From Ectocarpus siliculosus (Eukaryota; Sar; Phaeophyceae; Ectocarpales; Ectocarpaceae), in contig FN649741.1 in assembly GCA_000310025.1 (NCBI GenBank), positions 7,950,612-8,014,611 of the forward strand: a DNA stretch of 64,000 bases. The letters run 5' to 3'. The notes under the pieces were generated by a model, which was given only the letters and a program-made list of their open reading frames with translations, was not told the DNA's origin and searched no databases. Each line of letters opens with the position of its first letter. Position 1 is the stretch's first letter. Positions 1-64,000 of the stretch are shown here, piece after piece. The position numbers and the translations under genes were made by a program.

Positions 1-437
1 TCGATCACGCCCTCAATAGAACACCCTGGGGTGTTACACCAAGGGGGCTGTGGCATGCAGTTTACATGTTGATGTAAGTACCCGACCATATTTTGAAACA
101 ACAGTGGCGACACAAATTCGCGTGTACTCTGTTCAGTGTGTGGTCCTGGGACCAGAACTATTTGATGAAGGGTCTTGCGTGTACTGGCGAGTAACGGTTG
201 ACGCCCCTGTGCTTTCCGAGTGCTCGTTTCTATTGGACAGGAAGTGGAAAAAAATGTGTTTATGGTTTTTCAGATGTTTACCAACTGTTTGACCTACCAA
301 CTGTTTGACCTAGCTTTTCAAAAAATGTTCGACACCGTTCCTTCGCTATACTGATGTAGCACTGAGAGTGGTTGGGTACTTTTCCGAAGATGATTTTATT
401 TGTGTATGCGGTTGGGGTGCGATTGCGCCCCCCCCCC

Positions 438-472
<35 letters not shown>

Positions 473-1259
473 CCCTCTTGCCTGAGGGGTTTGCGCAAGG
501 ACAATACTAGGATACACAGTGCTTTTCCTCTTGTTCCATTCCTGGGATAGCATCGTCCCCAGTTTGACCACCACCGTTGAAGGTGCCTGCGCCACGAACA
601 CTCTAGGCGACCGAGCTAGTTGGGTGCATTAGCTGGTGGCGCAGATGTAGCATGGTGCTTCGCATCATATTGCATCCAGACAACGCACGCCCCCGGGTAT
701 CCAGCCGTTGTAGGTGGATGCAACCATCGCGACGGAAACCTGTACATTTCGAGTTTATATCCCTGGGGGCCGCTACTGTAGAACCAGCCGTGCTCGGCCG
801 TCTTTAGAGACCTTGAGACCTGGCAGTCGTTAGCAATGGCGGAGTTGCCTTCGGGACGGCGGCGCCAAGAAACTCCTTAGTTGTTGGTGGTGAGGTGTCA
901 CATAACACACCAATATTATGCTTGGTACTGGCAAAATGCTCTCCTCCAGGAGTCTACGTCTTGTTGTTACTTCACCTCCCGGTTTTTAATGTTGAGACAT
1001 GACATCGATACATGTGACGGAATAATTTCGTTACCCCAGAGCGACTCCTGGAGCGCAAACATAATGCACGCGAACGTGAACTCTATCACGCACGTTTTCG
1101 TCTTACATGGGTGCTACAACGTTGTCCTACCATTGACGTTCGTGATCCGGGCTCATCTGATGTCGTGCAACCATAACGACACAACACTGGGAGTCGTGGC
1201 ATCCCATACAAGGTGCCGCACGTGTAATGAGGTCCACAGTGTACAACCACGCCCCTTGG
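1..1259. other. No gene recognised; GA microsatellite
   Basis: I see no convincing exon or conserved protein here on either strand. A (AG)n microsatellite lies at about 439-466, directly after a C homopolymer. The open frames present are short and have no recognisable domain. Confidence 0.5.
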
Positions 1260-2490
1260 GGGTCTCATGAGGCGTGCTGAATCGTCTTGGGGTGTCATGA
1301 GGTGTCTTGGGGCGTCATAAGGTGTCATGACGCGTGGTCCTGTGCAATGGGGTGTCACCATGAGCTGTCAAGAGCTGTCCTGACCTGTCATGAGGTGTGA
1401 TGACGTGTGATGAGCTGTCATGAGCAGTGGCGAGCGATCACGAGCGCTCATGAGCGCCCATAAGCTGTCATGAGCTGTCATGAGCGGTCATGAGCTGTCA
1501 CGAGCGCTCATGAGCGCCCATGAGCGGTCATGAGCGGTCATGAGCGGTCATGAACCGTCATGAGCTATCATGAGCGATCATGAGCCGTCATGAGCTGGGA
1601 TGAGCTGTCATGAGCAGCCATGAGCTGTCATGAGCAGCCATGAGCTGTCGTGAGCGGTCGTGAGTGATGGTGAGCACTCATGAGTCGTCATAAGCCGTGA
1701 TGAGCTGTCATGAGCTGGCCGTGAGCGCTCATGAGCTGTTGTGAGTGATCGTGAGCGCTAGTGAGCGCTCATGAGCTGTCATGAGCCGCCATGGGCGATC
1801 ATGAGCGGTCGTGAGCGGTCGTTGGCACTCATGAGCGCTCATAAGCCATGATGAACTGTCATGAGCTGTGACGAGCGCTAGTGAGCGGTTGTGAGTGATC
1901 GTGAGCGCTCCCGAGCGTTCACGAGCCGTGATGTGCTTTCATGGGTGGTCATGAGCGGTCGTGAGCGGTCGTGAGCACTTATGAAACGCTCATAAGCCGT
2001 GTTGAGCTGTCATGAGCTGCCGTGAGCGCTCGTTAGCGCCCGTGAGTGATCGTGAGCGCTCATGAGCGCTAATGAGCCGTGATGAGCTGTCATGGGCGGT
2101 CATGAGCGGTCATGAGCGCTTGTGAGCGGTCGCGAGCGGCGATGAGCGGTCATGAGCGGTCGTGAGCCATGATGAGCTGTCATGAGCTGTCATGAGCGGC
2201 CAAAAGGTGTCCCACGAGATGTGTCATGATCATGCCTGAGACGTATCGTGGAACGTCTCAAGAGGTGGTATGAGGCATCTCACGGCCACGCATGGCACCT
2301 CTCATGAGACGACCCATGAGAGGATTCATGAGACCTCTTGTGAGGTGTCTCACGAGCGGTGTCATGAGTGGTACCGTGAGAGGTGTCATGGGGTCTCATG
2401 GTGCCCCGTGAGCCGCCTGATGAGACCTCATGGCACCTCACGAGCCATCCCATGAGGTGTTGTGGTGCAAGTCACGAGGTCTCATGAGGC
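1260..2490. repeat. Degenerate TCATGAGC satellite
   Basis: About 1.2 kb of imperfect tandem repeats built on a roughly 10-bp unit, CATGAGCGGT, with the core TCATGAGC. Variants such as GTGAGCGGTC and CATGAGCTGT recur throughout. The edges are looser: the left edge has GTCATGAGGTGT-type units and the right edge has CTCATGAGAC-type units. TCATGA is palindromic, so both strands read alike. The weak open frames across it are by-products of the repeat. I see no gene. Confidence 0.9.
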
Positions 2491-5400
2491 CTCTCATATT
2501 CTGTTCAAATAATGTACATGACCCTCATGTATATACCTAGGCTTTATATGTATCAATACATCCGTTCGGCCTGGTAAAAGCAACCGTATCTCGGTAGGGA
2601 AGGCCCTGAGCAGAGACCTTGGTGGCTAGTCTAAATGTTGTTGTCAAGAAAAAAACATGACCCAGAACTATTCGGCTGCCGACAATTCCTCAGTTGGCAC
2701 ATCGAGTGTCGTTTTGCGATTCACCCTTCCGTTTCTTGTGGTGCGTTGCAGGGGCAAACGATGTGACGATTGGTCAAGGACAATATTTTGGTTGTCTATC
2801 TAGGGTATATTCTTCTTGGACCCCGAGGCCTTTCTTTCGTGTTCTGGAACTGATTCCGATTCGAGACACCTTGCGTTGGGGGCAGTGTGAACGAAATAAC
2901 TACTCGAAGCGTGTCGTATTGTCGTCTGATTTAGCACTCGGCGGATGTGTCGTGAGATCTTCCTACCGAGCGCGTCGTGGTGTTTCCAGGCTACCTGACT
3001 ACTGTACTGTGGGTTTGCTTAGATTGCGTGCTTGGATTCGTGATTTTGATTTACGGGAGGAGATCAATATATGCTAAGGTGGGCAGCCCAAGGGTGTAAA
3101 CGTACTGGCCACCGCGTTTGATCGCGCAAATGTTGTCGTTGTTAATTGCTTTCCGGTAATGAAAACTCCAAGACATGGCGCGACGACGGATCATTCGAGC
3201 CTTGCTGCTTCTTGTGAACAGCGTTTTAGTGAGCGGGAAGACAACAACAGTGTAAAGGGCCAGCAGCCGTTAGGCTGTTGCAACGGTTGGACCTAAGGGG
3301 TTTGACCGTCAACCGTTTACCTACATTCTCTGCACTGGTTAGCTCTCAACAGGCAGGGCACGGAGACTATTCGCCAGTTTCCTACTGGTGCGCAGTTCTT
3401 TGATAATGTATCCTGTCATCACATGCATCCCTCTTCGGGTGTTCCGCCTATCGAACTAATCCGGGAGGTATGATGTGTTGCCATTTTCCGATTCTAGTTG
3501 GTGGCGTTGACAGGAACCTAAGGAATAGTTCCAGCTTCCCGTCGCGGGACCGTGATTTGACAGGGCCCATATGTGGGCACGCCGGTGAGCTCCAATCACT
3601 TGGGTCATGTCGCATTTCGTGCCAAAACGCAAGGACGATGACAGTTGCTGCATGGCTTGCGCACCTTGTTGTAGGACACGTGCCCTGTTGTTTTGTCTCC
3701 AACGTTTCTACTTCGCTTGATTTTGAATACGGACTCTGTCCATCATCCAAAACTCTGAGAACCCAACAGTTACCCATTCCCAAGTCTTCCCGCTCGACAA
3801 ATGACTGGGCCAATAGACTATTGTGGGAGCCTCCACACGTGGCAGGTTTTTGCTGAAACTGATACCATCGTACAGCATACAACAGACCCACCGTGCTCAC
3901 GCAATATTACTGCTGTCAAAGCTTGGGTAGACGACTAGACTATATACTAGTGCTGCGTTCTCTATGTTGCCAACGGTGAACAACACAGGATACAGCAGTA
4001 GACTAGACTGTCTACATGTACGTACGTGGACACGTACAGACACGTATCAGGTAGGAAAGAAGACCAGCCGGGCCAAGCTTGGCCGGGCTAACACGAACGC
4101 AGAGGGGGGGCGGTTGGTTGACGCCCTCACCTTGGGGTCAGTCCATGGTATTGACATCAGTTGTAGATCAACCAAAAAACCCAAGGATATATTATGGAAC
4201 TTGTAGGACTAAACATGCGCAGTGTGTTTGAGCCCGTCTGCCGTGGCCACGAGAGAAGGATGGGGGTAGACAGCATTACCGGGAGCGGAACTGCTGTCAG
4301 CGCTCAGCCCGCGTCGGTGTTCGTATACACAAGACCCAGAGCCAGACGATTCATACTGCTGTATACTAACTATATAGTACCTTGCATACATATCTACAGC
4401 AGTATACAACAGTCATGACATGTTCTTACAACATGCAAGCAGGGTGGGAATTGCCCACGTCGCAAGTTCAGATCCTGGGCTGATGACACGGGACTGGAGT
4501 CACGGGCCTCGCTACAAGTACTGCTATTTTCCATGAAGATGCGGGGAAACTTGAAACTTGGGGGAAACATAGGGCGCACGAACGGTCCATGGTGCCAAAG
4601 TTCGTGCGCTCTCTCGTTTGGCGAGAGACAAGCCAACGCGTGCTCGAGGGAAGAGGCTCAGGGTTCCAATGTATATACGTATCCCGAGGTAAAGTTGTAA
4701 GCTCATGTTTGCCCGATGCCGCGGCGCATGAGGGTAATCGCTAGGTTCCTGAGGAAGGTTACTGCGCGCGAGCTCCACTCAAGGAATGTTCCGAGAAATC
4801 GTATTCCGACATAAATAAATGGAGACCACCACTTCGACAAGTCGTCACCGTAAGGACCAACCAAAGGACATTGTAGCAAACTGCCTACACCCCCACCCGC
4901 CACATAGAGCGAACAGCAGCACCACGGTCCGTAGTTCGAGCTCCCGGCAGGGTCAGCCAGCCGGAAACAGTCAGCTCCCGCGAGGAACCTTGAGGGGCCA
5001 GGTCGGGTCTGTCTCTGCATCACGGCCCCACCGGGGTCGCGTCACCATGAGGTACTACATACAGTACATATCTACGGTGTACCTGGCCCCCATCTTGTTA
5101 TTTTCACAACCGATCTCACACAAGTTTTGTCAATCCGCGCGGGCAGTCCATGCTCTGCCCATGCCCACTTCATGGACATCCCATGGGAACTTCATGGACT
5201 GCTGCTGCCGATGGAGTGCCCCTGAAAGTGTGCAGGAGTGTGGGAGACCCACAGCACTATTATAGCAGCGGGCCTCCCGTTGTTCTGTACTCTACAGTAG
5301 AGGAGCTACGTCGACAAGTTGTAGCTACTGTTGTAAATGTGGTTCCTCTTGTTCGTTGTTGAATTTGTTCCTCTTTCGCTCCGCCACAGAGTTCTGTCAA

Positions 5401-6120
5401 CTGCTGTTCTCGCCGCCAAGGCCCTCAATCACCAGAACTGCGGGTCGTCAGCAGTAGGTACTGACGTGACCTTTTCAGCTACTACTATTGTAGACCCGCA
5501 GCCCAGGAGATACTGTAGATATCCGAGATGGAGAACACAGCTATGACAAACGTTGAGAGTTGGTCACTGGTGTAAAAAAATGCACCGCATGTGCAATGTG
5601 CACCATCGACCCTCGACAACCCGCCCCAGCAGCAGATCTGAACGTGCCACGCGCCACCTCTCCATTGTGTCCTCTTCTAATAACAGCCTCTCAGGTCAGG
5701 GACTCGAGAAAGGAATACCTTCTGTAGGTTGAGCGCCCACAAGTTCGACTATTGGCTCGAACATTTTTCGACCGCAAGCAGTGATGATTTGAATTTTCAA
5801 GAAAGAATGTGTGGTGGACGTGGTAACTTACAGTTTTGTTTGTTACAGTATAGTCTTTCTGCACCGTACATAGGACTGCGTACATACCTACTTGTTTGTC
5901 AGTACAGCAGCAGTACATACACAGCAGTATTTACACTCGTAAATTCTCGAGCGTGGGGGACACGAGAAGGCTGCGCTGAGGGAGCTGCTGGCGGGGGCTG
6001 GAAGTGATCTGTGTGAAAAGACAAGCCCGAAACACTTCTCTGCGTGGCAAACAACGTTTGGTGCCGTGCCCAATGCTGGCCGTGCCTAATGCTGGTCCTC
6101 TACAGCACTAGTCTACACTG
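2491..6120. other. No gene recognised
   Basis: Only short open frames without known domains are present, including overlapping frames on both strands at 3448-3900. Around 4078-4140 lies a GC-rich block (GGGCTAACACGAACGCAGAG and following bases) that recurs at about 36347-36410, so it is a dispersed repeat. TACAGCAG/CTGCTGTA words occur at 4348, 4393 and 5905-5930. Confidence 0.5.
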
Positions 6121-6205
6121 AGAGTGTTTACACGTCTCACCACGAAACATGGGGGGACTGTCGCCAAAATAAAGCAGGACGAAAACACACACAACACATT
6201 ACATT
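6121..6205. repeat. Dispersed repeat, copy 1
   Basis: The block ACACGTCTCACCACGAAACA followed by TGGGGGGACTGTCGCC and a CA-rich tail recurs with few changes at about 26780-26860. There it lies inside the insertion that splits the stalk-exon array. No coding capacity is visible. Confidence 0.6.
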
Positions 6206-6944
6206 ATCCTCGATCCTGAATAGTGGAGGTCCCAGTTGTGCAAGTAAAATTTCTGGACACACCCCTGCAATACAGAGGCCCCAGTACTGTAGTTGGTTCG
6301 TCGGGTGATGTTGTGTAGTTGTTGATGGCACCCAAGAACAAGACAAAAATCAGCCATTGTGTGAGCGTACTACTGTACAGTAGAGCAAGGTACCTTTGTT
6401 TGATGTGTAAGGGGGCACGGGAAAACTTTTGTACTCCCTCCATGTTGTTCTGACGTGGATGTGCAGCGAGCGGTGTAGCCGAGGCGTCATGTCTATGGAT
6501 GGCATGGTGCGGGTTTACGTGGCACAGGATATGCAGCAACTTCGTATATGGTTGGCAGGTATCACGTACCTGGTGTTTTGAAAATCCGGCAATGCTATTT
6601 GCTCCACCGGTGGGTAACTAACTTCTTATTTGCTCCCAGGCAGATCTCCGCCCATAGATCCCCAAACGACCTCAAACCAACTGCGTCCGTAGGTATGGGT
6701 AACAGCAACGCAGGACCGCTGTTGCGGAGATATGCTCGAAAAAGGGGGCTCCTCAGCATCTCAGCAATTGGTATTCCTCTCGTAACTCCTTCCACACGTC
6801 CAATTGACGCCAAACCTTTTGCATCGTATTCCAATGATCCGTACCTTTCATACTACAATCTATCTGACACCCCCATCCGATATGTTCGTGCAGAGGTATT
6901 GTCAACAGAGGTGGTTCCGCAGCAATTAGGGGGGGCGCTAATGA

Positions 6945-7945
6945 CATTAGTCCCGCTGTACCTCGCCCGTCACATAGCTGAACCGCACACCCAAACCTGA
7001 CCGCACCGTGTTGGCACGGCCCACAGCTATCATACAAACCATCGGGCGGACTAGCGGGTGCAGAGAATCGTCCACCGACGGGGACTCCGTGGCTCAATGG
7101 CCGGTTTCTTAAGTCGTACGAGTCGTATGTTTACCCACCGGACAAAGTTTGTTGTCAAGTCGTTAACCGACATGCTACCCACCGGATTACAAACTCCGTG
7201 CTTGTATTCCTCATGTGTAGCTCGCAAGGAGGCAAACGTGTAATTAGTCCCGCCACTACTTTAAAAATCCGAGTAGATATTTCTGTAAGAGACAAGCGCC
7301 GCCGCGGCGGAGTTGTTGGACCCCGAAATATCGTGTAAGACCCAACACCACGCGTCGGTCTGCTGTACTGATAGGGTCCCACAGGAAACACAGACAGCCT
7401 AGGGCTAGGGTTCTGTTCCCAATCCGGCCATGGGTGCGGGCGGACGTATGCCCGTACTTACGTGCAAAGGAGGAAATGCGGTGATGTTTCGCGTTGAAGA
7501 CGCCGTACATACCTTTGCACTGATGGATTGAGTTGCAAATGTAGACTACTGTGCACGACACGCGGAAGAAAACACTATTTCATAACACGCAACATGTATG
7601 TATCATCCTGTAAGTACCGCCGATGGTCTCCCACGCGCCACGGCCATTTGGTAAGCCCGGAAACTACAAGCATTAGTTGTTTAGAGATCCTCACAACGAT
7701 TGCCCATGGCATCAATACAGGATGTGCGGATTTGTACAACCACAGTCCTGTAGATAGGGTTGGCCTGAAATGGGGCCTATCTGCTCCCCCGTGAGCCACC
7801 GAGCCCCCGTTGGTGGGCGTTTCTCTGCACCCACTACTCCGAATGGGGTGCCCGATGGCTTGAGTGATAGCTGTGAGCCGTGCCAACACGGTGCGGTCAG
7901 GTTTGGGTGCGGTTCACCTATGTGACGGGAGGTACAGCAGGAGAA
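6945..7945. repeat. Large inverted repeat, probable fold-back element
   Basis: A left arm at about 6945-7105 is matched in reverse complement by a right arm at about 7785-7945, with about 680 bp between them. Shared blocks include CGTGTTGGCACGGC and GGGTGCAGAGAA. The arms are similar but not identical. The spacer contains no recognisable transposase. This fits a non-autonomous element with long terminal inverted repeats. The right arm ends at a C run just before a scaffold gap, so the right boundary is uncertain. Confidence 0.7.
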
Positions 7946-7967
7946 ATGTCACCCCCCCCCCCCCCCC

Positions 7968-8067
7968 NNNNNNNNNNNNNNNNNNNNNNNNNNNNNNNNN
8001 NNNNNNNNNNNNNNNNNNNNNNNNNNNNNNNNNNNNNNNNNNNNNNNNNNNNNNNNNNNNNNNNNNN
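7968..8067. other. Scaffold gap (100 N)
   Basis: One hundred undetermined bases, preceded by a run of about 17 C. The length is probably a placeholder and not a measured distance. Confidence 0.98.
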
Positions 8068-8149
8068 GCAAAGATCGGCCGGCAGACGAAGAGACAGCAG
8101 ACAAAGATCTCACTTGTGTGCACTCGCATGTTCCCTCGCTTACGCTGCT

Positions 8150-8440
8150 AGCAGTAGGCCTCGGGGTCTAAAAATAGCTTCCGACGCCAGCCATGATGTG
8201 TGCCTTTGGCCGGCCTTGGCCTACAGCAGTGTGTAGGCCTCGTTTTCTCTGTTGTGGGGATACGTCTGTGCGGGAAGCTCCAAAGATCGGTAGGTTGAGG
8301 GTGATGCAGACTGACCGCGGGTTGACTTGCGTCGTCACTCGCTTGTGCTGCCGACAGCAGGCAACGGGCCGCAAGAGTCCAACCCAACGCCTCCCATGAT
8401 GTATGCCTTTGGCTGCCCTTGGCCTACAGCAGTCCGTATA
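8150..8440. repeat. Two-copy local tandem duplication
   Basis: The block CATGATGTGTGCCTTTGGC followed by CTTGGCCTACAGCAGT appears near 8192-8232 and again, slightly changed, near 8395-8435, about 200 bp apart. No coding function is evident. Confidence 0.6.
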
Positions 8441-8753
8441 CTGCTGTGCTGGTTGTATCGTATGTTGTCTACGTGATGTGTATGGTGCTGCTGTGCGAGA
8501 GGATTTCAGTGATTCTGCCGAGAGCGTCGTGCCCATCGCCCAATCATCTGTCTCTGTCTTACAAAATGTCTTACAAACTCGACGGGTGATTGGTGGGAGC
8601 ATCAACCCGGCTCTACCCCTCTAAAACACAGATAGAGGGCATACCATTCAGGTTGTATCATGTTAGCTTGGTTCTTGTTATGGTGGGTGTTGGTAAACAC
8701 CATCATCAGTAGAGCATGGAAAGTTTCCAAATGATATACATCCAATGTGTGGT

Positions 8754-9046
8754 GGTTGTTGTCAACTTCCCTGGTGTTTCTCAAAGCGGTTTGTCGAGAT
8801 ATCTTGTCGCAGCCATGTCGTAATCACGTCGTAAAGCATCCGTCATGAAGGTCAGCAGCAGCAGCGAGTAGCAGTTGGTCTCTCCGTGTGGAGCAGTGGT
8901 GTGGACATGTTACGGAGTGGCGAAGGACACAACACGTAGAAATTACCCACCTGGATGTACAGCGATCAGCAGCGAAGACGATGTGTGTCAGCCACGAGAT
9001 CAATATGGGATAGCACCTTAGCACGAAACCCGATACAGCCTTCATA
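8754..9046. repeat. Dispersed ~290-bp repeat, copy 1
   Basis: This stretch is closely similar to 46198-46490 in the same orientation. Shared blocks include GAGCATCCGTCATGAAG/AAGCATCCGTCATGAAG, TCTCCGTGTGGAG, GTGGTGTGGACAT and AAGACGATGTGTGTCAGCC. The open frames inside it are not conserved between the copies, so it is more likely a non-coding mobile repeat than an exon. Confidence 0.75.
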
Positions 9047-9321
9047 GATGCAGCTGTATGATTGCTGTATGCAATGATACGTACATGCGGTGTGATATGT
9101 GACGTTTGGGAAAACGTAACATGTAGACTATGACGAGTTCTAGCGAGGAACTCACGAATGAATTAATGGTTGAGCAGAGGATTGTAATTGTAGCGAGATC
9201 ACGAGGTGTTGCGAGCCCCACCGGGTTCACTCCCCAACTATCCCTCAACATCTCACCTCTGCAAGTACGCTGAAGAAGAAAGAAAGTATAAGTCCCAAAA
9301 GCGGCATCTAGAAACAACATC

Positions 9322-9394
9322 GACTTCGGTCACTGTCTCAACAGACTTCGGTCTACACAGACTTCGGTCTGCACATCACACAGACTACTGTCTG
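9322..9394 (+). other. Cluster of four mini-hairpins, three with TTCG loops
   Basis: Four short stem-loops follow each other: GAC-TTCG-GTC (9322-9331), AGAC-TTCG-GTCT (9343-9354), CAGAC-TTCG-GTCTG (9358-9371) and CAGAC-TACT-GTCTG (9381-9394). C(UUCG)G is an exceptionally stable RNA tetraloop. The stems share the sequence CAGAC. Whether the region is transcribed is unknown. Confidence 0.7.
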
Positions 9395-9477
9395 GAACTG
9401 CACATAGGCTTAACCGCCTGCAGACACGACCCTTGGGTACAGGGCACCTCGACACTACACATTTCTATATGGATGAT

Positions 9478-9568
9478 GTTGAGAAGCACGATGACCACTA
9501 GACTGCTAGTCAGCCTAGACTACTCGTCAGCGCTGACTAGTAGTCTAGTGGTCATCGTGCTTCTCAAC
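9478..9568. repeat. Near-perfect 37-nt inverted repeat
   Basis: The arm at 9478-9514 pairs with 9532-9568 over 37 nt with one mismatch, across a 17-nt spacer. The spacer is itself nearly the reverse complement of the inner right arm, so two alternative folds or a cruciform are possible. Such arms could be an attenuator-like or small-RNA precursor structure, or a short fold-back element. Confidence 0.85.
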
Positions 9569-9794
9569 AAAAGTCAATGCCCGTGTCCGATGTAGCTTTG
9601 CAGCCACGAACACGTCCCCCCAGGGTTGCCATCCCTGTGATCAGCGCTGTCTTGCCCGGAAATTGCATCGGTACAAGAGGTACATCGGCTTGCTTTGCGA
9701 AGTCTCATAGACTCTTTCTCCTCATACATCGGGCGCAAAGAAAGTTATGCTCAAGGGGAGAATCGAACCCCGGACACTGGCATTTTTTGGTGGT

Positions 9795-10600
9795 CGAGTA
9801 GATGATGTTGTGCGGGGGTCGGGGTCGAGAACCCTCACTCCGCGCAAAGGGGATAATCGCACCAGGTTGTGATAAATTGGTCAAGCACCCTCGAGGCAGT
9901 TTCACAGTGCTTGCAACTGTCTCTGGAAGTGAAAGCACCAGAAAAAACAATAAAGTCATACGCAGCTGTCATCCGTACGCAAGGAAGTAAGCACACGATG
10001 CCGAACACCCTTAGCATGATGCAGCGCACCCTTCATGCGACTCGCCGAATACCTCACGGCGCTTCGCGCTTGGTGATGTGAGAGCCTGGTCCGGTGAGAA
10101 CCCGGCATGCTTTGTCCCGGCTTTGTAGGGATGTGAGCGAGGTCAATGGTCTAACGACTACGACATGCACGACTACGAGTACCCCCCCCCTTTGTCCCCC
10201 CCCCTGGTGTTTGTCATCGGGGTTGGGTTTTCGTTGCTTGACAGCGATGTTGTGAGACTAGCCGATCACTTCGTGCGCTCGGCAACCAGGTTACCGCTTT
10301 TTTTTGCCTCTGTTTCTTTTTTTTTTTGCGGTGGCCACAATGGTGGCCGAGTAGATTATGTTGTACGGGGTCGAGAACCCTCACTCCGCGCAAAAGGGAT
10401 GATCGCACCACGTTGTGTTAAGTTGGTCAAGCGGAAAATGAATTAAGTCTTTCGCAGCTGTCATCCGTTGCAAGGAAATAAGCACAAGATGCCGAACACC
10501 CTTAGCAGGATGCCGCGCACCCTTCCTACCTACAGGTTGCAGTTGGTTTGAGGTCGTTGGGGCTCTGTGGGCGGAGATCTGCCTGGTGGAGAAAATGAGA
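9795..10600 (-). repeat. Dispersed ~0.6-kb repeat family, locus A (two partial copies)
   Basis: About 9795-10200 is the reverse complement of material also seen at about 42830-43240 and 57957-58370, including TGCCGAACACCCTTAGCA and CTCCGCGCAAAGGG-type blocks. A second partial copy follows at about 10200-10525. The family head carries a poly-G/poly-C run and the block GTCGTTAGACCATTGAC. At about 10527-10585 an extra block is the inverse of 6638-6695. No coding frame is conserved across copies. Confidence 0.8.
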
Positions 10601-11121
10601 AGTGTCTCCATCGGTAGAGCCAATGGCGTTGCTGTTTTCGAAACGTTTTCGAAAACAGTCAGTCACCTAAACAATCGATTGTCAGAAGGGGGTCGCTTAC
10701 AACGGTCGAAAATATTCTTCACCGAACCCAATACTGAAAACTTGTAGTTGGGCGGGGTGAATGAGCCACGGGTTACGACTCAATACGTTGCAGTATTCTA
10801 TCTGCGATGCTGTGCGAGACACGCTGCTTCCAGGCAACCACCCCGCACACGCGCGCGGGCGGAGTGGTCCGCAATCTATAATCTACGTACAATAGAAAAC
10901 GTGTCCGGAGGAGTCTATGTATTCGGGCGGATCTTCAAGACTGACAGGTTGGTTCATCCGCTCCCCCGCTGAGTGTCAAATGCTGTTCTTGGATTCGGAT
11001 TTGCTGTGGCCGGCGACTACAAGTACGACGCCGAAGACCTTCCTTTTTCAATCCGTCCACGCCGTCCTTTCCCGAAACGCGCAGCTCATCTTTTCTGTCA
11101 TCATGGACACGGCGTAGGAGA
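10601..11121. other. No gene recognised
   Basis: No exon-like conservation or known domain is visible here. A palindrome, TTTTCGAAACGTTTTCGAAA, occurs near 10632. Confidence 0.4.
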
Positions 11122-11185
11122 ATGTTGGAGATGCTCTACTTGATCCTCCTGCTGGGGCTCTCCGCGTTGTTGGATACCTCCGCAG
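11122..11185 (+). CDS. Candidate signal-peptide exon
   Basis: From the ATG at 11122 (second ATG 11131) the frame reads MLEMLYLILLLGLSALLDTS followed by Ala. This is a textbook signal peptide: a short polar start, a Leu-rich core, and small residues before a possible cleavage site. It ends at a donor-like GCAG|GTGGGT, leaving one base (phase 1). It is the best secretion signal I found upstream of the LRR exon array and would suit the first exon of that receptor gene. However, no exon entering in phase 1 and leaving in phase 2 was identified between it and 14542, so the link is speculative. It could belong to an unrelated gene or be chance. Confidence 0.35.
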
Positions 11186-11926
11186 GTGGGTGGGGAGGGT
11201 TCGATCAACATTGGGGAACACCATCGATGGTGTGTAAGTAGTTCGTGTTATCGCCACGGTCATCTCGTACTATCGGTGGTCAGAACCATACCACAGCTCT
11301 CTAACTTTGTTCCGCGACACCAATAGGGAGAAGAGCAACATTTTGATCCAAACGCTGGTACGTAAATGTTGCTTCGATGTCTTGCGTAGTAGGCAGGCAG
11401 GTGAACACCGAACAGGGGGTGGGGGTTCGCCAGCAAAACCCAGGATTTACAGCAGTGTGGCGTGTGATTACACCACGCTTGTTCACCTCTTCGAGTAGTG
11501 AGGAGCCGATCGCCCCGGTGGTTCACTTGGTGATGGCGAAACCACTATCGTGTCGGCTCCCCATCCCCTTACAGTACCCCCCTAAAGAATTTGTCGACAA
11601 GAGCGACCGACTATATTGGAAAAGGTAAGGGTAAGCTTCGTAGGCCAATTTTTGTTGCCGCAGGTGTGCTGGGTCGGCGTGAAAGACTTTGTGAAGTGCG
11701 ATATTTGTTCCTGTTTCGCAGGAGTCGATCTCACGCAGCAGAATTCGTGGAATCTCGTGATACGTCCTTGCAGCCGTCATTTGCCGACGTTCAGATTCAC
11801 ATCGATACCCGCTAGTTCAACGGAACCTGTCTTGAGTTCGACCGACCCCTCAATATGGAATTTTTGTTTTTTGAGGGTTGCACGTGTGTAAAGGAAGGTG
11901 TAGTGTATTGGGCACGAACGCTATAG

Positions 11927-12078
11927 CCTCTTCATTTTGCTGACACAGCGTTGCTAGACAAGACTACTACTTTCGTTGACTTTTGTAGAAGCCTTGATTT
12001 CATAGCATCTTCATTTTGCTGACACAGCGTTGCTAGACATAGACTACTACTTTCGTTGACTTTAGAAACCTTGATTTC
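11927..12078. repeat. ~76-bp tandem duplication
   Basis: The block CTTCATTTTGCTGACACAGC, followed by GTTGCTAGACA and ACTACTACTTTCGTTGACTT, occurs twice back to back (about 11927-12002 and 12003-12078) with few differences. No domain is visible. Confidence 0.75.
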
Positions 12079-13862
12079 CAAGAAATGGAAACACTTTCCA
12101 CCGTTCGGAGAGATTGCCAGCTCAATATCTTCCCTGCCTGCCTGTGTTCGTGTGCTGACGTCATCGGACATTGTCCTACTTTGTTCTGTGCCTCGAACCG
12201 CCACGCCGGTATTGGTTGTGGAGGCTGCGGTCGATGGTTGATCGACTGGATAAGTTGGCTGTTCCCCCGTCAATCGGTACCAGTTTTTTCGAGCTCGATT
12301 TTTCGTTTGTCTCGTACTCGGGTGTCTCTTCTCTGTCGTGGGAACATGCCAGTACGGTGCCATGGTCCAATGGTCGATTCGGCAGTATACAATTCTGATA
12401 CGGCTGCTCCACTAGCATAGACCGTTCTGTGCCAATCTCACCATTCGCCCACTCATCTCCTCTCATCTGCCGTCTGTCCTGCGTACGCCGTTGGTTGCAG
12501 TTAATGTATGCCTGGACTCCACCGATGCCGACAGATGTCAGACTACTACTGGAACTTTGTGAGCCCCTACCGAAGTATATGTTGCTGCTCCGCACGACCC
12601 CAAATATACTTGATGGTGGCCGACAAAGCACCCGTTGATGATACTCGGCGTGGCTCGTTGCAGATCGATTGAGTTACCTTGCAGGGTGGGAATTTGCGAT
12701 TTCTTCGTCAATGCTCGCTCGACCATCGGCGATGTTGAAAATCTAGCCTCCGGTACCCGTTGGTAGGCAACGGTTGGGCAGTATTTTGAGTTCAGGGTAT
12801 TTGGCAAGGTAGTCATTCCCGCACGCTCATGCGCTTTCTGTGGATCAACGAGGCCGCACCTCACACAGAGCAAAACTTGACCCGCCGTTTGGTGTGTGCG
12901 GTTATATCCCAGGAGCCTTAGTTCGTGCGGCATAACAGATGCCGATTTCGACGACCTAGCGTCATGCTTGGAAGCTGCTGGACCAGAAACAATCACATCT
13001 CTGTGAGTGCATCAATATGCCATGATTTACGATATGGTGGGTGGGATTTGACCAAATGCTGGACACATTTGTTCGACGTGGCCTTTGCAAGGTGCTGTAC
13101 TGTACATCCGCCAAGTCGGCTTGAAGCGCATGTGATGAATGAGCTACTGTACCGTACGCCCCGTTTGGTTCTTCGTGCGTGCAATCCTCCCATCCCCGCA
13201 GATGTTGTGTCGTTGTGTAGTATGGGGTTTTGTGGGGAAAGCTGAGAGGCCGGGTCCTTGTTGATGTGCTCTTTGTTTTGGGGTGTTCCCCCTTTCCTTG
13301 TCGTTTCTGTGGGAGTCTGGAGTTCTCGGTCGTGTGGACGGACGTGTCTCGTGTGTTGGCAAGGTTGGCCGTTGTCCAGATCTTGCCTCGTACCAGTGAC
13401 AGATTTTTCCTGTGAAAACTCATAGTGTAAAAGGAAAACACTATTTATACAATGGAACGACACACGTTTGCTACCAGCGTACATTGCGCAACATGTCATG
13501 GGCCACGGATGTCCGGTGGTCTGTTCTTGGATGTGGTGTCCCGCTACGCAGAGTTCGCAACATGCTGTGTGTTCTCGTCTTGTTACCCACGAACGAACGC
13601 AGACTGCTATCCTGCAGACGCGACGTCGAAATATTTTACTCTTCGCGTGTTGCGTACACTCTGTGCCACCTCCATAGGCCTTTGATGCAACCTGTATGTA
13701 CTCTATACCAATGATATCGCGAATAGTGCGCCTTCCCGCACTATTGATGGTACTGAGAACCCTGAATAGTGCGTCTTCCCGCGCTATTCAGGTCCAAAAT
13801 CATATAGTGCGGGTGAAAGCGCTTGGCACATATCCGCACTGTAGAGGGAACCCCACTGTATA
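12079..13862. other. No gene recognised
   Basis: Several open frames of 100-170 codons occur on the minus strand (for example 12176-12631 and 12993-13499), but I recognise no domain and see no splice-supported exon. At about 13730-13795 a pair of related short inverted blocks (GAATAGTGCG...CGCACTATT type) is present. An N-terminal LRR-cap exon for the downstream receptor could be hidden here, but I could not identify it. Confidence 0.4.
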
Positions 13863-16800
13863 CCAATCGTGCCATGAATGATTAAGCCCCAACGACCGCG
13901 CCGGAAAGCAGTTGGTACGAATTTCGATGTAGAACATGTGAGGGTGCCCAAGACCAGCTCCAACCTACCCATCGTAGTCTCGCTGTGGTTTTCCCGTCTA
14001 CCCCCAGCCGCAGCACTGCCTCGAAGCTTGCATGGGTTGTCTGTGAAACATACGAGTAGGTCAATTTCGGCTTGAATGTGCGTTCGTTCGGCAATTTTGC
14101 CGGTACATCCATCGTGTGTAAGCATTTGTTGAGGTGATCGAGAGGAGGAGGCGATCTCGGCGTGGCTAGAACCGCGAGCATCGTACTTCTACTGCGGAAC
14201 GGCATAGATTGTCGTTTCCTGGTAATGGCGGTAGACCGTTTACATGGTGGTGCCCTCACGGGCCTGATATTCTAGTCGCCCATCCGATCCGCGGTGTACG
14301 CAATGCAACCCTGGAACGAGTTACGACTGACAACATCGCCCTCAGCTGTAGCGGGAATGATTGTCCCCAGGTATTCACACGGAGGCGAGAACCGTGACTT
14401 TGCTAGTAGCACAGAACACCGTCTGTGCATGTTTTGGTGGGCTTGTCGCACCTTGTAGATGACTGTGTGAGGTAGCAAGCACTGATTCCTAGGTAACGTG
14501 TGTTCTCTGCTCCGCTCGTGGCCTTCCCTCGACATCCACAGGTACCTGAATGACAACGAGCTCACCACCTTGTCTGAGGGAACCTTCGGGGGTCTTACGG
14601 CCTTGGAAACACTGTAAGTACTGTAGCTGTTCGACGGTAGGATACTTCCCGTAGCCTGCGATGAAGAACACAAAGACCACAGACCAATCGTGCCCCTGAA
14701 CCATTAAGCCCATAGAGCGCGTCAGAACGAAGCTGGTAGGAATTTCGGTGTAAAACAGGTGGAGGTGGCCAAGACCAACTCCAACCTACGTACCGTAGTC
14801 TCACTGTCCGTCTACCCCCAGCCGCGGTACTGCCTCGAAGCTTGCATGGGTTTGTCTGTGAAACACACGAGTCGGTCAATTTCGATCTGATTGTGCGTTC
14901 AGTCGGACATTTTGTGGGTGCATCCATCGGACGTATGCATTTGTTGAGGTGATCGAGAGAAGGAGGCGATCTCCGCATGGCTAGAAACGCGAGTACCTAA
15001 AGATCGTCCTTCCACTACGTGACGAGATAGATTGCCGTTTCCTGGCAATGGCCGTAGACCATTTAAATTGTGGTGCCCTCACAGGCCTCACATCCTATTC
15101 CCTTATCCGATCCGCGGTGTGCGCAATGCAACCCTGGAACGGGTTACGACTGACAACGTCGCCCTCAGCTGTAGCGGGAATGGTGTGATTGTATCCAGGG
15201 AAGCACGCTGCTGCGTAGTCACGTTGCTAGCAGTACAGAACACCGTCTGTGCACGCTGGCAGGCTAGCCGCGCCTTGCAAATCACCATGTCCGGCAGCAA
15301 CAACTGATTCCTAGCTCATGTGTATTGTCTGCTCCGCTCGTGGCCTTCCCTCGACACCCGAAGGCACCTGTATTCCAACGGACTCACGACCTTACCTGAG
15401 GGAATCTTTCATAATACAACGGGTCTACAAACACTGTAAGTAGTTGTTCGACATGGTTATCGGTAGGATGCGCTTCCGCATCGGGTCAGCCTGCCTAACC
15501 CTAACCAAAGGCCACAGACCAATCGTTCCCCTGAACCATTAAGCCCCAACGACCGCGCCGAAAGGCAACTGGTGGGAGTTTCAGTGTAGAACAGTTTGGG
15601 GTGCTCAAGACCAGCTCTCAACCTACGCACCGTAGTCTCGCTGCCGTCATGGTGTCAGCCTCTAACCGCTGCACTGTCTGGAAGCTTGCATGGGTTTGTC
15701 TGTGAAACACACGAGTCTCGGTCAATTTCGATCTGATTGTGCGTTCATTCGGACATATTGCGGGTAGATCCATCGGATGTATGCATTTGTTGAGGTGATC
15801 GAGAGAAGGAGGCGATATCGACGTGGCTAGAAACGGGAGCACCCAAGGATCGTACTTGTACTGCGAAACTGTGTACATTGTCGTTTCCTGGCAATGGCGG
15901 TAGACCTTTTACATGTTGGTGTCCTCACGGGCCTCGTATCCTAATCTCTTATCCAATCCGCGGTGTGTGCAATGCAACCCTGGAACGGGTGACGACGGCT
16001 AACTCAGCAGCTGTAACGGGAATATGGCAGGATTGGTATGATCGTACCCAGGGAATCACGCGGCGGCGTAGAATCCGTGACTTTGGGAATGCCACAGAAT
16101 GCCGTCTGTGCATGTTGGTGGGCTCGCCGCGCCTTGCAAATCCCCATGTCCGGCAGCAAGCACAGGTTCCTAACTCACGTGCGTTCTCTGCTCCGCTCGT
16201 TGCCTTCCCTTGACACCCGAAGGTACCTGGCTGAGAACGAGCTCACCACCTTACCTGAGGGAATCTTCGGGGGTCTGGCGGCCTTGGGAACACTGTAAGT
16301 AGTTGTTCGACATGATTGTCGGTACTTGTAGGATGTTTTTCCGCATACGGTGAGCCTGCGATGGACAACACAACGCCCACTGACCAATCGTGCCCATAAA
16401 TCATTAAGCCCCAACGACCACCCCGGAAAGCAACTGGTAGGAATTTTGGTATTGAACAGGTGGGGGTGCCCAAGACCAGCTCCAACCTACGCACCGTAGT
16501 CTCGCTGCGGTTATCGCGTCCACCCCCCACTGCTGCACCGTCTCGAAGCTTACGTTGAAATGGTTGTGTCTGCCAATCACACGATTCCATCAACTTCGAT
16601 CTGCATATGCGTTCATTCGGCCATTTAGCCGGTAAATCCATCGCATGTATGCATTTGTTGAGGTTATCGAGAGAAGGAGGTGATCTCGAGCACCCAAAGA
16701 TCGTACTACATATCGGGATCCGTTTCCTGGCATTGGCCGTAGACCTTTTACATGGTGGTGCCCTCATTGGCCTCATATCGTAATCCCTTATCCGATCCGC

Positions 16801-18430
16801 GATGTACGCATTGCAACCCTAGAACGGGTTGCGACGGCCAACTCAGTCGCCTCAGCTGTACATTAGTGGGAATATGGCAGGATTGGTATGATTGTATCCG
16901 TGACTTTGCTAGTGCCACAGAACGCTTTCTGTGTCTGTTGGTGGGCTCGCCGCGCCTTGTAAATCACCATGTCCGGCAGCAACAACTGATTCCTAGCTCA
17001 TGTGTAATGTCTGCTCCGCTCGTGGCCTTCCCTCGACACCCGAAGGCACATGTATTCCAACGGACTCACGACCTTGCCTGAGGGAATCTTTCATCATGCA
17101 ACGGGTCTTCAAACACTGTAAGTAGTTGTTCGACATGATTGTCGGTAAGACTTTTTCCCGCATCGGGATAGCCTGCGATGGACAACACAACGACCACAGA
17201 CCAATCGTTCCCCCTGAACCATTAAGGCCCAAGGACCGCGCCAGAAAGCAGCTTGTAATGCTTTCGGTGTAGAACATGTGGGTTAATTCAAGACCAGCTC
17301 CAACCTACGCACGGTAGTCTCGCTCCGGTTATGGTGTCTGCCCCCAGCTGCTGCACTGTCTCGAAGCTTGGGTCGGGACGATTGTCATACAGACGGTTTG
17401 GTCAAATTCGGCCATTGTGCGGGTAGATCCATCGGATGTATGCAGCTGTTGAGGTGGTCGAGAGGAGGAGGCGATCTCGGCGTGGCGAGAAACGCAAGTA
17501 CCCAAGCATCACCATCGCCACGGGGTAGGTCATTGTTTTTTGGAATTGACGGTAGGCCTTTCACATAGTAGTGCCCTCACGGTCCCATTTTCAATTCTCT
17601 TATCCGATCCGTCGTGTACGCAACGGTAAACGGGTTCGGACGTCCAACTCAGTCACCTCAGCTGCAGCGGGAACAAGGCAGGATTAGTATGATTCTATCC
17701 TGGTCGTCGCGCGGCGGCGGTCCGTGACTTTGCTAGTCCCACAGAAGCCGACTGTGCATGTTGGTGGGCTGGCCGCGCCCCGTAGAACACCATGTGAGGC
17801 AGCAAGCACTGGTTCCCAACTCATGTGTGTTCTCTGCTCCGCTCGTGGCCTTCCCTCGACATCCACAGGTACCTGTCTGAGAACGAGCTCACGACCCTGC
17901 CCGAGGGAATCTTCGGGAGTCTTACGGCCGTGGAAATTCTGTAAGTAGATGTTCGACATGGGGACAGGTAGGGAATTTTCGGCATCGGGTTAGCTTGTGA
18001 TGGAGAACACACAACACCACAGACCAATCGTTCCCATGAACCATTAAGCCCCAACGAGCGCGCCGGAATGCAATTCGTAGGAGTTTCGGTGTAGTACAGG
18101 TGGGCGTGCCCAAGACCAGCTCCAACCTACGCACCGTAGTCTCTCTGCGGTCATCGCCTCTACCCCCAGCCGCTGCACTGTCTCGAAACTTGAGGTTGGA
18201 TGGGTTTGTCTGTCAAGTACACGAATCGGTCAATTTCGATTTGAATGTGCGTCAATTCGGCCATTTTGCTGGTGTATCCATCGGATGTAAGCATTTGTTG
18301 AGGTGATCGAGAGGTAGAAGCGATCTCAGTGTGGCTAGAAACGCGAGTACTCAAGCGTCGCTATGCATAGCGGGATAGGTCGTTGTTTTTGGATTTGACG
18401 GTAGACCTTTCACATACTAGTGCCCTGCCT
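13863..18430 (+). repeat. Tandem ~0.82-kb LRR exon-intron units
   Basis: Five consecutive units each carry one 72-bp LRR exon plus flanking intron sequence that is itself repeated. Recurring intron blocks include CCAATCGT followed by CCATTAAGCCC, a GACCAGCTCCAACCTACGCA block, TGCATTTGTTGAGGTGATCG and the pre-exon block TCTGCTCCGCTCGTGGCCTT. Exon-to-exon spacing is 822, 859, 823 and 823 bp. The exon-less part of a sixth unit breaks off near 18430. Because introns and exons duplicated together, the array arose by unequal crossing-over or tandem duplication of whole units, not by retroposition. Confidence 0.9.
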
Positions 18431-19601
18431 CATATGTGAGCCTGCGCACTGCTCTGTGGTTACGGGCGTGATGGTATGTGTCTATCGTGAGCGAGAGAGA
18501 GGCCATATGCGCATGTCCAACAAGTGTTTTGAGGGATTCTGGGCGGTGCCATAGTGCTAGCAGCGATATAGAAGTATACTGTAGAAGTCGGCGGGGCTTG
18601 GTAATTTCCTAAATGGTCTATGTACTGTATCCAGTACGCCCGTCAACGGAAACGGGCAATGTAGTATCCTTCGGAGAACCCCCGAACCATGAGACACCAC
18701 CCTCCAAAGAATTCTCGCTGGTGCATCACAAATTGCATACCTTTCGAACGCCTTATCTTTAGAAGCGCCCGGGGGGTTAATGGTCGAATGTTGGGCGGGT
18801 GACCAGACGTTAACTCCGAACAGCCGTCCCTGTGGAGATATTTGAGCGTGCTTCCATTCACTAGGGCACAGCCATGTTGACATGCCGGCGAGCCCTAGGC
18901 CTACAGGGCCCCGCAACTCCCTAATAGTCAGATCACACGGATTCCGACCCCCCGAGGCCTCGTGTATCATACCCACCACGGCGTACACCTATCAGATCTT
19001 ACATAGGCAACGGTTTCCTCTCCCCTGGGCTGGGGTTGGGGCACCACTATGTTTGGTGGTTTACCAAAAACATTATGAAAATTTGCCTTTTCGTCCCGAA
19101 ATGCGGTAAAACGTGTGTGAGGCAAATTGGACAAACACCAACACCCCTGAACACTCCATTTTTTTCTTTACACCTGGGAACGTTGAACCCCGTGGGCTCT
19201 ATTTTGGTGTGGAAAGATACCCCTCTAATTTCGATGTCACGCCGGGCTTTTTTTCCCCGTGACATTTATCTTCTCACTGCGGGGGGTGCTCAAGTGATAC
19301 TCCGGTACCGGTCGTACGGCAAGTATATGGTCGCTGTGTATGCAGTGGGCTGGATCTATCATCGGCTCCGCGTGTCCGAAAAATAATTTGGCTGGTCATC
19401 ACGCGGCGGAAAAGAGACGCCGTTACTCTACCAAAGCATTCGAACTTCGTCAACGCAATGGCAAATGGTTGTTCATGGCTAACTTGTCCTTGCCTTGCTC
19501 CGCCCATGGCCTCCACTTGACACTCGAAGGTCGCTGGCCAACAATGACCTCACCACGCTGCCGGAGGGAGTATTCCAGGGTCTCTCGGACCTGACAACAC
19601 T
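14542..19601 (+). CDS. LRR exon array: six 72-bp exons, one repeat each
   Basis: Each exon is exactly 72 bp, begins after AG with a single G and ends ...CT|GTAAGT, so introns split one Leu codon in phase 2 and each exon adds 24 residues. The consensus is LxxNxLTTLPEGxFxxLxxL. Exons 1, 3 and 5 (14542, 16223, 17869) share a YLxxNELTTL...FGxL type. Exons 2 and 4 (15364, 17046) share a HxYSNGLTTL...FHxxTGLQ type. Exon 6 (19530) is SLANNDLTTL...FQGLSDL and lies outside the regular units. Exons 2 and 4 differ at 5 of 72 bases by my count; type-A exons differ from each other at 9-12. Amino-acid changes cluster at the variable positions between conserved Leu and Asn, the surface that binds ligands in LRR domains. 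One LRR per exon is established for Ectocarpus LRR-GTPase genes; no GTPase domain is seen here. Confidence 0.88.
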
Positions 19602-22600
19602 GTAAGTGGCTACGATGCTTTTCCGCATGGGCTCAGCCTGTGCTACAGAAATGAAATCACCAAACGTTTTCCCGGTTTGCTCGGGAGATGCTAGGGAGAG
19701 TATCATTGCACTTGAAGCGCTACTGTCCAAGTCGGCGAGAGTTTGGTACTTTTAAATCAGCCCCCTTGCTCTAACCTGGCGCCAAAGATGGTACCCAGCG
19801 CACCTGGAACGGGTAGCTGAGAAGTTCGGACGCTCTTCGGTGCTGAAATGATTGATCGTTGGCACGGTTGGTTGAAAATGGTCCTCTTACGAATTTCCTC
19901 AACTTCGTACTCTAGTCTCGTGCAGATACTCTACGGTCTACCGTGCAACCACATCACAGTTTGTTGTTTTCGTCTTTCCGTCTTCCGTGCGCAATTGGGA
20001 GATTCGAGGCCAGGTAGCTAAACGTGCTGGGAACGAGGTTCATTTTGTGGTCCACAGGATACATAGCCCGGGCACGACCTTTGGTATCGGTTGTATGCTC
20101 GTCGTTGTTGCTGACGGCGTACGTGCTTAATGCACTGAGCCCTGTCTGCATTCGGCATGAGATCACACCCATACTTGTGCTTTCCTTATCTCAGTGTTTC
20201 GCATATGGCCTCAACATGCAGGTTCTCTTGTAGACCCTTTGATGCTTACGTAAAAACGAACACCCGCAAATCCTGGAAATGTGGTACTAAGTACTTCGTA
20301 GGGAATCATTGTACACCTTGGCCCAAGGTAGCGTGCAATATCCAGTTTATTGTTGTTTTCTTTCGAATTGCTTCATTATTTTTCTTCGGGTTCTAGGCCA
20401 CATGTTGGGAAGCGAGACACACGGAACGCCCATCGTCTCACCAGCCACATTAAATTAACTAATACGAGGCGCCAGGTTTCCGAACAATTAACGAAACTAC
20501 AAATCCGAAACTGATCACCAACACACCATATTTTATTCTGTCTGTTCGACGAATATGCTTTCCTCTTCCCGACATGGCAAGCCTTTTGGGTTAGGATCTT
20601 GCAAAGCTCCTTTCTCAAGCCCCTCCGGTTTTACTGAAAGTTATTCCTTTCTTGGAGCGAGCTTCCATCATATATCAGGAGGAGTCCTTCGATTTCCTCC
20701 CAGGCACCCCATGAGAATAGAGGAGTAGACTGTCGTCCTATTCTACCATTTTCTCCCTACTTCGACCGTCATGGGCGCGGTACTGCGGGCGTGATTTGTT
20801 GCTGTCCTAACCTAGCGCTCCCAACGAGCTGCTCTTTGTATCGGTAGTGGCACCTTGCTTACCTTGCTGTTCCCTCCTCCTCAACGTTTGGTCCGTTGTT
20901 GCATCTGCTGTTCTCGTCCGGTCTTGCGCTGGCGAATCTCGTTCGGGGCCTGGATTTTAGGTGGCTGGACGGAAACGCTCTGGAGTGCTTGCCCTCAACC
21001 ACACTGTGAGGAACGCCAAATACGCATCGATCGATGGTTTCGAAATACATATCAACAGAGCATTTGGACAACAGTATCACGCGTTTGGGGATCTAGCCAG
21101 CATCACGTAGAGACCAAGCACACCATTGTTGTCCGCTGCTGCTCGCGATATCGGACGAATGCGTCTTCCTGTAGCATTATTTCTCTGAATGTTAACCGCA
21201 ATGTGCTTCGTAGAACACTAAAATCGTCGAGCCGCTATCGCGTTGGCCGTATTGTTCGGGCCCACAACTATTTAGTTTGATCGCGCACGCATTGGCTCTT
21301 AACATGTCTAAATCACGCAATGCATCTTCGGTTGAACCTGCAGAAAGGAGTTTTTCCCGGCTTGCTCCTTGCTTGTGTTTTGCGCATGAAGCATTTTCGT
21401 TGATGCATTGCATCGTAGATCAACATCGCTTCATTTGCTTAGACCATTTAGCGCACCCTGTTGACCTCATGTGCGCACTTCGCAGGGTGGAAGTTGATGA
21501 TGATGTTTCGGACGGGCTCCACGTTGATGCATACGGTGACGAATGTGGTGAGTGGTTCGCCGAGAAAGGTGTACCGATGGGGTTGGTGCTCGATAGGTGC
21601 TCACCGGTACCATGTTGCTTTTGCTGCCTTGCAGTCTTTGCCCCACGAAAGTATCGGGTAGATCATGTCGCTTTTTCAAATGAGGGTGCCTAGTAGCAGC
21701 TCGCGTGGGATTTTGGTTTGCGCTCCATTTAACAATCGAGGCATCCCACAGCGGCTCTTGGTGGGAGCGGCACAGAGGTCCAGCGAAACATCGTTCGGCG
21801 TCGCCCGTTGGTCCAGATACTGTACATATATTACACGCTCCCTCGTGCAATCTGGATCGCTGTGAAGGGCGGACAGCTGTACCATCTGCAGACTATACCG
21901 TGAAGAGAACGCATGGCAAAACGGGTCACGATGGGTCTGCAAATCGATTCAATCGCGACCATCGTTTGACGTCAAGACGATGATCGAAAGGAGCTGCAGT
22001 GCTAATTGAGCCCAAACGCGGCTGTTCCATGCTACTTGACAGCTCTCACTCTGTGCAAAAGCGCATCTCCAAACCTCCGCGCGAGACTGGTTTCGAAGTT
22101 CACAATCTGGCGAGGGGTGGATGCAGGCATGCTTAGTTTGGGCGAGAAGTGTTGTCATCGTTCTCCCCAAGCAGCACCATTGTAGGCTTTGTACCTTCAT
22201 GTGCAAATATTGCCATGCGCCCCCCACTGACGTGCTTCGAACGTTTTCAGGGTGTTCTATTACGGGCGTGGTCGACAACGTGTGCGGAGAAGAAACGTGC
22301 ACTCCCGGAGATGAAGGATACACCTGTGGTGAGAGAAGATAGCCCCGCAAAGCATATTCCGTAGTAAATTATCCTCTACATCGAGGGGCTTGGGCAGTCG
22401 ACGAACTGACACTCTCCAACACCCATAGTCTAGATTCACCACGACAACAAGTGCTTCTCGATGTTTAGGAACAAGATGCAACCTTGATTTAGCATGCTCA
22501 TTTTGGCCAAGACGCCATCTGCTACTTATTTTATAATTCGGTGTTTGTTTGAACTGTCAGCTGATGGCCTACGAAGGCAGTAAGCAGACATGCACCAAGA

Positions 22601-25600
22601 AGACATGCATCGTCTACTCTGTTGTAATAAACTCCGAACGACAGCGACTGAACGATGTTCGGGCAGGAATCGCATAGGTTAGATTTGCGACCGCTCTTTG
22701 TCGCCGGACCCATTCAATACTTTAGAAGACTTTCCTCAAGTAACTATTGTGCCAACTGATTGGGTGCGCGCATTCATGCCCCCAATAAAGGTCGCCTGTC
22801 CTTTTTTCGTTGTTGGCTTGGTTCCCACTCCTCCAGTTGGGATTGTGTAGGGTGAAGCATGACCAACTGGTTAAACTCTCGCGTGATCCAACCCAATAAA
22901 TCCTTCAATACCCGCCAACCCGGTATCTCGCGGCAGCGGCCACACTTGTGCCTGCGCCTACACCTGCACCGGGTACAGTCGCGCCGGGATCTACCCCACT
23001 ACCTACGCTGGCACCCGGCTCGGGCTCAGAAGGTAAGAGACTTGATGCCGCATCTCCCGTTCAACTAGGGCATGCCGTATTGTCAATAACAGCCACTACG
23101 TCGTCGAATACTGACATATCCCCGGCTTTGCTCCAAACATGCCCAGTTCACTACTGTCCGGAGTGATATTTTCCGCACTCAAAACTCTCCGCCCTCCTCT
23201 AAGCTACAATGTTCACGGGGTTAGGCCGCTAGCGAACGAATGGTCTTAGCTTCCCCTAGTAGTCCTGTTTGCCGACCTCTGTTGCTCGTGTGCTTCCTAC
23301 ACGTTGGGCAAGGGTCATCGTATACATGTGTTGTAGTAAATCCGAACGACAGCGATTGAACCGATGTGCCGGCAGGAATTCTGTAGTTTACATTTGCGAC
23401 CGCTTTTTGGCGCGAGACACATTCCATACTTAGGACTTTCCCAAGCACTAGTCTTCCTAACGTGTGATGGTTCTTCCAAGTGATCGAGTGCGCGCATCCA
23501 TGCCCCCGATGAAGGTCGTCTGTCGTTTTACCCTTGTTGGCTTGGCTTCCCGCTCCTCCGACTGGGGGTATGTAGGGTCAAGCGTTTGAGTAACTGGTGA
23601 AGCTCACGATTGCCCAATCCAAATACGTCCTTCAATACCCGCCAACCTGGTATTTCGCGGCAGCGGCCACACTTGCGCCTGCACCTACACCTGCACTGGG
23701 CACGGCCGCGCCTACGCCGGCACCCGGCTCGAGCTCAGAAGGTAAGAGACTCGATGCCGCATCCTCCGTGCAACTGTGGCATGCCGTGTTGTCAGTAACA
23801 GCCACTACGTCGTCTAACGTTGACATCCCTCCGGATTTTGCTCCGAACATGCCCAGTTCACTACATACTATCCGGTGAGATATTTTCCGCACTCAAAACT
23901 TTAACCCTCCTCACAGCTACGCTATTCTATCCTTCAAGTGACGGAGCTAATAGTCATCTCCGCTAGTGAACGAATAGTATCAGCTTCCCCTAGTATCTTG
24001 TTTGCCGACCTCTGTTGCTCGCGTGCTTCCTACACGCTGGGCAAGGGTCACCGTACACTTATGTTGTAGTACATTCGAACGACAGCGATTGAACCGATGT
24101 GCCGGCAGGAATCCTGTAGTTTGCATTTGCGACCGCTCTTTGTCGCGAGATCTATTCAGTACTTATATTATAGACTTTCTCAAGCACTAGTCTTGTCTTC
24201 CTAACCTGTGATTGTTTTCCCAACTGATTGAGTGCGCGCATCCATGCCCCCAAGGAAGGTCGTCTGTCGTTTTGTCTTTGTTGGCTTGGCTTCCCGCTCC
24301 TCCGACTGGGGGTATGTAGGGTGAAGCTCTCGCGTGTCCAACCCAAATAAATCCTTCAATATCCGCCAACCTGGTTCTCGCGGCAGCGGCCACACTTGCG
24401 CCTGCGGCTACACCTGCACTGGGCACTCCCGCGCCGGGATCTGCCCCTCAACCTACGCAGGTGCCCGGCTCGAGCTCAGAAGGTAAGAGACTTGATGCCG
24501 CATATTTCGTTCAGCTGGGGCATGTCGTATTGTGCGAAACAGGAACTACACCGTCGAATACTGGCACATGCCCGGCTTTGCTCCAAACATGCCCAGTTTA
24601 CTACCATCCGGAGTGATATATTTCCGCACCAAACACCGGCCGCCCTCCTCAAGGGTGCGCTATTCTATCCAGCATATCACGGGGGGCAACCGGTCCTCTC
24701 CGCTAGTGCACGAAAGGTCTCAGCTTCCCATAGTGGTGCTGTTTGCCGAGCTCGGACGCTTGTGCGCTCCCTACATGCTGTGTAAGGGTCATGGTATATG
24801 TTGGGGTAACTCCGAACGACAGCGATTGAACCGATGTGCCGGCAGGAATCCTGCAGTTTACATTTGCGACGGCTGTTTGTCGCGAGACCCATCCAATACT
24901 CATAATATAGACTTTCTCAAGCACTATGTCTTCCGAACGTGTGATTCTTCCAACTGATTGGGTGTGCGCATCCGTGCCACCAAGCAAGGTCGTCTGTCGT
25001 TTTTTCCTTGTTAGCTTGGCTTCCCACTCCTCCGGCTGGTGGTATGTAGGGTGAAGCATGACAAACTGGTGAAGCTCTCGGTTGTCCTAACCCAAATACG
25101 TCCTTCATTACCCGCCAACCCGGTATCTTGCGGCAGCGGCCACACCTGCGCCTGCGCCTACACCTGCACCGGGCACGGCTACGCCGGGATCTACCCCACC
25201 ACCTAGGCCGGCACCCGGCTCGGGCTCAGAAGGTAAGAGACTTGATGCCGCATTTCCCGTTCAACTGGAGCATGCCGTATTGTCAATAACAGTCACTACG
25301 TCGTCGAATACTGACATATGCCCGGCTTTGTTCCAAACATGCTCAGTTCACCACCATCCAGGGTGATATTTTCCGCACCCAATACTGGTCTAGTGGTAGC
25401 CTTGAAACCGCTAGTGGCAGAATCGTGAGTTAGGGCCCTCATGCGGTGGAAAATTTACGTTCTTGCGAGTGTATCCGAAAAAATTGAACTGCTCGTGAGT
25501 ACCAAACCTTCGACGTGAAGCCGAGTCTTGAGCACTCTGAGATTTATTTTTCCTCTCTCTCGGGGGGGGGGTTAGTCTGCACGGGAAAAAATATACAGAT

Positions 25601-28600
25601 CCAAGCGACCGTCTCGGTTCCTCGAGGCATGTTTTTCCCCGGGGGGAAAAAAGGCCGGGTAGTCTGCACGGGAAAAAAAATTCAGATCAAAGCGACCGTC
25701 TCGGTTCCTCGAGGCATGTTTTTCCCGGGGGAAAAAAAGGCCGGTTTAAGTTTTTGTTGGTCACAACATGCTTCCGTTCACGGTTTTGGCTCGTGTGCGA
25801 CCAACAAGACACCGAGCGCCCTGTTTTTGGTTCGCCTGCAGAGGGCATGTGCATGAGCGCCCGCCATTGGCTGCACTTGGTGGGTGTCGTCGGCCAAAGG
25901 TCTCTCTCTGTTGTGCGTTGTTGACTGAGCATACTCGGAGAAACCAGAAAAAAAAAGCAACGTCCAAAGCAGTCAACACCGAAACATACTTGCGTTCATG
26001 TTTGCGTGTGCAATAAAAACTTGACAATACGCCCTTTTCTGGGACGCTAATAGCAGAGGGTATGAGTATGACCGCACGCCATTGACTGCAGTTAGTGGAT
26101 GTCGACGGCGTAAAGCTTCTCTCTGGCATGCGTTTTTGGAAAATCACACATGCCGCAGGCACAAAACAGTCTCTTTTCGGCCGAAAGGCAAGAACGTCAA
26201 CAGAGCAATGTTGCAGGGTTAATGTTTCGGCTCGTGTGTGGCCAACGCGACGCAGAACAACCTGAAATTCAGATACCTGCAGAGGGCTTGTGCATGACCT
26301 CGTGGTACTGGCCTCTGTTCCAGCAGACGGTGCACTGTAGTTCCTCGATCTGGGACGATCGCCCCCATTTCTAACCTCGAAAGTATCAGCCGATCCAGCT
26401 TAGAATCTGGGCCTATCTTCTAACTTGCCAACTGAAATCCCAGGAAATATTCGGTCAGTATGGATTTAGCTTTAGGAACATGCCATTTTTCTCCGCGTAA
26501 GGGGCTACGAAAAGAACAAAAAATGCATCCTGAAATTAATCAGTGCTGAAGTCGCTGCCTTAGCAACGTCGACGAGGGAAAGGGACGCGGCTGTACCCTT
26601 CTCGCGACCAAAGATAATATTTAGCACGTACATGTACAGCAGAAGGAAGGTGGGACACGAGAATACCAGTGAACAGAAGCCCCCGTGTTTCCCCCCTCCT
26701 GTGTGACCCTGGATGGTTTGTCAGTAGTTGTGTGAAATAATAAACTGAAGAATGAAGTATTATAGAGAAGTATACATAGCACACGTCTCATCATGAAAAA
26801 TGGGGGGAGTGTCGCCGTAACAAATACCTGGTAGGACGAAAATACACACACACACACGCACGACAGCGGCCGCCCTCCTCAAGGCTACGTTTTTCTACCC
26901 GGCATATCACGGGGCTAGGACTCATTCCCGTTAGTGAACTAAGGGTCTCGGGTTCCCCTAGCGCTGTTAAGACTTCTGTTCCTTGTGTGTTGCCTACATG
27001 CCGTGTTGGGGTCATGGTATACTTTTGTGTTGAAATAACTCCGAACGACAGCGACTGAACCGATGTTCCGGTAGGAATCCTGAAATTTACATTTTGCCGC
27101 CACTGTTTATCGCGAGACCCATTCGACACCTATAACGAAGACTTTCTCAAGCACTATGTCTTCCAAACGTGTAATTTTCATACAACTGGTCGCGTGCACG
27201 CATCCATGCCCCCAACGAAGGTCATCTGTCGTTTTTTCCTCGTTGGCTGTCGTTGTTTCCTCGTTGGCTTGGCTTCGCTCCTCCGGCTGGGGGTATGTAC
27301 ATAAGGCGAAGCATGACTAACTGGTGAAACCCTCGCATGTCCAACCCAAATAAATCCTTCAATACCCGCCAACCTGGTATCTCGCGGCAGCGGCCACACT
27401 GGCGCCTGGGGCTGCACCTGCACTGGGCACGGCCGCGCCGGGATCTACCCCTCAACCTACGCAGCCACCCGGCTCGAGCTCAGAAGGTAAGAGACTTGAT
27501 GCCGCATCTCCCGTTCAGCTAGGGCATATGCCGTATTGTCAAAAGCACGAACTACGCCGTCGAAATGTTGACATATCCCCGGCTTTGTTCCAAACATGCC
27601 CAGTTCATTACCATCCGGAGTGATATTTTCCCGCACCAATCATCGGCCGCCCTCCTCATGGCTACGTTATTCTATCCGGCATATCACGGGGCTAGTAGTC
27701 ATTGCCGCTAGCGAACGAATGGTCTCAGCTTCCCCTGGTAGTGCTGTTTCCCGACGAGTGCTGCTTGTGTGCTTCCTACACGCCGCGGGGGCATGGTCGT
27801 TTGTTTTTCTGTAGTTCTGTTAATCGTTTTTTTACAAATGCCCTACCTCGTGGTTGATGGCGAGTCAATGGGTTTCGGCGAAATCTAACACTCTCCCTGA
27901 TGACGTGCTGGAGAGGATGGGAGGATAGGATACATTGGCGGTGTCTCACGGTCATTACTCACGCGATCGCGACGTGGCGCCGCCAAATAGCGCCCAATAG
28001 TACCCTTTTTGTTTGTTCTCAGCAGGTATGTTTGCTCGGCACTGCAGCCCGTCTCATACGGGTTGCCTTCTGCGTCACTTCTCCTTTTCTCGCACCATCC
28101 CCAGTCACCGCCCTCCCACGGGTCGTACAGGAGGGGAACGGTTGCGTTGTGGAAGAGTGCATGGCGTCGCAACGCCGACGAGCTTGGTTTCCGAAATAAA
28201 CCCGTCTTGAAACCCCCATGGAAAAATGTATGTCTAGGCTCTCGTTCGTTTTTTTTTCCGTCCACTGATTGACCGTGGCCGTCAAGGTTTCTGGGTACAA
28301 TAGTGTTTGAGAGCTGGAGGTTGTCCACCTTCATGATGGATGAGGTGTTGTTCTCATGCGCGGAACCCGTCCAGTTTAGCCGATAAATTTACCCTCCCAG
28401 GTTGCCATCGACCCTCCAAAGTACCATGTACTTGCTTTGAGGAAACGGCCGGTTGCACACAAAACGTTTACGCACACAGTCTTGTGTAAAACCTGCGGTG
28501 AGATGGCAAAGACTATCGCAAAGACTAGCACTGAAATGCTTCGGGTTGATACGTCGAAAAAACTTTGTCCTGTTACCAGCCGTTGCCTATCGGACTCCCG

Positions 28601-31600
28601 CCTCCATCAACGCTCATCGCTGCTCGTCCGCCGCTCGTCTGGTCACAGAGGGCGCATCGACGGTGGACGTTGTGGTCGGCGTTGCGGCGGGCGCGCTGGC
28701 GTTAGCAGCATTGGGGTTCTTCCTACATCGCCGGCGGGCCGCGAAAAGCACGGACCCCGACCCGCCGGCCCCTCCTTCTAACGGTTTGGACAGCCTGGAG
28801 CACGGCCGGGGTGAACAGCACCGGCAACGGCAGCAGGACCTCCACTCCTCTTCGCCGATCATCGCCGGCTCCGCCGGGGGCAACGTTACCCGCTGTCCGC
28901 CACCTCCTGCCCAGCAAGTTTTTCAAAGCTTTGCGCCGCCGCCCCCATCGTATGCGCATGATAATGCACACCGACGCGGTGCTTGGCCAGCCTCCGCCAG
29001 TCAGCAGCATGTGGTTATCGCCGCTGAGACAACACTCGGCGAAGATGGCACGACCATCCAATCGTTGTTCCCAGCGCCACCCGTGGGTACCTTGCCGAAT
29101 CCCAGCTCCAAGGGAAAGCCCAAGCGCACACGCGACAACAATGAAAGCGGTGGTGGCACCAGGACGGCGGACGCGGGCGAGGGCGGGGGGGATGCTGTGG
29201 AAGACGGCGACGGCTGCGTGGCGGTAGCCGAGCAGTCGCTGCTGCCGTTGACGACTACGAACTCCACCAACGACGTGTCGACGGAAGAACGGACGGCCGA
29301 GGTTGCCGGGTTCGGGTTTTCGGTAGACGAAGGCGCCGACGACCCTCCTTCGGCGGCTGCTCCTGCTGGCCGCCGACAGACGCCCAGCGGCGTCGGGTAC
29401 GGTCAGGCAGTACTGGCGGCGGCAGAGGAGCTCGCACATCATTGTCAGATCCCCGGCATCAGTGAGGCAGCGACAGCGGTGTCGATTCTGATACACTTGG
29501 TCGTGGACACTGAGGACTTGACGAGCAGCGCCGGGGTTAAGCGGTGCCGGTCGATCGTGATGATGCTCGAGCGGGCGGCGAAGGTGCTCGGCAAGGTGAG
29601 CGACATGACTGGTGTTGTTGGAGTGTGCACAATGCATTGTTCTGTCGTATGTATCCTGCCTGATTTAGAGACGTCGAAGGTGTTGGAAACAAGCTTTCTT
29701 CTTGGCGTACATATTGGAATTTTCAGGTACGATCAAAGATCTGTCACGCGGTGTCCTTCGCTTGCTCCTGCAGAATCGCACAGTTCTCTCTGCCACAAAA
29801 ACTAGTTGAGGCATTTCAATGCCTCATGATGTCGATATTGTTTTGGCTTCGTTTGAGCCAAAGAACCCCGAAACTTGCAGCTTGTGTCTCGTGGAAGGTT
29901 TTGCCGTCATTGTCCGGAACGCAAGCCTATATTTCATCACGGGTTCGAGCGGTTGGGCCTATACGTGGTCTGTACTCGTGCGCATTGTGTCTGTGCTGTT
30001 TCAAATATTGAAATGTTTTTTGTTGCACAAATTGTCAAAAGAAATATGGACCAGGTCCTTCGATCAGATTGGAAGCGTTTCGTCTTGTTTTCTTTTTATG
30101 GTCAGATTTGGATCATGAATTGCAAAAATGAGTGCGCAATAGGCGTAGGAACGCCTGCTGTTTAGTCGTTGAGTGTTTGCTGAGGCGACGCCCACACCAC
30201 CCCGACCACCCCCAACACCTACTCTCTGCTGCTGTGCGACTGTGGTGTGATGTGTGCGAAGGCGGGCACATCGTTTTCTCCGTTGTGCAAATGTTGTCGC
30301 TCGATAAAAATCGTTGTGCACGTCTCGTATGCATACTGTTGTGTACATGTAGGGTGGCGACACGAGCACGGAGGAGGAGCGCGTTTTGATGGAAGAAGTG
30401 CACGATGCCGTCTCCGATCTCGTGGAGCTGATCACATCTTACCAGAACAAGAGCAAGCTCGGCAAGGTGTTGACATCGACCCTGTTCAAGCGGCGCCAGG
30501 ACGAGCTGAACGCGGTTATCGACAGGGCTATCTGGGGCCTGCACGTGAGTGCCGTGTACCACAAAATATGCCATCATAGTCTTCTTACAATGTAAGTTTT
30601 CTGTGAGAACGCTTCATTTCGCTTCTTTCGGCTGCTGTGAGCGCTCTATTCCGGTCTTCTCGGGCTCTCACAGAGCAGCATTTCCTCTGGAAATTTGGCA
30701 CTTTGGTGGACTTTCCACTTTTATCTTCCGCTTTTATCTCTCTCGCCTGCTGCTGTCACCCCGCTCTGTACCATCATACCGCGCATTCCACTCGAAGTAC
30801 GGCCCTCTCTGTGTGTGCCTCCTTCTCCTCCGTTCCTCCGTCTCTCTATGTCTCTGACGGTCTGTCTATCCACATTCTCTTTTCATTTTCGCCTTCTCTC
30901 TTGACCGCTCTCGCGTCGGAATGGTCTGTTGTTTGTTCCGATTCCGTGTGCTACTGCTGTACATTTTGTTTTTTCTTCGAACACCTTCACACGGTATGCA
31001 CTCACCTCCTATCACCTTGGTACCGTATTCTCTCTCTCTCTCTCCTCTCGGTGTGTGTGTGTGTGTATCCACGATGTCTTTAATTTTTTGCTTTTCTCTC
31101 TTCACCGCTCTCGCGTCGGAATGGTCTGTTGTTCGTTCCGATTCCGGCAACGGTGTTGTGTGCTCCGGTTCCGGTAATCCCTTCTAAAGGTCCGGAAAAT
31201 ACAAAATACACTCCTTTCTACCTCCACTCTCGATGGCTACCCCGGCCCACTCCTCCCACTTCTCTGTAGCTACTCTGGCTACAGTTAAGCACCTTCATTT
31301 TAACAACATCCTACACCCACGTTCAGAGAAAACCTTGCCTTGGAATCGCTTCAAATAAAGCGGGGGCGCGCAGCGCCCAAAACCTTGTACTTAGTATGGA
31401 TTGTACCTCGACTGCGCAGCCAGCTGCGCAAAACATGTGCTGTTGTCTCTCTCATGTCCAGCTACTTCTCAGAGTTCGCTCTGTGCGCATCGCTCATTTC
31501 TTGGAAATGTCGATGTTGGGGTAGGGGACTATATTATCCCGTTTCAGAACTCGCGATTTGACCATTGGCAACGCGGGGTACACCTAATGGGAAGCCCTCT

Positions 31601-34600
31601 CGTAGAGGGGTCGGGCACGGCTGCAATCGGACAAACGTAGGGTTGCCTCAAGGCGCTGAGCACGTCGACCGAACCGTACAGGCAGGTAGGACTCTGTGGT
31701 TTCGCCTTACCGCCTGCCTTTTTCCATGTTGGCTGCTTGTTGTTCGTCCAGTTGGGCCTGCAGGTGCAAGTGGGACACGACGTTGCGCACCTCGTCAAGG
31801 TGAGGGCGTGCCACGGAGATGAAGCGAACTTTTCCCAGAATTCTTCGATTTCAGATGCTGTTGCTGCCCGCCGCAAGATTGTGCCTCGGTGGCTTGTATT
31901 AACCACGGGCCAAGCAGGGCTATGCTCATTGGCCCTCCTGGATCGCGGTATCCATGTAAAGGGCCCTCTCGAGGACATCCCGTTTTCACCTTCTTCACCG
32001 ACTCGCCTCACCTTTTGACCGAATCACTTCTGTGGTCGGGAGGGTTCAGTCAAACAACTCAGGATGTTTTGCGTTTGGCCATGTGCCCCTCGGTGATTTT
32101 TCGTTCGTTTCTATTTACCAGAGGTCAACCGCGGAGGCCCAGGCTCAGGCAGAATCTCTGGCACAAGCCCAGGCTCGGGCAGAATCTCTGGCGGAAACCC
32201 TCAGGTCGAGGCGGCAGCGCAAGCTTGACCAGATCGAAATCCCCGAGGAACACGTGTCGATCACGACCGAGGTGCTGGGAAAGGGGGGCTTTGGCGTGGT
32301 GTACCTAGCCGACTACAACGGCCACAACGCGGCGGCTAAGGTATGAGTGAGCCATTCGCGACCTGTAGGCCGAAGCATCTGCGAGTACAGTCTAACCACC
32401 GAGCGAGCGAGTAGGGCCTGCCTGGGGAGCGGAGAAACCACCCGCGACCACCGGCAGGAGTCATCTTCACCCCTTTTTCGTTTTCCGCTGTCGTGCTTTG
32501 TCTGGTTCATTTTCGTGTTATTGACGACGTCGGTACATGTATCGCTGAATGATGCAGGTACAACACTTCACCCACGGCCTCGGCAAGCCGGGAGAGAACG
32601 ACATACCACTGAGTGAGCCAAGATCGGTAGAATCTAATGCACTGCGGGAGAAGGCCGAGCGTAAGGCATTCCTGCGCGAGCTGGACGCCATGGTTCGCCT
32701 GAGAAATCCTCATACCGTCAACGTCTACGGGGCGATCACCTCGCTGCCGGACCGCCTTGTTCTGGTCATGGAGCTGCTGGCGGGCGGTGACCTTCGGGCC
32801 ATGCTGAAGAATTCCGAGCAGCCGCTTCCCGAGGATAAGTGCCGACAGATTATCCAGGATGTCTGCGCGGGGATGGCCTTCCTGCACAGCAAGGCGACGG
32901 TGCATGGTGACCTCAAGTCTGCCAATGTTCTTCTGGATGGCCGTGGAAGGGCAAAGGTATGGTCGTCTTGTGCTACATGTAGATCGTGTCGTATTGCCGC
33001 GCTGGTGATGGTCCTGGCTGTCTGTGGAAGGGTTGAGCACGTACCCCGCATTCCTGTCGTCCTGTCGCCCGCCTCTGACGAGAAACGTCCACACGTTGCC
33101 CACACCGGCCGCTACAGGATGGGTCCCATGTAATTGTTTGTCGGTGGTGGTGGTGTTGAATTCGGCCGAAGAAAGAGCCGACGGCACCGAATTCTTCACT
33201 TTTCCGTGTAATTGAACACGAGTTGCTTTGAAATGTTCAAACCCACAACATCACCCACAAAATATCTCAACAAGTTTTTTATCCTGCTGATTGGTCGTTT
33301 CATCTCTCCAGATTGGGGACTTCGGCACCTCTAGGTGGGCTCAGAACACCGAGAGGTCCACAGGCCTTGCCACGTACACCACCAATCCGGGACCAAGCGC
33401 CCACATTAGCTTTGCATGGACTGCCCCAGAGGTGAGGAGACGGCCTGGGTTTCTATCGTTTTCGGTGCTGGACTTTTACGGTGGTATCAACATGGCAGGG
33501 ATGCGGGGTATTTGCCTCTGTTCATCTGGAACAACACTGAACACGCCTGTGAAGTTGACGAATGCACGCGGTCTAGTCAGAGTGGTTATGGTCTACTTCA
33601 GCTGAATTCCCGCACTGCTTGCAGATGTGAAGATCATGTGATACATCCAGAGAAATCTAGACTGAACGGCGTACTCTCGAAACTTTCCGCAAAACGTGTT
33701 AGGCGGCGTTGAGCGTCTCGGCAAGACGGCAGGCAACCCGCATGGATGGATTTGGGCTGAGTTTTTGAAGTACTCCAGAAAGTTTTTAGGGTTTCGGAAG
33801 ATGTGCATCGTGTCAGCCAACAAGGGTACGTTGGCGAGTCTGTGAAATTGTTTCGTCTTGGAAGCTCTATGTCTCTGTCGCCTTGGAAACCGTCCTCTCG
33901 GTGTTCTTTTCCTCCAACGGAGAACCACAACAGTGGCGACTATTGTCTGGTGTGGTGCAGTGGCGAACATGAAGCACGAACTTCAACCAACGGCTGTAGG
34001 TGCTGCCGCTCAAACTGTGCAAGATTATCTACAGGTCCATGCTCCCTTGTAGATGAAAAGTCAACATTATTGACGCTGCCCCGCGCCTAACCGGCTAGTT
34101 GTGTACGTCACGACGGTTTGAGGGATTTCGAACGCGATTTTCACGACAAGATCAGCCTGCCTCCAACAGGACTAGACTACTGTTGAGAGACCTTTGCCAT
34201 ACCCAAGTTCGAAACTACATGGGGCGTGCTCAGTGGCCGTCGATAGTTGTGTAACTGAAATACAGGAGCTGGCTTGTTTCCGTCATGCGGTGCAAAGCAC
34301 ACATCACGAGAGCCATCTCGACCCACGGCTCGTGCTTCAAAGCAATTGGCAGTGCCTCTGTGGTGTCAACACCGGCTGCACGAGCAGTGAGGGAGGTTCC
34401 CGGTGTTGTTGGTGTTCTACGCGGAAGGTGCCTAGTCCGGCGGGCACCCATCCGAAGTGGACCAATTGGGAAATTCACGGTGCTGTTCTCTCCTTGATCG
34501 CGCTTCGGCGATCCAGCGATACTAGCGCGAACGGCGTATTGCAACGCCTTTAACAAGGTGTGTACAGTAGGTATGTTGCGATTCGCATGCAACTTGTCCC

Positions 34601-34953
34601 GTACGTGCGATCGAAGGCTCTCTTGGGCGTTGTGATTGCGCGTCTGACACTGTTCTCTTCCACCTGCGTGCGAGAAGGTGCTGGAGTCCAAGGAAACCTC
34701 CACGGCGAGCGACGTCTACAGCTTCGGGATGGTGGCGTGGGAGGTGCTGACGAGACAGACACCTTGGGCGGACCAAGCTCGGCCTCGAGACATCTACCTC
34801 CGTGTTGTCATGCGTGAGGAACGCCCCGCGATTCCCGCGGATGCCCCCGTAGACATCGCAGAGATGGTGCGCAGCTGCTGGGCCCAGGAGCCCGAAGACC
34901 GCCCGACGTTTCCAGGGCTTTGCAACTGGGGGTACGTCCGACGGACGGCTTGA
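14542..34953 (+). CDS. LRR receptor-like kinase with cassette-exon arrays (5' end not found)
   Basis: Predicted single-pass receptor kinase. Exons: LRR 14542-14613, 15364-15435, 16223-16294, 17046-17117, 17869-17940, 19530-19601; cap 20961-21005, 21486-21547; stalk 22937-23032, 23664-23741, 24387-24482, 25137-25232, 27391-27486; TM 28580-29595; then 30353-30544, 31752-31799, 32122-32340, 32558-32956, 33312-33431, 34678-34953. Splice phases agree at every junction (2-2 for LRRs, 2-1 for the last cap exon, 1-1 for stalk, 1-0 for TM, 0 afterwards). They give an unbroken frame of about 1,089 residues to a TGA. Domain order: LRRs, C-cap, Pro-rich stalk, TM, helical bundle, kinase. Signal peptide and N-cap are not identified (candidate at 11122). 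The 3' end is uncertain: a donor-like GTACGT lies in the last exon. The gene could instead be two neighbours, but the phase match at 27486/28580 argues for one. Confidence 0.62.
18431..19529. other. Spacer interrupting the LRR array
   Basis: The regular LRR unit breaks off near 18430, and this unrelated sequence separates it from the sixth LRR exon. A 143-codon minus-strand open frame (18557-18988) lacks a recognisable domain. The block may be an insertion in an intron. No terminal repeats were found. Confidence 0.4.
19602..20960. other. Probable receptor intron
   Basis: No LRR exon or other domain was recognised. The stretch lies between the last full LRR exon and the first cap exon and is read as an intron of the receptor gene. 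Confidence 0.4.
20961..21547 (+). CDS. LRR C-terminal cap exons (two)
   Basis: Exon 20961-21005 (45 bp, TTTTAG|G ... ACACT|GTGAGG) encodes WLDGNALECLPSTT plus a split Leu. This is a shortened last LRR ending in the GNxLECxPST style typical of C-terminal LRR caps. It enters and leaves in phase 2; a TGA immediately after the donor means the frame must splice. Exon 21486-21547 (62 bp, TTCGCAG|G ... TGTG|GTGAGT) encodes an acidic stretch, VEVDDDVSDGLHVDAYGDEC, with a terminal Cys that could pair with the Cys of LECLP. It enters in phase 2 and leaves in phase 1, exactly the converter needed between the LRR exons and the phase-1 stalk exons. Both assignments rest on motif style and splice phase, without transcript evidence. 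Confidence 0.68.
21548..22936. other. Receptor intron leading into the stalk array
   Basis: From about 22500 this intron is homologous to the intron part of the stalk units, with blocks such as ACTCCGAACGACAGCGA and TTGGGTGCGCGCATTCATGC. No additional exon with matching phase was recognised. Confidence 0.45.
22937..27486 (+). CDS. Pro/Thr/Ala-rich stalk: five cassette exons
   Basis: Exons 22937-23032, 23664-23741, 24387-24482, 25137-25232 and 27391-27486 each follow GCGGCAG and end CAGAAG|GTAAGA. Four are 96 bp and the second is 78 bp, an in-frame 18-bp loss. Each begins with two bases and ends with one (phase 1-1), so exons join as ...SE-A-AT.... Each encodes a module like ATLAPAPTPALG followed by Gly/Ser/Pro and a GSSSE ending. 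Such Pro/Thr/Ser/Ala-rich sequence is typical of extended, often O-glycosylated extracellular spacers. The exon-end G joins the CC at 28580 as an Ala codon, linking the stalk in frame to the transmembrane exon. The number of modules would set how far the LRR head stands from the membrane (inference). Confidence 0.72.
25385..26866. repeat. ~1.48-kb insertion within the stalk array
   Basis: The stalk-unit sequence breaks after TTTTCCGCACCCAATACTGG and resumes at CGGCCGCCCTCCTCAAGG. The inserted DNA has an 83-bp tandem duplication (about 25577-25655 and 25660-25742, with GACCGTCTCGGTTCCTCGAG), two diverged copies of a CAGAGGGCATGTGCATGA-type block (about 25838 and 26050), and a dispersed-repeat copy at 26780-26860 ending in a CA run. 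I found no transposase and no clear target duplication. Confidence 0.65.
28580..31799 (+). CDS. Receptor TM segment and MLKL-like helical bundle (exons)
   Basis: Part of the receptor gene. Exon 28580-29595 enters in phase 1 and carries a 21-residue hydrophobic segment (28663-28725, VDVVVGVAAGALALAALGFF) followed by HRRRAAK, a stop-transfer signature that places the rest in the cytosol. A Pro/Ser/Gly-rich, acidic low-complexity linker follows. From about 29395 the sequence becomes helical (AAAEELAHHCQIPGISEAA, then KRCRSIVMMLERAAKVLGK). It continues through exon 30353-30544 (EEVHDAVSDLVELITSY ... FKRRQDELNAVIDRA) and exon 31752-31799. Pattern and spacing resemble the four-helix N-terminal domain shared by MLKL and fungal HeLo-like proteins; this is pattern-based and not proven. 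The frame is open upstream to 28453 but has no ATG before residue MML, which supports an internal exon start at 28580. Confidence 0.7.
32122..34953 (+). CDS. TKL-type protein kinase domain, non-RD (exons)
   Basis: Kinase part of the receptor gene, four phase-0 exons. Exon 32122-32340 starts with an Ala/Gln/Glu coiled-coil stretch, then the glycine loop LGKGGFGVVYLA and the ATP-binding Lys (AAAK) as its last codon. Exon 32558-32956 holds the helix-C Glu (FLRELDAM), hinge VMELLAGG and catalytic loop HGDLKSANVLL. Exon 33312-33431 holds IGDFGTS (metal-binding Asp) and the activation-segment end WTAPE. Exon 34678-34953 holds SDVYSFGMVAWEVL and the C-lobe Arg motif DRPTF. All key catalytic residues are present, so it should be active. 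The Arg of HRD is replaced by Gly, making it a non-RD kinase; in plants such receptor kinases are often immune receptors. Family placement (TKL/IRAK-like) is by motif style. The C-terminus after DRPTF is short and may continue in a further exon. Confidence 0.85.
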
Positions 34954-36420
34954 AGCACAAAGCTCTTGATTTTGAGGAACGCTTGAATGGCCTTGGGCAT
35001 GACCGTGGTACGTATCATGTGAGACGATACACACACCTAGCCGGTGATCTGTGCTACTGTATTTCATGTTTGCAGTGTCCTGGAAGCTGTACATAGATTG
35101 GGAGTTTACTGCTGTCGGTACGGCGTCTACAGTGACGTTTGCGTTGTGTATAGGCGCCTCCTGCCACCAGTATCATTGGCCTTGGTCAGTGTGCGGCCAT
35201 CGTAGGCACAACCTTCATGGTTCCGGCGTGACCAATCGTAAAACCAGGGTGAATGCGGCGGGCTGTGGGAGAGCCCATAGTGCTGCACGTGGGAAGATGG
35301 TGTGTCGATAGGGGAGGGTATCAGCTCCGAGCTCTAGCAGGCCACGGCCTTGAAAGACCGAGAGGAGCGTGCGAGATCGGTCATCAATTCTAGTTGGGAG
35401 TTGGAGGAGAAGGTGCGGTGAGGGAGGGCTTCCCCGCTCTATAATAGCTCTCAGGAGGCCCGACGGGCATCGCTTAAATAGCCCGACTGGGACCCCGGTT
35501 TGTCCGAACGAAGTCGGGACAGGTATCCCCCCCGACGACTGGGGTGATGTAATGCCCGTGGGGACGACGGTGCGTCTTTGCAGCAGCATCCTTTGGAATA
35601 GCTAGCCGTAAAGGAAGGGGGAATGGGGACACAGACTATGGGAGAATAAACTGCAAGGATCGGCGAAGGTATGATCGGGGAGGAAGGCCTCCTCCACGGG
35701 ACGCAGGGAAATGAAAGTAATACGATGAGGACCCAACTTTAGAACTATACAATAGCTAGCCATAAACGAGACGCCTGCTGCCGCCCTTGCCTATCCTCCC
35801 CGGCTCTATTCGCGGCAGCCCCAACAAAACACACTTCGAGATCATCTCAACCTTCGAACAACCTTAATGTTTCCGAAACACATGCCCGCGGCAAACAAGG
35901 CGATCGCGGATAGCCCCCTGCAAGATATCGCTTCGGCTACTTTCGTTCATTTGTTGTTGTAGACTCAAAACTGGTTTGCTGGTCTAGAGAGAATCGCACA
36001 AAGAGCTGAACGAGCGGTTTCTTCTCGTCCAAAGTCGGCAAAAAATCCCAAGGGAATGACCCACGCAAGTTCTCGAAGCCGCTGTTAGGAATGCCTAGAA
36101 AATGGCCACGAAAAAGAACCAAGATGTGTGGTAAGGTGGAATCGTCATCGAGGGTGGTCATGGAGCCAACTTTCGGTATCCATGGAGGACTAAATATCAT
36201 CCGGGGTGCGCTGTTGGTTGAGCGGCGGCAAAATCCAATGAGGCCCGGTTTGATGGACCCTTCCAATATCAGCTCCAATGCTGCGCTATTGACAGGACAC
36301 GCAGATATTCCTGACAATATAAAATCAGGTTTGTAGAAGAAGAGAAGGACGGCCGGGCTACTGTAACACGAACGCAGAGGGAGGGCGGTTGGTCGGCGCC
36401 CTCACCTGGGGCTACGTGTA
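34954..36420. other. Intergenic; one unassigned minus-strand open frame
   Basis: No conserved domain is seen. The minus-strand frame 35937-36317 (about 126 codons) has protein-like composition but no recognisable family or splice context. Around 36347-36410 lies the second copy of the GC-rich block also found at 4078-4140. Confidence 0.4.
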
Positions 36421-36440
36421 GTTGAAGACTATACGTACAA

Positions 36441-36948
36441 CCCTGACCCTAACCCTAACCTGGGAGGGTTAGGGCCCCTGTTTTCGTCACGTGTCACAGA
36501 GAACAGGGTTCGGGTTTCAAAACAGGATCTCAGTTTGAAACCCGATTTCTGTTGTGTACGTTGTTGCAAGGGCCCCCTAGAGTTAGGGTTAGGGTTAGGG
36601 TAAGTCTTCAGTCCCCAGCCTTCTTTTGATTTCGAGGTAACGGGCGTGATGTCATTCCAAAGCCCTCGCGAGGGGCTTTAATTCGGCAATCCATGGTCTA
36701 CCGTAGGGTTAGCGGTTGTGGAGATATGGCAAGCGATCGAACCCTAGGGTTTGGGGCTAGGGCGCACGGGATCCGATGACTTTACCAAATGATTTTTGGT
36801 TCGTGAGACTTGTTTTTTTGCACCGGACATGTGTTTTGGGAGCGTCCGAGGAGGATTTTTTTTCGGGGGCGGCGGAAGATTGGTCCCTTATCGTACTGGT
36901 TTCAGTATTGTCGGGGTGAGCGAGGGTTAGGGTTAGGATTAGGGTTAG
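36441..36948. repeat. Interstitial telomere-like repeats
   Basis: Three short tracts of TTAGGG-type repeat: CCCTAACCCTAACC in C-rich orientation at about 36441-36460 facing GGGAGGGTTAGGG at 36463-36475; TTAGGGTTAGGGTTAGGG at about 36583-36600; and GGGTTAGGGTTAGGATTAGG near 36924-36945. Between the first two lies a hairpin with arms CGGGTTTCAAA and TTTGAAACCCG (about 36510-36545). The opposed tracts could mark an old chromosome-end fusion or telomerase-mediated break repair. Confidence 0.85.
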
Positions 36949-37070
36949 TCTTCAGTCCCCAGGCTTCTTTTGATTTCGAGGTAACCGGCGTGACACCATT
37001 CGAAAGCCCTCGCGAGGGGCTTTAATTCGGTAACCCATGCTCTACGGTAGAGTTAGCGGTTGTGGAGATG
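36603..37070. repeat. ~120-bp direct repeat flanking the telomeric tracts
   Basis: The block starting GTCTTCAGTCCCCAGCCTTC, continuing TTTTGATTTCGAGGTAAC and CCCTCGCGAGGGGCTTTAAT and ending GTTAGCGGTTGTGGAGAT, is found at about 36603-36724 and again, with a handful of changes, at 36948-37070. The copies begin right after TTAGGG tracts, so repeat and telomeric tract were duplicated together. Confidence 0.85.
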
Positions 37071-37109
37071 CTCGCCACCCTGGTAAGCGCGCCGACTACA
37101 ACGACAAAT

Positions 37110-37735
37110 GCCCACGCTACCCCCCCTACATCTGGAAGCGCGTTGGCGGAGATCTGTGATGACTGTGCAGCTCCCCCCTTCATCTGGAGAACCGCCCAAC
37201 CGAAAAGCCCTGCGCTGCCCCCCCTTCATCTGGAGACGCGGAGGTGCAGAAATGCTGCCCTCCCCTACATCTGGAGAGCGTGGACCCGCGTCGCCCCCAC
37301 TACATGTGGGGGCGCGCTGGTGAGGAAAAGTTGCCCTCCCCTACATCTGGAGAGCGTGGACCCGCGCCGCCCCCCCTACGTCTGGGGGCGCGCTGGTGAA
37401 GAACTGCTGCCCTCCCCTACATCTGGAGAGCGTTGACCCGTGCTGCCATCTCTACATATGGAGGTGCACTGGCAAGGAACTATTGCCCCCCACGTCTGGG
37501 GTGCGTCGGCTGGCGCTGCCCCCCCTACGTCTGGAGGCGCGCTGTTGTGTAACCACTGCTGTACGTCCCTCCCCTACATCTGGAAGGCGTATACTGATGC
37601 CTTCCCCCCTTATTTCTGGAGAGAACACCTGTGAGATATTTGCGCTACCCACCCTACATCTGGGGGTGCGTGCTAGTACCCTCCCCTACATCTGGAGAGC
37701 ACACCTACGATAAATTGCTCTACCCCCCCTTCGAC
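37110..37735. repeat. CTACATCTGGAGAGC minisatellite
   Basis: About fifteen imperfect copies of a 30-50-bp unit built on CCCCCCTACATCTGGAGAGC, often followed by a GTGGACCCGCGCCGCC-type block. Copy length varies. Apparent open frames inside it merely reflect the repeat. Confidence 0.85.
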
Positions 37736-38116
37736 TAAGGGGATACGATTCTCGGGAGGTATGGTGTGCCGCCGTTCTTATCTACCTGTGGCGTTTGGTC
37801 GCGAGTATCGACCTGAGGCACAGCACTACTCAACGGTGAGCCAACCGGTCCAGTCACGTGACGCCTAACTCAACGCTTGGAACTGGTACTTGTTTCGCCA
37901 TTCCCCAATCCAACCAATTGTATCTCTTCACTGAATGAATCCAGAGGGTTGATCGAACCTAAATGGCCAATACATCGAAATTGACCGTCCCATGAACCGA
38001 AAGGAATCGATTTTCGAATCACATGAAAATCATTTTCCATGTCTACGCGATTTTGATCGTAGCCTACCACACTTCTAATCGATGTTGCCGTCCTCATGTC
38101 GATGCTTGCATGCCAG

Positions 38117-40319
38117 GTCGACACGTGCTCCAAGTTCCTAGACCTTCCCACTTGCGCTGCCTGGGAACCTGACACCACCGCCTTCCTCAAGCTCACCACC
38201 AAACAGGTCAGGCGCGCGCGTGGTTGCTGGAGTGTCGAAAACACCACACTAGGATGACATGGAATATACCTAAATCTCATACATGTATGTTCGTCTTGTT
38301 TTGTGCAGGTATTCAGGGGGTGGGGTTGCCAGTTGCGACTAGGCCTGGTGGATTGTTTGCTCGAAAAGGATTATTCCTGCGTCGGTATGGTTGGGGAGTG
38401 AACCAGGTTCGCTTGTAGTGTAGGCTGTGTAGAGGGTGGTCTGTTTGTTGCGTGTGTGCCGGGCAGGGGAAGTGATGAACTTCCAAAGCCATGCGCTGAT
38501 CACATACACTGCACGCACGCGTCCCCCCTACAAAGCACACTGCCACGTGACACTGAGGACCACCCTCACCTCCAACACCCGAGGAACTCTTGACACACCC
38601 GGCACCCGCCCGCCCTTATGTACGTGATTGCACGACACACGAAACAGCTGCCGACCTTCCTTGGATGCTGGGTGCTGATCGGTATCTGCGCGGCTTCGAT
38701 GTCGACGTCCGACGGTGCTATTCTAGCCATCTCCACCGTCCTCTCGACAATATCGCGCGTAAGGTAGATCAAGGGCAGCACACCCAGGCTATCGGGCTAC
38801 GATGGCTAGTGGTTCCAACGGTACCCTCGTTCAAAGAGTATCGTCCTTGACCTCAAGGCAACAACTGCTCTTGACAGGCACTGCTTAAAGTCGTTGTGGG
38901 ACAGTTCGTTGTTTCATTATCCATGATTGATGCCGAATGGTAGGTACCATGAATGTAGCATAAAAGTCAATTCGCGGTTTGCAGGTAAGGACTTCCTCTG
39001 TCTCCCGGCGTCGTGTCCGGCCTGCTCTGTTGCTAACCAATATCACCATTCTATGTGTTCTTTGTTGTGTACCCTGAGCACCAACTTGGCCGTCGTCATA
39101 TCCCCTTGTTTATCCCGTTGTATGCTCCAGGCCATTCCCGGAGGTGACCGGTTCAGTGACGTCAAGCTGCTCACGATCGTGCGCGTCAGCATCATCCCCG
39201 TAACCTTGATTGCTTGTATTGTGGCTTCAACATACAATGAGACTGGATGTGAGTCAAACAATCACGTTCTTCGGCTGTTCTTCTGTCTCCCTGTCTCTGT
39301 TCTTGGTCTTGGTTTTGCAGTAAAGCCATTGATACTGAAGTCTGGTGGGTAAGGGGGTACGCCGGGCTTTCGTCTCCCGTGATATATTGGTTTGAACGCA
39401 AGAATGGAAACACTGGCACGCGCTGATGATGGTACACAAATCTAAGGCTCCAAACGTCTGATACCCATTGGTTTTAAGCTCGTCAACGAGTGAATGCCAA
39501 CAAGAGCGGCACTCACAATCGCTGCTAGGAAGTTGTTGCTGTTGTTGAGAACATAGGATGCTGTCACGATAGCGGACGATGAAATCGATACGATGATGCT
39601 GACGCGGCGTTCGATCGAACTGATGGTCGTTGTCTCAACGATCGTGACGCTTCTTGTGCGCAGACCTATTGATCGTGGCCTTCGACATCGTGCTTGCTGG
39701 ATGTATCGCCCCCCTCTTCGCCGCGATCTACTTCAAGAAGTCGGTAAGCGAGCGAGCATCACCACAACAAGATCTGGTTTCGCACAATCGCATGTGTGGT
39801 CACGGGCAGTTGCCGTGACTGCACCAAGCGTGCACCTTGTGCGATACACTCCGCTGGGGCGTGTGTACCCCTCTATCCCATCATCAGGTCTATCGCATAA
39901 CCGTCGTTGGATGCCGGTGTCGTCGTTGACTCAACACTGCGATCGAGGATGATATCAAGCATTTGTGTGTACTCGTGCGCCTGCTCGTCGTCTAGACATA
40001 TCTACGCTGGCCAACTTGGGCCAAGTTTTTACTACAGCTTGTGACCATTCCATACCATGCCCGAACCATACCACACCAAGACCGTTGAAGTTCCCCGGAT
40101 GTGGCAATGCGAGGAATAGACACAAGAACTATCATGGGTGGGATGTAACACACCACCAATGACAACGCCACCGTCAACCAATAGGTGACCCCTGGAGACG
40201 CTCCCGCGCCTGTCCTGTTCGGCTCTATCTTTCGCGCTATCCTGGAGTTTGCCTTGCCCAAGGACGGCCTCCTCGCCATCCCGCACGGTGAATTCAACTT
40301 CCACTATGGCCCCGGCGAG
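38117..40319 (+). pseudogene. Na+/solute symporter (SSS family), 5'-truncated gene fragment
   Basis: Five phase-compatible exons, 38117-38206, 38648-38758, 39131-39248, 39664-39743 and 40185-40319, give about 178 residues of a sodium:solute symporter, a plasma-membrane transporter coupling solute uptake to a Na+ or H+ gradient. Key stretches are GICAASMSTSDGAILAISTV, LLTIVRVSIIPVTLIACIVA, YLLIVAFDIVLAGCIAPLF and ILEFALPKDGLLAIP, a late block common in stramenopile members. Intron phases are 0, 0, 1, 0 and the frame is unbroken. The family is normally 500-700 residues with 12-15 membrane helices. The N-terminal half was not found upstream, where the minisatellite and telomeric repeats begin, and the 3' exons would have to lie beyond the DIRS remnant that starts within about 50 bp of the last exon. 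It could be a live gene with exons I missed; a truncated copy is more likely. Confidence 0.75.
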
Positions 40320-40362
40320 GTAAGCACGAAGCACACGCTGCAGGCGTCAATGTGCCACTATG

Positions 40363-41510
40363 CTACCTCTCCTCTCTGTGTGGACGTTTGTTCGGTTTCA
40401 GCTTTACTGTCGCGGCGTTCCCAACAGCTGCCACTCTGAAGTGCGACGTGGGCAGATCCCAGCCTGCGTACAGTTTATGGAAGTACTTGACAGCCGCGAG
40501 GTACCCCTTCACCGTATGGCTCTGGTTCTTGTACACGAAACACCTCGACGCCATAAACGCAGTCAGCTCTCTCACTGCGCTATCCACACCGCCCTCCTCG
40601 TACAACCATGGACTCAGATTCGCTTTAGCTCTTTCAGCTGTCCACGTGTCCCACTTGCTGTGGTATCCTTTCAGCGTGCTCACGTTCAGGGAGCCGTCCT
40701 CCATTATCCTGAGGAGCCTTTCGCCTTCATCGCTCGTTCCCTTCGTCCCGTGTTCGCTTCCTGTACTTGAACACGTTAGAGTCATTACACCTTCGTTAGT
40801 TCTTTTGCTCATCATTCTCGTCTTTCTCTTATCACTTCTTCTCTTTACAAGCTTGCCATGCGGCTCCATACGAGGCCATCCATTCTTTGGTTCTGGAGTT
40901 TCTCTTGCAGTACCATTTCAATTAGCTCTCTTCCGGTGTCTCCGATGTCTTGCATTCGCCAGTTATCATCATGCGTGAGTCTTTCCACATTGACTTCTAC
41001 GTCCTCTGACTTCCATCTAGATATCCCGTCCGCGAGGGTATTCTCGCGTCCCGGGATGTGTTTCGCCACGTGACACCATCCGTTTTCAATCTCCATGCGA
41101 CCAAGCAGTCTCATGAGCAGTCCCGCTCGCCTGTCTCTCGAGCCCCCGCATCTGTTCACCCACGATACCGCCGACATATTGTCTCCCCTCATCATGATAG
41201 CTTGTCCGTGTTGCGTCGGCTTTTCTCCCACGACCATTTGGACCACCCAGCATGTAATTATCATTCCGAGCAATTCTGACGTGTCGGTGATCAGGCGCGT
41301 CTTCACCGCTGCTTCTTGAGCCATGATTTCCGCCGAATGAAGGCTGAGGTAGTCCCGGGGCGTGGGCTCGTCTCCCCATGCCTTCGTGTCTCGGCGAAAC
41401 CTCTCCTTCTGTTCCTGGGTGTTTAAGGCCCTGGTTTGACACGTTAACATTTGGGCCCAGAGCTTGCGCTTGCTGGTGTTTCGCCCGCTGGGTATAGCGA
41501 CGTGAGACAC
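40363..41510 (-). mobile_element. Truncated DIRS-like retrotransposon (RNase H and tyrosine recombinase N-terminus)
   Basis: Two overlapping minus-strand frames. Frame 41510-40845 contains an RNase H-like domain: RGDNMSAVSWVNR with the acidic residue, then HIPGRENTLADGISRW with the final Asp, in the style of DIRS/Ngaro elements. Frame 40869-40363 overlaps it in another phase and resembles the N-terminal core-binding domain of a tyrosine recombinase (TLKGYHSKWDTWTAERA ... GYLAAVKYFHKLY). The overlap of RNase H and recombinase frames is a hallmark of DIRS-type elements. No reverse transcriptase is seen upstream, and the recombinase catalytic R-H-R-Y half is missing before the symporter exon at 40319. 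The element is therefore broken at both ends and cannot be autonomous. The frames themselves are open, so the insertion may be fairly young. Confidence 0.8.
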
Positions 41511-41890
41511 AGAAACAACGGGTGGGGGGGGGGGCGATAACGTGTTAACGGTCTTACTAAGGGGCTAGGTTTCGCCCACAGGGTATAGCGACGTGAGACT
41601 CACAGCTCGACGAGAGATAGGACCATCTGGAAGCGAAAACGTCGGCATCGAAACCAATGGTTCTGCCGCCTGTATCGCTTTCGCCCTTGCTCGTTTTCGT
41701 TGCCTATTTCTCGCATCGATTTTTTGTCGCCCACTCGGTAGATGGTCTGGTCCTACCAAGAAGTCTTGAAGAGGAGGGTCAATCTCTTCTTCGTTGTCTG
41801 TTTCTCGTGTCGATTTTTTGTCGCCCACTCGATAGATGGTCTGGTCCTACCAAGAAGTCTTGAAGAGGAGGGTCAATCGTACCCCGCCCT
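41477..41890. repeat. Two local duplications
   Basis: GTTTCGCCCGCTGGGTATAG followed by CGACGTGAGAC at about 41477-41507 recurs at about 41567-41597. A block of about 90 bp (TCGATTTTTTGTCGCCCACT followed by GTAGATGGTCTGGTCCTACC) occurs at about 41718-41805 and 41810-41880. They may be remnants of the internal or terminal repeats of the DIRS element beside them. Confidence 0.6.
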
Positions 41891-42530
41891 CGGGGTCGGG
41901 GTCGGCTCGAAACGTTGGCGGGGGCGTCGAGCTTAGCTTTTCTCGTCGTGGAGATTATCCCGGCTCCTCGTCACACCTTGATTAGGTCCCCCTGGCGCTT
42001 GAAAGTACTCCAGGAAATACACTGACTGTAGATATTTGCACCCCTTCCGGTGGTCGCGGAAGGGGCCTGAGTGCTTTGTAGCTGTATCCGGTCTCACTTT
42101 AAGTTGTAGAGTCGGGTGCACGGAGGGTTTAGCAGCGGTCGACCCAAGAAAAGTCAGCGAGATTGAAACGAAGTCACTCCATTGTACCAGGTGTATCCTA
42201 GTACGAAATATGAGTATCCTGTACACCCGTGTGGCGAAAAATGAAACTTTGAGGGGGCTGCCTCGTGTCGCGATCCGGAAATCTCACTAATAAGCGTTTG
42301 TGAGCTGCTACTCGCCGTTTCACACGGCAAATGCAGCATCATGCAATAGGCTGTTCGTCTCGAGTTCCGGCTGAATGCAAAGAGTTATGGGTTACCATCA
42401 CAGCGTGTCATCGCGAACAAGCGCGTCGTGACGGGGTACAGTGGTCCAGAGGAATGCAAAAACGGGGTGAAGTCTCGCCGATGTCATTCATTTAGGATAA
42501 CAAGGAAATTTTCAGCTATGGGACTGTGGG
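41891..42530. other. No gene recognised
   Basis: No domain or splice-supported exon was seen. A continuation of the symporter gene was looked for here and not found. Confidence 0.4.
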
Positions 42531-42539
42531 AGAGAATGG

Positions 42540-42900
42540 TTGGAGAGAGGGGGGGGGGGGGGGGGGGGACCCATAATCGTGGGTGCCGTATTCCTTTGAC
42601 CCTTGAAAAAGGGGGGGGGGGGGACCCATGGGCCCCCATGCCGTAATCGTTAAACCCTTTNNNNNNNNNNNNNNNNNNNNNNNNNNNNNNNNNNNNNNNN
42701 NNNNNNNNNNNNNNNNNNNNNNNNNNNNNNNNNNNNNNNNNNNNNNNNNNNNNNNNNNNNACCGTACGTTTGGGGAGGGGGGGGGGGGGGGGGGGGGGGT
42801 ACTCATAGTCGGGCACCCCGTAGTCGTTTGACCATTGAGAGAGGGGGGGGGGGGTACTCATGGTCTCGCATGCCGTAGTCGTTAGACCATTGACCTTGCA
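42540..42900. repeat. Poly-G-anchored tandem repeat around a scaffold gap
   Basis: At least four units of about 70-80 bp, each a run of 10-20 G followed by a block like CATGCCGTAGTCGTTAGACC and ATTGA. Two lie before and two after 100 Ns (42661-42760). Single copies of the same block begin the dispersed repeat near 10142-10196 (reverse) and 57960-58012, so this locus is a local expansion of that element's end. Confidence 0.8.
42661..42760. other. Scaffold gap (100 N)
   Basis: One hundred undetermined bases inside the poly-G tandem repeat. The true length and repeat number are unknown. Confidence 0.98.
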
Positions 42901-43410
42901 TCCCTACAAACCGGGACGGAGCACTACGGGTTTTCACCGGACCAGGCTCTCACATCGCCAAGCGAGAAGCACCGTGAGGTATTCGGCGAGTCGCATAGAG
43001 GGTGCGCTGCATCCTTGCTAAGGGTGTTCGGCATCTTGTGCTTACTTCCTTGCGTCGGATGGCAACTGCGTATGACTTATTGTATTTTCTGGTGCTTTCA
43101 CTTCCAGAGACAGTTATAAGCACCGTGTAACGGCCTCGAGGGTGCTTGGGCAACTTTACACAACGTGGCGCGATCATCCCCATTGCGCGGAGTGAGGGTT
43201 TTCGACCCCGCACAACATAATCCACTCGACCACCATTCATTATGGTCACCCAAGAAAAGCCAAAGTAAAAAACAAATGCGGCAACCTGGTAGCCGAGCTC
43301 ACAAAGTGATCGGCTTGTTTTACAACGTCGTTGTCAAACGACAAAAACCCAACCCCGATCGCAAACACCGGGGGAGAATGATTGGAAGGAGGGGGAGTAA
43401 ACGGACGGTG
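42830..43410 (+). repeat. Dispersed ~0.6-kb repeat family, locus B
   Basis: This locus is closely similar to 57957-58560 and, in reverse, to 9795-10600. Shared blocks include GGACCAGGCTCTCACATC, GTGAGGTATTCGGCGAGTCG, GGGTGTTCGGCATCTTGTGC, TTTCTGGTGCTTTCACTTCC and TTTTACAACGTCGTTG followed by CGAC-AAAACCCAACCCC. No frame is conserved in all copies, so it is probably a non-autonomous transposon. Confidence 0.85.
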
Positions 43411-46197
43411 GGTGGCGTGTTTTCGTTTAGTTGGACCGAAAGCAGTTTTGAACGCCCGTTCAGTATTGAACAACCCCCACAGGATTTTTTGCGCCGAACC
43501 ATACCCACGGCAGCGTTCCTGGATTCAACACATACATGTATTTGGTATACACCGGATCGTAGTTCGTTCGAGGTTTTGTAGGGAGTGCATCCAACAAGCG
43601 ACGGCGTTGGAGAAGCAGAGGGAAACCTTGACCCACAAAGAGTTGGAAGCCCCCCCCGAGATCGCAACGAGCACCATCTGGCCTCAAGATTTGGGCACAG
43701 CCAGATGAAAGCCCTCCTTCGGACAGCTTCACCAAGAACCTGTGCTTCCGATATGCGAATCTTAGACGACAAGTGTCCGGAACTCTGCTAGAAGGCCATG
43801 CACCACGCACCCTTGTGTGATGGGCTTAGGATGGCAGCGCATCCGTGAACCAACATCGGATGTCGCGCCTAATGCATTGTTCGCCGTCCAACTTGGTCTA
43901 ACAGCAAAAAACGAAAAGAAAAAGCTCCCTGCAGATCCGAAGGCCCTCTCTCTGTAGACGGGCTTTCCCCGAGAACGAATTGGAAGAAGACTATGTAGCA
44001 CGCCGACGTACCCCTGGTATGTCGAGACCTTGTGCCTTCTCCCCGACTCATTCTCCTCCAGCTCATGTGCAGCAGCGTCGAGCCTTGACCTTGTCACGAA
44101 ATAATGGTTCACCTCCCTTGCACCTCCTGCCGCATTGCGCTTTTCATGGAAAACGAGGTGTATCCTTCGCAATACCGACGAGTACAACGAGGGATGCCCT
44201 TGCATTTGTTGGGAAACCTTGAAACTTAACCTGCTCGACGTGCTACTTGCAGCTCTTGAAAAACACATTTCGTAGCAGTGGTCAAAAATGAGTCTGCCAT
44301 TTGTCTTCATAGACTGCAGTTTACCGTGAAGCATGCCATGAACCCCATGGAGGAGGCCGTTGTGGCCCCTCCCACCAGAAACATGCACGAACACGTCTCT
44401 AACGGCGTCGACATTGTCTCCAGGAACGAACGGTTGACCTCGAATCCCTCGTCGTTTCGCGATGCCTCCAATGATGAAGCAAGAAGTGTTCTCTTCTGAA
44501 ATACTTCACGGTACGACCACACTACCAACGTACAAGGTATATCAAAGCAGATACAACACGAGCAACGGGATGACGAGCATGCGCGAGAGCGAGTGCCGAC
44601 GAAACGCGCAAACACACGTACGTTAGTTGGTGGCGTCAACTGGAATAGGTATACTCAAACTATCGACTGATCACATAATTTTCTCTCGGTCGAGGACGGG
44701 AACGTGGAGGGTCCTGTACTTCGTAATAATTCCGTTATACGCAGGCATTCCTTCAGACGAAAGAACAGGACATACATATCTTTTTTTTTGTACTGTTGCA
44801 CCGACGCCACTTTGATCTTCAAGTAGTAGACACACAACGCCTCGTCTGTCTGTCTGTCTGTCTGTGACACGTTCGACAATAACCCAGCAGACTGGAGCCC
44901 ATTTCACCATCTAGACACCAAAATGCAATCTACTGCTGTAAGACTTGCACACAACATGTAGTATTTTGCCCGAGCTGTCCCAACTGCTACCGTTTCATCC
45001 CGTGGTCGGTGTCTCCAGATAGCACAGTATCTGTGCCGACATAACTGTCGGATTCACGCATCCCCGAGACCGAGGAGGAGGCGTGTCATTTATTTGTTGC
45101 TTCGAAACAGGTTCTTCTCGCTGCTGGTAACCGGCTGGTACGTAGCAAATGCTATCGCAGAGGGACGGACAAGGTGGAGGGAGACACATGCCGGCAGGGA
45201 GGAGGGATAAAGGAGGCAGTACCGCTGCTGCTCTTAGCTAACCGCGGAAGCGAGAGGACGAGAGAAACGCTTGGTTTGTTTCACGATCTATGCATGTGTA
45301 GAGAGAGAGAGGTGTATCCATGTGTTGCTGATTGGCTTGACTCGTACAGCAGTAGTAGTGTACACGTAAGTGGTGACACCATGACTGCTAGATCTTGGGA
45401 ACGGTTATCAAATTGGGAGATTCAGCATTCCACGAAATGTCCTGCGATATCCTCGCTTCGGGTGGGCTTGCAGTAAAAATAGACTATTTTGCTGCCCTCC
45501 GCTCTATGCAGCAGTGACTTCCTTAGACTATGGGTTTGGGCGAGAGCGTATGTATGGTAGTTTCTGTGAAAGAAATGAGAAAGATTATTTAGAAAAATAA
45601 ATACACCCACAGAAAGACTACCCGTTCGAGATATACCCACAGTCGAACGGGAGGTGGTGGAGTCTTCTCAGTGAGTGGAGGAAAACCGGCTGGGTACTGA
45701 ACTTGTTTCGAGTCTTTTCAGTGATACCAGCTGGTGCTAAGTACAAAACCATCTGCACAGGTAACCTACATTTTGCAATATCTCCCCTGTAGTCTAGTTC
45801 TCTGCTGGGTCAACGACAAAAATGTCGGGGAGAATCCCTCCGTTATGTCGTGTGTCGTAAAATGTAACCTTCACAGGGAGCACAGCGCAGTGTCTTGTGA
45901 CAACTTGCTAGTCTTCAGATACGAGTTTAGGAATATTATTGTAGAAGAATGAATACAGACAGAAAAAAAAATATGGAAGAGACTTACTGGTTTCCCGCCG
46001 TTTTGGAGTCTACAAAACGACATTTGATCCTTTGGGGTTTACGTATAATTGATGCAGAGGTAAGATTGGTATATATATACGGGGTGCATGGTAAGTAGGG
46101 CATAGCAGTCAGTTTGAATCTTGCTTAGCTTGTTTCGTGTTATGTTTGGAGTTGGCAAACAGCAGTACAGCACAAAATATTTCAAATGATATGGGGA
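43411..46197. other. No gene recognised; unassigned open frames and a microsatellite
   Basis: A 210-codon minus-strand frame (43762-44394), neighbouring frames at 43460-43810, and a plus-strand acidic stretch near 43575-43708 have no recognisable domain; they may be degraded coding sequence. A (GTCT)n microsatellite lies at 44844-44865. The remainder shows only short frames. Confidence 0.4.
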
Positions 46198-46490
46198 TTG
46201 TTGGTTGGGCGACTTCCCAGTTGTTCCTCAGAACGTTTTGCCGAGACATCTTGTTGGCACCATGTCGCAATCACGTTGTAGAGCATCCGTCATGAAGAGC
46301 AGCATCGGCAGCGAGGAGCAGTTGGCATCTCCGTGTGGAGAAGTGGTGTGGACATCTTACTGGAGTACAGCGAAGGATACAACACGTGCAGAATTACCCC
46401 ACAGCGGTTAGCAGAGAAGACGATGTGTGTCAGCCGCGAGGTCAATGTGGGAGAGCAGCTTTGCACGAAACTCGATACAGCCTTCCCGCC
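46198..46490. repeat. Dispersed ~290-bp repeat, copy 2
   Basis: Second copy of the repeat at 8754-9046, same orientation, with substitutions and small indels spread along the length. No conserved frame is shared with copy 1. Confidence 0.75.
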
Positions 46491-47960
46491 TTGCCTCAAG
46501 TCCTATCGGAGGGTCTACAATATATATGTGGTACCACGGCAGCAGGGATCCGAATGCCGGCATTCATCATTCGTATTTCTTACCAAATTGGGCATTTTTC
46601 GAATTCGGGCCCCCTCCCCGTGACCTTGATTATACCCGCTGGCACTGATTTATTTTCATTGGTCAGCCGGGTAGCGGGTGGATGCCACAATAATAAAAAC
46701 GACACACCCGCATTGCTATGAATAGTCTACTTGTCAATGGACTCGCCAGCATCCGGCGTGGAGGCCGGGCTACAGCGCGGCAACTCCAAGGGTCGCCAGA
46801 ACACCAGCACTTGCAAATGATCAAATGATCTGTCAGAACCTGAAGCCTCAAAAGGTCTAATAGTTGTAGACTACTGCTGCTGTGTGTATTGCTGTATTTG
46901 CTTGGATTCGCCCACGAATGCCCGCAGCAGAAGAGAGCAAAAGAGAAGGAAGGGCAGATGAAGGAGACCAGCGTACTATGATACGTTGCAGAGGGACAGG
47001 CTAGAGCGCCATAAACCATACCAGACACTCTCCCAATGATAGCAATGCTGTTCCTCCTGCTGTTCGGCCTTGTGCTTGGCGGTGACGGCCGAGCGGGCGG
47101 GGGCAACGGTTACTTATAGTGAGGCGGTCGATGCAACTACGTTTTGTCGAGGTTTTTGTGCGTGGAGATGCATTGATGTGTTTTTCATGTCTCATGTGAA
47201 TTGTTTGCATGGTTCACAGAAGAAGTGGTAACGTGTGTGCGCGTGTGCGCGCGTTTTGTATGGTGTGTCTGTCTGCCTGTCTGCTGCCTTCGCCGGTTGT
47301 GGGCAACGTCTCACCGCCGCATCGCCGCCCGAAACGCAACATTTTCGTTTGCCAAACCCACCGCAAACTACCCATGATTTTTTTGTGCCCCTTGCCTTGT
47401 TGTGCAAGCCTTGGGCCTTGGGCCCGTCTGACACGCCACAAACCAGCAGACAGCAGGCGTGACCCCGAGGAGAGAGGAAACAGCATGTCGGACTAAGGCG
47501 CGAGATAGGAAGCAGCATATCGGAATAAGGCGAGACAGGAGTACCGGTCACCAGTCTCTGCGGATAAACTACAGGTATGGTGCATATTTTGTCCATTCCG
47601 CAAAGCACGGGCGAAGGGGCCCCCGTCAAAGTAACACGCCTGGGCGGCGCTGTGTAACACGCGAATATAACCAAAGAGAATCGTACGCGGGTAGATCTTT
47701 CCACGCCTACCTTTCGATTGGGGCTTTATCCCGAACGGTAGTTGCGTGTTTTATTTTCTGAAGAAAAAAACGCTGCGGTGTGCACCGTCAGGGAACTCTT
47801 GGTGTTGTTGTACGCGCGCCGGGTAGGTTGAGGGGAAACACTCCGGCGGGGCAGTACTGCTGTTTCGCGATTTTTCGAGAAGAAAGCCCCGGTGGGGCTG
47901 GATCGACATCGTGAAAAGGCGCGCGTGCACAATATGTAGTGCAGAATCGAAAGGTGACTC
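46491..47960. other. No gene recognised
   Basis: Several open frames of 100-170 codons occur on both strands (for example 47192-47704 minus), with no known domain, no splice-supported structure and strongly overlapping shadows. I do not assign a gene. Confidence 0.4.
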
Positions 47961-48292
47961 TTCCCTGCATGAGGTGTTCGTATACCTTCTTGTGTGTGTT
48001 GAAGATGCTACAGTGCAGGCCCGCACTAAGAACCTCCTATTTTGAGCGAGCTCAGTTCTTATTGGCTGCCCCAACCCGAGCACCAGTTCTTATTGGCCAA
48101 TTTCTTATTTCGTCGTCCCATTCTTCTCCAGAAATGGTTTTTTTTGTTCTTATTTCAACACCAATTGCTCTGTTGGCGTACGTAGTATGACGACGTACTT
48201 TGTTGGCGGCTGTCAACTGCACTCGGCGGAGTGTTTAGTGTATAGTATGAGGAACAATGCTGTTGTTTGGTACAAGAACACACCAAGGCATG

Positions 48293-48634
48293 TGATCGAT
48301 AATTCGGGTGGCTCGGTTCTTTGTGCTTGGAGCTCAAAGCGGGTGGCTCATGGCGGGGCGTGGAAGGGTAGAAACATGTAGAAAACGTATCGAAAAGGAT
48401 TGGAAAGTATCGGGGGCGTGCCAGTGCTCGTCAAACCTTCACGGTATCTGGGCACGCCTTCACTCTTTGTCACTCAACGAATCTCTCTGAATCTCCACCA
48501 AATACCTCTCGCAACCAAGGAATATATGTAGAAAGTTCCTATCCCTCCGCATCTCATCACTGTTACTTTCGTACGTACGTACCGAACATCTCAACCGTCA
48601 TACTATGCTACGAGTACCCCCAATATATCTAATA
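48293..48634 (-). repeat. LTR (left copy; 3' LTR if minus-oriented)
   Basis: 342 bp, starting TGATCGATAATTCGGGTGGC and ending CCCCAATATATCTAATA, identical to 50936-51277 as far as I can compare. It is preceded by target duplication GCATG. Confidence 0.88.
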
Positions 48635-48648
48635 GCCCCCCTACTCGT

Positions 48649-49545
48649 ATGCATCGTCATGCTCCGAGAAAAACCAAATTCCTCTTTACCATCTCTCCAA
48701 AACAAACAAAAAAAACTTTAACACAACAAACACTCCTCCAACCTTCACCAGACTCTCTCTTTTCTCTTGTCCAATCTCGTCTCTCTCTCTCTCTCTCCAT
48801 CACAGAATACGAATCGACCCCAAAACACTTCCTTCACTGCAAGTTCATCACAAAGTCACGGTGCAATGCAAAAGACTCCTTGCTCACGATCATACCCGAC
48901 AATCTACCAACTATAATCTACGTAGATCCATGCTCCATTATTCAACCATCAGCTACATTATTTCCTTCCGAAAGAACATCGTGCCCCCCTGATCTGGGAG
49001 ATCCACCACCTGCCTTTAGAAGGGTCGGAGTCAGAACCAAAGACCAAAAGAACAACAACATTCGAAATTCATCCAGTCGAAAACTCATGGAAAAACAATC
49101 CTCCAGCATCGCAAGTTCCAAGACAAAAATCCAATCCAACACCAAAACCCAAACCCAAACCAATACCAAACAAATCCTTTCAAAACTCAAACTCCTACAT
49201 TTGCCGGCCCATCAACCCCGGCGCTTTCATCCATTCCTCCTGCCACTGCTTCTTCCCCGCGGTAGCCACCCTCGCCTCTGCCGCGGGCACCCTTTTCTGC
49301 TGGCATTGCCGCGGCTCGGGCTTCATCAGGTGTCACGTATCCGTCTGGATGGGGTGTGTACAGCTGTCTCTCCGGAGGGATTGACTCGACAGTGCAGGGG
49401 AGATTGCGCATTCGAAAGGGGAAGGCAAAGGCAAAATCAGTCACCCAAAGCGTCAATTCAGCACGTGGCACTGCTGGGGAGAATACCTTGCAATACGCCC
49501 CCTGTTCTGCGCAGCAGTGATTGTTGTCTTTCGCATTCTATATGA
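48649..49545 (+). other. Unassigned 298-codon open frame in the LTR element
   Basis: This is the longest open frame inside the LTR element. It is Ser/Thr/Lys/Gln-rich at the start and Leu/Pro/Arg-rich at the end, with no recognisable gag motif or zinc knuckle. It runs opposite to the orientation suggested by the purine tract. On the minus strand the same DNA has frames at 49187-49471 and 48942-49190, the former with soluble protein-like composition (PPERQLYTPHPDGYVTPDEA). Neither reading can be confirmed. Confidence 0.3.
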
Positions 49546-50106
49546 CATCATGGTTACCTAATCAAATCGAATGCCAATCTGCGACTGAGGTTAATTACTC
49601 CTCTTTCGCAAAAATGGCACAACGATTCTTGTGATTTGTCTGACAAGGTTAATTATTCCTCGGTCACGCAAACAACAATGTTGGACCCATGTTAGAGCTT
49701 ATACAGCAGTGTTTCGGATCAACAACCCAACACATCTTCTTACTGGTGTACTACCACTGCGCTGCTTTCGTGCAGATAGTGTTCTGGTCCGAAATGGAGA
49801 TCATCTCTCTCGATGTAATCCTGTCGGTTACACAGGCCCCTGACCAAATTTCCAAGTGTGTCCCCTACAAATCCTACCGTTTGACATGCAACGAACAGAA
49901 CCCGCAACTCATGGTCGGTAGAGGGTACAAAGGTTCATGACGCCTTCGCATATCCCCGTATCAACGTAAAAGCAAAAACAATTGAATCGGAGATCAATCT
50001 CTGGATTTTTGAAACATCCGGGACAAGGCATTTCCATAAAGTTCAAAAACTCAAGAAGGTATGCAGCAGCTTGGATAGGATTCGCTGTCAATCTCATCCA
50101 ATCTTT

Positions 50107-50400
50107 CAGTTTTTGTGGGTGACTGGCAACCTTACGTGGCGTAGCAGCCATATAACCTCACAGTTTTTGTGGGTGACTGGCAACCTTACGTGGCGTAGCA
50201 GCCATACAACCTCGCAGTTTTTGTGGGTGACTGGCAACCTTACGTGGCGTAGCAGCCATATAACCTCGCAGTTTTGTGGATGACTGGCAACCTTACGTGG
50301 CGTAGCAGCCATACAACCTCGCAGTTTTTGTGGGTGACTGGCAACCTTACGTGGCGTAGCAGCCATATAACCTCGCAGTTTTGTGGATGACTGGCAACCT
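50107..50400. repeat. 54-bp tandem repeat, six copies
   Basis: Copies begin at about 50107, 50161, 50215, 50269, 50322 and 50376; the unit starts CAGTTTTTGTGGGTGACTGG and includes CAACCTTACGTGGCGTAGCA. Most copies are 54 bp and two are 53 bp, which breaks any shared reading frame, so it is unlikely to encode a repeat protein. The sixth copy is partial. It lies inside the LTR element. Confidence 0.92.
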
Positions 50401-50631
50401 TATTTAGAATAAAACGCCCTGGGAAGGGGTCTACTGCTACTGCTGTAGTCTACCTCGGAAATAACACGATTAAAGAAGACACGTACGTACGTATGCAGAA
50501 GAAACGCAACTTGGTGTGCTGAAGGTACACACCCAAACGAAATCTACGAAGACCAACATGCACGCACACAGTAACCACTTCAGACGTAATACGATCAACA
50601 GATCATCACGTGCCTGAGCGGATCTACGACC

Positions 50632-50847
50632 CTAGTAGACGCATGCTGATGGTGTTGCTGCTTGGCATCTCCAGTAGGTGACAGCATCAGTCGTCACACC
50701 CAGCTGCAGCTCACAACTCCAGCTCGGGATCCCGTGTTTCATCCGAGCTGCTACTCGCTGGTTGACCAGTTCTTCGATCCTGGCGTCCTCCGCTGCTTGG
50801 CGGGCTTCCGCTGCTGGGCGGGATTCATCTTCGCGCCTGGTGGCCAT
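50632..50847 (-). CDS. Short charged ORF at the 5' side of the LTR element (possible gag remnant)
   Basis: This minus-strand frame of about 71 codons lies some 90 bp inside the right LTR, where the first internal ORF would be in a minus-oriented element. It starts with a charged helical stretch, MATRREDESRPAAEARQAAE, continuing DARIEELVNQRVAARMK. Composition fits a coiled-coil gag N-terminus, but it is too short to assign. Confidence 0.35.
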   Translation of the reverse strand: MATRREDESRPAAEARQAAEDARIEELVNQRVAARMKHGIPSWSCELQLGVTTDAVTYWRCQAATPSACVY

Positions 50848-50935
50848 CGTGACCCTGCTCTTGATCGCCGCAAAGCGATGCTCCTAAACCAAGCTCGACC
50901 GCGAATCTCGTAGACGACGTGTCATATCGCTAGCG

Positions 50936-51277
50936 TGATCGATAATTCGGGTGGCTCGGTTCTTTGTGCTTGGAGCTCAAAGCGGGTGGCTCATGGCGGG
51001 GCGTGGAAGGGTAGAAACATGTAGAAAACGTATCGAAAAGGATTGGAAAGTATCGGGGGCGTGCCAGTGCTCGTCAAACCTTCACGGTATCTGGGCACGC
51101 CTTCACTCTTTGTCACTCAACGAATCTCTCTGAATCTCCACCAAATACCTCTCGCAACCAAGGAATATATGTAGAAAGTTCCTATCCCTCCGCATCTCAT
51201 CACTGTTACTTTCGTACGTACGTACCGAACATCTCAACCGTCATACTATGCTACGAGTACCCCCAATATATCTAATA
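50936..51277 (-). repeat. LTR (right copy; 5' LTR if minus-oriented)
   Basis: 342 bp, identical to 48293-48634 as far as I can compare, followed by the second GCATG target duplication at 51278-51282. Confidence 0.88.
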
Positions 51278-51294
51278 GCATGGAGCAGCAACTG

Positions 51295-54200
51295 TCAACC
51301 ATCTTGGTCCACAAGGGTGACGTTGGTCCTGCGTACCCTCCCCGATCTACTAACGCTCTCAAGCAACACCCAGGAGCCTACCGCCGCATCCGGATGTCCG
51401 GTGTACTTGTCTAAGGGCAGCTTCATCTTGCGCGTACTCTGGTCTAGCTCCAGCTGCACACAGTATTCGTACAGGTGGCGAGTGTCCTGCTGAGATTGCT
51501 GAATGATCAACCCTCCAAACCACCCCGTCTCCAGCCTAACGAGTACTCCACGTCGCAAAAGCAATCTGTCAAGAGCAACGGGTTTAGCTTCTTGAATGCG
51601 AAACCTGCCGGGATCTCCATTCCTTGTGTCTCGTCCTCCGGGTCTTGTGGGTCCATGCTGTCGTCGTCGTCGAGAAGAGCTAGCTCATCGGTCTGGGCTT
51701 GAGACGTGTCTGCGAACGGGGCACCGTGAAACACCGCAAGAAGTTCGGTGTCACGGCCGTAACTCCACATGAACCCACCATATTTGCTCGTAGTCGTGAA
51801 CGCGGAAACAGCACATCAGCAAAACCCAAGCAAATATAAACATGAAGGACATCGTCATCAACAAGGAATTGGCAAAGATTGGGTCTAGCGCAAATCAAAC
51901 TTACCGCCGTCATCTTCATCGCTGGAATCAGCGCCCTCCACGACCGTCTCATGTTCTCCATCGCCCTCCTTCCCCCGCCCCTCAGGCTCATTGCTGCCGT
52001 TCTCCGAACCTTCTTCGTCCTCGCTACAGTCTTCATCGTTTGCGAAGGTGTACGGCTTGTCCAAACCCTCCAACGTGATTCGATCGTCGCCTGAGCCGTC
52101 CACAGTCATGGACATCCCGCACTTTTCGAAAAGGCGGAATCGGAACGCCTGTTGGCTGTTGAGTCTTGCCATGGCCGCTCCCATCCACTGAGTGATCAGT
52201 ACCCGCCGATCAGAAGCTGTCAGCGACTCGGTTTCCCACCTCTCGAGGTTGTCCGACTGCTCGAGCCACATGTCCATCTGCCTCCCAACTTCCACGTTGA
52301 GAAATCGTCCGGCTCCTGCATCAACTGGCTGCACCTCGTCCGTGCACTCCGAAGGGCCATACCAGGCGAGAGTGTTGCACTCCTTCGCAAGATACTCCTT
52401 GAACTCGTCCGTCGTCTGCGCGTGCAAGTTGTCCATGATAAGGATGGACCTCGCCTTGGGGAGCTCACCCCGCCCGCGCATCAGGCCTCCGCGGTAGGAC
52501 CTCTTGACTCACTCCATACAGAACTTTTGGTCGGCCCAAGCATTCTCCTGGGAAAACACGTCCGCGTCGTCGTGGTACGCGGCCTTCTCCACCGGCGAGA
52601 TCCGCTTCCCCGTGCCTCGAAAAATCACCGAAATTCGCAAGGTCTCCTCACCCGGACCAAAGATGACTTGCATGGTGCATTGCCTTTTCTCTAGGCCAGG
52701 AAAGGGCTGCGAGATGGCTACACGCTCCGCACCTCTCTTCTCCACGTGTCGATCAGCCCGTTTACGAATGCCAAAGGCACTTGATCCACATTTCAACGCT
52801 CCCAGAGCTGGAATTGACCGTACTTGGGAACTCTGGACTCTCTCTCTGCGACCGTCATAATCGCCGACACGTCCGATTCATCGGGCGCCCTGTACCGTAC
52901 CGGCTCTTGCAGGAGCTTGCGAAACAGTCGGTGAAAGCGCTGGACCTTTGGTAGGCGCTCGTCAACAGACTTGTTCTTGAGGTTGGTCCGACGTCTTTTG
53001 GACAGGTTTTACCTTTTGGCCCATTTTCGTGCCCACCTGAAGGATGCGCGGAACGCCGCCGCCCGTTGGTCCCCGGGATGTATCTCTTGCACGAGCTTCC
53101 GGAACGTGACCGTCAGCCACGGGGTCGACACCTTCAGCTTCCTCTTACGCCGCTCCACGAACCTCTTGTAAAGCCTCTTTTCAGCCTCAGGAAACCAACG
53201 CTTAGGCTGCTGCTTGGCGAGGAGGCTCTTCTTCACGTCGTCTGCTGCCGCCGCGACTATGGCCTTCTCGTTCTGGGCCCACTTCACGATGTTGCTGTAG
53301 GGAATCTTGAGACGACCCTTTAAGTACTGAAGAGGCGTGCGCTCCTCCTCCTTCCAGAGGTCCTCGGCGTTGTCCTCGAGGATGCGCAGCTGGTTGACAG
53401 CATTGGCTTTGCACCTGAAGTCGTATCGCCTGCGCTTGAGAGCTCCACGAGTTTCCTTGGGTTGGCGGTCCAAAAAGCCGTCGCTTTCCAAGTCTAGATC
53501 GAGAAAGCGCTTCCGCTGGAGGACAAACGAAGCCGCCCCCGTCGCATCATTGACCTTCACGTGCCAACAACGCCCAGGCCCGGCTTCTTCCCACGGCAGG
53601 ACACTCCCTTTGAGATTCTTCGGTAGCATCCGCGCCGCACGCCGTTGGACATGCATGCACTGCTGTGCTGCGTTCTCACGTGGATCCCAAGGCCTTGCTC
53701 GTTCACGAAGGTCATGTGACAGTGAGGGCAGGATCGGCGGGACTCCGGGGCCGGAGGCGGGAAGCTGATACCGGATAGGAACTCTTTCACTCCGCCACGA
53801 GTCCGCTCAATCTGCAAGGTACGATGGGAAAAGGGCGGAATTGCCGTGTAGGGGATTCAACGAGCCATGTGATGTATCAGTTGCTCTTAGTTGTGGCGCT
53901 GTTGAATTCAAACTTCCGTGGATGCCACTGGCAAAAGTATCTATGCACTCTGAAAGAAATACTCCATCAAAAGATTATCGTGAATCACACGAGAGGGTGG
54001 GGAGATGACGTCTGTTTCGTTTGTGTCACATTAAGCCACAAATATCAAGCGGGTAACAACGTCTACATATGTGGCGCCAAGGACGGGTGTGTATATATGT
54101 AGGCGCCAAGTGCACACTATAATTAAGTCGCCGACGTCCAACGTAGAATATGTCTATACTCTATGCACATGTGCTGAAGAGGGATGAATCGAGGACACGA

Positions 54201-54944
54201 CGCCAAAACACACATGGACACATGAACCAACTTCTTATTTTTTTGTATGTATTTTTTCTCTTTTTCATCGGGAACTTAAAAAAAAAAACTACCAACACCT
54301 GTGTAGCAAACAAAGCAACAGCGTACGTCAGATACATATGTAACCGAACTCACCGGTTGTCCGCTGCCAATCGCGAAAGCGTTGCAGATGTTGGCGCCGA
54401 AAGGGCCTTTGGCAGCTCTCTCCCTGGCTTGCTTCCCTCGATCCACGACACTCCTCCTCACGGTAGCCGCTGCAGCAGCAGGTGGATGCTGAGAAGGTGC
54501 AGCACCTCGTACGCTGCCGGCATCTTGTTGGGATGACAAGTACAGGCGGGTGCTGCTGGAAATGCCCTGGGTTTCACCATCAATCTGGGTGATCCACTCT
54601 TCTTCGTCGAAGACACCGTTCTGCTTCAGCCCCCACGCGCTCTCGATGGCGTCCCATCGCTCCTTCGCAACGGAGTTGCCCGCCTTCATATGTGTTCTTA
54701 TCGTCTCGAAGTGACCGGCAACAATCAGACCCCGTTCTTTCAACTCTGCAAGTTTGCCAAGATCTTTCAACAACCCCATGGGATAAGGGATTGGACAGGG
54801 ACATGATCCTCCTGCACGGCAGGCAACTGTGGCCCGCTGCACGTGCGTTGCCTGGCAGCCGCCCAGGGGGCACGACGTGTACAGTGCCCACCCTCTCCTC
54901 TGCAAACAATGCAGATTCCGACAGTATGCACCAACCTTCGGCAA
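51295..54944 (-). pseudogene. Pogo-type transposase with C2H2 finger, inactivated
   Basis: DDE transposase on the minus strand. Exon about 54779 (or 54944) to 54354 gives a helical N-terminus (MGLLKDLGKLAELKERGLIV) ending at a GT donor. A second exon from 53811 carries a C2H2 finger, CPHCHMTFVNEQGLGIHVRT then QH (C-x2-C-x12-H-x4-H). About 53656-53009 holds a Lys/Arg-rich, CENP-B/pogo-like helix-turn-helix region (RWFPEAEKRLYKRFVERR). The DDE domain follows: first Asp in NVDQ (about 52781-52792), second in IMDN (about 52428), third in QPVDAG (about 52320). A C-terminal part runs to 51295. Damage: a frameshift near 53640 just after the finger, a TGA at 52793-52795 beside the first catalytic Asp, and frame changes near 52800-53000 and 51520-51560. 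The protein would bind the element's ends and cut and paste it; this copy cannot do so. Confidence 0.82.
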
Positions 54945-55392
54945 CCTACCCCCCTGCCAAGCAAATCCAATACTTGGATCACCCCCCCCCCTTCCCCCCT
55001 CCCCGTTCGAATGTTCTTATCTCGCAGCCGCCGAGTATGCTCTTGTTCTTATCTTTAGCAGCAGTGGTACACCTCAGGCGTGCGTTCTTATTCGTAACTG
55101 GACGTGCAGTCTGAGCACGTGTTCTTATCGGCAAATTCTTAATATTTGTTTTTTTTTAGCATCAAATTAGTGCCATATTCGTAAGTGCGGGCCTGCACTG
55201 TATTGCCACTTGTACAGCAGACGAGATCAAGGCTTTGAGACAAGGCGGCGGGAGAGAGTGAGCAAGCACTCCCAGAGAGCCGAGCCCCGTCGTTCAACGA
55301 TAAACCCAACCCAGGGTGCTATCAATTCCTATCTGTGAAGCCAACTTTCTACAGTCCGGGTGGAATATCCTCATCCGCTCATGCACACATGC

Positions 55393-57697
55393 ACGCACGA
55401 ACACCTTTCCATAGTGGGTATGTGCACGCCGGGTGTGACTAAAAACCAAACGAACAAACACCAACGCGCAAAAACTTGATAGGGAGAAACCCGGCCTCCG
55501 GATCGAAGCTCCCCACAAGTACTCACCGTTCAACCAGGCATGCATACCAGTCGCGCCAGAGTCCACGCTCGAATCCTACATACGTGAGCGGAGTGCTTTG
55601 ATATTCTTCTTGCATGAAGTATCAAGATCATAACCCTGCTTCCAACAATGGCCTATCCAATTCCTGGTATGATAGCTTGAAACTATCCTGAGGAGTTGGT
55701 CCAAACAACAGCCATGCGGCTGCGCTGTTGTCTTTAAACAAACATCAGACAAACATCGAAACCGCCCACCCTCGCTGTCGTAACAGAGCGCACCGGGACA
55801 TGAGGCACCATCCAATACACGCTGAGCCAAACACAACCTGCATGCATTTTTTCGACAATCCTCCGTTCTCGAGGAAGTACAACAACTCTGATGTCCCCAT
55901 TTTTCCTCATACGTTCCTTCACCGATTCCAACAATAGCACATATTCCTACACATTTCGCATACTAGAGAAGGGCAGCACGTAGCCGCAATCAATGAGGGT
56001 CTCAACCGAGTGACTAGCAGAAAAATACTCAACATGTGGACACGACCGTCTCCGAAAAACACGGAACACCCTTCCCGGTTCTTCAACCAAAGTGCACTCG
56101 TGACAACCAACGAGGATACCAACTTCGCTACGAATACCATCAAGCACCAAATACCGTCAATAAAGAAGCCATTCTCTGCACTATGATGCATGCTGCTCCC
56201 CTCCCAGCGCTACGTCCGGCGTATTGCCTCGCCAGTCGCCAGTAAAAGAGATCCCGTTTTTGCTCCCCGATGCATGTTGCCTCCCCCCCACGCCCGCTCG
56301 AACACGCCACGGGGCTGCATTGATTGTTGCTCTCCCTCGCCCCTCCGGTCGCGGCTATGGGCTCACGGCCATCTCGCCGTGTTCTCTGAATATTGCCCCC
56401 CACGCCCCTTCTGTCGCGGCTATGGGCACACGGCCACCCCGCCGTGTGATTTTGGTTGTTGCCCTCCTACGCCCCTTCCGTCGCGGTTATGGGCATTCGG
56501 CCTTTCGGCCGTTTTCTGTGACTTCACCCTCCCACCCTGCTGCTATTGTGGCGATCTCCACCTTCTCCTGCTGCTGCTGTGTGTAGATGGAGCACGCGCG
56601 GTGACCCGCGCGGCTTTGGGTTTCTCCTCCCTTACGGCGGGGTAAGACAGCCACAGCCCATCGCCGTGCAATGTGTGCTTCTCTTGTTCCCCCGCTCCGA
56701 TTGCAAGGCCAGGAAGACGTTTGGTATGCTCCTCGTATTCCCTCCCTTGTACTGCAAGGCCAGGGAGACGTTTCTGTATACTCCTCGCCGCCACGATCGC
56801 CAGGAGTACCTACGGGGTTCTCTATACGATGCCGGCCGATGCCCCCTCTTGTTGCACCGATATTGTTGACTACCTCACGCCACCGTGTCCGTCTTCCCAT
56901 GGCCTCACGATTAGGTTCACCTGGTTGTTTTGATGGCGCATCGACGGCGTCATGGGGATGCATGCTGCCCCAGCTCTCTAGCACTTTCACGCGGTCACAA
57001 GGCGCACTTGGTGTGCCGTCGCGGCACCCCCTCCAGCGCCGCATAGCTCCTGTGGACGTCATGAGTACGTTGCCCTGACTCTTCGGCCAGTTCCTCCAGC
57101 GGCGGCCGCACCTCCACCAGCGCTTCCTCTCTTAAAGAGATGTTCGGTGTTCTGGGATCTACCAAACCTACCTTTAGCAGGGACCTGACACGCCCACACC
57201 GGTTCGCCTTCCGCAACGGCCTACTGCTGATGATCTACTCTGCGGCCGTGTAGTCTATACAAACGCCCACCGCAACAGGCTACTCTTGGGAAGATGAACC
57301 CCTGACGTCCCCAGTGCCCGGTCCTATGCCCGGGTCCACTCCAGCAGGGATCTTTGGCTACCAGGCTGGCTCCTGGTGTGGTGATTCTCCCCTCGTGCTG
57401 TCTGCGGGTAGCGTGATTCCGTCGTTGTGCGGCCCCTCTTCCAGCAGACCGCGGGCAGACGTAGCGCGCGTGACGACAGCGCCCACCTTGGCGCCACCGG
57501 ACTTCCCGTCCTTCTCTCCCTTTCCTACGGCGGCTGGCAGCCGATCCGTCAGCTCCTGCACTTGGCCTGAGAGGCTAGAGAACTTTGTCCTCCAAGTCGT
57601 CGACCCTGCACCTACTTACGTGTGGTGAAGTCAGCAGGCTGGCCTGCAGCATCGGCGCCACTCATCTCCAGCACGGTTTCCCTCGAAGGATACACCT
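55393..57697. other. No certain gene; GC-rich region with unassigned frames
   Basis: Minus-strand frames at 56487-57062, 56995-57216 and 57358-57561 are charged and low in complexity, and the last two have gag-like composition (PPLEELAEESGQRTHDVH; MQELTDRLPAAVGKGEKDGK). None carries a recognisable domain. They may be remnants of another retroelement. Confidence 0.35.
56325..56525. repeat. ~70-bp tandem repeat, three copies
   Basis: The block ACGCCCCTTCTGTCGCGGCT followed by ATGGGCACACGGCC appears three times (about 56338, 56402 and 56470) with substitutions. A second, two-copy duplication of about 60 bp (TGCAAGGCCAGG-AGACGTTT) is at about 56702-56785. Confidence 0.75.
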
Positions 57698-57953
57698 CTA
57701 GAGTGTTCGTATACCATTGTGTGTGTTGAAGATGCTGTTATCACTTGTATTGAAGATTTAAGGACAGCAGACGAGATCAAGGCCCTGAGACAAAGCGGCG
57801 GGAGAGAGAGTGCCACAACGCGGTAAGCACTCCCAGAGAACCGAGCCCCGTCGGTCAACCAGAAACCTAACCCAGGGCACTATCAATTCCTATCTGCGAA
57901 ACCATTTTCTACAGTCCCGTTGGAATATCCTCATGCGCTCATGCACACATGAA
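57698..57953. repeat. Uninterrupted paralogue of the pogo target repeat
   Basis: This copy matches the joined flanks of the pogo-like element: GTGTTCGTATACCATTGTGT then GTGTTGAAGATGCT, followed without the transposon by TTATCACTTGTA and GACAGCAGACGAGATCAAGG. It serves as an empty-site comparison within the same window. Confidence 0.75.
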
Positions 57954-57956
57954 CAT

Positions 57957-58560
57957 GAGGTGGTGGGGGGGGTGTACTCGTAGTCGTGCATGCCGCAGTC
58001 GTTAGACCATTGACCTCGCATCCCTACAAAGCCGGGACGGAGCACGCCGGCTTCTCACCGGACCAGGCTCTCACATCACCAAGCGCAAAGCGCCGTGAGG
58101 TATTCGGCGAGTCGCATGAAGGGTGGGCTGCATCCTGCTGAGGGTGTTCGGCATCTTGTGCTTACTTCCTTGCGTACGGATGACAGCTGCGTATGACTTC
58201 ATTTATTTTCTGGTGCTTTCACTTCCAGAGACAGTTATAACACTGTGTAACTACCTCGAGGATGCTTGACCATTTTAACACAACGTGGTGCGATCATCCC
58301 CCTTGCGCGGAGCGAGGGTTCTCCACCCCGCATAACATGATCTACTCGACCACCATTATGGTTACCGCCAAAACAAAAACAGAGATAAAAATAAAAAACG
58401 GTAACCTGGTTGCCGAGTTCACGAAGTGAATTGGCTTGTTTTACAACGTCGTTGCCAAGCGACGAAAACCCAACCCCTATGGCAAACAACGGGGAGGGCG
58501 GCTTGTTTTACAACGTCGTTGCCAAGCGACGAAAACCCAACCCCGATGGCAAACGCCGGG
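57957..58560 (+). repeat. Dispersed ~0.6-kb repeat family, locus C
   Basis: Third locus of the family at 42830 and 9795. Its tail carries an internal duplication: GGCTTGTTTTACAACGTCGT followed by TGCCAAGCGACGAAAACCC at about 58430-58490 and again at about 58500-58557. Confidence 0.85.
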
Positions 58561-60548
58561 GGGGGGCAACAAGGGAAATGTTGTAGCTTTTGGGCTAGAT
58601 TTTCTATTTCGTACGTAAGACTATGTACATGTAGTTGTATTATCACATGTTTTCCTAGGTGTAGACAACAACTTCAATAGGCAACCTTTCTTGCAGAAGC
58701 CCAGCCCGACATACATTTTTTTTAACTAGTATCGTCAAGCCACCAAACACAGCGAAACGTTGGTGAGACAAGAAACGGCCGTTCCAAACGAAATAGCTTT
58801 CGACACGTGTACGAAGCGAAACGGTTGCAGAAAGACGATCAATATCACGCACACACCCCATCGGCCCTAAAAAGACGTGAATTTCGAGGAACTGTGGATG
58901 GCCTCAACTCCACCCCCACTACAAAATAACCTGATGGTGGACACGTGAACGCTTGTTGACCACGATTCGCCGGAAATGGTTAACTGGATGAGGAGGATTT
59001 TTGCAGTCGGGTGCTATCTACTAGCCGGTGGCGTAGCTGGAAATCCCTATCTGCTCTCAGCTCGGAATGCACTTTAGACCCACAACCAGCTACTGTTCAA
59101 ACTGATTACAGTGTTTTGTTATTATGAGCCCAGCAGTCGCCACTCTGCAACGATTGTCAAAGTAAAATTGTACTACATTTCAGCCTCCCGGCCATGGGCG
59201 CCGAGTTCGGCGCGAACTCAGAAACTCTTGCTGTGAACTGTAATACCCGAAGCATAGTTTCATTTTGTTTCTGCCGCAACACTGGCGTTTTTTCCTCAAA
59301 GAGACGGCCGCGCTCTCTAGGGGTTTCACCGTTCCTTAAGCAATGAGTACTTGTCCGAATATCAGTTGGAGCCTGGAGCTCCGGACCACGTGCCTTTTTT
59401 GTGCCGACCGCACGAGGCGCGAGAAATCGACCGCCCTGCACTACTTTCGACGCCCCCAGCAAAATGGTATTCCTCGGGTACTACGTAATCGTTTCGGCGT
59501 TCTCGGTGTTTGGGCGCCTCAAACTCGAAACACGTGGTATCGATCTCCGACCACGAATTGGTCCGATACGAAATTGGTCCGATGTCGACCAATTTGTGCA
59601 CAATGTAGTTACCGATTGGCCATCACTTCGGCTTTTTGAGAATGGCAAAAAGAGGTTCGGAGCAAACCTCTGCAACGTGCCCCGCGCATGCGTATTTCGC
59701 CGCGCTTGGATATTTGATATTCTTTCTTCTTGTTTTCGCGCACGCGTACGCATTTTCATGACTCGCTTTTCCTCGGAGCTGTGGAACCCTCGTCCAATCG
59801 AGGGGGTTTGTTTGTTCTCTGAGGAGCCCTCTTGTTAGTTTCCTAACCTCAGAGATTAAAGACCGGTGGTAAGACCTAGTCAGTCCTCAGGACTGACCTC
59901 GACGAGGCACACATATGTCATCGTCGAAGTCACGTCGCATTCCTTCTCCGACACGTGACACATGAACCGATGCTTCTCGAACCAATCACATAAAACTAGC
60001 TACGGATATGTAAAAGCTTCTCCACAGTCTCCATAATTTTCCTGCGGCTGTAAGAAGACCACGCCTGATTCTGTCCATCTGTCACGTCAGTTGTCGGGTA
60101 GAGTCGGGCCTGTCGTGTCGAACAACCGGCAGAAGACGTCAGCTTCAACCGAAAACGTACGCGGTGACAAGCTGTTTCTGATCTGATGTTGAACCATGTG
60201 TCAACACATGCCAACGTCAGCTGAGCGTTAGCACGGCAGCTGTCAGAGCGGCTGTGGAGCGAGCGTGTACGTGTGGGGAAAAGAGAATACAGCAGTAGCG
60301 TTCCCAGCATACATGCAGAAACGCGGTACAGACCGAAGCAATTTCAGCTCGTTTTTTTTTTTTTCCCGTTCAGGTCTGCCTGTCTATATCTGTCATACGG
60401 GGGAGATGTTCTGGACTGCTGTCTGTCTCATCTCGCCTCATCCCCACCGCATTCTTGAGACATCACGATGCTACGGTCACTACCTGATACTGTTCGCATG
60501 CTGGAAACGCACATGCATACATAGTTTGTTTCTTCGTTGCCCTTTCGA
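58561..60548. other. No gene recognised
   Basis: The longest frame (59401-59838, 145 codons, plus) has no recognisable domain and an overlapping opposite-strand frame. A short duplication of AATTGGTCCGAT occurs near 59558-59582. I assign no gene. Confidence 0.4.
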
Positions 60549-60550
60549 GG

Positions 60551-60577
<27 letters not shown>
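60551..60577. repeat. (GT)n microsatellite
   Basis: An uninterrupted GT dinucleotide run of about 27 bp. Confidence 0.95.
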
Positions 60578-60581
<4 letters not shown>

Positions 60582-60734
60582 GAGAAAAACAGAAAAACAC
60601 GGCTTGATGACGCCGTTCGATCAGTTCGTCCGTCTGCTGAATGCCATGAGGCCATGATTGAGTCCGACTGCTGAATGAACCACACACTGAGTCAGCCCCA
60701 AGTATGTAGTTTCCAGCAGCAGTTGAGCAATGTA

Positions 60735-61615
60735 TATGTCGTGGCGGTGTCAGCAGAGATGTGAGCAGTGCACACATCTCCGTGCAGACCGCCGAGCCCG
60801 AGGTCAGGAGGTCGGCACATGCACATATGTTGTTCATATCCATCCGATCGGCTGCGGACTTTCAACCCAAAAAATCCAGAAACTAGTTATTTTTGCAGCT
60901 AAAATCCTCCAGAAGGATCTCTTTAGAGTATCGATGAAAAAGCTCGTGGCGGTGTCAGCAGAGATGCAGAGCAGTGCACACATCTCCGTGCAGACCGCCG
61001 AGCCCGAGGTCGGGAGGTCGGCATGCACATATACACATCCGTGCGGTTGCGGGCTTTCAACCAAACAAAATCCAGAAAATATATAGCCAAGTTCCTGCTG
61101 GAGGATCTCTTTGACAGCAGGCAGTATCGATGAGAAAGCTCGCGCCGACCTCCCAAAAATGGGGCGAACCTAATTTTTCTTGGTGCACACAGCTAGCTGT
61201 GGTAGAGTAGGATATAAGTCTGTATCTCTTTTCCTATGTTTGCTTTTTGGATGTTCTTGCATCACCCCTTGCCGCGGTGCTCTCTTTACCCCACTCCAGA
61301 GGGATGCACACACATACACATGCGTGCGGCATGCGGGGCTTCAACCAAGAAAAATCCAGAAAAAACGCCGCGAAATCATTCGGCGTTCGTTCTGCTGGCT
61401 TGTCCGACTGCTGAATTAGCTATACGTACAGCAGCAACAGCAATGCAGCCCCATGTATGTAGTTTTCAGCAGCAGTCGCGCAATGTATGTCGGGGCGGTG
61501 TCAGCAGAAATACAGAGCAGTGCACACATATCCGTGCAAACCACCGAGCCCGAGGTCGGGAGGTCGGCATGCACATACATTCACATCGATCGGCGCGGCT
61601 GCGGACTTTCAACCA
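60735..61615. repeat. Three-to-four-copy tandem repeat cluster
   Basis: The block GGCGGTGTCAGCAGAGATG followed by GCAGTGCACACATCTCCGTG and CCGAGCCCGAGGTC-GGAGG occurs at about 60741, 60948 and 61494. It is followed each time by CGGCTGCGGACTTTCAACC and AAAATCCAGAAA-type sequence, which also appears alone near 61340. Spacing is uneven (about 207 and 546 bp), suggesting indels after duplication. Confidence 0.8.
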
Positions 61616-61962
61616 AATTAAATGAGAAAATCGTTAAAAAAAAAGCTCGCGCCGACCTGACGCGAAACCTTTGATACGAATCTATGCGTACGTATTTAGG
61701 GGGTGTCTTATCAGGCCGAAAAAATACGTATTTGGTTACGAAACCGTATTTTCTTGAAATATATGGAGGCGTTCCTCTACGTTTCCGTAAAAAGAGCAAG
61801 GCGTATTTTTTGGGGGCTTGCTCCTTTTACGGATCGGTAAAAAATTTCCCGCTTTTTTTCGGCTACCGGAGCAGACACCGGTCACGCGTGCTGTCTTCAT
61901 CACACCACACCTAGACAGCACCAACAGCACCCCAAAGTGCTTCCCAAGGCAACTCCACTACC

Positions 61963-64000
61963 ATGGCTGAGCGTGGGAAGCGTCAAGATCCCAGGGGGAT
62001 CGCAGCGCAACGCCGGGAGAAGCGCCGTCGGCGAGCTATCGACGAGGAGGATGTAGCCCATGACAAGAGATTCACAGTCTTGGGTCTTGTGAGGGCCGTA
62101 GTAGTGGCGGCGGGCGTCGTGGCAGCAGGAGAGGCTCATCGTGCCCACTGCCCTCAGGAACGGGAGCCCATCTACGAGCCCAAGCGTCTTCCGTGGGCTC
62201 AACACGAGGCGGACCTCGATAAACGGCACGGGTGGCGGCGGTCGTACCGCATGGAGAAAGGCAGTTTCCACAAGCTTGTCGAGCTACTCCGCCCTTCGCT
62301 GGAAGTCAACGCTTTCTTCGGCGGTGAGTGTTGATGTGTAGATGCAGCCGCCCACGGCAGGTATGCGTGATGAGGGTTCTTCTGGGTGTATATGTAGAAA
62401 GCAACGGGGAAGAGCACAAGTCTAAAACATGTGCTGTACATAGACTACTGCTGTAGTCTATGTTCCTGCTGCCTTTTTTAAAAAAGCAACTCGCTCGTCG
62501 AACATGCGGCAGCAGGGTACGTACAGCGCAGCAGCAGTATTGTACGATATACTGCTGTTACAAGACACATACTTGTACAGCAGCGGTCATTGTATGGGTT
62601 AAAGGCGGAGGTACTATTCGTGACGCTCACTACTGTGCAGCAGTATTCACAGGGCGTACAGTACACGCCGGCCCCACTAAACAAATACAGCCTCGTCGGG
62701 AGCCGATACCAATTGTCGTATCCCGCAATGACACAACAGCTGTCAGACACGTGCTCATCATGTGCAAAAAATGCGTATGTAGGTGATGAACACAGAGCCG
62801 TCTCCGTACCGTAGTACATAGGTAGGTGTATTGGGCCGGCAATCTGACGAGTTTGCGGAGAACATGCGCCCCCCGTCGTAGGTTGCTAAACTAAGTGCTG
62901 GCGATTGCAAACATGCCCCCTTTGACACTCGTACTTCTGTCCTGAACGACTCACGCTCATCCTGCAAACGTTACATCTGCGCGTCGCTCGGAAACCCCAC
63001 AGCACTGCGATCGCCAACCAACGGCGCCATAGCTGTGGAAGTCCGCGTTGCCGCGGCGTTGAGGATCCTGGCTGGCGGCAGTTACTGGGATGTTGCCCTC
63101 ATGTTTGGCTTGTCGAGGGCGGGTCACGTTCGACATCTTGTGGCAAGTGATCGATGCCATCAACGAGACGCCTGCGATTGGGGCATTTGACTTCCCCCCT
63201 GACCGAGGAAGGCTGCATGCGAAACGCCAATAGATTCAAGGTGAGACCTAACGGTGGTCAGTACTGCAACTACGGTTATTCTTGGCGGCATTCTTTCGAC
63301 CAACCGCGGGATATCGTGTATTTTTTCACGTCTGCTGTTTCCAGCCGTTTTAGCGTAGGGAGGACTATCTATACGCAGCCCTCGTTGATAAGAGAGAAAC
63401 AAAAGTGTTGTCGCCGGCGGGTACGAGTTCGGGTTGTCATCGTGGTCAGCATGGTTCGAACCGAAAAATATCCCCCGGGTCCCGGGTGGTTCGCCAGGCT
63501 TTCGGTGTCCTTTACAAATAAATGTTGTTGTCATCCTTTGTGTATGCTGGCCACGTTGGTTCGGCCCCGCAACAGCAGTGGCCCGGCAACAGATTTTAGC
63601 GATACAAGAGTGTGGAATCAATGCAGTCACCTCCGTGGCTCTAAAATGCCCTGATACCTTCGTACCGCTGTACGTGACGCATGATTATGATTAGGATAAT
63701 CAAACGGCCCAACTCTCAGTTTACATGGTATGCCCGCCGTTGCTGGCGATGGCGCCGTCGCCGATGACATCAACCCACACAACGTACAGCTGAACACTGT
63801 TACCAATTTTTGTCAACGTATCTCTCGACTTATTTTATATCCCTTCCCGACACTGCTACTTTCCCGCCCTCGTGTCTGCCGTCTACAAATGCAGGAGAAG
63901 AGCACCGATGGCATTTTCTCCTGGGTCGTCGCCGCCGTGGATGGTCTGTTCATCAAGGGCAGGGCTCCGTATGCTTTTAGGGTCCGCCGTCGTCCTCGCG
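61963..64000 (+). CDS. PIF/Harbinger-type transposase, partial at window end, possibly frameshifted
   Basis: DDE endonuclease of a PIF/Harbinger-like DNA transposon. Exon 1, 61963-62323, starts at ATG with a basic N-terminus and includes a DKRHGWRRSYRMEKGSFHKL stretch followed by VELLRP, the family's N-terminal block. It ends GGCG|GTGAGT (phase 1). A second coding block at about 62960-63240 has the conserved LRILAGGSYWDVALMFGLS; its acceptor is not fixed. A third exon from 63895 (TGCAG|GAGAAG) carries WVVAAVDGLFIKGRAP with the first catalytic Asp and runs off the window. In the second block, continuing FDILWQVIDAINETPAIGAF needs a shift near 63108, and EEGCMRNANRFK needs another at a C6 run near 63188-63193. 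Both are single extra C bases, so sequencing error and true decay are equally possible. The nuclease active site lies outside the window. Confidence 0.8.
62439..62462. repeat. Short perfect inverted repeat in a transposase intron
   Basis: CATAGACTAC-TGCT-GTAGTCTATG: 10-nt arms with a 4-nt loop. It lies in the first intron of the Harbinger-like gene and contains the CTGCTGTA word that recurs across the window. Confidence 0.8.

Follow-up and report, generated by a model that had tools for sequence, protein, structure and literature searches.

We asked whether the exons for leucine-rich repeats (LRRs), caps, a Pro-rich stalk, a transmembrane (TM) helix, a helical bundle and a kinase that lie along a 64,000-nt window, the whole stretch of Ectocarpus siliculosus DNA analysed here, belong to one gene or to separate fragments. 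A sequence-only reading had proposed a single LRR receptor kinase beginning at 14542, spanning about 20 kb and encoding about 1,089 residues. Its single-gene view is supported by an unbroken ATG-to-stop frame and by three paralogous loci in which this exon series recurs on one strand; its start and size are not, because the gene begins at 11122, with the LRRs preceded by one exon for the signal peptide and two for the N-cap. The locus is very probably one plus-strand gene (11122-34953) encoding a predicted single-pass membrane LRR receptor kinase. The complete chain runs from the signal-peptide ATG to the stop through 25 exons (1,182 residues, 23.8 kb), with matching phases throughout and GT/AG borders at 24 of 24 introns.

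A probable single gene from signal peptide to stop codon

Every exon proposed earlier is present where it had been placed, with AG/GT borders, and the phases chain as described (LRR and cap1 exons 2-2, cap2 2-in/1-out, stalk exons 1-1, TM exon 1-in/0-out, all later exons 0-0). Four plus-strand exons had been overlooked, three of them at the 5′ end. SP (11122-11185, phase out 1) holds the start codon and a signal peptide, MLEMLYLILLLGLSALLDTSA, judged hydrophobic by eye, and is kept in paralogues C55 and C12, the latter reading ACG in place of ATG. N1 (12501-12558; 58 nt, 1-in/2-out) encodes an N-terminal Cys-containing segment and N2 (12913-13002; 90 nt, 2-2) the LRR N-cap SLSSCGITDADFDDLASCLEAAGPETITSL; both recur in paralogues. 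A further 5′ candidate, an exon that opens with GVDLTQQ (about 11.72 kb), is conserved as DNA, and we omitted it from the model because indels between paralogues break its frame.

A scan of the window for single-LRR exons (66-75 nt, AG/GT borders) returned six on the plus strand (14542-14613, 15364-15435, 16223-16294, 17046-17117, 17869-17940 and 19530-19601) and none on the minus strand. All six encode one LRR in 72 nt with phase 2-2; the fourth is 93% identical to the second, the first is also recognized by Pfam LRR, and Pfam LRR_8 matches the predicted ectodomain with E 6.9e-42. The array is followed, on the same strand, by cap1 (20961-21005; 45 nt, 2-2), the start of the LRR C-cap, which aligns to the LRR-domain end of an LRRTM chain, then by cap2 (21486-21547; 62 nt, 2-in/1-out) and by the fourth overlooked exon, the Cys-rich cap3 (22251-22328; 78 nt, 1-1), the last two recurring in paralogues. 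Given cap3, the previously proposed junction 21547/22937 is more likely to be two, 21547/22251 and 22328/22937. Five plus-strand stalk exons, the first Pro/Ala-rich, were placed by AG/GT borders and the phase chain (22937-23032, 23664-23741, 24387-24482, 25137-25232 and 27391-27486; 78 nt for the second and 96 nt for the others, all 1-1). Two introns of the gene are long (19601-20961 and 27486-28580).

The plus-strand TM exon (28580-29595; 1016 nt, 1-in/0-out) encodes the one TM helix that separates the LRRs from the kinase (VDVVVGVAAGALALAALGFFLHRRR, recognized by eye), then RRR, a low-complexity linker and the first half of the helical bundle, the second half of which lies in the HB exon (30353-30544, 0-0); both exons recur in paralogues. 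The short V exon (31764-31799; 36 nt, 0-0), VQVGHDVAHLVK, is identical in three paralogues. Four plus-strand kinase exons follow, all found in paralogues and the first also by Pfam: K1 (32122-32340) with the Gly-rich loop GKGGFG and the AAAK lysine, K2 (32558-32956) with the catalytic loop HGDLKSAN, K3 (33312-33431) from DFG to APE, and K4 (34678-34953) with the C-lobe and the stop. K2 ends at a GT donor here and at GC in three paralogues. Pfam PK_Tyr_Ser-Thr matches the kinase with E 3.5e-54, all five motifs are present in the window gene and three paralogues, and the closest solved kinase by sequence is CTR1; the enzyme is probably a Ser/Thr kinase of the TKL kind. In all four genes the catalytic loop reads HGD instead of HRD, which we count against the preferred explanation.

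The frame does end at a TGA (34951-34953), as had been proposed, and the exons of that proposal sum to 1,087 codons, stop included and the leading split codon counted, rather than about 1,089. An alternative end of K4 at an internal donor, GGGG|gtacgt (about 34.93 kb), was rejected in favour of the TGA because the sequence at that place in the three paralogues is GGGGAACG or GGGGGAACG, with no GT.

How readily might such phases chain by chance? The ten internal exon types of the set proposed earlier can be ordered in 3,628,800 ways, of which 240 are phase-compatible (6.6e-5); with the complete exon set the figure is 4,320 of 6,227,020,800 (6.9e-7). Both figures are approximate, since the choice of exon borders was guided in part by the frame. 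Phase matching is blind to the omission of a symmetric exon. The model supplies exact exon junctions that can be tested in RNA-seq.

Two tandem arrays in a modular phase plan

Both arrays consist of plus-strand tandem exon-plus-intron units. Those of the LRR array (13862-18426) measure about 0.82 kb, with copies about 73-79% identical, and those of the stalk array (22608-27797) about 0.71-0.75 kb, with copies about 75-84% identical, as judged from self-matches listed up to 250 bases. The gene is a set of nested symmetric modules, a 2-2 LRR array within a 1-1 block and then a 1-1 stalk array, in which N1 is the entry converter and cap2 the exit converter of the LRR block. Cap2 converts phase 2 to 1, as previously noted, but it is not the sole converter: N1 takes 1 to 2 and the TM exon 1 to 0. 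Tandem duplication of exon-plus-intron units would alter repeat number with the frame intact, and the modular phase plan would account for the gain and loss of repeats without breaking such genes.

Paralogous loci and selection

At three paralogous loci the exon series recurs in the same order and phase on one strand, apart from a few changed splice sites; the stretches examined hold 4-6 LRR exons and 1-4 stalk exons, one locus having been compared without its 5′ end. The stop position varies, three paralogues extending about 4, 5 and 11 residues further. C55 has lost the AG of its TM-exon acceptor and C12 has a frame shift near the same acceptor, so that, together with the ACG start of C12, some paralogues may be damaged. 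Like the HGD loop, the shifting stop and these lesions weigh against the preferred explanation, as do the bundle loci at which a kinase or cap3 match was not found among the best candidates scored. Two partial copies lacking a bundle match lie on C16, one inverted and directly upstream (C16:7946749-7950634) and one that has SP, cap3, stalk and a portion of the TM exon (C16:6795510-6798822).

Genome matches to the bundle exon, merged by hand, gave 20 loci. A kinase match lies within 4 kb downstream on the same strand in at least 16 of them, and a cap3 exon within 9 kb upstream on the same strand in at least 10; among the best candidates scored, no kinase match was found at 4 loci and no cap3 match at 10. 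These neighbour counts are lower bounds, because the searches score only the best candidates (the best 120 of 678 in one).

Pooled pairwise dN/dS across the HB, V and K1-K4 exons is 0.26, 0.26 and 0.28, and these kinase-side exons are under purifying selection, of which pairwise values cannot assign all to the window copy; the TM exon gives 0.63-0.74. Amino-acid variation among the LRRs is concentrated at predicted concave-face positions: the pN of the five concave positions is reached by 3 of 33,649 five-position sets, their own included. Positive selection on the LRR faces was considered (pN/pS 1.13) and is not established, because the bootstrap range is 0.90-1.42 and 2,681 of the 33,649 sets reach the ratio.

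A predicted helical bundle ahead of the kinase

The predicted bundle of about 130 residues directly ahead of a TKL-type kinase resembles the arrangement of MLKL and HeLo proteins, a possible link that we examined by Pfam, NCBIfam and PDB profile searches and by hhalign and could not establish. Our main bundle set (A2) had 13 rows, the window and 12 of the 15 regions with bundle matches, omitting C472:204k (a near copy of C472:112k), C33:4462k (internal stop) and C7 (partial); some joined rows were without the splice-point residue, and the C1 row was without the start of the second exon. A second set (A4) had 10 rows, six of these 13 members and four of five divergent members. Pfam MLKL_N matched 4 of the 13 members weakly (best E 0.0054, under the curated cut-off) and none of the 5 divergent members, GIT1_C scored as well on the bundle, and the whole 414-residue cytoplasmic-plus-TM piece of the window gene gave MLKL_N an E of 0.16. 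Alignment of the bundle with an MLKL-type profile by hhalign gave a probability of 0.1% and no significant link, and PDB profile searches with the bundle returned no significant chain (best E 0.24 and 0.11). Elsewhere in the genome, two MLKL_N domains score above the cut-off (C10 and C29), and each has a kinase match downstream at a distance of about 0.5 kb.

Proposed mechanism and alternative explanations

In the receptor that we infer, signal peptide, N-cap, LRR solenoid and Cys-rich C-cap would form the outer, ligand-binding part, raised above the membrane by the Pro-rich stalk, and a single TM helix would lead inside to the low-complexity linker, the small bundle and an apparently catalytic kinase. 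A ligand on the concave LRR face might dimerize or re-orient receptors, the bundle might mediate association or relay the change, and the kinase would phosphorylate itself and downstream targets.

The same exons could instead belong to two adjacent genes, one for a secreted or membrane-bound LRR protein that runs from SP as far as the stalk or TM part and the other for a cytoplasmic bundle-kinase. The two long introns, the partial C16 copies without a bundle match and the 10 bundle loci without a cap3 match among the best candidates scored all fit such a division, but TM helix and first half of the bundle share one open frame in the TM exon, so that the anchor can hardly be detached from the bundle there, and the phases chain throughout in an order that recurs in paralogues; we consider two genes very improbable. 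Partial copies nearby and the divergence of the array units might suggest a decayed receptor-kinase copy, yet 25 exons are free of stops and frameshifts, every intron keeps its GT/AG borders, catalytic residues are retained and kinase-side dN/dS is 0.26-0.28, pairwise values whose constraint is not all assignable to this copy, which together leave a pseudogene scarcely credible.

A further reading would add to the single receptor-kinase gene rather than oppose it: the arrays may be cassettes for combinatorial alternative splicing that yield many receptor isoforms. LRR exons are all 2-2 and stalk exons all 1-1, so any subset stays in frame, the two arrays together allowing as many as 64 x 32 combinations, and alternative use of LRR exons is reported for brown-algal ROCO genes in the available text of PMC11378527. 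Yet exon-unit duplication alone yields symmetric phases, and paralogues simply vary in copy number; we hold this reading to be possible but rather unlikely. A wider proposal is more doubtful still, in which such genes would form a brown-algal surface immune receptor repertoire, diversified by alternative splicing and by duplication of exon units between loci, with the bundle as a HeLo/MLKL-type effector linking recognition to cell death.

Relation to known systems

The LRRs match LRRTM, LRRC15 and LRIG1 chains best; variable lymphocyte receptors and Toll rank lower. All share the 24-residue LRR type and can be aligned over the repeats and the beginning of the C-cap; in the window gene, however, the LRRs are separate germline exons, and the relationship that we propose goes no further than the LRR fold.

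Within brown algae, Zambounis et al. reportedly described, in 2012, ROCO GTPases with shuffled LRR exons. As far as the available text of PMC11378527 goes, one-LRR-per-exon arrays are published for these genes and discussed as a basis of immune diversity, and the ROCO genes share with the window gene 72-bp phase-2 one-LRR exons, tandem arrays and repeat variation. ROCO proteins are LRR-ROC-COR there, whereas the window gene encodes a receptor kinase with a TM helix and adds another exon array; ROC and COR domains gave no Pfam match at E up to 1 in the three parts searched, which together run from the first LRR exon through stalk exon 1 and from the TM exon to the stop. Of 15 S. japonica sequences outside the ROCO group that have shuffling LRR exons, the majority hold only LRR motifs, according to the same portions of that source.

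Ectocarpus LRR receptor kinases are themselves on record: the accessible part of PMC3268121 counts 2 genes, and that of PMC8307928, which cites Ectocarpus genome work, notes the family. They share with the window gene extracellular LRRs, one TM helix, a receptor-type kinase and the brown-alga lineage. The main text of PMC3268121 does not contain the words exon or intron, and the available parts of both sources describe no stalk exon array, Cys-rich caps or helical bundle, and no counterpart of the at least 10 cap3-plus-bundle loci in one genome.

Brown-algal LRR receptor kinases and the one-LRR-per-exon arrays of ROCO genes are each already published; their union, the second (stalk) array and the unclassified helical bundle ahead of the kinase look new. 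With the LRR-exon format in putative surface receptor kinases, a stalk array and variation on the predicted binding face, the window family would carry the immune-diversity idea from ROCO genes to the cell surface.

A single receptor-kinase gene of 25 exons

The sequence-only reading had proposed one LRR receptor kinase of about 1,089 residues. Every exon it named lies where it was placed and is bordered by AG and GT, and the reading frame ends as claimed at the TGA at 34951-34953; the set lacked four exons, SP, N1, N2 and cap3. Comparison of the window with paralogous loci on contigs C55 and C12 revealed conserved segments 5′ of the first LRR exon, yielding the signal-peptide exon SP (11122-11185, + strand) and the Cys-containing exon N1 (12501-12558, + strand; 58 nt, phase 1 in/2 out). 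A third such segment is N2, an N-cap exon (12913-13002, + strand; 90 nt, phase 2-2), which leads straight to the LRR array. The Cys-rich cap3 (22251-22328, + strand; 78 nt, phase 1-1) follows cap2 and precedes the stalk array. Because the DNA between SP, N1 and N2 is also conserved in the paralogues, the 5′ exon choice rests not on conservation alone but on splice sites, phases, frame and Cys-rich or hydrophobic content. The completed gene comprises 25 exons, which read without interruption through 1,182 residues to the stop.

The ten internal exon types of the earlier model admit 240 phase-compatible orders out of 3,628,800; with 13 types, as in the completed model, the figure is 4,320 out of 6.2e9. 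These odds somewhat overstate the evidence because the reading frame partly guided the choice of exon borders. A missing symmetric exon such as cap3 is by itself invisible to a phase check.

Exon arrays and modular phase plan

When the window was scanned by pattern for exons of 66-75 nt that each hold one LRR, the six LRR exons came up on the + strand; the − strand gave none. Each array is a tandem series of units made of an exon and its intron (LRR units of about 0.82 kb, stalk units of 0.71-0.75 kb), with copies 73-84% identical. LRR exons 2 and 4 share 93% identity, as if a two-exon unit had been duplicated. The 2-2 LRR exons are flanked by N1, a 1-to-2 converter, and cap2, a 2-to-1 converter, so that the whole predicted ligand-binding block acts as one 1-1 module. 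Elsewhere in the window, many overlapping short self-matches at about 1270-2200 look minisatellite-like.

In a partial receptor copy at C16:6795510-6798822, SP is followed by cap3, by stalk and by a portion of the TM exon. Between SP and cap3, tblastn gave no match to N1, N2, LRR1, cap1 or cap2; whether the copy is a gene or a relic, its layout fits loss of the N1-to-cap2 block as a unit. Just upstream of the window gene lies an inverted partial copy (C16:7946749-7950634, − strand, reaching window positions 1-32) with cap3, three stalk exons and a portion of the TM exon; its DNA is about 74-78% identical to window 22.2-29.0 kb. A TAA is flagged inside its TM match, and the genome-wide search for the predicted helical bundle between TM and kinase lists no match in it. 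Such nearby partial copies, where the search detected no bundle, may be relics or decoys. Within the window, also on the − strand, a frame at 51885-52508 that matches the DDE_1 endonuclease (E 0.00018, 21.5 bits, cut-off 22) is a possible DNA-transposon remnant, and two overlapping open frames at 40363-41564, by eye like pieces of a retroelement RNase H and a recombinase, have no Pfam match at E 0.01.

Recurrent linkage in paralogues

We searched the genome (189.5 Mb, 492 contigs), in which the window occupies C16:7950612-8014611, for relatives. Using tblastn of exon peptides against stitched loci, we recovered the exon series in order and on one strand at three paralogous loci: C12 (five LRR, four stalk exons), C55 (four LRR, one stalk exon) and C16b at C16 6.77-6.79 Mb (at least six LRR and at least three stalk exons, its 5′ end lying outside the fetched stretch and a short gap in the stalk region). 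Exon ends and phases agree among the four genes apart from the K2 donor, TM acceptor, start codon and tail. Kinase exon K2 has a GC donor in each of the three paralogues; the acceptor of the TM exon is retained in C16b, has lost its AG in C55 and has a frame shift nearby in C12; the C12 start codon position reads ACG; and the paralogues stop about 4, 5 and 11 residues further on. The three share the 36-nt exon VQVGHDVAHLVK without any change.

That the series represents two separate genes is unlikely. The main evidence against this is recurrent linkage. Of 20 bundle loci genome-wide, at least 16 are followed on the same strand by a kinase match no more than 4 kb away; upstream of the bundle, at least 10 show a cap3-type exon at up to 9 kb and at least 6 a detected LRR exon at up to 20 kb (lower bounds, hand-compiled from separate searches). 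Within the TM exon, moreover, a single open frame encodes both the TM helix and the bundle's first half, which also argues against two genes. Together, these observations bear out the earlier view of one gene rather than fragments.

Domains and selection

The LRRs match Pfam LRR_8 (E 6.9e-42); by sequence their best solved chains are LRRTM, LRRC15 and LRIG1, and variable lymphocyte receptors and Toll appear lower among the best 60 of 390 matches. The kinase matches PK_Tyr_Ser-Thr (E 3.5e-54) and, as best solved chain, CTR1 (E 1.3e-36), and keeps its main catalytic motifs in all four genes read. We take it to be a TKL kinase and, from the DLK of its catalytic loop, presumably Ser/Thr-specific.

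For the bundle, whose helicity was judged by eye from sequence, no family match reached its cut-off: MLKL_N matched weakly in 4 of 13 members (best E 0.0054) and GIT1_C in 9 of 13 (best E 0.0056), and the five divergent members gave no MLKL_N match and one weak Rx_N match. Profile searches of the PDB came no closer than E 0.24 and 0.11, both to designed proteins, and hhalign gave nothing significant. To our eye, its pattern may resemble MLKL/HeLo bundles, an impression that bears only on a speculative reading of the gene. Separately, MLKL_N domains above the Pfam cut-off at C10:3221557-3221892 (38.4 bits) and C29:552094-552429 (36.2 bits) are each followed, about 0.5 kb further along the same strand, by a kinase match and mark possible MLKL-like genes.

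With the HB, V and K1-K4 exons pooled, pairwise Nei-Gojobori dN/dS between the window gene and C12, C55 and C16b was 0.26, 0.26 and 0.28. Ectodomain exons outside the arrays gave 0.46, 0.58 and 0.54 (six of them compared with C12 and C55, cap1-3 only with C16b), and the TM exon gave 0.74, 0.73 and 0.63; single short exons, too small to judge, ranged from 0 to about 1.2. At five predicted concave-face LRR positions, which we picked from what we take to be the general LRR fold, pN was 0.57 versus 0.15 elsewhere (21 LRR exons, four genes), a pN reached by 3 of 33,649 five-position sets, the concave set included. Their pN/pS of 1.13 has a bootstrap range of 0.90-1.42 and was reached by 2,681 of the 33,649 sets, indicating change concentrated on the predicted face without proving positive selection.

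The gene product is most likely a surface receptor. Its LRR block would bind a putative ligand and its stalk would span part of the wall; binding would bring kinase domains together, leading to trans-phosphorylation.

Comparison with known systems

At the level of titles and abstract openings, we found no description of receptor kinases in which exon arrays of this kind encode LRRs and stalk; subscription literature lay mostly outside the search, and Zambounis et al. 2012 could contain one. In the parts covered here, PMC3268121 puts the number of LRR receptor kinases in Ectocarpus at two, with exon and intron terms absent from its main text, and PMC8307928 notes the LRR receptor kinase family. 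EsV-1-7 repeats gave at least 150 matches in this genome (150 of 880 candidates scored) and none in 14 control genomes; the covered part of a review describes the family as expanded in brown algae (PMC7457493). Taken with the 72-bp phase-2 LRR exons, these repeats make a brown-algal origin of the genome likely. COR-A gave a single, borderline match (35.5 bits, cut-off 35.3), which fits poorly with the many brown-algal ROCO genes described in the covered part of PMC11378527; split or diverged COR exons may explain the low count. The same part reports shuffling and alternative splicing of 72-bp phase-2 LRR exons in these genes and, among 15 other shuffled-LRR sequences in one kelp, mostly LRR motifs only. 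In its own 72-bp phase-2 LRR exons, the window gene resembles these brown-algal ROCO genes.
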